Source: Lamellibrachia columna (Eukaryota; Annelida; Polychaeta; Sabellida; Siboglinidae). Taken from it: DNA of 64,000 nt. The notes beneath the pieces were generated by a model. The model was not told the origin of the DNA, searched no databases, and was given only the letters and a program-made list of their open reading frames with translations. Position 1 is the first letter of the stretch. Each line of letters opens with the position of its first letter. The stretch spans positions 38,766,990 through 38,830,989 of the forward strand of contig OY759274.1 of NCBI GenBank assembly GCA_963662155.1, written 5' to 3'. The translations under genes were made by a program, and so were the position numbers. Below, one piece after another: positions 1 through 64,000 of this stretch.

Positions 1-1255
1 AACCTTGAACCTAATGTTCAAGGTTTTGTTTCTATCAGGTTGTAAGTCTAGAGTTGGCGCATCACATATACAGTATAAATCACAGGTTATTTAATCACAT
101 ATTTCTATCTAATTTAGCGTTAAGAATTGAAATGGCAGAGGGTAAAAAAGAATCTTGTAGCGGTTCGTCTTGATGTATTATATCTATTGTATCTATCATT
201 GAATGTCAATTAACTATTTATCTGATTATCTGATGGATCTGTAACTAGAATACATGCTTTTGTGTCAACAACAATCCTTTTTTAATAGTTAACTGTTATT
301 TAATCCAGTCCAACACACGGACATGAAATTATGACTGAAATAGTGCAATTACATTTCTATTCCAGTTGTTTGTTAGGAATGCGTGGTTTGACACCTCAGC
401 ATGAGGGAGTAATTGGTTGTTTCATTGATGGTATTTTCTATTATCAGCCTGTTCTTCTATTCCTGTTGTTTGAATAATACCTTAGCCATTGTCTATGCAT
501 TGTTTAATAGCACCCTGACACTTACCAGACGTGGGGCAGAACTTTGGAATAAGATGCAAACAAATGAGATTTGTTTGTCAGTTTGTTGTGATATATGTGA
601 GAGACAGATAATAGACTATTATCTATTACTTTAGGATATAACTATTACTAGTACTATGCTTTTGAACAAATCTCATGTAAAGTACATATTACTATTATCA
701 TTACAGGAAAAAAAACATATTACTTGTTACTTTTACCCCAAGTCTTCTTGTATATCATTGGCCATTGTGTCTTTGTAAATAATCATAGGAAGCTTTTGAT
801 TGGGCATTTACAAATTAAACAAAATCGCACTGGAAATGTTATTGTTTTGTTTTGTGCATTTATGTGATTTTTGATACATAGTATTATATAAGTAATTTAT
901 ACCTGTAGACATTTCTACATCTTTCTAATAGTTGCTTTTTAAAAAGTATGACACTGAAGATTTCTGAAAATATCATATTTACAGATTGCAGCGATTTTTT
1001 TAAGCTATCGTTTACGGTCCCTCACTTGAATTCTATAGTTCCACGCCCCCAACTGCTATATGAAAAAAATGTATAGATAATACGTTGATAATTTTTTCCC
1101 CAATCCTAGCCCTGCCTATGGCCCTGGCCCCAAATGCTTAAAAAAATTGCTGCAAATTGTATATTTTTTTTTAGAGATGTTCATGACAGTTTGTTCTGTA
1201 GATAATGCATTTTATCCATTCAAATGTCGCACACGTGGTGTCTGTTGTGTTATAG
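1..1255. other. Non-coding, probably CHIC intron
   Basis: No coding exon was recognised here. The stretch lies upstream of an exon that begins in the middle of the CHIC protein, so it is most simply intron sequence. The CHIC N-terminal exon (acidic start) was looked for and not seen, so it should lie before the window. The DNA is AT-rich with poly-T runs near 1000-1170. Confidence 0.5.
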
Positions 1256-9202
<7,947 letters not shown>

Positions 9203-9586
9203 GCGCATCCAGATGGAACAACTAGTGTACAGACTGATCTGATAGCAGTGCTGTTGCCATGTTTACAGTTGCCAATGTTACAGTTGCCATGCCAACGTGA
9301 AGTGTTGGTTCTATTACGCAGACCCGAGAGTAAGGTGTGAGTGTCAGCAATTGCTGGCCGCCTTTTCCTGACATGGGGAGGTGTTCCCATGAGGGATATC
9401 AGCAAGCTGAATGGTTTTGTAATTTTAGGTTATGTTGATATGACACATGCTCCCAATGGAGTACAGGACAAAAGATAAAATGTGTTTATACAAAGAACAA
9501 ACGTCACAAGGATAACTCCAACTGAGGAGATCACTGGGAAATGCTATAAATGACAAGTTGCTTCTGAGGAAATTTCCAGTGTATGA
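9203..9586. other. CHIC 3' UTR and convergent intergenic space
   Basis: The 384 bp between the CHIC stop codon and the stop codon of the minus-strand exon at 9587. It includes a short direct repeat around 9249-9290 (GTTGCCATGTTTACAGTTGCCA). No coding signal was seen. Confidence 0.5.
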
Positions 9587-9853
9587 TCATGTTTGCTGCT
9601 TTTCAGACATTTTGCCGTATTTATATTCTAGATGGTAAACACGTCTGCAGTTCCAAAATGCAGCTCGGTGTTTATTGTTGTAGAGGATGATGGATTCTTG
9701 AATGGATCTAGCTTTATTATGTTTATATGTGGCATACAATGCAATCTTGTGGGTGGAGTGACTTTCCATTCTCATGGGAACATTATGATCATCCTCGCTA
9801 GTCAGGGGTGATCGTAGTACTACAGTGCCCCCTGGCAGATCAAACTGATAAAT
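9587..9853 (-). CDS. Candidate terminal exon of an unidentified protein
   Basis: On the minus strand an acceptor-like TTGCTTGTTCAG precedes 88 codons starting IYQFDLPGGTVVLRSPL, with THKIALYATYKHNKARSIQE and HRAAFWNCRRVYHLEYKYG, ending MSEKQQT and TGA. Composition is that of a soluble mixed alpha/beta protein, without low complexity or membrane segments. An apparent upstream start is only a TTG inside the splice acceptor, so this is better read as the last exon of a gene whose other exons lie at higher coordinates. None were identified between 9.9 and 12 kb. The family is not recognised. The gene would converge with CHIC, with stop codons 385 bp apart. Confidence 0.45.
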   Translation of the reverse strand: MYQFDLPGGTVVLRSPLTSEDDHNVPMRMESHSTHKIALYATYKHNKARSIQESIILYNNKHRAAFWNCRRVYHLEYKYGKMSEKQQT

Positions 9854-11366
9854 CTGAACAAGCAATAATATTGGTTAACACAGCAACTGAAAAATCAGCA
9901 TTTCAACAGATCGATCTGTCGGGGTAATGATGTAGTCAGAAGCTCCATGCAGCAAGGATATTATGTACTCTTAATTGTAGTGTAACGACAGTGTTAAAAA
10001 TTTATGTGCTGTTTATCATAATCAGCAATGACCAAACTTCAGCATTTCAAAAGGGATGACTCATATCTTTAAGGATTGTTGTGTCAAAAAGGTGTTTCTA
10101 CTGTTTTTCTGCAAAAGCCATTTTTTGGGTCTACTGAATCAAATTGATATTATTGCCGAATAACATTGCTGATTAGTACAAGGTTTGTTATGCATTGAGA
10201 TATTATTTCAATATCGTATAAAAGTTCTTCTTTTGCATTAGGTATAAATCTGGGGTTTCTGAATAAGATATCTAATCGTTTTCATGCAGTTTTTGGTTGG
10301 CTAGTTGTAGTTAATTTTAGAATCCGCATCTAGATTTGTGCCTTTGGTATATTGTTATTCCAAATTTTTATATTTCCTAGGCTTTTGACGATTTCCACAA
10401 AAATTCCACATGGAGTCTACACAGCTATAATGTGCCTATACTTATATAAGTTACATCACCATCAAATCGAATGTTGATTAAATCTACTAATCTATTATTT
10501 TCTTCAAATGTTGGCAACCCTGGAAATGTTGACCCCATGAGTAATTTGTTCCCTAAATCCCTCAAGAAATTTTATTTTCTTTTTAAGACTTATTTTATGA
10601 TATGGACCAATATTTTATTCTATGATCTCATGTTAAGACTTTCATGCTGACGTTGTACTTACTAAATGTAATGTTAACTGAATGGAAACATGATTCCATT
10701 TAAATATACACAAGGTTTGTTTATTTAAACAGACTGACTGCCTTCTTTTGGAAGTTGCCGTCAGCTTAGCTACATCATATGCTTCTAAAAACTATAACAA
10801 ATATGCTATTATCTTGATATCCAGTTTATGTGCAGCTTGTTTTATGTTATGCTATGTTACTTAATGCTGCATTCAACATTGACATGATGGACATCTAATT
10901 TAAAAGTTTGTCCGTATAGTTATATTATTGTGTACAAATTGTGCATTATTCTGAAATGTACAATGACGATGTATACATAATCAACAGCTTGTATATTTGT
11001 GTATGATTAGTTCATTAAGTCTGTCTGTTAATGTGACAAGTTTCTGTTTGCTTGTGTGATCACAGAGATAGTAACATTTTTAATATATTTGCCACAAACA
11101 TGATCCACTAAACTGATAAAATTTGGTGGGAACAACACAAATTACCTCTGAGCAATCTGACTACTGTGTTTGTAAACTTGTGTCCTGGACAGCTTCTTAT
11201 GTGAATGTGTCAGTTGGGTGTCGATTGTTAGTGACAAGCAAAACATGTTCTATGTTGACAATTTTTGCAGAATATATAATTGTGTATAGAACAGTGTATA
11301 TCAGTGTGTGGCATGTTTAGCTGACTTGTGTCAGAAGCTGTTTAAGATTGATTGAAAGCAATAGAG

Positions 11367-11428
11367 GTGCCAGATCTCCTGCTTCAGGAGGGTGGGGGTG
11401 CCAGATCTCCTGCTTCAGGAGGGTGGGG
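11367..11428. repeat. 31-bp tandem duplication
   Basis: Two perfect consecutive copies of a 31-bp unit beginning GTGCCAGATCTCCTGCTTC. Each contains the small palindrome CTCCTG...CAGGAG. Confidence 0.85.
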
Positions 11429-12520
11429 GTGGGAAGGAGATCTTTTTTTAACATCCTCTGCTTTTCCTTCTTTCAAATATTTTTTTACAATTCCATAACT
11501 CCAATAAAAAAGTGGCTACATAATGCATAAAATGGCACTTGTGACCTTATTTTTTTTTAAATCTTCATTAATTTCTCCCCTAGCAGGAGGATCTCCTTCG
11601 TCCCAATTCTTTAACTTGAAACTACTGCAATAAGCATGCAATTTTGAAATCAAAGCGAAAATTGTAACACATTTGTAATGTAAAATTTAACAAGTTTGTG
11701 GGACAGGATATGTATAGCATCTGTGTGTTTATTCGTCATTGGAATAGTTGGAAGATAGCAAAATGTCAGAAATGCATGCCTCCCAAATGCATTGGGGTCA
11801 GACCACATTTTATTTTTCCATAGGCTGCCATTGTAACGTTTCTTGGGTTCCTCCTAAATTTGTCCTACAATTTTCATTAATATTTCACAGCACGTGTGTC
11901 CCCTATTAACACACATAAAACGTACCTCGCTTTGCACAAAAATGCACCCAGAGCTGATACCCCTCAATTTTGGCCCAGCCCGGTGACTTACTTTGAAATG
12001 CTGGTACATTCTGCTGAATAATCAGTGTAGTGATGCGCGAGTGTTCAGTGCCTGTCTATTTCTATTGAATGAAAGTAGTACTGAGAACATTCGTTCTAAC
12101 TTATCCGATGTTAAAGTGCTCAGAAAAAATCACTTATCGCGCGCAATACTCACTTTCCGATGGCTCCTTATGTGGGTAATGGTGGACGGATCCTAAATGT
12201 GGTCTGTGGCCCGCTCGTTTTTAGTCTCGCTTATCCGACTCTCGTTCACCTTCTGCATTCGCTGAGAAGAGTCGTTGTTGCCCAATGTCACTACTCCATT
12301 TTGTGTAGGCGTTCCCGTGAAGCACCAGCAGCCAACCAGCGTAATTTTCGAGATTCTACACTAACACTGTTTTGCCTGATTTAAATTTTCAGTCTGACCG
12401 TTGCGTCAATAATTATAATGAAAGTTATTTCGAATTGCATCATATAAACTGACGAAAGTTCACTCTTATTTTATAAATTAGCCAAATGCCCGGATGACAT
12501 CGTGATTAACTAATTATGTA

Positions 12521-12541
12521 TGCACCCAGAATCTGGGTGCA
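12521..12541. repeat. Perfect 10-bp hairpin
   Basis: TGCACCCAGA is followed, after one base, by its exact reverse complement. Weaker complementarity continues outward (CATCGTGAT near 12499 and ATCACGATG near 12555), so it may be the centre of a longer decayed palindrome. Confidence 0.6.
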
Positions 12542-14599
12542 AACATATTTTGCATCACGATGATGTACACGAAAGCAGTCAGTGTGACAAACAGTGGCGC
12601 CACAGCGCGGAGCTTGGATAATCGAGACTAAATCGTTTTGTGCAGCGAGATACTAATATCGCCACCTAACGGAAAGCGTAGAAGTACTAAGTGCTTACTG
12701 TTCTGTGTGTTAGGTGGCGTCATTCATTTATAGTTTCTTTGGGTTTTTTTTTTGATAGTGTCAGGAGTATTTTGGCTGACAATTAACGCATTGTCGATAC
12801 TGTCGAAACACTGTTGCGACAGGAAATCTATAGACCAAATACCAGAACAGCTCTGTTGTCGCCTTGTTTTGGAAATCTTTGTACATAATAATATGTGTGT
12901 AGGCCCAACGTCTCAACATCAACGTTCGACATAATAAAGACATAATGCAGTTTCATTCATCTAAGATTAATTGCGGTTTTGACAGTTTTTAGAGTCATCA
13001 TAATGCGACCTAAACGTTTAATATCCAGACGTACCTCGCGCACCCCGCGACCTTTCCATGACTTCAATAATACAGTGGGTTTAGGGCCCTATGTGCTGAT
13101 CAATGCAATGTTCAGTGTGCGTCGAATTGTATACAGGATATGTTTGTGTCTACTTATGTAGTTTGTATAATTGTGTATATGTCAACGTGTAAAGTTGTAA
13201 TAAAAAGACAATACTATCATCGACCAGTTGTACTTCCTGTGTTAATTGGACTGAATTCGTCAGATCGTCATTTAAATGACAAGACAAGCTAAAGCATTGT
13301 TTTCAAGGTGTCCTGTATAAAAAGTATGGCCGTACGTCCATTCTACCTGGTGTATACGCCAGGGGAAGTAAAATATCTCACACGGGGTAAACGTGTAACC
13401 TGCTGTGGATCTGTCAACCACATGAATCACGACAGAAGTGTCCATGGTACGGCTCAGCTAATTCTGCCAAATACCTTGCACAATGAATGATAGAATGGAG
13501 AGTGTTTCATTGATGTGCAGAACGGTTGTCGTAGTTTCATTACTTTACCAATGAATATATAACGCTATATTACTAATGTCGGACGTCTCAGCAATCGTAG
13601 CACCGTCTATGACTCTATGCCATACAGTAGTGTGTGACTTTGCCTGCATGTCCCCTCATATCTCCGTCAATTTAGTATGTATGGGGTTGACATGTTGTAG
13701 GCGTGACCACAGCTCACGGGGACGGAGATATTACGAATGTAGACGTTTCAAGTAGATTATGTAGCTCGGAACAGTAGAAATCCGTGGTTACGTACAGTTG
13801 TTGGCAACACTATACATGTTTTATAAAACTGTTCCGTGATCAACGTCAAAGGTCTAAAAAAAGTTCCTTTGTACGGTACGAACGCTTCGGGAAACCAGAA
13901 GTTGGGCATAACGTTGTCACTGCCATAGTCGTTGCCCTAACAAAACTTGACAGGGCAGTGCAAGGAGTCCTAAGCTCTTGCAGTGGCTGCATTTTCTCCC
14001 GTGCAACGCCGGCCAACTCGGTTACTAAAGTACAAATCACTCGCTGCTTATCAGCCGGTATCAGCCGGTAGTGTATAATTGACAAGTTAGTGCAATAGAA
14101 AGATCTTGGCACACGAATTCTTACATCCAGATTATATCCATCGCATTTTACGTTTGCCTGGGAATATAATTGTTAATCGGTTCACGATCGGAAATACCCA
14201 CACAAAACACTGTCGCACAAAACACCTTCGCTTCCTGCTTCGCTATAGTCGATTTTATAAATACATTAACCCTGTTTACACGAGTGCACAATAACGGTCG
14301 TCTGATTACCTTGCAAAACAGGGTTACGCAATAAAATCGGGTCTATGGCGATAGAACCATCTGTTGAAGGTGACGGCGAAGGTACTGGGGTCCACATTAA
14401 CATGATTGGAAGAAATGACTTTGATAAAAAGCCATTCAAATCGAAGAAGGAGGCCATCGTTATGTATAACTCAGGTTTCCGGCAGCTATATATTCGATTT
14501 GATCGTAAGTATCAAACAAAACGTGTAAGGATAAGTATAGAATTGTCTCGCATGTATCAAAGTCGTTGGAATTTTATAGTGAGGCCCGAACTTAGCTTT

Positions 14600-15085
14600 C
14601 ATATATGTACATGGAGGATGGGCTTCATCTAAGTGGAAAGGGGGCAGCAGTATTTACGGATGAACTCTCAGCAGCAGTAGATAATGACATGGGTAGCATA
14701 ACAAATATTGTTGGTAGTAAACACTGTTTAAAATAGAAGCGGGTTACTTAGAGTGGCCTCAAGCAGGACAAGAGGCCACTAGTACACACAAACCAGTAAC
14801 AAAATGTCCGGAAAACATCTCTGAAGCTGGCTATAAATGCATGTGTCTAAATGCAACGAACATAGTAAATAAGAAAAACAAATTAAACGTTATGGTAGAA
14901 GATACTGACGTTCACATAGTTGGTATAACCGTTTAAACACAAGGTAGATACATATCTCAGGATGGCGGTTTACACGTAGATGAACACTTTTGGACTCTAG
15001 ATAAGCCAATGGCTTCCGTGTCCACTTGCCATCTGGGCCTTTGGCTTGGATGGCAAATTTTTTTAATATCTTGTTAAAACTAAAT
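14600..15085 (+). mobile_element. CR1-like element with large internal deletion
   Basis: The 5' half reads MEDGLHLSGKGAAVF and then, across frame breaks, GYKCMCLNATNIVNKKN and DTDVHIVGIT. This is the end of the ORF1/esterase-like part and the start of the endonuclease, matching the CR1 copy at 44.6-44.3 kb. Directly after GGTATAACC (14930) the sequence jumps to the extreme 3' end of the family: GTTTAAACACAAGGT, ATATCTCAGGATGGCGG, and the shared 3' UTR block with CCAATGGCTTCC and TGGCTTGGATGGCAAAT. Nearly all of the endonuclease and the whole reverse transcriptase are missing. Both ends are retained, which differs from ordinary 5' truncation. Confidence 0.75.
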
Positions 15086-15269
15086 TTAGGCACGTCATCT
15101 GACCTGCACATCTCAAACCAGCTTCTCTCTCCCTCTCTCGAATTGTCTCACATCCCTATTTTGTGTAAACATAGACTCAAAACTGTTCATGATTAAACAT
15201 GTTATAACCTACCTGTCCAAATCGGAAAAACAACAGCCCTTCTCAACCGCTTCACTCAGCAACTGCGAT

Positions 15270-15600
15270 GGTTAAGGAGTTTAGAATTAGAATATGGATC
15301 AATAGCATGGAACCCCTACACCCAAAATAACATTGACACTCTAGAAAAGATAGGACAAAGCGCATTTGTTTTGTCCTAAATTACCACCACCTTAAGACCA
15401 GCGTCACAGGCCGTGTATGCTAATGCGGTTGGCAGACACTAGACAGGAGACGACTGCAACATCAACTCGTCTCCTCTTATAAAATAAAACACGGCCTACA
15501 GAACATGTAGACATAACAGCTTGGAACTTACTCCCTACAGAAGAAATAAGACACCCGTCAATGCATTCTTTTGAGCAGGCTGTGAGCACAGTCTATCTTG
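15270..15600 (+). mobile_element. Decayed LINE C-terminal fragment
   Basis: A broken frame reads YGSIAWNPYTQNNIDTLEKI at about 15290-15350. This resembles the region after the reverse transcriptase in Jockey/CR1-group LINEs (LEY...W.P.....I..LE..Q). Further remnants follow in shifted frames up to about 15590. It starts about 180 bp after the deleted CR1 ends but belongs to a different LINE family. Confidence 0.45.
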
Positions 15601-16144
15601 CTCCACCAGTCCACCTTCATGCGTACATGCACGCATTTACGCTTTCATGCATACATGCATTCTTGCATGTATACATGCATTCTTGTATGAAATTAATATT
15701 ACCCGGTATGAGTGTTCAGTTTTGTTTTCTTAGTAAATCACTTGCGTGGTATCCTTTATTGCAGTTGCAAATGGTTATGTTTGAGTAACTGTTGTTGGTG
15801 CATAGGCCCAAAACCATGAATTTTGTTTTCCTTTAAGTCAAAACCATGCGTCTCGATCTTCGTATTTCACGCACTCGGTAAGGGCTCACAAAACAGTTTG
15901 TACATACTCCACATTGTTGGTCCCGGACTGGTTATCAAAACCAATTACCCATATATTAATTTTTAATTGGTGTCCACACAATACACCATTACATTATGTT
16001 TCATTATCTCGTTACTCCTCTTGCAATCAACATTAGTGAGCCGCTGAGAATGAGGTCGTGTAGACCAGGATGTGGTTTACTTTTCCTGCTTTGCTTCAGA
16101 ATGTCATGCCTGAGTGGCACGACGGCTTCCATGGTTGAACGGTT

Positions 16145-16204
16145 ATGTGTGCGTTCGTGCGTGCGTGCGTGCGTGCGTGCGTGAGTGCGTGCGTGCGTGC
16201 GTGC
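16145..16204. repeat. Short (TGCG)n microsatellite
   Basis: About 60 bp of GTGC tetranucleotide repeats with two interruptions. A further short tract lies near 16404-16425, and a (GCAT)n tract near 16438-16460. Confidence 0.9.
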
Positions 16205-16494
16205 GGTGAGCTGTACTCGCCGTTTGTACAATCTGAACTTACGTACACCGTTTCATCTTAGTCCGGAATGCTGTGATTAATATATAAATCCGCAAAGAAC
16301 GGGGTTCGTGAGAACCCCTCCGGTGGCTCCCACGTTGGGCTAAAGTCAACGTTTTATTTCTGAGTGGACGTTTTCTATATGAAAAAGTCCACTGTGTCCT
16401 AGTGTGCGTGCGTGAGTGCGTGCGTCCTGTGCATTCTTGCATGCATGCATGCATGCATACGTAGTACGTACATACATACAGACATACATAACAG

Positions 16495-16598
16495 TCACAT
16501 CTTATGGTTGGTGCTGTTGACGTGGCCACATATTATGGCTTTTGTTATTGACGTGGTCACGACAGACACATCTTATTGTGGTTGTTGTTGTTGACGTG
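16495..16598. repeat. Degenerate tandem repeat, about 30-45 bp units
   Basis: Three units share CACATCTTATGG or CACATATTATGG, then TTGTT.TTGACGTGG. Unit length varies through a short insertion (CACGACAGA) between the second and third. Confidence 0.6.
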
Positions 16599-16970
16599 GA
16601 AAAAAAATCTTACAACAGTCAAATCCACAGGAACACGAGTGCATATTTGGGGAGCAAATTCAGAAGAAGCTTGCTCGTTTAGCTTTAGGGCCAAACACTG
16701 CAGATCCAGAGAAAATGTGCTTGTTTAGTTTTAGGGAAAAAACTGTGACCTGAGCTGCCTCGAGGTATTTGCAAGATGCCGGAGACTAGCCGTAGGGTGG
16801 TTGTTGTGTAGACAGGGCGCGGTATGAACGAATTGAGAGTTTTGATTTGATAGGTAGCCGGAATGCAGTAACAGGTGATAAATGAGTTACCCTGAGTACA
16901 ACACATACAAGGCGAGTCTTGTTGTTGCTGTGGCGGTGGAGGTGACAGTGGTGGTGGCGTTTTTGTGGAC

Positions 16971-17136
<166 letters not shown>

Positions 17137-18677
17137 AGGTACTTTGATACTGTATCTTTTCAATTCAAATTGTCCTGTTTTATTCATCTGAACAACTATC
17201 ATGAATAGAAGCAACGTCAGTTTACGCGTATGTAGTATGTAGTATGTCTAATAGTAATATGTGAGATGGTTGTAAGAGTTGTGACGATTACGGTCACTGA
17301 TTTATTTCGGCATTCAAAAGAGTACTAAAAAGGTGTCTGGCTATTCGGGTTCCAGGTAAGGCTTCTTTCGCCGATAACGTATGTTTATTGTAGCGAGAAC
17401 GTGGCTTGTGCGTACTATATAAGTTGTGGTTTATGACATTTATATCTGTCCATCGTCCAGACGTTGCGTAAGGGGGTGTGTCCTATTTCTATTGTATACG
17501 TGTCAGATTAAGAAATAAGTAATCGATTTATTTTTGGCAATCGTAACTTTGTCGTCGATTGGGGCGATTGTAAGCTCTAGTTTGGGTTGTGTAGTCGAGG
17601 CCAGAGTCAAGACCGTGGCAGACCAAAAAAACACAATAATGGTGAAAATCAATAAGCCCTCACAGTGAATGGTGTACTGCAATGAGAATTGAACAGAATA
17701 ATTACCAGTATGTGTTTCACAAGTGACAGTGGTAATTTTTTATGTAGATCTGTGTTTAACTGTAACCGTTGTTTTCTTAATTCATGTTGTAATGATACAT
17801 CCATGAAAACTAAGTAATGATGTAACTGTAATGTAATGTAATGTTATTCATTGTATGCATTTTGTACTACAATGATTGATGACCAACATGATGAACAGTA
17901 AATGTTTTACAAGTGACATATATGCATTTGTGTGTGTACTTCTGAATCTTTAGACAGCTTTTTCTTAAAATTATTATTCTCAAAACGCAACTATTTGGAG
18001 ATAGTAAATAGTTCATATCTCTGGTAATAGTTGTCCGATTTGAAAAAAGTCAAGTGCAACCAGGTTTCTTTGCTTAATTTCACCTGGTGTATTCATATTC
18101 AGAGTCCGTTCTTGTGGCTGTTGTCGAAACAGAAATGGGACCCAAAAATTTTTTTATAGTAGCGTTTTGGTAGTTGTACACATATTCAGAAACCTATTAA
18201 CGTACGGGCTGTCTGTATTGCTAGTCGACGCCTCATCGCGGTCTGCAATATGTTGAACCCCTATAGTCCATATTTGCATACGAAAAGGAGAAAGCCATAG
18301 ACGTGTTCTTAAACACAGTTTGTCATGCAGCAAATATCCACATTGCACAACGTGGCCATGTACACTTCAATAACTCATTTAGACACATATACGGATCGAA
18401 GCTTGTTTGACAACCTGTGTCTAGTAGGCGTGTCTGATGTACTGCATTCGACTCGGTTGAACAACCAACATAGCAGCTTAAAATCACTAAAAAATCACAT
18501 AAAATAGTATCTATAAACTGTCCATTCACCAGCGTATTGTCCAACTTGTCACATCCCACGTGGTTCTAAAATGCACATGTACGGACGAGCAAATGTGTCT
18601 GCAAGTGACTTATTGTTGCACAGGAAACTGCAATACTATTAATATACACACACATAGTAATATATAGACACATTTCT
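17137..18677. other. No gene recognised
   Basis: About 1.5 kb without recognisable coding sequence. There is a local run of TGTAATG repeats near 17817-17845 and otherwise AT-rich unique-looking DNA. Confidence 0.5.
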
Positions 18678-18780
18678 AGATGAATAATATTGGATTCTCG
18701 ATACGCCATTGGCTTCAGTTTCCACGTGTCACCTGGGCCTTTGCCTTGGGTGGCAATATTGTTAAATATCTTTTTAAATA
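18678..18780 (+). mobile_element. CR1-like 3' terminal fragment
   Basis: About 100 bp matching the shared CR1 3' UTR end seen at 15.0, 21.9 and 37.4 kb: GATGAATAATATTGGATTCTC, CGCCATTGGCTTC, CCTGGGCCTTTGCC and GGTGGCAATATTGTTAAAT. No coding part remains, so it is a strongly 5'-truncated insertion. Confidence 0.75.
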
Positions 18781-19137
18781 TTTTTCATATTATGGACGAC
18801 TCCAGGCTCGTGCTTAGCATTGCCCACGCCCCACTTGATTAGGCCGCCGTCAGTTTTTCAAATGCAGTTTATATTTTACAAGTGGCGCCATCTTACGAAC
18901 TTCTTCGTACTCATAATGTAACACCGCCGTTGATAGTGCTAGGTATAGATATATTGCAGTTTTACGTATAGACAATTAACATAATACAATCAGACTGCAA
19001 TTCATGTATGTATCTATTGTATCGCCTTCGATTGATTATGTCGAGTTTCTATCGTAAAGCAGTTTTCCTCACCATATAAAAACAATATTTTCTCTAACGC
19101 GTTTACACAGATGATCATGTCAAAAGGGTGCTACTAC

Positions 19138-19224
19138 TCCCTCCCTCCCTCCCTCCCTCCCTCCCTCCCTCCCTCCCTCCCTCCCTCCCTCCCTCCCTCC
19201 CTCCCTCCCTCCCTCCCTCTCTCC
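19138..19224. repeat. (CTCC)n microsatellite
   Basis: About 87 bp of CCCT tetranucleotide repeat, a polypyrimidine mirror tract able to form triplex DNA. Confidence 0.95.
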
Positions 19225-19963
19225 CGCGACCGCGATTGGTCATTTGACTTAAGGCTAAATACCCAAGTAACATTCATGGCCACTAAATGCATGTTTCTAG
19301 TTTCTAGAAAAGTCATTGCCTTGACATGTCACACTGACAGCTATTAGTCGTTTAGGTGCCTACCCATTTGACCCTGAATGCAGTTGATGGTAGTGTGAAG
19401 TAGCTCACTGGTACATTGATTCAACACGCAGTTTGCGTGAAAACGATACGACTATATGTAGTGCCAGCATTTTTGGCAACGATAACATTTTGCATTGAGA
19501 ATATTCAGCTCGAGAACCTATAGGTAAAGATCTGGATTAAAAGGGCACCATCTACTTTTGTCAACAAACAATTTATTGTCAACAGTCTATAACACGTAGG
19601 TTTGCATATTAAAATAGTTCGAACTACACATATATCAAATAGCAACAACAGTTACATAGATACATCATACGACAGTTCCGAGATGCAAAATCTCAAAGAA
19701 TGTTCTAGCATTGGCGTCTGAAAAACAACTTAATAAAATACAATGTTCTTAATGTCTGCCATTCCATTAACATTAATAAATGGATCGCTTAATGTAACAT
19801 GCACACATAGCTGAATAATTATGAGTGACTATAGTGTTCTGTTTTTTTTCTAGATCAGCAATTGAAGCCTGTGGTCGCGGTAGACAGGGCGTGTTGACAC
19901 TAATCTGTCGGATATCATCGTTGCTGCAGACATTGTCGTTTCTGTGGCAGAACGTTGCACCTC
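19225..19963. other. No gene recognised
   Basis: Unique-looking AT-rich sequence leading into the 81-bp minisatellite. A polypyrimidine stretch ending TTTTTTTTCTAG at about 19853 resembles a splice acceptor, but no exon with homology follows. Confidence 0.4.
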
Positions 19964-20672
19964 AACATCTAGTGTTATAGTATTTCCTCTTCAAAACGCC
20001 TCTGCAGCAAATGTAGTAGTTGCTGTAATATGCTTTGGTACCACAACATCTGTTGTTCAAGCCTTTTGGTTGCAAAACGCCACTGCAGCAAACACGGGAG
20101 TTGCTGTAGTACGCTTTGGTACCACAACATCTGTTGTTAAAGCCTTTTGGTTGCAAAACGCCACTGCAGCAAACACGGGAGTTGCTGTAGTACGCTTCGG
20201 TACCACAACATCTGTTGTTAAAGCCTTTTGGTTGCAAAACGCCACTGCAGCAAACATGGGATTTGCTGTAGTACGCTTTGGAACCACACCATCTGTTGTT
20301 AAAGCCTTTTGGTTGCAAAACGCCATTGTAGCAAACATGGGAGTTGCTGTAGTACGCTTTAGTACCACAACATCTGTTGTTCAAGCCTTTTGGTTGCAAA
20401 ACGCCACTGCAGCAAACACGGGAGTTGCTGTAGTACGCTTTGGTACCACAACATCTGTTGTTAAAGCCTTTTGGTTGCAAAACGCCGCTGCAGCAAACAC
20501 GGGAGTTGCTATAGTACGCTTTGGTACCACAACATCTGTTGTTAAAGCCTTTTGGTTGCAAAACGCCACTGCAGCAAACACGGGAGTTGCTGTAGTACGC
20601 CTTAGTACCACAACATCTGTTGTTAAAGCCTTTTGGTTGCAAAACGCCGCTGCAACAAACATAGTAGTGGCG
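19964..20672. repeat. 81-bp minisatellite, about nine units, open on both strands
   Basis: The period is exactly 81 bp (GGTACCACAACATCTGTTG recurs at 20037 and 20118). The unit is 27 codons long. The plus frame stays open for 264 codons with repeat TTTSVVKAFWLQNATAANTG followed by VAVVRFG; minus-strand frames of 226 and about 130 codons are also open. First and last units are diverged. Each unit carries two inverted repeats: ACAACA-TC-TGTTGT, and ACTGCAGCAAAC against GTTGCTGTAGT. Nothing shows that any frame is translated; a repeat length divisible by three keeps frames open by itself. Confidence 0.9.
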
Positions 20673-21044
20673 GTTGTAACTGCCGCAACCTGTAATCGAA
20701 ATAAACGAAACATCAATACCTGCATTAATATAAAATAATATGTCTCAGAAATCATAGGCTTACCTAGGCCTACCACGCAGCGCGAAACGCATGAGCGCTT
20801 GTTTTATATGTAAATCATTTAAGATAACGTAAACACAAACATGTTGTTCTGGTGTCACATTCATACATTTGACCCTTCGGCTGAAATCTAACATGCACAC
20901 TATTTTTTTTTACCCGGCCATCTTGGACTCCACATTTCAACTTGGCACATTTAGAATCTCGGAGAGGTGAGGCAAATGGTGGGCCAATCTTAGTCACGTG
21001 TGGTGCAACAGGTTATTCACGAAACAATTCTTATTCCAAAGCCA

Positions 21045-21975
21045 CATGGCCCAAATTTGCAGATGACACAAAAGTATTCAGAGAGGTTACTAATGATACA
21101 GATAAACAAAGTTTACAGGATGATCTAGAAAAATGGCAAATGTTATTCAATTTTGGGAAGTGTAAATGTATACACATAGGACATGGTAACATGGACGAAG
21201 AATATAAAATAGGGGATGCTGTACTAGGTAAAACCACACAAGAAAAGGACTTAGGAGTAACATTTAGTGGTGACATGGAAGTTTCAGAGCAAGGTGGTAT
21301 TGCTGCTTCGAAACGAAATCAAATTATAGGGCTAATTAGGAGAACTATCGTGTATAAGGAGAAACAGCTAATTGCACCCCTGTACAAAGCAATAGTTAGA
21401 CCACATTTGTAATATTGTATACAAGCATGGATACCATATCGTAAAAAGAACAAAGACAAGCTAGAAAGAATAAAACGAAGATCAACTAAAATGATTCCAG
21501 AATTGAGACCTTAGTTACGAAAGTCGCTTATTACAATGTGGTTTGACAACACTAGAGACCAGGAGACTAAGAGGAGACCAAATAGAAGTGTTTAAAATAG
21601 TGAATGGTTATGAGGATGTTTTCAAACTTAAAGAGGCAATACATAATATGTTGACAGGAATATGTTCTTCAAATATAAAGAAGGCAGTAGAACCAGATGA
21701 CACAAAGCAGCATTAGTGAAGGAGCAGTGTAGGTTGGACATGAGAAAGTACTCTTTCTCACAGAGGGTGATAAATGAATGGAACAAACTGATTGTGTTAA
21801 TGCTAGTAGTGTGAATATGTTTAAAAATAGAATTGACAGATATTTGATAAGGGCGGGCTACACATAGATGAGAAAATTGTTGGACTCTCGATAATCCAAT
21901 GGCTTCCTTGTCCACTTGCCATCAGGAACTTGTTGTTTGGGATGGCAACCTTGTTAAACCTTGTTAAATACCCCC
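21045..21975 (+). mobile_element. CR1-like LINE, 5'-truncated reverse transcriptase and C-terminus
   Basis: Starts at the catalytic motif (KFADDTKVF, 21054 on) and continues through WQMLFNFGKCKC, EKDLGVTFS, IVRPHL, then TAA in place of the next residue. Broken frames follow for the C-terminal part (RRLRGDQIEVFKI near 21570; EQCRLDMRKYSFSQRVINEW near 21720). It ends with the shared 3' UTR block (GGACTCTCGATAATCCAATG near 21883) and a C-rich tail. Compared with the copy at 42.5 kb, about 8 codons are missing before WQMLF. Confidence 0.85.
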
Positions 21976-22107
21976 CCCCAGACGCCACTGTGTGCAGACA
22001 TTTGGGCCATACGCAGGATCGAAGAATGCTGAGACTGATTGTGGGGACAGATTTAGTGGATAAAAGACACAATGAAGACATAGGAAAGGAAATGGATAAG
22101 GTGTGCA

Positions 22108-22300
22108 TGTTAGATGAATAGAGGTCGGACTGTCGGTCGAGGGGACCGGCGTTCGAAACCACCTGCTGCCGTTTAAAAATTTGTTGGGGCAATTTCATTC
22201 ACCCCACTTTGCTTGTATCTTTCGGAAGAGACACTAAAAGAGCTATTAGTCCCTTCTACTTGGTGTCTATGCCAGGGGAAGTAAACGATCCCACGCATAG
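22108..22300 (+). repeat. SINE-like unit with B-box-like motif
   Basis: GCGTTCGAAACC at 22150-22160 resembles a tRNA-type B box. About 100 bp later TTCTACTTGGTGTCTATGCC and AGGGGAAGTAAA occur, and this block recurs at 13340-13374 (TTCTACCTGGTGTATACGCC). Occurrence at two loci plus a pol III-like motif suggests a tRNA-derived SINE. The A box is not convincing. Confidence 0.4.
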
Positions 22301-23027
22301 AAATGGAAAAAACAGTGGTGTATCTAGGATCTCACAAAGTGGAGGCCAAGGGGGTCCAACCTTAAGCACCCATTAGTTTACCATGCTACCATGTAGTGGC
22401 GCAACACGTTACATACCGAAAAAAACAAAGCATTAAGCCATAGGCGGCCATGGTCCAATGCCTCTCCCCTAAATATTCCACTGAAGAAAAAACCTGTCAT
22501 AGACTCACTAACTCCAGACAAGAAAATATCTTCTGTGTTAGCTAAACAGGGTTGTTTCGAGTTAGTTGTCATAAGTCATGAACTATGAAAGATCGGACTG
22601 CGGTGGTTCGGATATGTTATGTATATATAGAAGAAGATAATGCGACATAGGATGCCTGGAGGCTGCCGGGGCCTGGGTGGCAAACGCAGCAGAGGCCGGC
22701 AACGGGTAAGAAAGAGAGACGTTGTGAGGATAGACGTGGATTGTGAAGGAGGACGCAGTGGACAGGACATCGTGCTTGAGGAGGATCTGAGCGGTCACTC
22801 TCAATAGGGAATAAAAGGGTGATGTAAATAGAATGATTAATCTTAGTGTGGCACTTTGCTCAAATGTAATAGGCCTACTAATAAGAATACGAACATTAAT
22901 ACTAATCTGTATTAAACCACACGAAACGAGCGATAATTTAATTGTCTTATTTTGAATCGCTTCAACAGAAATGTTCTTTTAATGATTTTATACGTGCTAA
23001 TAATTATACGTGCCAACATACCGCGCA
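22301..23027. other. No gene recognised
   Basis: Short ORFs occur on both strands without recognisable motifs. The stretch is unique-looking sequence apart from minor G-rich patches near 22650-22700. Confidence 0.4.
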
Positions 23028-23110
23028 GTCTTCTGTAGTAAGCCTCGGTTTGCGAAACCAAGATGGCGCCAACGGTCAAGAAAAGAACCAAGACGAACGT
23101 CAGATGGCGA
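23028..23110 (+). repeat. Dispersed repeat with AAGATGGCGCC, inverted copy at 49.25 kb
   Basis: About 85 bp here matches the reverse complement of about 49252-49345. Shared blocks are GTCTTCTGT.GTAAGC, AAACCAAGATGGCGCC and CCAAGACGAACGTCAG. The AAGATGGCGCC core resembles a YY1 site, but no promoter function is shown. Confidence 0.65.
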
Positions 23111-23666
23111 CTCCTGCAATGTCAATCAATTCGTGACAAAAAGGCGAAATGTATGTTTTCTCGTGCAATGGAATGCATCAGACGAATGAATGATGTGTTC
23201 CCATCATGGTTGTGTGAGTCCTAGCAGTCAGGTTTGTTCCTCTAGATGTCAATTTAGTCGTGTGATTTACTCGTGTCATAGTTACTATAACACAAGAAGA
23301 GTCATAATAGTTGGCCTAACATTGATTATTACCATGAAAAGATAACATGGAAATCAAATGGGTGTGTGGTATTTGCTGTAAAATGTGAGATAGGTTCGTA
23401 AAAATAATGCGATTTAGATTTCATGGTTTGTGAAATCCTGTAAAACATGTTAGATAGTTCAAGAGAGCTTACAGTGGTAGGTCTGCACATCGGTGCCAAC
23501 ATGCTTTGAAAACGGCCGAGACAAGCTACCTATGGGAAATGCCATGTATAGACACCGCTATTATCATCCTCTATTTTAAAACCGTGTATGTCTTGACTAT
23601 TTAATATTCATAATTGGTATTGGTTGTACGATATCCATCAAGTTATACTCCAATGTATATTTTACT

Positions 23667-23843
23667 AGCCGAGTTACCCGACACTGCGCAGGGAGAAAAG
23701 GCAGCCATGTGCTGATCTACACTACTGACTATATACGTCAGTTGTATTTTCTAGTTAACGTTGTGGACAGCTACAAAGTTAAAGCAGGGTCTCTGCATAA
23801 CTACAATTTTATTTTAATGTAGCCAGCGTATGTACACTATTTG

Positions 23844-23913
<70 letters not shown>

Positions 23914-24292
23914 ACGATTTCTACCCATAAACACATCTATGGCGTACAAACAAACTTCAATAACTTGAAAAGTATAAAACATTACTGCATACATCCAGCG
24001 GCAAATGTGGAGGCATAATTAGTATCTTTACGATGACATAGAAAACAAATTATTCCACTGTTGCAACTTCTGCTACAGCCGTTTTAAACTGTTGAACCCC
24101 CCACCCCCCCCCCCCCCCCCACCCCCACCGGAGGCCCCCCGTGGGGATGGTTCCACATCCATCCCGTCCCATGTCCGTCAAAAGAGACCCCTGGATCACC
24201 TTGCAAAATTTCGTCCAGATCAAATGCGGCCGTTTACAAAACACAACGAACAAACAAACAAACAGACACTTTGCTTTCTAATATTAGATTTT
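23667..24292. repeat. Probable dispersed element interrupted by (TA)n and poly-C
   Basis: Starts TACTAGCCGAGTTACCCGAC and ends with (ACAAACAA)n near 24248 and CTAATATTAGATTTT. This start/end pattern resembles a class of short RTE-tail-like repeats in invertebrates (recognised from memory, not confirmed). It contains a (TA)n run at 23845-23911 and a C/A-rich tract at 24098-24130. Confidence 0.4.
23845..23911. repeat. (TA)n microsatellite
   Basis: Sixty-seven bases of uninterrupted TA dinucleotide. Confidence 0.95.
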
Positions 24293-25751
24293 GAACATGC
24301 ACGCACTGAGCATGTTGACATCACTGGGGAAACCTCATGCGAGAAATTGATTATGTTCATCCTAGCTCACCATCGCGTAACATGTCACACGTATACTGTT
24401 CAGCATAGTTCACTATCACGTAACAAAAGTCACAACAACACGAGTCACGTACATTCTCTATTACCTTATGGTTTTGGACATATTAATTTTTAGTTTTAGT
24501 GTTACACTGGATGTACAATATGTTTAATTAAATGGGAGATACCGTAAATAAAGACGGTACATGACCGTTAATAATGCAGTAATTTCTAAGAGTGTACGTC
24601 GCATGTATATGTGCTGCTGTTGTTATTGTACTGCAATGTTACTGTTGGTAATATGCTTGTAGAAAACCGTCAATACTCACATCGTTGTTTCTTGTTTCGT
24701 GTCTGAGAGAACGAAGACGTCGATGTTAGTTCTGCAGGTGTCGTTGATGACTCTGATTCTGTCCCGTGGGTTTATATAGGAAAGGTGTAGAAGGACGTCC
24801 GGTCTTTTAACATTCTTGTATCACGCATCGGTCGTTAATGCGCACGACAGGAGTGTCAAAGGCGCCAATGTTGCATTGTTGGGGATGGGCATGGCAACGT
24901 CGCACTAGAAATTGGAATCAACAACGCGTGCCGGAACTAACCACACAACAGGTAGTTTTAGTTCAATTACCTGCGAATGCTTGAGCAGTTTCTACGGGGA
25001 GTGGCCGCTCAGATCTTCGTACGTCACGTCTTCCCTTACTTATATTTCTGCCACCTTCATGTCACGCTTGACTGCACCCCTCATTCTTACCCGTTGTCAA
25101 CTCCTACTATGTTTGAAAGATATCAAAAATATCCCCTTAATCCAGCATAGCATTCCAACTGCCATTCTCTCAAAACTTGTTTATTCATTCTTGCGAATGA
25201 TTCACATTTACACAAATCTCCCAATGTGACTGACCTACAACACTTTGTTACCTGCCTTTGTTGTAAGTTCCGGCATGTTGATTCCAATTTCTGTTTTCTT
25301 TACCGCACTAAACAAGTTACTCACACCTTAATCACACTGGCATCTGTAATGGCCTACCTAGTCACGATCGCCCAGCAGGGAAGGCACAATACTCGTGTTA
25401 CTTTTGTAAACATAGTGTAAATGATTACAAAATAGAACCCTAGAAGTATTGTAAATACTTGTAAACATATTGTAAATTCTTGCGCAATATTTCCGTTTTA
25501 TAATATAATATGCATTTCAATATTTAATAATAATAATAATAACATTAAGACACGGTCTTGTGAAAATATTGTTTAATTCATATTCAACGCATTTTTATCC
25601 AACAGTTTAATAATACAATATACACAAATCACATCACTATCCGGTATTGCAAAAAGTAAACCAAACATATAATTATAATTGCAATACTTTTGAAAAATAT
25701 TGCAGATACATTGCACTCGTAATTTTCAAAAATTTCAAAAAGCACGACAGC
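24293..25751. other. No gene recognised
   Basis: Contains ORFs up to 105 codons (24912-25229) without domain signatures. Near 25400-25470 the motif TTGTAAATA/TTGTAAACATA repeats loosely. No feature can be supported. Confidence 0.4.
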
Positions 25752-25803
25752 ACCACGGCAATACACCACGGCAATACACCACGGCAATACACCACGGCAA
25801 TAC
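25752..25803. repeat. 13-bp tandem repeat, four perfect units
   Basis: ACCACGGCAATAC is repeated four times without interruption. 13 is not a multiple of 3, so each frame crosses different codons. Confidence 0.95.
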
Positions 25804-26469
25804 ACAATAGACTGGGTATTATTCCCACCCCTCTCACCGCAACAGTACAACAGAGGCTCCTTTCACGCACACCTGTCATGCATAATCTGTGTTGTAAAAG
25901 ACCGGATATGTTGGGATTTTTCAGACACGAATCACAGAAACAACGATGTGAGTAGTCAGGTCGAGATTTGTCTATATTTGGGAAAAAAACACGTTCTGAA
26001 CATGAAAAAGATATGCAGGACTGTCACACATGGAGCAGTATCGTGACAAACATTTACGTGATATAAAGTTGCACTTATTTTCTATATGCATGTAACTAAC
26101 GATACTAATGTAGCAAAATGTATATCTGACAGCAGCTTGCATAAGGCTACACGCGACCTATGTTTCAATGTTGCTTTCGTATTTGGGTAATTCCATGGTT
26201 ACTAATGTTATATTTTGAGCAGATCTTAAAGCCAGTTTTTGAGTGTATTGAATAGTATGTAGATAAAAAGTTATGTTTCGGGTAAGTATTGTAACGTTCC
26301 TAATGACACTCAGATTATATCATGTGTATATGGTACACACATGGTATCATAATTTCTCGATTACTTGAGAAATTAAGATATATTTCAAAAAATATTGTAA
26401 CCCCTTATATTAACAATAGCATATATAATTATATTGGACATTTTCTAAGCTGCCATAATAATAATAATA

Positions 26470-28355
26470 GTCCCCACCCCACATTACCGGTCTTCTGTCA
26501 CTGTCATCTGTCCCCACCCCACCCCACATTATTGGTCTCCTGAAACTGTCACCAGTCCCCATCCCACCCCCACATTACTGGTCTCTTGTCACTGTCATAT
26601 GTCCCTACCCACCCCCTAATATACAGCTCCAATGCCACTGTTATCTGTCCCCACCCCATCCCCTAATATACTGCTCCCCTGCCACTGTTATCTGTCCCCG
26701 TCCCCTAATATACTGCTCCCCTGCCACTGTTATCTGTCCCCGTCCCCTAATATACTGCTCCCCTGCCACTGTTATCTGACCCCACCCCATACCCTAATAT
26801 ACTACTCCCCTGTCACTGTCATCTGACCCCACCCCATCCCCTAATATACTGATCCCCTGTCACTGTTATCTGTCCACACCCCATCCCCTAATATACTGGG
26901 GTTCTGTCACTGTTATCTGTCCCCATCCCATCCCCTAATATACTGATCCCCTGTCACTGTTATCTGTCCACACCCCATCTCCTAATATTCTGATCCCCTG
27001 CCACTGTTATCTGTCCACACCCCATCCCCTAATATTCTGGTCTCCTGTCACTGTTATCTGTCCCTACCCCATCCCCTAATATACTGATCCACTTTCACTG
27101 TTATCTGTCCACACCCCATCCCCTAATATACTGATCCCCTGTCACTGTTATCTGTCCACACCCCATCCCCTAATATACTGATCCCCTGTCACTGTTATAT
27201 GTCCCTACCCCATTTCCTAATATACTGGTCCCCTGTCACTGTTATCTGTCCCCATCCCATCCCCTAATATACTGGTCTCCTGTCACTGTTATCTGTCCCC
27301 ACCCCATCCGCTAATATACTGATCCCCTGTCACTGTTATCTGTCCCCATCCCATCCCCTAATATACTGGTCCCCTGTCACTGTTATCTGTCCCTACCCCA
27401 TCTCCTAATATACTGATCCCCTGTCACTGTTATCTGTCCCCACCCCATCCCCTAATATACTGATCCCCTGTCACTGTTATCTGTCCCCATCCCATCCCCT
27501 AATATACTGGTCCCCTGTCACTGTTATCTGTCCCCATCCCATCCCCTAATATACTGGTCTCCTGTCACCGTTATCTGTCCCCACCCCATCCCCTAATATA
27601 CACTGTTATCTGTCCCCATCCCATCCCCTAATATACTGATCCACTGCCACTGTTATCTGTCCCCATCCCATCCCCTAATATACTGGTCCCCTGTCACTGT
27701 TATCTGTCCCCATCCCATCCCCTAATATACTGGTCTCCTGTCACCGTTATCTGTCCCCACCCCATCCCCTAATATACACTGTTATCTGTCCCCATCCCAT
27801 CCCCTAATATACTGATCCCCTGTCACTGTTATCTGTCCCCATCCCATCCCCTAATATACTGATCCCCTGTCACTGTCATCTGTCCTCACTCCCCCCAAAA
27901 TACCGGTCTCTTGTCACTGTCATCTGTCCCCATCCCATCCCCTAATATACTGATCCCCTGTCACTGTCATCTGTCCTCACTCCCCCCAAAATACCGGTCT
28001 CTTGTCACTGTCATCTGTCCCCACCCCTCCCCACATTACCGGTCTCCTATCAATGTCATCTGTCCCCACCCCACCCCCACATTACTGGTCTCTTGTCACT
28101 GTCATCTGTCCCCACCCCTCCCCACATTACCGGTCTCCTATCAATGTCATCTGTCCCCACCCCACCCCCACATTACTGGTCTCTTGTCACTGTCATCTGT
28201 CCCCACCCCTCCCCACATTACCGGTCTCCTATCAATGTCATCTGTCCCCACCCCACCCCCACATTACTGGTCTCTTGTCACTGTCATCTGTCCCCACCCC
28301 ACCGCCACATTACTGGTTTCTTGTCACTGTCATCTGTCCCCACCCAACTTCCTAA
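26470..28355. repeat. 47-bp minisatellite of about 1.9 kb with a 91-bp higher-order part
   Basis: About 40 units of a 47-bp pyrimidine-rich repeat: TATCTGTCCCCATCCCATCC, then CCTAATATACTGG, TCCCCTGTCACTGT. At the right end the monomers pair into a 91-bp dimer (GGTCTCCTAT recurs at 28041, 28132 and 28223). Near 27600 and 27775 two shortened units lack the TGGTCCCCTG segment, each in the same local context, pointing to a block duplication. Pro-rich ORFs across the array are artefacts. Confidence 0.95.
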
Positions 28356-28385
28356 TACGCACTTTATTTGGTATCCTGTCAGATT

Positions 28386-28526
28386 CATCCCTTCTGAAAA
28401 TATACCATCGTATACCATGGTATATCATGGTATTTACCATGGTTTACCATGATTTACCATGGTTTACCTGTTTCAAAACACCATGGTATAACATGGCAGT
28501 TACCATGGTATATTTTCATAAGGGTG
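28386..28526. mobile_element. Palindromic MITE, copy 1 (CCATGGTA-rich)
   Basis: A 141-bp element whose ends are inverted: CATCCCTTCTGAAAATATAC on the left and GTATATTTTCATAAGGGTG on the right. The interior is built of ATACCATGGTA-type palindromes around CCTGTTTCAAAACACCATGG. A related copy lies at 48688-48807 with the inner block in the opposite orientation. No clear target-site duplication is seen. Confidence 0.75.
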
Positions 28527-29240
28527 GAACCATGTCATTAGGGTGCACGCGAAACCATGCAGTTCGCCGATATATGGCTACTCTTGAGTGCCGAATGAGC
28601 GTCCCTATACGCGTATTTATTCGATGAAAAATGCCACCCTATACGCACCTTATTTGGCACTATACTGTTATTAAATTTTAACATTTGTGCCAGCCTATAT
28701 TCTCCGCTAATCGTGGCAAATTATGCAGGTTATAACTTTTAGGAGAGCAATTGTTCTCAATCCCTATTGCTAGAGCTAATCAATCATCCACGGAGCGGTT
28801 TACCGCTCACGATAAAATCACTTGCTCACAACTGGAGCTGCATGTGGCTATTAGTTAAAACGCCATTATCACCGCGTAAACCGACCGTAATTGGCCGCTG
28901 TTCACAGCGCCTCAAACCGGTCTTAACCGGCTGGCGGCGGTTTTTCCCCTGAAACGGGCTTGCGTATTCAATTCAATAAAACTTTAATGTCCATTTAAAA
29001 ACAGAAATTTCCAGGTTTTTCCGCTCATATAAAATTTGGTTACTATATCTGCGGTGACGCGAATACGCACAAAGTTTATGCATATTCGGCAGAAAATACC
29101 CCGCGATCCGCATAGTTTTCTAGGGACGCCTTGGCTTTACGTCGAGTAAAAAATTGCTTTGGCGCTAAAAAAGACAAATATACTAGTGACTTTTTCGCAC
29201 TGTACTATTATTTGTTTTGAACAATTTGCTCCCCTATGTG
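28527..29240. other. No gene recognised
   Basis: Non-coding sequence between the MITE and the long (TGCG)n tract. ACGCACCTTATTTGGCA at 28634 echoes ACGCACTTTATTTGGTA at 28356, on the other side of the MITE. Confidence 0.4.
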
Positions 29241-30394
<1,154 letters not shown>

Positions 30395-30714
30395 CAAAAT
30401 ATATTATTTTCCCAATCATGCATATTTAAAATCTAAATATGCATGCCACTTGGTGAATCACTATGGAGTGATCTTAGCCTTAGGTAGGCACTTCAAACAA
30501 AAATGAGATATCATGGTAGAACATTGGCAATTGATTTAAATGAAAGGTGACGTGTAAAGGAACCAAAAACTGTTTATTTTATCAATATATCTTTATTAGA
30601 GCCAAAGATATTATGATTTTAATGCGGTTAAAATCCGAAAATTTTGTGTATCTTGTATAAAGGCAAAAGTCTCTCATTTTTGTGTTATTTTTCAATAAAT
30701 GTATGATTAAAATG

Positions 30715-31440
30715 GCATAACTTTTTTGTTTGTATATATATTTTAATCATTTCTTCAGGAGTTGCAAGCACATTAAGTAGGGTCATAGATATACATAGTC
30801 CAGTCATGTATCATTAATAGTAACTCAGTTAATGCAATTAATAAGTCAATATTGGCTATTTAGTGCATGAATTCAACTGACTGACACATTTTGATAAAAG
30901 GCAATAACTTCCATGATTATGAAGATATTTGTATAATTTGTTCAGGGTTTACAAACTCATTAACAAGGGTCATACAAATACATCACCCACTCATTTCATA
31001 ACTCATTTTATGCAATTAATAAGTCAACATTGGTTAATTAATGCGCAACCTCAACAGACCAACACCTTTTAATAAAAGGCCATAACTTCCATGATTATGA
31101 AGATATTTGCATAATTTGTTCAGGGTTTACAAATTCATTAAACAAGGTCATAAAATATACATAACTCAATTGATGCAATTAATAAGTCAATATTGGCTAA
31201 TAAATGCACAAACGCAACAGGTCAACACTTTTTTTATAAAAGGCCATAACTTCAATCATTATGAAGATATTTGTATAATTTCAAAACGCATTAAGTAGGG
31301 TCATAAATATACATTAGTCATCATTAATAGTAACTCAATTAATAAGTCAACAATGGCTAATTAGCAAGCTATTTCATCAGACCAAATCATTTCAATAGAA
31401 AGCCATAACATCCATGATTATGAAGTTATTTGTATAACAT
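30715..31440. repeat. Satellite-like tandem repeat, four to five units of 160-180 bp
   Basis: The block CCATAACTTCCATGATTATG, AAGATATTTGTATAATTTG, GGGTCATA.ATATACA, GCAATTAATAAGTCAATATT recurs with landmark starts near 30900, 31078, 31241 and 31401. Spacing is about 178, 163 and 160 bp. Units are diverged by substitutions and small indels. Confidence 0.85.
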
Positions 31441-31944
31441 TTGGGCAGAGCCTGGTCTTTCATTCCCTGCCAAATATGTATATATACATACACATGCACG
31501 CACGCACGCACACACAAAGAACACCAAAATAATTTTGCGTATTGACAATGATGAAATAATTGTTTGAGAAATATATACTAATTGGTGTTCCATATAGGGT
31601 ACTAAATGTTTTTTTGTGAAGAAAAACAATGCCATTGCATAAATATTACACAATTTATTACATATTTCAGTCACTTTTGTCATAAAATAATGTTGACTTT
31701 ACATTGTGCAATTCAACATGATGTAATTTTTATAATTTTTTTACAGTATTTCATTGTTGAATCCAACATTTCTTGTGTTGAATGGACAACGGCTGCAAGA
31801 TTCTACATTATTCCATCTACGAGCCAAGTGCATGATGATTTTTCACAGTACACTGTATGCTGTCTTAACCAATAAAGTATATATATTTTTTATGATATGT
31901 TAATATAATGTTACTAATATAAATATATATATATATACACACAC

Positions 31945-32170
31945 AAGTGTTTTGCATTCTATGTGAAGCCCCTGCACAGCTGGCCATAGACAAATATTTC
32001 ACACCAGCTGACGTTGCTGGCTGGCAAGGGTGACCATGAACAACACTCCCAACTGCCCTCGACAAAGATCTGCTGGAAGTCAGCAAGCGTCTTCAAAACC
32101 AGCAAATATCTATACTGGCTGAGATCGCATAACCGAAATCTATGGAAGAACTTCAGCCAGAGCATCTTTA
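31945..32170 (+). pseudogene. Coding-like fragment of unknown family
   Basis: A frame reads CILCEAPAQLAIDKYFTPAD VAGWQG, with two stops, then TLPTALDKDLLEVSKRLQNQ, a stop, and SMEELQPEHL ending TAA before an AATAAA at 32171. Composition and helix-like periodicity look protein-derived, but at least three in-frame stops are present. It lies 1.2 kb upstream of the SET/recombinase gene and on the same strand, so it could be a decayed upstream exon or an unrelated retrocopy. Family not recognised. Confidence 0.3.
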
Positions 32171-33329
32171 AATAAAATTTATTTAAATGAATCATACATT
32201 TCTTGCTGCAGTTATGATTTGGTCTAATTATCTTGATTCTGCATGTAAATATTGTAACATTGGCACTGGCAGCTTGTCACAAAATGTCTTGTTGTAATTC
32301 AATAATTAATTGTAACTGTTTTACAAGTATTTTAACTAAAAAATGACTTAACAATTAGTTTCCACTCAATGAATAAAACACTTAATAACAATCAGTTTGT
32401 ACTCAATGAATAAAATAATTAATTGTTCTTGTAATTGAGAATATAAATCTCTTGCGCAGTGTTTTTATGTATTTTTTTAAATCATTGAAAAATTGCATTA
32501 TTTTTTATTCTTGTATTTTTCTAGGTTTTATCCAAGACCCACACAACATAAACATTAATATAATATCATGTAAAACAGATGGTATTGGCTTTGTAGTAAA
32601 TTCAATTCAGAGAAATGTAAATAAGCGATCATTTCGTTCTGGAGACTCGTTCTCACTGTCACAGATCCGTAAAACTTCACAATGTTGCGGTTGACTAAAA
32701 CCACATTTCGCGTTCGCGCGGAAACAAGATATTTCCCCCACATACTAACTTCGACATATAGAAGGCAACCACAACATTGAAATATTCTGAGGAATTCGAT
32801 GAAGTTGTGCTACTTGCATTTGAAATACACCTATGAAGTCTAACTTACATTTTGTAAGCTTTATTTTGGTCCAATTTCGATAAGAAAAACATGACACGAA
32901 AGTTAACTTATCGCTTTCAAAGGTGCCATCAAAGCTGACGAAAATGAATGGAAGCAGCCGATAAAACAAGCGGCGAAACAAAACGTTAACGAGATTCCAG
33001 TAATCGTAACGGCGTTAAATCGTGAACGGATTTTCGTGCGCGCGGAACAACTGAGTCAGCGCATTTTGTTGAAGTGCCTATCTTAGGAATCATTTCTACT
33101 TTTATGTACAGTTACTAGACTCAGTACTAAGGTATATGTTTCAGGATGCATTACTGTTACAATTCTGTAAATAATACATTTTAGCGACCATCAATATATT
33201 CAGTTACAACATTAAATCTGTTTCTGCATTTCCCGTGTATGTGATGCCACATTAAAAGCTAGCATATCTAATAAGAATGTACGTAATGATTTGTGTTTGA
33301 CGTACGTGGTTTGATCTTCTTTAATCTAG
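32171..33329. other. Upstream of the SET exon; one doubtful exon
   Basis: Mostly non-coding. At 32525-32590 a TTTTTCTAG acceptor leads into DPHNININIISCKTDGIGFV, faintly similar to the segment before the first SET motif. It is not strong enough to call. Positions 32700-33060 are locally richer in CpG. Confidence 0.3.
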
Positions 33330-33513
33330 TGGCAACATAAGGCGAAGGCGTGTGTGTCATGGTGTTTTCGCAAAGCACAACTTTGACAAATGAGCCTTTC
33401 TTTTACACTATCAAGGATAACTTCTTTCATGCAAGAAAGCTTTAAGCCAATTCTGCAGAAGAGCGAGCATTCATATACTACTTCAAGAACAGTCAGAGTG
33501 GGTGTACAATGTG
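33330..33513 (+). pseudogene. SET N-terminal exon
   Basis: Acceptor TTTAATCTAG, donor GTGAGG. The frame gives HGVFAKHNFDK, TGA (33391-33393), AFLLHYQG, TAA (33418-33420). After a shift of frame near 33460 it gives ERAFIYYFKNSQSGCTM. The final two bases (TG) combine with T at 33821 to make Cys before VDTA, the expected CVDAT-like SET motif. Confidence 0.7.
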
Positions 33514-33820
33514 GTGAGGTTGCCTTTTCACTGTAGAAATATGCCCCTCATGGACCAGTGTATGTTTGTAAATACCTAAGCATTCTGAGACATTTTGATA
33601 CTATGAGAAATATATATGTTATGATATATACACGAATGCTAGAATTATGTTGATGAATATCTTAGCTGCTTCCAACTAAGCATTAAAGTATAGCTTATGT
33701 AAATGTTCTGGAAAGTTTATGGAGTTGAATATAATGGTCAACAGTTTATAATAGGATATATGTAATGACAACTCTCCAAGTATTTGTCCATTTAAATGCC
33801 TAATACTACATATTGTTCAG

Positions 33821-36026
33821 TGTTGATACAGCTCTTGATCCATTCGATTTGAACATTGCAAGAATGGTTAATCATGCATCCGGTCCTCCACTTCAGAACT
33901 GTAACATGGTAATTGTGATGTGTCCATCTGGCTGCCCAAACCTATGTCTCTTTGCTTCAAGAGACATTCGTGCTGCCGAGGAACTGCGCTATGATTATGG
34001 AGGTGGACGCTCTCCATGGCAGAAAAAGGCTGAAACAAGAATTTCAATTGGAAAACGACATAAATCAACTTACGATGATGATTCTGTTGTATCAAATAGT
34101 TACTCTAGTGCCATATATCACAATGAATCAGATGAGGATTACAATCCTTTAGAAGACGAAAGTGCATCAGTTGACTTGAAGGCCAACGGAGATACATCAG
34201 ACATAGAAGAAGATCATTGTGAAAGTAGGTTGTCAGATGAATTGTCTGAAGTTTTTCCCATGTATAATAAGGCCAGCAGTAGTACGGAAACAATCACTGG
34301 ATGCCACTCAATTAGTAGCAGTACATCAGTTCACCAGGAAGACAAACTCTACGTGCAGCAGACTGTGGTGGGTGGTAAAAAATGACAGCTGAAGAACCAC
34401 AGTTGTCTATATTGTGAAAAGCAAATTTCCAAAATGGCAAGACATTTGGAACAAGCACATGCAGATGAGTTGGAAGTAGCAAAAGTGCTAAATCTTACTA
34501 AAAAATCAAAAGAAAGAAGGGCAGCTTGGGCAGCCTTGGTTAACAAAGGTGACTTTAATCACAATTTCAGCGTAATTGAAAATGGATCCGGCTGCATTAT
34601 TCCAAGATACAGAGCCAGACCAACTCAGTTGTCACAAACTAGTGATTATGTACCTTGTGAATACTGCTGGGCTATGTATGTCAAAACAGACTTGTGGAAA
34701 CACCAGAAGACCTGTCCACTGAACGAACATGTCCATGATAAAGCAAAACATAACGAACCCATTAAAAATGGGAAACTTCTTCTGCCACTGAAAGTGAAGA
34801 GCAGAGATCTGTATGCTAACATTCTGCTTCACATGGTGGATGATGAAGTGACCCTTTGTTAACAGCATACAGAGTTCGGCTGTATTAAAAATATGGTCAT
34901 GAAATTCACAATTGCAGTTACATAGCCAACAAACTGAGAGAGCATGGAAGACTGATTTTAAGCATCAGGAAGATCACCAGTACAAAAACAGATTTGGAAA
35001 GTTGCATTGAGCCCGTTAATTGGGAACTGCTCCTTCAGGGGGTTAGAGAAGTCACTGGTTATGATGAAAAGAACCACAGTTATAAGACTCCTTCTCTGCC
35101 ACTGAAACTTGGAGCCAGTTTGATGAAGTGTGCCAAGCGTCTTCAGTCAACAGGCCTGATTGAAAGCAATGATGAGAAAATAAAGAAGGATCAAGCATTT
35201 CTGGACCTATATGCCAGTGAATGGAGTGACAGAATTAGCACAGTGTCTCGGTCAACTTTGAGAGAAAACCAGTACAACAGACCACGCCTCTTGCCTTTGA
35301 TTGAAGATGTTGTAAAGTTGCAGAATCACTTATCTGGGAAAATTGAAGAGAAATAGTCGGAAATGACTCAGGACATAAACGCCTATGTTGACATAGTTCA
35401 GCTTACTTTGGCACAAGTGATCTTGTTTAACAGGAGGAGGAGTGGGGAAGCAGAGCGTATGAAATTGTCTGACTATGAAACAGCAGTAAAAAACTAAACA
35501 GAGCCTTCAAAGGAAGTTCAGAAATCTCTCTCAAAGTTTGAAGTTCATTTGTGTAAAAGTCATACCAGAGTAGAAACCAAAGGTAAACGAGGAAGGCGAG
35601 TTCCTGTGCTTCTAACCTGGCGTATGCTGGCAGCAATACAGGCTCTGATCATGAAAAGAGAACTTGCTTGAGTTCAGTCTGATTTCCTGTTTGCTAGACC
35701 CGGTGTTGCAGCTATGCCATACAGAGGGCATGATTGTCTTCGAAGGTATGCTAAGGAATGTGGTGCAAATCGCCCTGAACTTATGACTTCAACAAATCTG
35801 CGCAAACAGCTGGCAACAGTGTGTCAGGTACTCAGTCTAAGTGAAAACAGTCAAGACATCCTCGCCAACTTTCTGGGCCACGACATCAGGATCCATCGCT
35901 CCTACAGACTGCCTGACAACCTTCTTGAAGCAGCCAAGGTTACAAAGGTGCTTCGTGCGGTTAAAGAAGGGGAGATTGCAAAGTGGAAAGATAAAGACTT
36001 CGATGAAATAGACTTTGACCCAGAGG
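33821..36026 (+). pseudogene. SET C-terminus, zinc fingers and tyrosine recombinase exon
   Basis: Acceptor ATTGTTCAG. SET motifs MVNHAS, NC, LFASRDI and EELRYDYGGG run to about 34010. A Ser/Asp/Glu-rich linker follows, then TGA at 34383. The same frame continues with CLYCEK...HLEQAH (C-x2-C-x9-H-x4-H) and CEYCWAMYVKTDLWKHQKTC. TAA lies at 34860 and a frameshift near 34865-34891. Then come YGHEIH, NKLREHGRLILSIRK, GYDEKNHSYKTPSLPLKLG and LLPLIEDV, with stops at 35354, 35495 and 35669. The recombinase core includes RRVPVLLTWRM, LFARPG, LRKQLAT, GHDIRIHRS and YRLPDN. Xer-type enzymes have the nucleophilic Tyr nine residues after the LGH histidine; here it is eight, suggesting a lost codon. The exon ends at a weak donor, GAGG|GTTAAT (36026). 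Confidence 0.8.
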
Positions 36027-36236
36027 GTTAATTTATAGTATTTACTGGAAAAGTTACTGTTTTATTTAGATGGCATAGGAAAGTTAATAATTTATGAAGG
36101 GGAGATTGCAAAGTGAAAAGATAAAAACTTCAATGAAATAAGTGAAAAGATAAAGACTTTGACCTAGAGGCCTTATTGTATTTACTGAAAAAAGTTACTG
36201 TTCTGTTAAGATGGCTTAGGGAAGTTATAATTACTT
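35966..36236 (+). repeat. 130-bp tandem duplication of the recombinase gene 3' end
   Basis: GAAGGGGAGATTGCAAAGTG occurs at 35966 and again at 36096. The second copy includes a degraded version of the last codons (KDFDEIDFDPE), with a small insertion, and of the start of the intron (TTTACTG.AAAAAGTTACTG). It lies inside the following intron and carries no usable donor GT at the matching place. Confidence 0.85.
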
Positions 36237-36403
36237 TATATCAAGATTAGCTGACTATATGACTGTGTTCTTTGTACAATTTGTAAGAGTAGTTTGACTG
36301 AAGTTACACATATTTAATTTTGATAACGTGTTAATCAACACTGTTGTAAGCTTAGAACCCAGCCGATTCTCTAACAAGATATTTGGTTAATTGTATTTTG
36401 CAG

Positions 36404-36502
36404 AGGCTGTTCAAGCTGAACAGTCGGGTGAAGAGGATGATGACACAGAGGATGACTCGGCTGACACCTTGACGAAAAATCTGGACTTGGAATCTGATGA
36501 TG
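36404..36502 (+). pseudogene. Acidic linker exon
   Basis: The acceptor ATTTTGCAG and donor GTACGC enclose 99 nt, phase 1-1, coding AVQAEQSGEEDDDTEDDSAD, TLTKNLDLESDD with no stop. Joined to the recombinase exon it restores a Glu codon (G+AG). Confidence 0.65.
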
Positions 36503-36745
36503 GTACGCCTTTAAGATATGTAAACATATTGTTTAGTATCCATACATGTGCTGTCAGGTTAAGGTTTTATTTGAAAAAGTTATGCGCGGATAACTCATAA
36601 AATGTAGTGTAACAGTATTGCATGCCATTGTAATGAAGTTTTTAAGTTTACTTATAAGGTAATGACTGCTTGGGGAAAACAGTGTTCAAATTTTCGATAT
36701 ACTCGGTTTATTTATTCGTTTTATCTTTCTTTGTCTTGCTTTCAG

Positions 36746-36814
36746 ACATGGACTGCACACCAGAGAGCCCTGGAATGAAACATCCAAGGAATAGGCAAAA
36801 GTCAAAGAAAACCG
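36746..36814 (+). pseudogene. Basic linker exon
   Basis: The acceptor TTGCTTTCAG and donor GTACTA enclose 69 nt, phase 1-1, coding MDCTPESPGMKHPRNRQKSK and KT. Joining adds Asp (G+AC) at the start and Gly (G+GA) at the end. The preceding acidic exon is also phase 1-1, so either could be skipped without a frameshift. Confidence 0.6.
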
Positions 36815-37383
36815 GTACTATTTATTTATTATAAGGGGACATATGGCAGCTAGAATGATGTTTTATGAAAAACAAACTTACTCAAAATGTGTTTCCTCAT
36901 GCCAATATTTTTGTATGTTTAATATAAATAAAGTTCACTTTTATAACAGTGACTTACCTCTAAAATTTTTTTCGTGGTTAAAGCTTTCTTCTAGCAAGTA
37001 ATCAATGCTGTTATTCAATCTTTGATGGCCATTTACCAAAACAAAATGACATTTTGGCAACGAGAAAGTTCAACACTGGAATTTAAAATGATAATGGTCA
37101 TCTCGTTTGGATTGTTGTGTCTGCCTGCATATTCACCAAAAATGTGGTTTTGTGCAATATCTTGGGGGTAGTTAATAAAAATGTGTTGACAAATGTTAAA
37201 TTTTGAATATCATAACTTTTAAAATTTAGAAGAAGGAAAATATTCATAATGTTGGAATTTTTTTAGAGGAATTCTCGAGTTTTTTTTGGTACTTTCCCAT
37301 GCTTAAAAGTCGTATATTTTTGTCCCTAAAACCGAACTTAAAACTTATTGTGCTTATCATAGCAGAGCACTCGTTGATGTGTC
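36815..37383 (+). other. Intron, left part
   Basis: Start of the 8.5-kb terminal intron, up to the CR1 3' end. AT-rich, no feature seen. Confidence 0.6.
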
Positions 37384-37610
37384 GTAGCAGGTATCTTTAA
37401 CAAGATTTGCCATCCAAGCCAAAGGCCCAGATGGCAAGTGGACAAGGAAGCCATTGGCTTATCGAGAGTCCAACAATGTTCATCTACTTATAGCCCGCCC
37501 TCCTGAGATATGTGTCAACCTTGTTTTTAAACATATTCACGCTGCTAGCAGTTACACAATCTGTAGACAAATTGTTCCATTCATTTATTGTCCTCTGTGA
37601 GAACGAGTGC

Positions 37611-37617
37611 TTCCTGA
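37611..37617. repeat. Target-site duplication, left copy (TTCCTGA)
   Basis: TTCCTGA here and at 41879-41885 flanks the inserted LINE. Removing the LINE and one copy rejoins the CR1 frame LDIR-KHSFSQRT exactly. Confidence 0.8.
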
Positions 37618-40600
37618 AGCGGCACAACAGCATTGACAAAGACAAGGCTAACTTCATAAATGAAGACTTGACCACAAAGCGAGCATCGTTGGCCTATAAG
37701 ACCAGACTGTTGAAGCGGAAAAAAACAATCGCTGACTGCTGGACTTATTCCGGAAGAGTACTGATAAAAACAATCAATGGAGTGATCAAAGAAGTCCACG
37801 AGACCAAAGACTTGGATAATTTATAAAGATACTCTTTCATGCACCATTTGTGAGTTACGTCGAACTTGATGCAGCGTATTTGCGCAGTCCATTGTTAAGT
37901 AATAACATTACCATCATTAATGACTTAGTGGCTAATTAATACTTATTCCGCATGTATCTTCTGTATTAAATAATGCATTTGATTTTTCGTGCGATGGGAA
38001 TTATGCAAACTCATTTGCAGGTTTTTTTTTTTATATAGTATTTTTTTTTAATATTTTTTATTTTACTTTTTTTTTTTTTTTCACTGGTACTGCATATTTA
38101 TTTTCACATGTATCTATGGGATAACATAACTTGTAATGCAAAATAATTAATTGCAGTGTTCTCATGATATCATACCAATGGGAAGACCGGCCTGGATACG
38201 TCCGGTCATGATACGTCTCATTTATAATGTTTTTGTTTTTTCTATATATCTCTTTTTTTTTACTCTTATTGTGGCACAGACATGTATGATGACTGATATG
38301 GTGACTTGCTACACAGAATGGAGAATGCCAACTTCGGATCACTACGGGAAAATAAGACTTTTCGTTTACAGTAGACAGTCGATTATTACTGCATATTTTT
38401 CAACCATAATTATTAATTTAAAGAATGTTAGATAACGACTCATTTCTCCGGTTTCAAGGAGGTGCAAATGTGAATTCTTTATTTAATATATTACAGCTAA
38501 ATGAGGCAACTGATGACGATTTTCAACCAATACATCATTCCTCCTATTATGATCTTGACAACTTTAAATTACTAGCAGAAAGAAATAACGAACGGTTTAG
38601 TATACTAAGTTCAAATATAGAATCTATTAATGCAAAATTCAGCGAAATTGAAGCTTTCTTAGAGGAACTTAACCAGATAAACTTTAAATTTAGCTTAATA
38701 TGTTTTCAGGAATGCTGGCTTTCCGAGAATGATGCTATGGGTCATTTACAACTTGACGGATATCAGTGCATTAAACAAGGCAAATCATGTAGTAATAAAG
38801 GTGGTCTGGTCATGTATTTAAGCAAAACATTTAACTACAAAGTAATTTTGTCTCTTAATCAGTATGACAATTGGGAAGGTCAATTTATTAAAGTAACTGG
38901 TGGTGGTCTATCTAAAGATATAATAATTGGTAACATTTACAGGCCCCCCAAGAGACCTTAACGAAAATTATAAACAATTCCTTTCCGAATTCACACCTAT
39001 CACTTCATCATTTGACAGAACAAACTCAGATGTTATTATTGCAGGTGACTTCAATATAAATCTTTTGAAAATAAATGAAAAAGAAGTATTCGCGGAATTT
39101 TTTGATACTTTAATATCATATAGCTTTTACCCCCACATCACACTTCCTACTAGGCTCTCCAAAAATAATGGAACCCTAATTGATAATTTCTTTAGCAAAT
39201 TAACTAAATCTACAATGAAGCCTAAATCAGGCATTTTAACTAAACAATTATCAGACCACCAACCATATTTCACTTTTCTAAATACAGTTTCCCACACAAA
39301 ACCTTTACCAAGATATATAATAATTACTGTACAGAACTCATTCAATATCTGATTTTATACACGAGGTTTTCTCATCAAATGTTTACAATAAACTCGACCA
39401 ATCTCCTAATGCAAACCGTAATATAAATTATGATATCCTACATGACGTAATGCAATGTGCAAAAAATAAACATATGCCATATAAAACAGTTAAACTAAAA
39501 AAATACAAACATAAGAAATCCGCCTGGATTACGTTAGGTCTGCTCAAATCCATTCGATACAGAGATAAATTATATAAGACACTAAAAACTACTCGACCAG
39601 AATCACCAAAATACTTTGCAATTCGAATCAACCTGACTACCTATAATACTATCCTTAAAAAAAAGCATACGTACTGCTAAACACATACATTACGAATCAT
39701 GTTTTAACAAATTCAAAAATAACATTAAAAAAACATGGGAAACAATTAATGGTATTCTTTCTAGAACAAACAAAAAGAAAACGTTCCCCAATGCCTTTAT
39801 TTATAACGAAAATATTATAGCAGATAAAACAGCAATTGCAAACACATTTAATTCATATTTTACCAATATTGGCCCAAATTTAGCCAACCAAATGCAAAAT
39901 TCCACAAATAAAACTTTCAGATATTATCTTAATGGAAACCATAACAATGTATTTAATTTTCAACTTATTAATGAAGAAACAATATCTAAAACAATAGATG
40001 ATATGCACCCAAAAGCAAGTTGCGGATTTGACGGTATTTCTTCAAGGCTTCTAAAGTTAATTAAACCTGTTTTGACAAAATATTTAACTTTAATCACAAA
40101 TCAAATATTAACTACGGGTGTCTTCCCCGATAAACTAAAAACTGCCAAAGTAATACCAACTTATAAAAAAGGGGACGAAACCCTATTCTGCAACTACAGG
40201 CCAATATCAATATTACCTACAATTTCAAAAGTAATCGAAACAATTATTTACGACCAGCTAAATTCTTTCTTAAAAAGACATAAACTTATATACGATAATC
40301 AATATGGATTTAGAAAGGAACATTCTACGGAATTTGCCGCTCTTGAATTAATTGACAGGATATTGACACGTATGGATAATAAGGAAATACTTATAAATAT
40401 TTACTTGGACCTGTCAAAAGCTTTTGACACTCTGGATCACTCAATATTAATTGATAAGCTAGAGTTTTATGGCGTGGAAGGCGTAGCTTTAGACCTGTTC
40501 AAAAATTATTTAACAAATAGAAAACAGTACGTTGAATTTGAAGACGCCCAATCAGATAGGCTTAATATCTCCACAGGCGTACCTCAAGGATCAATTCTAG

Positions 40601-41878
40601 GCCCTTTGTTATTTATAATTTACATAAATGACTGCCCAATCCAGTCCAAAATTCAACTTTATTATGTACGCCAATGACACGACACTTTCAAGTACCTTAG
40701 ATTCTTTCGCACAATATGGCAAAAATGAAAATGTAGAATTCTTAATCAACACAGAACTGGACAAAATTAATGAGTGGCTTAAATTAAACAAATTATCTCT
40801 AAATGTAAATAAATCTAAATATACGATCTTCAAAACGGCTAGAAGAATTAATATGATAAATCCACTAAATATAAAAATAGATAATACATACATTGATAGA
40901 GTAGATGAGTTTAATTTCCTAGGGATAAGTTTTAATGAACAATTAAACTGGCAAAGCCACATCAACAAAATTTCAAATAGGTGCTCCAGAATTATATGTG
41001 ATAGAATAAAAAAACTTCAAAAGAAAGCCGTCCGAATTATCTGTTTAAGCAAATATAATGCTCATACCGATCCACTGTTCAAAAGTCTTAATTTGCTAAA
41101 AGTAGAGCATATCCTAAAATTGCAGGAACTAAAATTATATCATAAATTTTCAAACAATAAACTACCTGTCTACCTGCAAAACTTACCACTTGATCAAAAC
41201 AATAGTATTCACAACTTTAATACACGTGGTCAATATAATATACATACGATTAGGGTACATAACGAGTTTGCTAAACGAAGTCTTAGGTACAGTTTGCCAT
41301 ATACCATAAATAATGCACCTGATTTATTAAAAGACAAGGTCACCACTCACAGTTTACACGGTTTCTCAAATTATATCAAACTTTATTATCTGAATACATA
41401 CATTGAACAATGTGCAATCCAAAATTGTTATATATGTCAACATGACTGACTATGTATCCGTTCCTCCTTGGTTAAAAAAATCACTGTTTGTATATATGGT
41501 TGTAGGAATATAATTGGCATTTGTAATATACCGGCATATCTATATTAATATATATATTAATTTTGTTCACCCAGTAATTATGCATTAATATTTATAGGTA
41601 TTTTTTTTTTTTTAATATGTTTTTTATTTATTTTTAATTTTTTATCTTAATAACGGGTGAAATTAATTGACAGGGTGGCTCCTACGTTAGCGATTAATTT
41701 TTAGTCTTAGTATGAGTCTCCCGTCCCTTATATGACATTATCTTTTATTTTCAGACTGTACTCTATATTCTTACCACTTCGTTTTCTCATGTCGACATAG
41801 ATGTAATATATTGTATGGTTTTTGTGTTGAATACTCTGTTTTGTTGTTTTTGGGACGAATAAATATTTCCTGTTCCTG
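37618..41878 (+). mobile_element. Jockey/CR1-group LINE inserted into the CR1 copy
   Basis: Begins inside ORF1: FINEDLTTKRASLAYKTRLL, KTIADCWTYSGRVLIK, ending DLDNL and TAA at 37826. After a 600-bp spacer comes ORF2 (38425-41449): endonuclease (SILSSNIESINAKF, CFQECWL, GDFNIN, SDHQPY), reverse transcriptase ([47 protein letters not shown]) and a C-terminal domain ending YICQHD. Frameshifts occur at the C6 run (38947), near 39330, in the A8 run (39656) and near 40655. The catalytic YADD is YAND, and about 45 residues are missing after INKISNRCSRI. The 3' UTR ends in a short TTCCTG repeat. A TTCCTGA duplication flanks it. Clade not certain. Confidence 0.88.
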
Positions 41879-41885
41879 TTCCTGA
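41879..41885. repeat. Target-site duplication, right copy (TTCCTGA)
   Basis: Right copy of the 7-bp duplication. It abuts the LINE's TTCCTG-type 3' tail, so the exact boundary is ambiguous by one tail unit. Confidence 0.75.
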
Positions 41886-44668
41886 TGTCCAATCTACATT
41901 GATCCTTTACTAATTTTACCTCATGTCCTCTAGTTCTGCTATCCTTCTTGAGTGAGAAAAACTTATTTCTATCAATATTTTCATACCCATTCAATATCTT
42001 AAAAACTTCAATCTGATCTCCTCTTAACCTCCTTGTCTCTAGAGTTGTTAAACCACATTCTTTCAGGCGTTCTTCATAACTAAGGTCTCTCAGTTCTGGA
42101 ATCATTTTAGTTGCTCTCCTTTGTATGCGTTCAAGCGTATCTATATCCTTCTTACGATATGGTCTCCATGCTTGTATACAGTATTCTAAATGAGGTCTAA
42201 CTATTGCTTTATAAAGAGGTATAATTAACTTTTTTCCCTTGTATGTCATGTTTCTTCTAATCAATCCAAGAATTTGATTACCCTTTGAAGCTGCAATACC
42301 ACACTGCTCTGAAACTTTCATATCAGCGCTTATTGTAACTCCTAAGTCCTTTTCTTTTACAGTAGTACCCAGAACAGTATCTCCCATTTTATAGTTTACA
42401 TTCAAGTTCCTATGTCCTGTATGTAGGCATTTACATTTCCCAAAATTGAACAACATCTGCCATTTCTCAGACCATTTCACTAATCTGTCTAGATCGTTTT
42501 GTAAATGTTGTTTATCACCATCAGTATTAACCTTTCTAAACAGTTTTGTGTCATCCGCAAATTTCAGTACGTTACATGTTATACTGTCGTCCAAGTCATT
42601 GATATAAATTAAGAATAATATAGGTCCTAATACTGATCCTTGAGGTACCCCACTCAAAACCGATTTCCAATTTGAAACTTCTCCATTTACTACAACTCGT
42701 TGCTTCTGTCAGTCAGCCATTGTTCTATCCAGTCAGTAATGCTATCCCCGATACCATGGGCTTTTAATTTAAGTAGTAATCTTTGATGTGGCACTTTGTC
42801 AAAAGCTTTCTGAAAATCTAAGTAGATAATATCTACTGGCGATCCCACGTCTATCCACTTAGTGATTTCTTCCAAAAAACATAACATATTTGTTAAGCAT
42901 GACCTCGCTTTAAGGAATCCATGTTGAGATGAATTATTTAATAATTTATGCTTAACGAGGAAGTCCACCATATGGTTTTTAATTAACCTTTCTAATAATT
43001 TACAAATCACTGACGTTAAACTCACTGGTCTGTAATTCTCTGACTTATTTCTCGAACCCTTTTTAAATAATGGTATGATGTTTGCTTCTTTCCATTCAAA
43101 CGGAGCAACTCCCTCTTTTAATGACAAGTTGAATACTCTTGCAAGTGGTATACTGATTTGTTCTACTGTTTCCATTAGTAATTTTGGAGGAATCCCATCC
43201 ACTCCCGGTGATTTGTTATCCTTCATTGCCTTTATTTTCTTAGCTACCAATTCTGGAGTTACAACTAACGGACCTAAATAGTCAGATTTAGTCCCCTGAA
43301 ATTTACCATCAGCAACTGGTAATGAACTAATATCTTCTTTGGTAAACACTGAACTGAAGTAACCATTTAGGTCTTCCACCATTAAAAACCCCTGTGATAT
43401 TATATTTCCAGCACTGTCTTCTAGAGGTCCAACCTTGTCTTGTACGTTTTGTTTACTCCTGACATATGCATAAAAACTCTTGCTGTCATGTTTTATGTTA
43501 CATGCTAGTTTTTGCTCATAGCTTCTTTTAGATTGTCTGATTTCAGTTGTAGCTGCATTAAGTGCCTCTTTGTATTTTGCATAGTCTTCGTCCTTTCTGG
43601 TACGCCTATAAACCTTCCACATAGTTTGTTTTAGCATTATTTTTCTAATAGCCTCTTTTGACAAGTGTTTCTTTCTACACCGTTTTCCTTGTTTTTGGAA
43701 GGGAACAAATTTATCGATGATACTCTCAATTTCATATTTTAGAATATTCCAACATTCAATTGCAGTCTTATTCCAATCTAGCTTTGCTAAGTATTTTCTC
43801 ATATCTTTGTAGTTACCTTTGTGGAAGTTTCTCTTGTACGTTTTCTTATTTTTACTTTCTGATTTTACATTGATGTCAAAATGTATTTGATTATGGTCAC
43901 TATTACCCAATGGTTCAAATATTTTTACATTGTCCACTAATTCTTTTTGTGATGACAAAACTATATCTAATACATTTTCTCCCCTGGTTGGTTCTAGTAC
44001 GTGCTGAGTAAGAAAGCTATCCAGGATTAAAAATAGAAATTGTTGGTCCTCAATCCCTATGCTCTCTAGAGAATTCCATTGTATGTGTCCATGGTTAAAA
44101 TCTCCCATTATGATACATTCCCCTTTACTAACTTCCTTTATAGCGTTTTTTATTTTTGTGTTGTCCTCTTCGTTTATGTTTGGACTTCGACCAAACAGCT
44201 TCATCGCAATCTGCTTCCCTTTCTAGTTTTATTTCATAAGCCTGAATAGATTCTTTAACATATAAAATAACTCCCCCGCCCCTTCTTCCTATTCGATCTT
44301 TCCTAAACATTACATATCCTGTCAGTCCTAATTCAGCATCTGTTATATCTATGTTGGCCCATGATTAAGTTATACCAATTATGTGAGGGTTTTTCTTATT
44401 TACTATGCTCCTTGCATTTAAACATATGCATCTATAACCTTTTTCAGAGATGTTTTTCGGATGATTTGATATTGGTTTATCTGTGCTAGTGGCCTCTTGT
44501 TCTGCTTGAGACACCTCTAGGTAACTCCCCTGCACTTCTAGTTTAAAGAATGTTTACTTCCAAAAATATTTGTCATTGTACCCAAGTCACTATCTACTGC
44601 TGCTGAAAGTTTGTCCGCGAATACTGCCGCCCCCTTTCCACTTAAATGAAGCCCATCCTTCATGTACA

Positions 44669-44740
44669 AATCTTGGTGGCATAGTGGTTAGCACACCCAC
44701 AAACTCCGATCACGAGGGTTATGCCTGGCCTCAACTAAAC
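44669..44740 (+). repeat. tRNA-like SINE head
   Basis: TGGCATAGTGG at 44677-44687 fits a pol III A box (TRGCNNAGYGG). GAGGGTTATGCC near 44715 is a weak B-box position. It abuts the CR1 5' end. No cloverleaf with complete stems is visible, so this is a SINE head or tRNA relic, not a tRNA gene. Confidence 0.4.
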
Positions 44741-45340
44741 AGTTCAATATATGTAAACACTGCTCTTTCCATTGTAACGCAGATGATCGTTTTAATATCA
44801 GTCATGTCTCTCTCTCAGGAGATGAGCTCAGGGTTGTTTTAATTTTAATTCGTTGGTGGGGGTCACCATAATTCCAAATTCATTGGTGGGGTACCAATTA
44901 TTTGCAATTCTGTGGTGGGGTATTCTCCGAATTTCCACATTCCGCATATGGGTTCCGAATGTAGGGTCCTGGCATATTATTTCCTCTGTCAGAAATAATT
45001 TTGGTCACTTCTGATGGTACCAAATTATAACATAGGTATACAGTGAGCATCAATATAGTTACTCATTGATTTTGTAATGCGAGTGCTACTAATTCAGGTC
45101 CACCTCCACATTTTAACGGAATAGCCCTCACCAAAAGGAGTGCGATAACTGAGTGCGATGTTGCACTATATAAGAAATTTATTTTTTATTAAATAATAAT
45201 TAATAATAAGTTCAACTGTTTTGCAAAAATAGTTTTCAAAAATTTTCTTTAGACAAGCCTTACAATGTATTCTCAATATTTGTAGATAGCAATACATTTG
45301 TATTCTTATTCATGGTTCTGTGAAAATTTGTTTTGCATAG
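44741..45340 (+). other. Intron, right part
   Basis: End of the large intron before the SANT exon. GGTGGGGT.ACCA-type direct repeats occur at 44854-44920 (ATTC.TTGGTGGGG, three copies). Otherwise nothing recognised. Confidence 0.55.
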
Positions 45341-45558
45341 GACACAGCACTGTGAGAAAAAAGCCTTGGTCACACGAGGAGAAGTCAGCAGTAGAGAAAC
45401 ACTTGAGCAGATTCATCACAATGATGAAAGTGCCAGGAAAGAAGGCTTGTGCGGAGGCAGCGGAACTGGAATCAGCATTGCAGTGCCGGTCTTGGGAAGC
45501 AGTCAAATATTATGTGTACAACTGTATTCAGATGAAGAAGAAAAAATTAAGGAAGTGA
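45341..45558 (+). pseudogene. SANT/Myb-like terminal exon
   Basis: The acceptor TTTTGCATAG leads into KKPWSHEEKSAVEKHLSRFI, then MMKVPGKKACAEAAELESAL and RSWEAVKYYVYN, ending in a Lys-rich tail and TGA (45556-45558). It has the tryptophan spacing and VPGK-C-L-R-W pattern of the SANT-like tail that follows recombinase domains in this kind of composite protein. The entry phase (1) matches the exon ending at 36814. An AATAAA at 45845 could serve for polyadenylation. The exon itself is intact. Confidence 0.75.
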
Positions 45559-46617
45559 ATGATTTTTGTAGAAGGCCGCAAAAGGGACAATAGGAAGACC
45601 TGTATATTCCTCTTATATTGTGTGTTAGGCGTGTAACCAAGTCATTTATACATTGCATAGACATGTATGTATTTTGGAACCATGCACATTTCTATTAATG
45701 ACTTGCGTGCATCATTTGTGCTATTCATATTTGCTTTTTCTACCAAGTGTTGACTTCGTAGTTTGTACCAAAATTAATTCGTTTCAAGTATATTTCTGCA
45801 TGGCTCATACAAGACAAAATGGTTGATAGCCAGTAATTGTAAAGAATAAAAATGATGAACCTGTTAACAAAACTGTGTGTCTTGTATATAGGAAGTAGAT
45901 TGATACCTATGAAGGTTATATATAGTGTAACGTCATTGGTTTCATGCAGCAGTTACAATTGAGATATATATTAAGTAAAGTAGAATAGCATATTCTCAAG
46001 TACCACATATAATCCGACAACCAGGTACATTCTTTATTCTTATTTGAGATGGCACTTTCTGATTTTCCTAGGGCGATGTATATGTGTACCCATTTTTTCA
46101 AACCGCACAGATTTTTCCATGAAAAGCGCACCATATGAAATCAATCTAGGAAGTCTTCAGTAAGGAGCATGTATGGTTTCTTCTTTGCGAATGTGTATGT
46201 AAAGTCATCGGTTGGGAAGTGACTGCAGGGATCCTCGTTAACAAGTGTCTCTGGTGAAGTATTTGCTTGGGAGCACATGTAGCGGTTCACAGTTTCAAGG
46301 GTTTATGGGAAATCTTCGGTTGAGAGTGTGTTGTAAGGTCCTCAGTTGCAAGTGTGTATGGGAAGTCCTCAGTTGAGAGAGTGTGTGTGACAGGTTCTCA
46401 GTTGCAGGTGTACAGTCATATCATTATTGTATCTTCTAAAGCAAGCTAGTCAGTATGATCCACAATGTCTATAATACCAACTAAAACAAATTAGAGTTAA
46501 ATATTTTTACAAACTTTGTTTTTATGAGCTTATTAATTGGGTCCCCAGTTGCAGGTGTCCTGTCACAAGTACCCACTTTGTACGTACGTGTGTGCGTGCG
46601 TGCGTGCGTGCGTGTGT
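45559..46617. other. 3' flank with a degenerate tandem repeat
   Basis: Presumed 3' UTR to about 45870, then non-coding. At 46200-46430 and again near 46540 a loose repeat based on GTCCTCAGTTGCAAGTGTGT recurs with variable spacing. A short (TGCG)n tract lies at 46591-46613. Confidence 0.5.
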
Positions 46618-47112
46618 TCACAGCAACCATGGATTGATGCATGCGACTTCTTGTATGAAAAATGTCTGCGTGTCCTCTGACAGCAGCATCTCAGCAGCCA
46701 CAGTACATATCTTAAGGGTGGCTTCGGCTGCTGTCAGAGGTGTATCGAGCGTTGTTTTCATTATGTGGTCGGTCATAGCCTCCGTTAACATAATGTTCGA
46801 TTGTTCTGCCGTCAGTATCGTCATGGGCGATGCGGGTGTTGGTGATGACAGGCTGTATTGATAACAGCAGCAGCAGCAGCACTCGCGCATTGTTGACGAC
46901 GATGGAGTCGGCGACGACGGAGACGATGATGGCGGTGGCGTCGCCGGACTAATTTCGAACGACGACGGAGTCGATGATGGTGGCGGTGGCGTCGCTGGAC
47001 TAAACTCGAACGACGACGGAGTCGATGATGGTGGCGGTGGCGTCGCTGGACTAAACTCGAACGACGACGGAGTCGATGATGGTGGCGGTGGCGTCGCCGA
47101 CGACGATGGTCA
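46618..47112 (-). CDS. Possible coding frame, Pro/Ser repeat plus Ala/Thr-rich tail
   Basis: Read on the minus strand, one frame stays open from about 47112 to the stop at 46618 (about 165 codons). It comprises 17-residue repeats SPATPPPPSSTPSSFEF, then MRECCCCCC (from a CAG tract) and a non-repetitive part with TILTAEQSNIMLTEAMTDHI, ending NPWLL. The 51-bp DNA repeat is a multiple of three, which favours an open frame by chance. No family recognised, and no start or splice site can be chosen with confidence. It could be an exon of an unknown gene or simply a GC-rich minisatellite. Confidence 0.25.
46897..47103. repeat. 51-bp GC-rich minisatellite, about four units
   Basis: TCGATGATGG recurs at 46971, 47022 and 47073, giving an exact 51-bp period. 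The first unit is diverged. The unit contains GAACGACGACGGAGTCGATG and GTGGCGGTGGCGTCGC. Confidence 0.9.
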
Positions 47113-47444
47113 TTGTTGTTGACGACGACGACGATAGGAGGAGGAACGACGGCGGTGGGGGTGGCGGTGTCATTGGCAGCGTTGCTGCTGCTGCTGCTGA
47201 TAATAGACGTTTTTTATTCAGCAGCAGCCGCAGATCGTTCTCGGGTAACGGCGGCGTTATGCGTTTGCGCGACGCCGTCGCCGCCGCCTTCGTCACCGCC
47301 GTCTTCTCGCCATTCGCCATCGTCGTGCTCGTACGCCTTGCGAAGCTGTTCGAGACCGTTATGTATCTACAGACAGGAAAAAAGACACACCTGCTTAATC
47401 ACCGTCAGTAACACCTGTTTCATCACTACTGATAGTGTGTGTGT

Positions 47445-48687
<1,243 letters not shown>

Positions 48688-48807
48688 CATCCATTATAAA
48701 AGTATACCATGGTAAATGCATGGTATACCATGGTGTTTTGAAACAGGTAAATCATGGTATTTACCATGGTATACTATGGAATACCATGGTATATTTTCAT
48801 AAGGGTG
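48688..48807. mobile_element. Palindromic MITE, copy 2 (CCATGGTA-rich)
   Basis: Ends CATCCATTATAAAAGTATAC and GTATATTTTCATAAGGGTG are inverted relative to each other and match copy 1 at 28386-28526. The inner CCATGGTGTTTTGAAACAGG is the reverse complement of the corresponding block in copy 1, as expected if the interior is itself palindromic and can flip. Confidence 0.75.
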
Positions 48808-48979
48808 ACACAACTGAAAAGTGAAATCAGGCACAACAATGTCAGTGCAGAATCTCGATAATGACGCTGATTGGCTTCTGGCGCGTCACGGGAACGCCTA
48901 CACAAAATGGAGTGGTGACAGTGGGTACCAGTGAGACCACGCCTTCGGGGCCATACTCTCTTGCAGGCGAGTTCACAAA

Positions 48980-49095
48980 GACGAGCGAGAGTCGTATAAG
49001 CGAGACTAGTCTGGGTCTAGACCCATGTGTTAGATGGCAGCACTGATCGGATTAATTAATGAGATGGAAGCACTGATCGGATTAATATTTTACGC
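48980..49095. repeat. Short dispersed and direct repeats
   Basis: GAGAGTCGTATAAGCGAGAC (48986 on) is the complement, with one change, of GTCTCGCTTATCCGACTCTC at 12224. Directly after, GCACTGATCGGATTAAT occurs twice (49039 and 49069). A related TTAGATGGCAACATTGGTCG occurs at 52945. Confidence 0.6.
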
Positions 49096-49251
49096 GTATA
49101 ATAGTGTGTGCGGGATAACGAAATTAAGTTACTATTACAACACGGTATTACGCAAAATAACAATGTACCCTAAAAAAATATATAAAATTTCTTATCGGAG
49201 TCGAGCCCACGACGATTAGGTTAATTGAGGCTAATACATGTCATAAATTGA

Positions 49252-49345
49252 TGATAGGACTCGCCACCTGACGTTCGTCTTGGCTCTTATCGTTACCATC
49301 GGCGCCATCTTGGTTTCTCAAATCGAAGCTTACCACAGAAGACTA
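49252..49345 (-). repeat. Inverted copy of the AAGATGGCGCC dispersed repeat
   Basis: Reverse complement of about 23028-23110. Shared blocks are CTGACGTTCGTCTTGG, GGCGCCATCTTGGTTT and GCTTAC.ACAGAAGAC. It directly precedes another dispersed repeat at 49353. Confidence 0.65.
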
Positions 49346-49352
49346 CGAATCT

Positions 49353-49724
49353 AGGGCATAGTAATTTTGGATATAAGACGTTTTTTAAAACGCTATGTTT
49401 GCTGGTAGAACCTGTTGACAGTGTAACTGTGGTTGTTTAGATGATTTTAATAGGCGGAAGAATTTTTGCCAATTTTTTCGCCACAAGGCACGAGTACGTA
49501 GTAATTCATGCAGAAATTGGTAAACATTGACGGGTATGGCACGTTCAGCCATTTTAAAAGAGTTAGAAATATGTGATTTTGACAAAACTCGACCAGCATG
49601 TCAATGAGATGATGACAACGGCAGGTAGGAAGTTTCAGAATTGTTGATGGTCCCGTTTTTTTTATAATCATGCAAAACGTTAACATGGTCACCAATGAGA
49701 AATGTAACTGTAGGCTGATCCCTT
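49353..49724 (+). repeat. Dispersed repeat, about 370 bp, related to 56.5-57.3 kb
   Basis: Matches 56926-57325 in the same orientation: AGGGCATAGTAA.TTTGGATAT, TTAGATGATTTTAATA, GACAAAACTCGACCAGCATG, CAAAACGTTAACATGG, AACTGTAGGCTGA. At 56.5-57.3 kb the same unit forms a large palindrome. Confidence 0.8.
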
Positions 49725-49846
49725 AGGTTGGCACGTACATTTTAACTGTAGGCTGATCCCTTAGGTTGGCACGTACATTTTAACTGTAGGCTGATCCGAA
49801 AATGTACGTGCCTAGATCCTATCGGATCTAGGAACGTACATTTTCG
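49705..49846. repeat. 38-bp tandem repeat running into a hairpin
   Basis: AACTGTAGGCTGATCCCTTA recurs at 49706, 49745 and (partly) 49783. The last unit joins GAAATGTACGTGCCTAGATC and, after a four-base loop, GATCTAGGAACGTACATTTT, its near-perfect complement (49798-49846). Confidence 0.85.
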
Positions 49847-50083
49847 CGCCTAGATCCGATATAAGTGTATTTGTGTTTAAGTGAATCAATATACCGTCAT
49901 ACTAAGATTAATGACAGAAGTAAAATTCAACACAATGTAAGCCTAACAATCACATACATGTATACGAAGAGTTGAGAAATAACTATAGTGTCCAGAAACA
50001 CAACATTATTTACACATCTATCTGATGTACTGATATACAGGATCAGTTGTCCGATTTCGGCTAGTCCGATCGAATGAAGTCCC

Positions 50084-52575
50084 CCTAATGTAGTCATAGC
50101 TGGAGATTTTAACCTCCCCGATATCACCTGGACAAATCACCAGACCACTAATAACAGCACTGCTAGCAAGCATAACAAACTACTAGAAATAACTAAAGAC
50201 TTTGGGCTGCAAAACATGGTAAACGACCCCACACATTCTTAACCTCATACTCACCTCAAATCCCTCCATTATCATCAACACCCATACCACTCCTGGTATG
50301 AGCGATCACGAATCCGTGACCTTCAATGTCAACTTAAACCCAGTTCGCAACAAGAAACCCCCCCACAAAGTTTATAGTTAAAAATCAACAGACTGGGACA
50401 AACTCAAAGACGACATAGACAAACTAAATCGTGAGTACTTCGACATGGACCCCAACTCACAGAATATAGACATAAACTGGACCTTTTTCCGCGAACGTCT
50501 GACTACCTTGATTAACAATAACATACCTAGACGATACACAAAAGCTAAAAACCCACCTCCCCTGGATAGAATGCAGAGAAGACGTAACAAAAGCCACAAA
50601 AAGGCAAAGCAAACTGCATTAAACAGTGACTGGGAAAATGTTAAGGAACTCCGAAAGCAAGCTACTAAAGCATTAGCAAAATCTTACAAAGACTATGTTA
50701 ACAACCACATTGGAGACAGCCTGAAAACTAATCCAAAACGATTCTGGTCATTTATTAAGGCAAATAAACGAGAAAACATTGGCATTCCCACACTTCGAAT
50801 AAACGACCAGCCAATAATAAATGATCATGATAAAGCAAAAGCCCTAAACAACCAATTTAGCTCTGTATTTACCCAAGAAAAGCACACCATCCCCCAAATA
50901 GCCCCCTCTACTTACCACAACATCCCCCTTCTCGAAATTGGCATAGATGGCGTAATAAAGCAGCTGAAAAATCTAAACCTGAACAAAGCTACAGGCCCAG
51001 ATGAACTCCCAGCCACAGTCCTTAAAGAAACTGCAAAGCAGATAGCTCCCATCATCACCTAAATTTTCCAACAATCATACAACACAGGTAAACTTCCAAA
51101 CGACAAGCATTAGTAACTCCTAAACACACAAAGAGCCACAAATCTGACCCTGCTAACTACAGACCCATATCACTAACCTGCATCCTCTGTAAAGTAATGG
51201 AACATATCATCCTAAGCAACATGTGGAAACACCTGCACAAGCATAACATCATTCTCCACTTCCAAAACGGACTCCAGTCGGGACTGTCTTGTGAATCTCA
51301 ACTCATTGAGACAGTCCACGACTGGATGACTGCTATGGACAACAAGACCCAAATTGACGCAATCCTGCTCGACTTTGCCAAAGCCTTCGACAATGTGCCT
51401 CACCTACGTCTTCTATCAAAATTGACCTCCTACGGAATCACTGGTAACACTCAAAATTGGATCAAATCGTTTCTATCCAACTGCAAACAGAGCGTCTCAG
51501 TTAACGGTGCCCTGTCGAACATCACAGATGTCACATCTGGTGTCCCACAGGGTTCAGTTCTAGGACCTGTCCTCTTCTTACACTACATAAATGACATAGA
51601 TGGGAACATCAAATCTTCTATGCGCCTTTTTGCAGATGATAGTATTATATATCGTAAAATTTCTTCCAAAACCGACCACGAAATTCTCCAAACTGGCATA
51701 AGCCAACTCCAAACATGGTCAGACAAATGGCAAATGCAATTTAATGTATCTAAATGTGTCCACCTTCCAATAACAAACAAAACTAAACCCAGCCCACACA
51801 GGTACTCGCTTTCTGGCCAGCCATTATCCACTGTATCCAACCACTCATATCTCGGAGTAAAATTTGATTCCAAATTAACCTGGACAAATCACGTCACTGA
51901 CATAACTTCAAAATCTTCGAAATTTTTAGGCATGATTAAACGAACTCTTGGCCCATGTAAACCCGAAGTTAAACAAACAGCCTACAACATGCTAATCCGG
52001 CCAAAACTCGAGTACTCTCCACCCATATGGAATCCTCACACCTTTTCACAAGTTAAAAGCCTTGAAAGAGTACAACACTCTGCTGCCAGATTTGTTAAAC
52101 ATGATTACAGACGGAACACAAATCCAGCAGATCTAATTACTGCCCTTGGATGGCAAACCCTTGAACGAAGACGTATCATTAAACAAGCCACAACCTTCTA
52201 AAAAATTCTAAATAACATTATTGAGATCACCCCCCCCCTCCAGGCCTACTAACCCGCTCTCGAACCCGTGGACAATACGTAGCCCCCCGGTGTCGTATAA
52301 ATGCAATGGTCTTTTCATTTTATCCCCGAGCCATTCGCATATGGAATATGATTCCACCAAAAATTACCAACATAAAAAACCCAAAATCATTTCAAGAAGC
52401 TATTATGGAACTCCCTTTCACCACACCTCCTCACCTAAACTGCCTTTAAAACACAGTGCTCAGCGTAAACTTATCCATGGTGTGGGTATGGAGACTGTCT
52501 ATGTGTGCATGTGGCAAGGCAGCGACAGTATCCATACACAAAACCAACCTATTCAAAATTTTCGTTTAACATCCT
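50084..52575 (+). mobile_element. Jockey/L2-group LINE, 5'-truncated
   Basis: Starts inside the endonuclease (VVIAGDFNLPDITWTNH; later PGMSDHESVTFNV in a shifted frame). ORF 50445-51062 covers the linker (RRNKSHKKAKQ, PKRFWSFIKANK, LNKATGPDELPATVL), then TAA at 51060. After a frameshift near 51107 come NYRPISLTCILCKVMEHI (51153 on), LLDFAKAFDNVPH, SGVPQGSVLGPVLFL, LFADDSIIYR, RPKLEYSPPIWNPHT and RFVKHDYRRNTNPA, stopping at 52201. The C-terminal end continues in another frame (PRAIRIWNMIPPKITN, FQEAIMELPF) to about 52449, followed by a short 3' UTR. The catalytic FADD is intact. It is clearly a different family from the two LINEs at 37-45 kb. Confidence 0.9.
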
Positions 52576-53230
<655 letters not shown>

Positions 53231-54390
53231 GACGCATAATTATTCAGCAAAGTTTGTATATTGGATCTCGGAATCTCATTATGATGTGTGGACTATGTAG
53301 ACTGTTGGTAATAAAGTATTCGTTGACAGGCAAACACTGATGTCACAATTTTGATTCCTATCCGTGTAGCATTCCAAGGGCATTGATACGTGTTATGCAA
53401 CCCTACTTATCCCTACACGTTTTACTTGATACTTACGTTCGAGTTGAATAACATTAAAACCCGTGTTGACGTATCGATGGTCTCCTTCTTCGGTGTGAGT
53501 AGGTACTTTATCAAGGTCATTTCTTCTAATCATGTTAATAAGAACCCTAAAACACATGACCTTCACCAAACGATCAGGACTAACGTCACAAACCCGATTT
53601 GATTACGCAGCCTTGTGTTTTCAGGGTCACCAGACGAATGTTATTGCGGTAAATGTATTTACAAAATCGACTATAACGACGCCGGGTAACGAACGGGTTT
53701 TGTGCAATTCTCATAAAAAATTATAGTTTCGATCTTGAAACGATTTTACAATTATTGTTCCCAGGCAACCGTTAAATGCGGCGGATATAATGTGCCACGT
53801 TTCAAGTGTCCACGACAATACATTACGGTGTATTACATAGTGCAGGTAACGTCAGGGACACCGGACTAGTTACAACAAAAACAGCATATTTCAGGTTTCC
53901 GATTCGAACTGTTACCCGATCGAAACGTGTTTAATGCCGACGAAAGTACAACTATCTCCCACATATAACACCACTATCTCCATCACATAGCATGTTCATA
54001 ATTAAATACTTAATGTAGTACACATTTGCGCATTGAGGTCTCCTAAAGTGTTACAATAATTATCATTTACCCCGATGCGGGGCAAGTTGTAACAGTCAGC
54101 GGGGTAAGTTGTAACATAAATGTAACATAAATGTAACATAAAATTATTATATCAAAAGGAACCGACATATTGGAACGCTGTGCAAACACTGTAATGAACA
54201 GAATCATGTTAATTACAAAACGTTTATTAATCGCCATCCGATTCACAATAGTTGACACTTTCCCAACACCTCTCCCGTGTTTATGCATTTTGGATTGTGC
54301 GTTATTATTGTTGTCGTTGAACAAATAAACTTTTATCACCATAGACTGCGTGTACGGGAAAATTGACAATCTTCTCCCGCCGGTCGTTTG

Positions 54391-54414
54391 GGGGCATATC
54401 TGCAGATATGCCCC
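54391..54414. repeat. Perfect 24-bp palindrome
   Basis: GGGGCATATCTG is followed immediately by its exact reverse complement, CAGATATGCCCC. A GATATGCCC copy follows at 54424. Confidence 0.9.
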
Positions 54415-54996
54415 AGTCGTGTGCCGATATGCCCAAGTGCAATAAGTTCATTTACACTGCGTGGCGGCATGATGTATATGTTATTAAAATATCTATATAA
54501 TTTCTTTCGCCTTATTTACAGATGTTTGAGTCATTGTGTGATATATGACATATGGGGTGCTCATCAGCTAATCCATGTTTCATCATGGAAGGGATGAGGC
54601 ATGAAGTAGGAGGTGGGTCTTAACAAAATATTTGGGAGATGAGAAGTTAGCGTAACAAATATCATTGTTCAAGTATCTTGACATGTATAGTTCTAATATT
54701 GTTTTTATTCTGTGTCTTTTGGTTTTTCTTCGTGGCGTGGCTTGTTGCGGGCGCTGTTGTTGACACAGACCAATATCACGCATCAATTTCACCTGATATC
54801 GCCAAGTGTAGACAATATTATTTTATAAACTACAGCTGGTTACGTTTATGTTACTTATACGTGCGCATTTGACCTTCGATACTTATGGATATACCAAAAC
54901 AAGTCATATGATGTTCTACAACCATTACCATTGCAGATTGTATTCTTTTATGTAGCAAAGGACTGAAATACGTGATGTATGTTAGCACATACCTTT

Positions 54997-55031
54997 GCGG
55001 TTATGCCCCAAGTACCCTGGGGCATATCCGC
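54997..55031. repeat. Hairpin with the same TATGCCCC core
   Basis: GCGGTTATGCCCCA and TGGGGCATATCCGC, 7 bp apart, pair with one mismatch. The shared GGGGCATAT stem with 54391 suggests the two hairpins belong to one element or one motif family. Confidence 0.75.
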
Positions 55032-56318
55032 ACACCAGTGATCAATACATATTGATGATATATACGTTGTTCTTAGTGGAGTTGAAGTTTGGTTATTGGT
55101 AGTGGTAAGCTACTAAATATATAGATTAGCAAGGCGAAGTGTTACCCTTCTGGAATAAACAGTTCACTAGTTGTGGCACATTATACGTTAGTTGTGCAGA
55201 CATGCCCCACCTTCCCCTACATTAAAATAGTTATGCTTAAAACACTGTTTAACGGCTTATGTAACAGCTGTACAATATAGTCATGATTAGAACGGAATAG
55301 GGTAAATCATGTGCACACAAACCCTTAAAAGATACACTAACGAAAGTTACAAAATACCGTTTTTTTCAATGGTGCCGTTATTTACCTTTTCAACGGATCC
55401 ATGTGATATGCTTTAAATTGTTGATGAACAAACTGCTACAATGCGAAATAATTTTCATTGTTGTTTTGTTTGTAGTGCGTCTGGTACAACGAAGTTATAT
55501 AAAATGTTATCGTGATCAGCAGTTCAAATGACGAGCACAACGAAGTGTGGCCTTGCGCACCAGTTAGGGTGCGAAGTGGATAAGTAGCAAGTACAAAAGA
55601 AGTCATTCGAAAGAACACTCAATTTGTGGACGGATCACTCGTCCTTCAATGACAATCAACGGGTAACCAAGTGCATCGAAGAACAGTTTGCAGCAGGAAG
55701 TTATACAAGCGCTTGCAAGCAGATCGTTACGTTTACTGGCACAAGTTACTGGCACGTCGTTATATCGATAAACAACACAGATGGAATTATCGCTGTAAAC
55801 AAGCAGAAACGATTACACTCGGGCTTATGCAACATACACTTGCTGGGGTAGCATATCAGGGCGTTCCCGCTAAAAAAAAACCGGTATTGTTACGTAGGGG
55901 AAAGTGGAACACAATGGAACGCTTCAATCTGTCGGTCAGTTGTTGCTAAACTAATGTTACATGATTTTCATAAATGTGATTCTTGTGCTATTGGGAATAC
56001 ACAGCAAAACCAACTAGTGAACAAAACTGATAGCCTCCTGCAAAACCACATTTCTCCAAAATAAGGGCAATTTTTTATGTTTTAATAACAACAGCTGGTT
56101 TTATTAATTACACACGAAATACATAGTTTATTTATTTTGTATTCATACATATATTCATTTATTTATTCCTTTATTAATTAATATATTTATTAATTTCTTC
56201 TTCCGTTTCATTCATTATCTATTACTTAATTTATTGATTTATTCATCGATATATTTAGTCATTTATTCAGTCAGTCATTCGGTGATTTATTAATTAATTA
56301 TGTGAGTTATTAATTAAT

Positions 56319-56321
<3 letters not shown>

Positions 56322-56401
<80 letters not shown>
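56322..56401. repeat. (AT)n microsatellite
   Basis: About 80 bp of uninterrupted AT dinucleotide at the end of a TTTA/TTAATTAA-rich tract. Confidence 0.95.
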
Positions 56402-56404
<3 letters not shown>

Positions 56405-56536
56405 GGGCGAACATCTACGTTTTGGGGGATACGACACCAAATATTTCGCCGCTAGACAATCATTTAAAGTTGTTAAATGGCTTGGTGAACTGAGTCGCTG
56501 AAGATTCAGATATATTCCTAATGCGTCTAGTTATAT

Positions 56537-57329
56537 GGTTCAGCCTACATATTTTCCCATTGGTGGTCATGTCAACGTTTTGCATGATTATAAGAAAATC
56601 ATCTAAAAATCCACCATTTCACTCTCAACAGCTTCCACCAGCAAACTTGGAAATGTCCCTGCTTAAATGCACTTACGTCAGATCATACGATTTTTTTCAA
56701 ATTCCCTATTTCAAAACTTACTATGCCGTACTTTCGGGCACACGCCAGGGCGTCTAACTGAGGCATGAATGTTTAAGTCAATAAACATTCAGGGGGTGGC
56801 GACCAGGACGGGGTACTGACTCAGTTCAGAGAGGTTGTTGAACCTGACAACGTCGTGTCAACTAGCTGTAGTCTAAAGAAGTCATGCCTCAGTTAGACTT
56901 CCTCGCGTGTTACTCGAATGTAGGGCATAGTAAGTTTGGATATAGGAAGTTGAAGCAAATTCATATGATCTGACATAAGTGCATTTGCGCATGGACATTA
57001 CCAGGTGGTTGCTGGTGGAAGCTGTTGAGAGTGAAATAGTGGATTTTTAGATGATTTTAATACATGGAAAGATATTTGTGATTTTTTTTGGCCACTAGAC
57101 ACGTGTGCGCCGTAATTCGTGGCAATATTGGTAAACATTGAGGGGTATCGCACATACAGGCATATTACAAGAGTTAGGTATGTCTAATTTTGACAAAACT
57201 CGACCAGCATGTCAGTGGGATGATGACAGCGGCTGTAAAACGTTTAGAATTTTTTATGGTCACGTTTTATTATAATTATGCAAAACGTTAACATGGCCAC
57301 CAATGGGAAATATAACTGTAGGCTGAACC
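56537..57329. mobile_element. Fold-back element, unequal arms around a 113-bp centre
   Basis: The left arm 56537-56768 is the inverted copy of the right arm 56882-57329, with a deletion of roughly 200 bp in the left. The innermost 17 bp, GTCTAACTGAGGCATGA, are perfectly inverted. Outward the pairing continues through CTTACTATGCC, CAGATCATA.GA, CAACAGCTTCCACCAGCAA and CCCATTGGTGG.CATGT to GGTTCAGCCTACA. The arm sequence is the dispersed repeat also seen at 49353-49724, and a further decayed inverted piece follows at about 57385-57525. Confidence 0.85.
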
Positions 57330-57384
57330 CTACAGATCGCAGACCACAGTTCATTATTGCATGTGTAGCTAGCTAACGTTTCGC

Positions 57385-57525
57385 CTGATTATAAGAAACT
57401 TGGACTTTCACAATTTCTTAAACTTGCTCTCAGCCACTGCCATTATCCAACTGACATGCTGAACGATTTTGGTCAAGATCACATACGTGCAGTTCTCTTA
57501 AAACGCCTGCATGTACGATGCCCGA
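57385..57525 (-). repeat. Decayed inverted fragment of the same dispersed repeat
   Basis: TGACATGCTGAACGATTTTG and ATCACATACGTGCAGTTCTC at 57452-57500 correspond, with many changes, to the complement of the 49565-49605 region. It lies 60 bp beyond the fold-back element. Confidence 0.5.
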
Positions 57526-57737
57526 TAATATTAACCAAAACAGACCAATTGCATTGCAAAAAACCTCCTATTAAAGTATTTTTAAAATGCAAGATATCAC
57601 TGCCAATATCTTCGACTATGCCAACAAACCTGAGAATATGCTTGTTCAACTGCACGACACATCAAATTACTTTAGTTTATTTCTCATAAATATTATCACA
57701 ATTTAATAGGCCCTACATTCAACATTAAAGTTTTTTT

Positions 57738-58000
57738 AAAGACATTGAATGGGTACGAAAATATTGATAGAAATATTTTTTCTCACTCAAGACAAATAAT
57801 AGAACTAGAGGAGGTAACATTAGTAAAGAATCAGTGCCTATTGGATATTAGGAAATACTCGTTCTCACAGAGCCAGAGGACAATAAATGAATGGAACAAA
57901 TTATTTGCAGATTGTGATTTGTGTAACTGCCAGCAGGTGAATATGTTTAAAAACAAGGTTGACACATATCTCAGGAGGGCGGGTTACACATATATGAAGT
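57738..58000 (+). mobile_element. CR1-like C-terminal fragment
   Basis: Codes NGYENIDRNIF, VTLVKNQCLLDIRKYSFSQ, RTINEWNKLFADC and VNMFKNKVDTYLRRAGYTYM, the C-terminus of the same CR1 family as at 21 and 42 kb. It lacks the usual 3' UTR block, so its 3' side is also lost or replaced. Confidence 0.85.
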
Positions 58001-59479
58001 CTCACACCTCTAAACTATTGACTATTCTTTCTTGTAACAAATATAATCGATCCACTAGTGTAGTAGGGTTACAGTGTAATATATGGGCATTTGTATAATT
58101 CTTCAGAAAACAGCGTTGGGTGCGCTGTAGGGCATCGCGAAGGTCAAGGTTGTTCGCGATACGTTTGCTATTAAATATTTAGCAAATTTTTAGCTGTCTA
58201 ACCAAAATATGTACAACCCTAACCTAAATATTGGTATACTCGATGACACAACTTCGGCGGTTGTTTGCGCTCTATGGCACTATGCGAGCTTTCTTATTGA
58301 AAATTGTCAAAACTTCACTTGTCAAAACAACACGTCGCCGGTGTGTTACAGAAATAGTGTCCTCTGTCTTCTTTTTAAAATAATAGTTTTTCTCTTCACC
58401 CAGTGAGCAAATAAGTCAAATGTGTTCGATGGATCGTATTATCAGCCAATTTTGGACAAGTGTATTTATTTTGCCCAATTGCCCACTGTGGAGCCTATGA
58501 TGTAAATTTCGATCATTAGCTTGTTTATGCTGGATTTTATTAGCATCTTAGTGAAACGCATATTTATAACGCTCTTAAAAAGTAATGATGGATTCTGTTT
58601 TATGATGAGTTTTCCTTATGAGCTCTTTATCTTAGTGAAACGGTCCCTGCAGATGTCAGAAATGCTATATTTATCAATGTCCCACTTTACCCCGTAATTG
58701 GTGTCTCACTTCACCCCGGTGGTGTCCCAGTTGACCACAAATTGGCACCTTTTTATAATTGCAAAAACAATAATCTGAAAAAAAATACATAAAAAAAACA
58801 TTAGTGTCAAATATCGGGTTCTCCCCAACTTATTGAAACCATCTGACAACATTCAAAACTTCACTTCAAACCTTCAATAAGTCGCGCCGTAGGTGAGCGG
58901 CACTTGGCAAGATACTACCACGCCATCTAGCGAGTATATGCCTGAATAAGTAAAATCTCGGTTTATGTGGGTTGCCAGACATTCGGGTCAAGTTTTACCC
59001 TGGATTTGTCTAATTGGGCCGACTGAATCTATACAGTTTAGGGGAAAAGATAATCTCTGATAAGTATTGTCCTTCCTCTGAACACATCTGAGCTGCCGCG
59101 TAAATTCTGGTAATCTTTGTTGAGCCACACTTCGTCGACGCGACGATATTGCACTACGTGATCACACAATTATCACAGTGTTCTCATTAACTTGATACAT
59201 CCATTTGGCGAGATACGTTATCGACCGAACAAGACCACAGGATTTGTTACCGGCTAAGCAGAAGAAATGTCTACGCAGTATGTATTAGCCAATAAAGATA
59301 TCGCTCTGATTAAATCCAATTCTATCATAGATGTTTGTAAATGTAATAAACAGTGGGTTATGTAATCGAGTAGCTGTTTGAAAACCCAGTCGTGAAAGTA
59401 CATCATATGTTTTTTTATTATTACCAATAAAATCAAACATGCTTATAACGGACAATTTTAAGATTGGGAAGATAGGTTC
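58001..59479. other. No gene recognised
   Basis: Non-coding. At 58680-58735 the motifs GTCCCACTTTACCCCG, GTCTCACTTCACCCCG and GTCCCAGTTGACC form an imperfect three-fold repeat. Confidence 0.4.
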
Positions 59480-59755
59480 GGCACAGCTGTCCATTTTAGA
59501 CAGAGGTCGTTATTCACAGGTGGTCCTTATGGATATACATACGTCAGGTGTCCTTTATGGGAAAGTGTAAGGGTAAGTACCCGTTAGGGGTGTCGGATCT
59601 GAGTAGATATCCGTTACGAACAGCTGTCCGGCATAGACATGTACGCCTGTCTTTTATGAACAGTTGTCCGTTATGGACACGTATCATCCGTTGTATGCAG
59701 TTATCACCTATGGGTATATGTCCGTTTTGACCTATGTCCGTTATGGGCGTGGTTT
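59480..59755. repeat. Degenerate short tandem repeat (TGTCCGTTATGGAC)
   Basis: Variants of TGTCCGTTATGGACA recur about ten times with 20-30 bp spacing. Individual units are strongly diverged. Confidence 0.6.
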
Positions 59756-61699
59756 TTCGGGTTTTTACTTCGTATGCAGAATCCTGATGAATTCAATATT
59801 CTGCGTAGCGTTTGATTAAAACTGCTTACTCAACTGATTTAGCCTATCACAAATCCGGTTCTTTGGTGTGCAAATATGTCCTGTGTGAATAGTTTATGCA
59901 ACATCCACAGTCGATTTAATTTAAAAAATGCATATTTTTTTTCAAATCATCGAAAGAATTGACTTTAGTCGTTAGATCTGTAAAGGATCAATATAGTGGA
60001 TATCCAAAATGGTAAACACTGTGTGGGTCAATGCTGCTCATGGGCGTGACCTCCATCCTCTCGCCGATCACATGACGTAGTTAGAAACTTTCACTAAAGA
60101 AGAAAATCATGATTTTTCAGCATTTCGATTTTCACTTCAGTTAATGCTTGAACAAGTATTAACTAATTTAATAGTTTGTATGATGATTTCACACAAAAAC
60201 TACATACAAAAGTTGCACAAATGAGCTAGCATGTTGCAGTGGATATAGGTAGGTTTGGTTTTTCGCAAAATTAATTTGAAATGATACTAGCAAAAAATCG
60301 AATTGATTAAGCACCTTTAAGTCCTACAAAGTATAATATTTTGTCTATTAGTGTCCTCTGTTCTTTCATTTGGGCTGAGCATTCTAAATGTCCTCACTGA
60401 ACAATATCTCGTAATACACCACGCAAGGTTACGACCGCGACCTAATGTTTTCATGAACATTACTTTGTGCAGACTAGAAGAAACTGTCAGCGCGATATAT
60501 ATAACCTAACGACTCACTGGCCTTGGTTATTTCTGCATTGTTGGAACTAATTATACACTTTTGTAATCCAAAGTCGTCACCTTTCTTATAAATACTACCT
60601 TCGGTGTTTATCGGAAGTCCTAACCTTTCTATAAATACAAGACGCGTGTACTCTACCGAGAATCACACAAAGACGGTCTATAAACACAATCTGAATTACC
60701 GAGACAACGCCTCGTCTGTTTGTGTGCGGTGAACAAATCGCGAGTAATAGTAACGATAATCTCGTTGTTTGTCGAACCCGGACGGCCAACCGACCTCCGT
60801 CTCGTTGGTTGTATTGTTTGCACCCGTGGGTCTACCCTGGAATAAAAAACAGCGGCTTAGAACCCAAGGATTGGATTTATACAGGGGCCGAATGTGATTC
60901 ACATGGGAAGTAGTGTGTTTTAAAACGGAATTACGATACAGTTAAATGTTATTTTGGTTAAGATTTATATTTAATAACACACGTCCGGTGAACATGAACT
61001 TACACTCTGAGAATAAATTATTCAAAAAAAGAACCATGAACCATATTACTACTGCAATAATAATACAGATTAAGTGACTGGATCTCTTTCATACATAACT
61101 CATATAAACACTCATTAAGGTCACTCACAAAATGCAATAATAAAAAGAAATATATAGTATAAAAAAATATACTGGTGCGTCGTTGGCGTATCACGATATG
61201 TATCACGCATAAGAACTACCGCGAAATACCGGTAATATTGCATAACACTGGTTCATAACATATAACATGATTTTCGGTCAAACCGATCATATTTTGTACC
61301 ATTAAGCGACTAATCGCACTCTGCAAAATTAGATTTCAGTACCGTCCCCGGATGGCGATACATTTTGATAGGGGAGGTTTTCGTTTCCTAGGATGGCCAC
61401 GCTTCAGGGCCCTTGTGTTTCCGTAATTTTTTTAATTAGATTTTATTTAATAAGTGTACATTTTAACATACTCCCCGGACATATGCATATGATTTATATT
61501 CTACGAACGTAAATTTAGGCTTCACAACACCACTGTCAGCTGCGTTGGACCACGTAGGCCCTATCTTCGGTTCTACAGAATTAGCAGTAAAAGAAAGCTT
61601 ACAGGTTAAAGGTACGATTTAGATATAGCGTGATCCTCTGACATCAACGTAAGCTGTCGTATACAAACTCGACACGAGCAGTGAATCGGCACTTGGTTC
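59756..61699. other. No gene recognised
   Basis: About 1.9 kb without recognisable coding sequence or repeats. It may hold distal promoter sequence of the FGF gene downstream, but nothing specific supports that. Confidence 0.4.
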
Positions 61700-62600
61700 T
61701 CTGCTGAGAGCGCCTTATTCCGGCGCCGACAGGTTCATCCGGGGAGGGAGAACGCTTCCAGGAAAGGGTGAGTTAGCCCGGCCACCCAGGCAGCGAGAGA
61801 CGGCGTGACGCCGTCGACATGCCTCATGACCCGCTCTACGTTCATGCAGTAGTATGCGTACGTAGTAAGCCGTGCCAAATATGGCAACGCAAGCCACGCC
61901 TACCGCAGGGGACTGACAGACGGCTACCTGGACGGGATTTGCTGATTGGAAGCTTTCGCGTTAAAAAGCTCCCGCCGAACGACCAGGGAACAATTGCTGA
62001 GACACGGACGCGGAACAAGGGTAGATCAACGCCGAGAAATCGTCTGCCAGGTGGACGAGAGTGCGTCTCAAATGTTTACGACAAATGCCGACGCGACGCG
62101 TCAACGCTGCGAGCCAAAATCGGGGCGCGCCAATAAAACCCGGACGCCTGCCGTGCATGGGGCAAACGTCAAACAATCCGGCTACGACAACGACGTCTAC
62201 AACGACTATTACTACTGCCTTCACTCCAGGTGCTCCGACTGTCACATTTATGCACACAACGACGCTGAGTGCCGCCACTGTCGCGCTACAGACGCTACTG
62301 CTGCTTTGCATGCCGCCCGAATTGAGCGCGCGACCGCTCCTCCAACTTCTCGGCGACATCGCAAGGACGCAGACGGCACCGACAGGAAAGGGCGGGAAAA
62401 CGAGCGCGGCGCCGAGCGCGCGACATCAGCAGATCAGACGCAGACGATTCGTACGCTCGCACGAACAGCTGATGTCACAATTCACGGGGGGTACAGTGCT
62501 GTGTACGTCACAGACGGGATTCAACCTCGCCCTCGGGCCAGGGGGCACTGTCTATGGGGTTCCGCACAGCCAAGACCCACACGGTAAGCTGCACTTTTTG
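61700..62600. promoter_or_regulatory. CpG- and GC-rich island around the FGF first exon
   Basis: Base composition shifts from AT-rich to GC-rich with many CpG pairs at about 61700 and returns to AT-rich just after the splice donor at 62584. This fits a promoter/first-exon island, although no TATA box or initiator was identified. Overlapping ORFs on both strands reflect the composition. Confidence 0.5.
62250..62583 (+). CDS. Fibroblast growth factor family, first coding exon (partial gene)
   Basis: Secreted ligand of FGF receptors. From the ATG at 62250 the frame gives a hydrophobic signal peptide (MHTTTLSAATVALQTLLLLC), likely cleaved near ELSA, a short basic region (RRRRFVRSHEQ), and the start of the beta-trefoil: TVLCTSQTGFNLALGPGG, then TVYGV and SQDPHG. 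This matches the family pattern L-C-x-TGF-x-L-x-PdGtV-G-x(4-6)-DP. The exon ends at 62583 after the first base of a Gly codon at a consensus donor, G|GTAAGC. That is where the first intron of FGF1/FGF2-type genes falls (after SDQH/SDPH, phase 1). Earlier in-frame ATGs (62085, 62157) would add a Thr-rich N-terminus before the signal peptide and are less likely starts. The other exons are not in the window. Subfamily unclear. Confidence 0.8.
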
Positions 62601-64000
62601 ATCTGATCGCAGTATTAAAACTGCCTCCGCAGTTTGATTTCCTGCTCGTCTCATTGCAGACGAATTTCACGAAAAATCCAACCTCTCTAGTATCTAGACT
62701 ATGATAATGATATTTATTTTTTATAAATGGATCGAACAAATTTACTTACTTAGTTATACTTAACTAACGACAAAAGTCAATTCTTTCAATGGTGTTAAAA
62801 ATGTACGCACCCTTTTATTAAACCGATCAACGAACGTGATTTGCGATGGGCTAAATTAATTGTGGAGGCAGCTTTAACATTTTAAATAATACTCCCTCGG
62901 AAGTCAAAGCCCACGTGACGTACGATCTAGCTATCCGACGTGGGTGTTACTATGACATTACACTTAATACGACAGCACTTTGTGCCATACCACAGACGTT
63001 GATGTGCGATTAATTGTAGCCTATATCTGTCTTAAATTTATATTTCGTAACGTAGCATTCGTATCCCTGTTTATGTCGAGTCTTCGCAATTTCCGAGCCT
63101 ACGAAAATATCAGCAACATTTATCTAGGATATTTTGCTTGTCGAAAAAATTATTCGGGTGTGCATGTTAAAAATTAACTCGTAACACAGTGTGTCGGAAT
63201 ATCCTTGAACAACTATAAATAATCCTTGGCGCAAATCCTGAATCCACCGCAACATTTAACGATCGAGACGTAAAAAATATTAACATACATCTCAGTCTTA
63301 CAACTTTCTTTTGTGGTCACATTAGTCATGACACAGATATATCCTAACATAAATAATAAACAGGCAAGACGATGCAAGACAAGACATGCAATCCAACGGT
63401 TACATAAAACTACTTTATGAATCAACTATGACAATTTGCTTTGATGTAAACTGAAACTGCCGCTTTAATACAGTTCTTACACCATCTGCCGGATGCCTCT
63501 TTAACTTACACAAACTGGCACAACGCCACTGTTTGGGTTTATTTTTACATTATATGGGTCAATTTTCTCGGAAAATAGCCATATGTAGGGCCTAAACTAA
63601 TGTATTTACCGTCATTTCGTCGTAGCTAAAGAGAAGGCGCGCTGGATTTAGCTTTCATGTACCGCGAGATAACGCTGCGTCACATTAGACTATTCGGGAA
63701 TGTTCTTAGCAATCTTGACCCACTGACACAGCCGAGTTAGGGTCGGTGTCTCGTTCACGGATATCGAGACCGCATATGTTGCCCAACAACGTACTGCAGA
63801 TGCCTCACTGTTTGGGTGTTTTTTGTGAACTTGGCCCTGTTCTTGGGGTTGATGTTTGTGAGCATTTCTCCTAAATGAGTATCGTTATGTTATGCTGATT
63901 TCAACAGCCAGTGTTTTAAAAGCTTGGCTCTTAGTCAAGAGGACTTGGGTGAACATCGCGTTAATTTCCACGTGCATAAGACGTTTTTGGTTGATCCAAA
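62584..64000 (+). other. FGF intron 1, open at the window end
   Basis: AT-rich sequence after the donor GTAAGC. The second FGF exon (about 100 nt in the family) was looked for and not seen. No other coding signal. Confidence 0.6.

What the first reader, a model, noticed from the sequence alone, without database searches (positions are those of the whole stretch)
33330..45558. SET methyltransferase fused to zinc fingers, a tyrosine recombinase and a SANT domain
Five exons with fully compatible splice phases place a KMT5A-like SET domain, two Cys/His motifs, a Crypton/Xer-type recombinase and a SANT/Myb-like domain in one gene. A chromatin writer, DNA-binding modules and a DNA strand-exchange fold in one protein would suit a mobile element that captured a SET domain, or a host protein built from a Crypton. 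Seen: motifs and splice sites. Known: SET and tyrosine recombinase signatures. Inferred: one transcript and a mobile-element origin. I believe related proteins exist in databases, often named KMT5A-like, but whether the composite has been studied is not known to me.
Basis: partly seen in the sequence, partly recalled or inferred. Interest (0 to 1): 0.9.

Follow-up and report, generated by a model that had tools for sequence, protein, structure and literature searches.

The report
Jumping gene carrying a histone-methylating enzyme
The window holds a dead copy of an 8-kilobase animal transposon that fuses a DNA-cutting-and-joining enzyme to a histone methyltransferase domain and sits in simple TG-type repeats; relatives occur in fish and molluscs, and some fish ones are filed as ordinary histone methyltransferases.

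Summary
Window 33357-45556 carries a KMT5A-type SET domain, two Cys/His motifs, a tyrosine-recombinase (YR) region and a conserved C-terminal domain, in five exons with consistent GT-AG junctions. The window copy is a dead relic: stop codons, frameshifts, a lost 5' end, LINE insertions.

The same genome (880 Mb) holds at least ten further copies on six contigs; one keeps exon 2 uninterrupted. Comparing copies gives an element of about 8.0 kb with exact ends: 14-bp arms, inverted, 12/14 identical, and eight CAACTGRGGACC-type motifs confined to the ends. All 11 intact junctions seen lie in TG/GTGC-type repeats; flanks of the five copies tested are not homologous. So it is most likely a YR transposon, and SET travels with it.

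The full domain set occurs in 81 of 119 fish proteins from a SET-seeded search, in dispersed 86-99% identical copies in shad, and in the clam Mya. Nearest known kind: CryptonV, reported to target microsatellites; shared descent is untested. SET capture is reported for HarbingerS and MuDR transposons; my searches found no report of a SET-YR fusion.

Proposed mechanism: circle formation, integration into TG repeats, local histone methylation. The last step is inference.

The parts
29240..29624 (.). left flanking (GTGC)96 microsatellite, presumed target
   Evidence: (TRF)
29625..46582 (+). remnant of the SET-YR transposon; 5' terminus missing, right end decayed, interrupted by a nested insertion and a LINE block; ends approximate
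   Evidence: alignment to sister copies L009-L016, L019, L023
30478..33086 (.). nested insertion (with one copy of its 7-bp target duplication ATCTTAG), absent from the sister copies that align across it
33357..33513 (+). exon 1, N-terminal half of the SET domain (stops and frameshift); about 0.6 kb of element directly upstream is deleted
   Evidence: frame read from sister copies
33821..36026 (+). exon 2: SET C-terminal half, acidic linker, two Cys/His motifs, recombinase; 5 in-frame stops and a frameshifting deletion
33821..34030 (+). SET C-terminal half (NHA, EELRYDYGG, PWQKK)
   Evidence: PF00856 at C14:38800823-38800990
34404..34460 (+). Cys/His motif 1 (C-x2-C...H-x4-H)
34656..34715 (+). 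Cys/His motif 2 (C-x2-C-x11-H-x3-C)
34847..36026 (+). tyrosine recombinase region, N-terminal part and catalytic part
36404..36502 (+). exon 3, acidic linker
36746..36814 (+). exon 4, basic linker
37282..44669 (.). block with two LINE reverse transcriptases; seven sister copies have about 390 bp here
46301..46582 (+). right end with subterminal GGTCCYCAGTTG-type repeats and the decayed terminal arm
   Evidence: motif counted in sister copies
46583..46614 (.). right flanking (CGTG/GTGC)n microsatellite, presumed target

Best explanation
It is a decayed copy of a tyrosine-recombinase DNA transposon of about 8.0 kb whose five-exon gene encodes SET (KMT5A type) - acidic linker - two Cys/His motifs - recombinase - C-terminal two-tryptophan domain. 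Shown: the domains share one gene, the whole unit is dispersed in one genome, it has defined ends, and it lies in TG-rich repeats. Inferred, likely: the recombinase binds the two 14-bp terminal arms (TTGGCASCTWGTAC, inverted), joins the ends into a circle whose junction is arm - TG-rich spacer - arm, and recombines that core with TG/GTGC microsatellites; the Cys/His or C-terminal domain binds the subterminal CAACTGRGGACC repeats. Inferred, less certain: the SET domain, held at element ends and targets by these DNA-binding parts, methylates nearby nucleosomes (most simply H4K20 monomethylation, as KMT5A does) and so keeps the element or its target permissive, or ties movement to a phase of the cell cycle.
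For: Copies: 10 of 20 fetched regions carry the element (longest matched piece 92-100% identical to P0001; some short pieces 67-90%), on contigs C1, C3, C4, C6, C10 and C14. Ends: 5' end exact in 5 of 10, 3' end with at most 2 mismatches in 6 of 10; all 11 junctions abut TG/GTGC-type repeats, 9 of them perfect runs of 20 bp or more, which cover 1.6% of the window. Arms (placed by eye) 12 of 14 identical, random expectation 7.5e-6. Eight end motifs in each of 3 copies examined, all starting within 81 bp of the 5' end or 257 bp of the 3' end; mononucleotide shuffles average 0.4-0.5, maximum 3. 5' flanks of five copies and short 3' flanks of two share no homology. SET open across its intron in 8 of 10 copies. 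Catalytic R/K/R/H/Y kept in 81-88 of 90 relatives. Crude nonsynonymous/synonymous ratio among the 11 copies: YR 0.54, SET 0.65, Cys/His 0.66, linker 1.53. Dispersed copies in Alosa: two subfamilies, 11 loci on 8 contigs, 86-99% identity within each.
Against: YR similarity to curated models is weak (2 of 10 catalytic domains hit Pfam Phage_integrase, best 2e-6; best PDB profile hit IntI4 at E 0.5), and no fold could be predicted. The box II His is Thr in 83 of 90 relatives. No empty site was seen, so movement itself is not shown; target preference rests on 11 junctions of 8 copies. Most copies here are broken; the selection ratios rest on few changes (SET: 11 synonymous, 24 nonsynonymous) and include dead copies. 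SET activity is untested, and its NH motif is ND in 35 of 35 SET-bearing relatives with that column, although NH is kept in the window's genome. Nothing shows expression.
Confidence: 0.82

Rival explanations
1. A host gene family: a Crypton-derived gene that gained SET long ago, expanded by ordinary duplication and decayed here.
For: Multi-exon gene with introns kept in copies; relatives in several phyla; expanded non-mobile families are common in fish (recalled).
Against: Copies lie on six contigs with identical ends beside TG repeats, and the flanks of five copies are not homologous. Recombinase catalytic residues are kept, unlike domesticated Crypton genes, which lack most of them (abstract of PMC3212892).
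Confidence: 0.1
2. A transposon, but the microsatellites were seeded by its own TG-rich ends instead of being the target.
For: The ends themselves read TCTGTAC and GTACACGTATG; repeats at the two ends of one copy are not always the same type (L009, L015).
Against: Flanking repeats differ in unit (TG, GTGC, TGCG, compound), which one end sequence would hardly seed; the window copy has GTGC on both sides. CryptonV is reported to target microsatellites (PMC8869645, passages).
Confidence: 0.15
3. SET and recombinase are neighbouring genes fused only by gene prediction or by chance adjacency.
For: Only 3 of 120 listed hits of the recombinase search show SET in the same predicted protein; several start just before the Cys/His motifs.
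Against: SET C-half, Cys/His motifs and recombinase are one open frame in P0001 and in an uninterrupted exon 2 of 744-749 codons; 81 of 119 proteins from the SET search carry all domains, and the unit is copied together.
Confidence: 0.04
4. SET was captured more than once by this recombinase family (a sub-question within the transposon reading).
For: A profile of the fish fusion SETs scores human KMT5A (118 bits) above the Mya (77) and window (66) SETs; many relatives show no SET in the predicted protein.
Against: The window SET alone scores up to 65 bits against fish fusion SETs and 34 against human KMT5A; fish, Mya and window share the turn DYGxxxxPW directly before the linker. The window SET is broken, which lowers its score.
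Confidence: 0.35

Closest known systems
CryptonV transposons (Repbase; cnidarians)
   Same: YR-encoding animal DNA transposons, some families specific for microsatellites (one sentence and a reference title in PMC8869645, passages; listed as a group in PMC5753468, passages).
   Different: The original report (Repbase Reports 2012) is not held; no CryptonV sequence could be compared; the passages seen do not mention SET.
CryptonA / CryptonI
   Same: Animal DNA transposons with a YR and no reverse transcriptase.
   Different: Published as lacking terminal repeats and a C-terminal domain (PMC3212892 section 8); here there are inverted arms, a C-terminal domain, SET and Cys/His motifs. No DUF3504 match.
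HarbingerS and MuDR transposons with SET (oomycetes)
   Same: DNA transposons that took up a SET histone methyltransferase gene (stated in PMC12730594, passages).
   Different: Not YR elements (recalled: DDE transposases) and from oomycetes; here SET is fused in one protein with a YR, in animals, and is KMT5A-type.
SETMAR (Metnase)
   Same: SET domain fused to a transposon enzyme.
   Different: A host gene that began when an Hsmar1 element integrated downstream of a SET gene (start of the abstract of PMC6326780, listing), not a mobile unit carrying SET.
KMT5A (SETD8, H4K20 methyltransferase)
   Same: Best match of the SET domain.
   Different: Host gene without recombinase; the transposon domain has a short post-SET turn (DYGxxxxPW) and ND for NH in the other relatives examined.
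Telomere-targeting YRs of endogenous nimaviruses
   Same: YR with a C2H2 zinc domain that inserts into a simple repeat (PMC10871703, abstract and passages).
   Different: Very large viral genomes, telomere motif or 28S rDNA; 'SET domain' and 'methyltransferase' do not occur in the paper's text.

Membership tests
Tyrosine recombinase | Catalytic residues R, K, HxxR, H/W, Y at family spacing | tested here: met
   R618 88/90, K665 85/90, R738 82/90, H764 82/90, Y773 81/90, most of the rest gaps; the His of HxxR is Thr in 83/90, so five of six. In the window copy the codon beside Tyr is lost.
Tyrosine recombinase | YR fold | not testable with these tools
   Structure prediction never accepted a job (16 calls); Pfam Phage_integrase hit by 2 of 10 domains.
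Crypton DNA transposon | YR without reverse transcriptase in the element | tested here: met
   The LINE block of the window is absent from seven sister copies; no RT-like frame among ORFs of 60 aa or more in the non-coding parts of 2 copies, read by eye.
Crypton DNA transposon | No terminal inverted repeats (published for Cryptons) | tested here: not met
   14-bp arms, 12/14 inverted, though YR sites typically have such arms (PMC3212892, passage).
CryptonA / CryptonI | No C-terminal domain after the YR | tested here: not met
   C-terminal domain in 28 of 120 and 86 of 119 relatives and 8 of 10 copies here.
CryptonA / CryptonI | YR matches DUF3504 | tested here: inconclusive
   No DUF3504 hit, but no positive control was run.
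CryptonV | Insertion in microsatellites | tested here: met
   11 of 11 intact junctions beside TG/GTGC-type repeats, 9 perfect runs of 20 bp or more, L015 5' and L019 3' imperfect; no empty site seen.
CryptonV | YR groups with CryptonV YRs | not testable with these tools
   No CryptonV sequence at hand; the term occurs in 3 papers of the library.
KMT5A | SET domain nearer to KMT5A than to other SET families | tested here: met
   Searches (fish; sister copies): KMT5A 88 and 63 bits, next family 64 and 45 bits. For the broken window copy itself the margin is only 1 bit.
KMT5A | NH motif and catalytic tyrosines | tested here: inconclusive
   Tyr kept; NH kept in the window's genome but ND in 35 of 35 relatives with that column.
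SANT/Myb domain | Match to SANT/Myb models | tested here: not met
   No SANT/Myb hit in Pfam (11 members) or PDB profile search; the Trp spacing is only suggestive.

The most novel reading that the evidence does not exclude
A microsatellite-targeting tyrosine-recombinase transposon that carries its own histone methyltransferase: the fused SET domain writes a mark at element ends or at TG repeats as part of the transposition reaction, so a mobile element sets its own chromatin state. The family is spread over fish and molluscs, partly by horizontal transfer.
Probability: 0.35. Interest if true: 0.88.

Novelty: new variant of a known kind. Interest (0 to 1): 0.74.

Why it matters
It puts a chromatin writer, DNA-binding modules and a strand-exchange enzyme in one mobile protein with defined DNA sites, so whether transposons use histone methylation for their own movement becomes directly testable. 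It also warns that some fish proteins filed as KMT5A or SETD8 are probably transposon products, and offers a candidate repeat-targeting recombinase in animals.

Tried and rejected
Led nowhere: structure prediction of the family (queue full in all 16 calls), so no fold search; two scans of viral contigs (pattern matches, none confirmed as a relative); PDB profile search with the whole family (no recombinase, best a ribosomal protein at 0.004) and with the YR part (only IntI4 at E 0.5); Rfam and tRNA scans of the window (none); a third protein search with the Mya SET region (only itself, a limit of exact-word seeding); paper searches for SET with tyrosine recombinase or Crypton, and KMT5A with tyrosine recombinase, Crypton or integrase (no title or abstract start describing the fusion).

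Considered and rejected: that the LINE reverse transcriptases between exon 4 and exon 5 belong to the element (absent from seven sister copies); that the 31.5/46.6-kb inverted repeats are its TIRs (they are microsatellite); my first view that junction 1 was unresolved, corrected by sister copies. The SET figure used a wrong boundary (13 codons); one search replaces it. One search gave output swamped by microsatellites and was not used, except for one window-L011 match. Searches were scripts that failed and were redone. A DIRS/Ngaro retrotransposon was dropped because no RT-like frame was seen in two copies.
Full report
WHAT IS IN THE WINDOW. Exon 1 (33357-33513) and the start of exon 2 (33821-34030) give a SET domain: Pfam SET 9e-12, best PDB match KMT5A at 2e-8 with SETMAR and SUV39H2 close behind. 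Exon 2 goes on through an acidic linker, two Cys/His motifs and a recombinase region to 36026; exons 3, 4 and 5 are 36404-36502, 36746-36814 and 45341-45556. All four junctions are GT-AG. Phases match: 2 at the first junction, 1 at the other three. The copy is dead: five in-frame stops in exon 2, stops and a frameshift in exon 1, a frameshifting deletion near 34860, one codon missing beside the catalytic Tyr, and about 0.6 kb of element missing just before exon 1.

RELATIVES. A search with the Cys/His-recombinase part (read through, X at stops) found 426 proteins among the 8000 candidates scored; 120 were listed. Named sources include oysters, clams, a periwinkle, Priapulus and many fish; most rows have no name. 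Of the 120, 28 carry the C-terminal domain and 3 carry SET in the same predicted protein. A second search with a fish SET region, in long proteins, found 280, of which 120 were listed, 119 new. These have SET by construction; the informative result is that 81 of 119 also carry the Cys/His motifs, both recombinase parts and the C-terminal domain. Isoforms of one gene are among them, so this counts proteins, not genes.

CONSERVATION. In an alignment of 90 relatives that I chose from the 239 fetched the recombinase Arg, Lys, second Arg, His and Tyr are kept in 81-88 rows, and the Cys/His positions in 86-89. The His of the usual HxxR is Thr in 83 rows. In 35-36 SET-bearing rows SET's EY, GR, N and final YG positions are nearly invariant, but NH of KMT5A is ND in 35 of 35. 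The window's genome keeps NH. Whether SET was captured once is open. For one capture: the window SET scores up to 65 bits against fish fusion SETs and 34 bits against human KMT5A, and fish, Mya and window share the short DYGxxxxPW turn. Against: a profile of the fish fusion SETs scores human KMT5A (118 bits) above the Mya (77) and window (66) SETs (all). The recombinase tree (144 rows) puts the window with P0001 and P0026, and SET-bearing rows on both sides of the midpoint root.

COPIES IN THE SAME GENOME. The genome search answered once: the window is C14:38766990-38830989 of an 880-Mb assembly, with 35 SET matches. I fetched regions around 20 of the 35, chosen by eye. Ten (L009-L016, L019, L023) are the same element, on C1, C3, C4, C6, C10 and C14; L010 contains P0001 at 100%. 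L022 is a diverged relative with all domains, L026 a more distant one with SET and weaker Cys/His and recombinase matches, L025 and L027 showed only SET, and six regions had no family domain. One copy has exon 2 uninterrupted, and its SET is open across the intron too; SET is open across its intron in 8 of 10; exon 5 was found in 8 of 10. Synonymous difference of the other copies from that one is 0.6-3.8%. The copy number is a lower bound, since only SET matches were followed.

ENDS AND TARGET. Sister copies line up over about 8.0 kb (7.9-8.1 kb in the three with both ends). The 5' end (...TCTGTACTAGCTGCCAACTGAGGACC...) was found without mismatch in 5 of 10 and the 3' end (...CACTTGGCACCTTGTACACG...) with at most two mismatches in 6 of 10; the rest are masked, truncated, decayed or outside the stretch. 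All 11 junctions abut TG, GTGC or compound repeats; nine are perfect runs of 20 bp or more, and two (L015 5', L019 3') are imperfect. Perfect runs of this kind cover 1.6% of the window and 1.1% of six other regions. The window copy lies between (GTGC)96 on the left and GTGT(GTGC)5 on the right, its 5' end being lost. The 14 bp inside each end, placed by eye, are inverted and identical at 12 positions (random expectation 7.5e-6). A 12-bp motif read off the ends, CAACTGRGGACC, occurs eight times in each of the three copies examined with up to two mismatches, only near the ends: three direct and one inverted within 81 bp of the 5' end, four inverted within 257 bp of the 3' end; mononucleotide shuffles average 0.4-0.5, maximum 3. 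5' flanks of five copies and short 3' flanks of two show no homology to one another, so these copies are not segmental duplicates.

HOW IT PROBABLY WORKS. YR sites are described as two inverted repeats of 11-13 bp around 6-8 bp, and Cryptons are proposed to move as circles (PMC3212892, passages). Joining the two ends of this element would give such a site with a TG-rich spacer, which fits recombination with TG repeats. The end motifs resemble arm sites bound by a second DNA-binding domain; the Cys/His or C-terminal domain would serve. The SET domain changes more slowly than the linker (0.65 against 1.53; small counts, 11 synonymous and 24 nonsynonymous in SET) and travels with the element, so it probably serves the element. 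What it methylates is inference.

SPREAD. Alosa sapidissima has two subfamilies 40-44% identical to each other, with five and six loci on eight contigs (told apart by length), 86-99% identical within each, with SET in all eleven compared and the C-terminal domain in ten. One of them is 96.6-98.5% identical in SET and recombinase to a protein of the cyprinid Anabarilius, a lead for horizontal transfer; contamination is not excluded.

LITERATURE. SET capture is reported for HarbingerS and MuDR of oomycetes (PMC12730594, passages), and microsatellite targeting for some CryptonV families (PMC8869645, passages). Searches joining SET domain with tyrosine recombinase or Crypton, and KMT5A with either, gave no listing that describes the fusion. 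Of those hits I opened PMC12730594 only; the two reviews holding all three terms (PMC9406493, PMC10380595) were not opened. The library lacks Repbase Reports and most subscription journals, so a Repbase entry may exist.

VERDICT. Most likely a real SET-bearing YR transposon family. It works like a microsatellite-specific Crypton; membership in CryptonV is plausible and untested.

Noticed in passing
window 30478-33086: Nested insertion of about 2.6 kb inside the transposon with a 7-bp target duplication (ATCTTAG); carries a tandem repeat of about 178-bp units. Family not identified.
   Followed up: partly
window 38422-41449 (+), 41728-44553 (-), 50382-52198 (+): Three LINE-type sets of open frames; reverse transcriptase confirmed by Pfam for the first two, the third by eye only.
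   Followed up: partly
window 26495-28345 and 19992-20661: Long minisatellites: 47-bp unit (about 40 copies) and 81-bp unit (about 8 copies).
   Followed up: no
window 35961-36177: The tail of exon 2 is repeated in part just downstream (130-bp shift, 90% over 50 bp); not checked in other copies.
   Followed up: no
L022 3.1-9.8 kb; L026 5.0-9.9 kb; L025, L027: Diverged SET-bearing relatives in the same genome: L022 has all domains with about 2.6 kb between SET and the Cys/His motifs; L026 has weaker Cys/His and recombinase matches.
   Followed up: partly
P0226 (Alosa) and P0230 (Anabarilius): 96.6-98.5% identity of SET and recombinase between a shad and a cyprinid, higher than in the other fish pairs compared; candidate horizontal transfer or contamination.
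   Followed up: partly
P0085, P0137, P0139, P0230: Fish proteins named SETD8-A or KMT5A in public records carry recombinase domains: probable transposon products under a host gene name.
   Followed up: yes
SET domain of 35 relatives: KMT5A's NH motif is ND in all 35 relatives with that column, while the window's genome keeps NH; activity may differ between lineages.
   Followed up: partly
window 35672-36028: Weak Pfam match to a MOM1-like domain (E 1.5e-4, below cut-off), probably chance.
   Followed up: no
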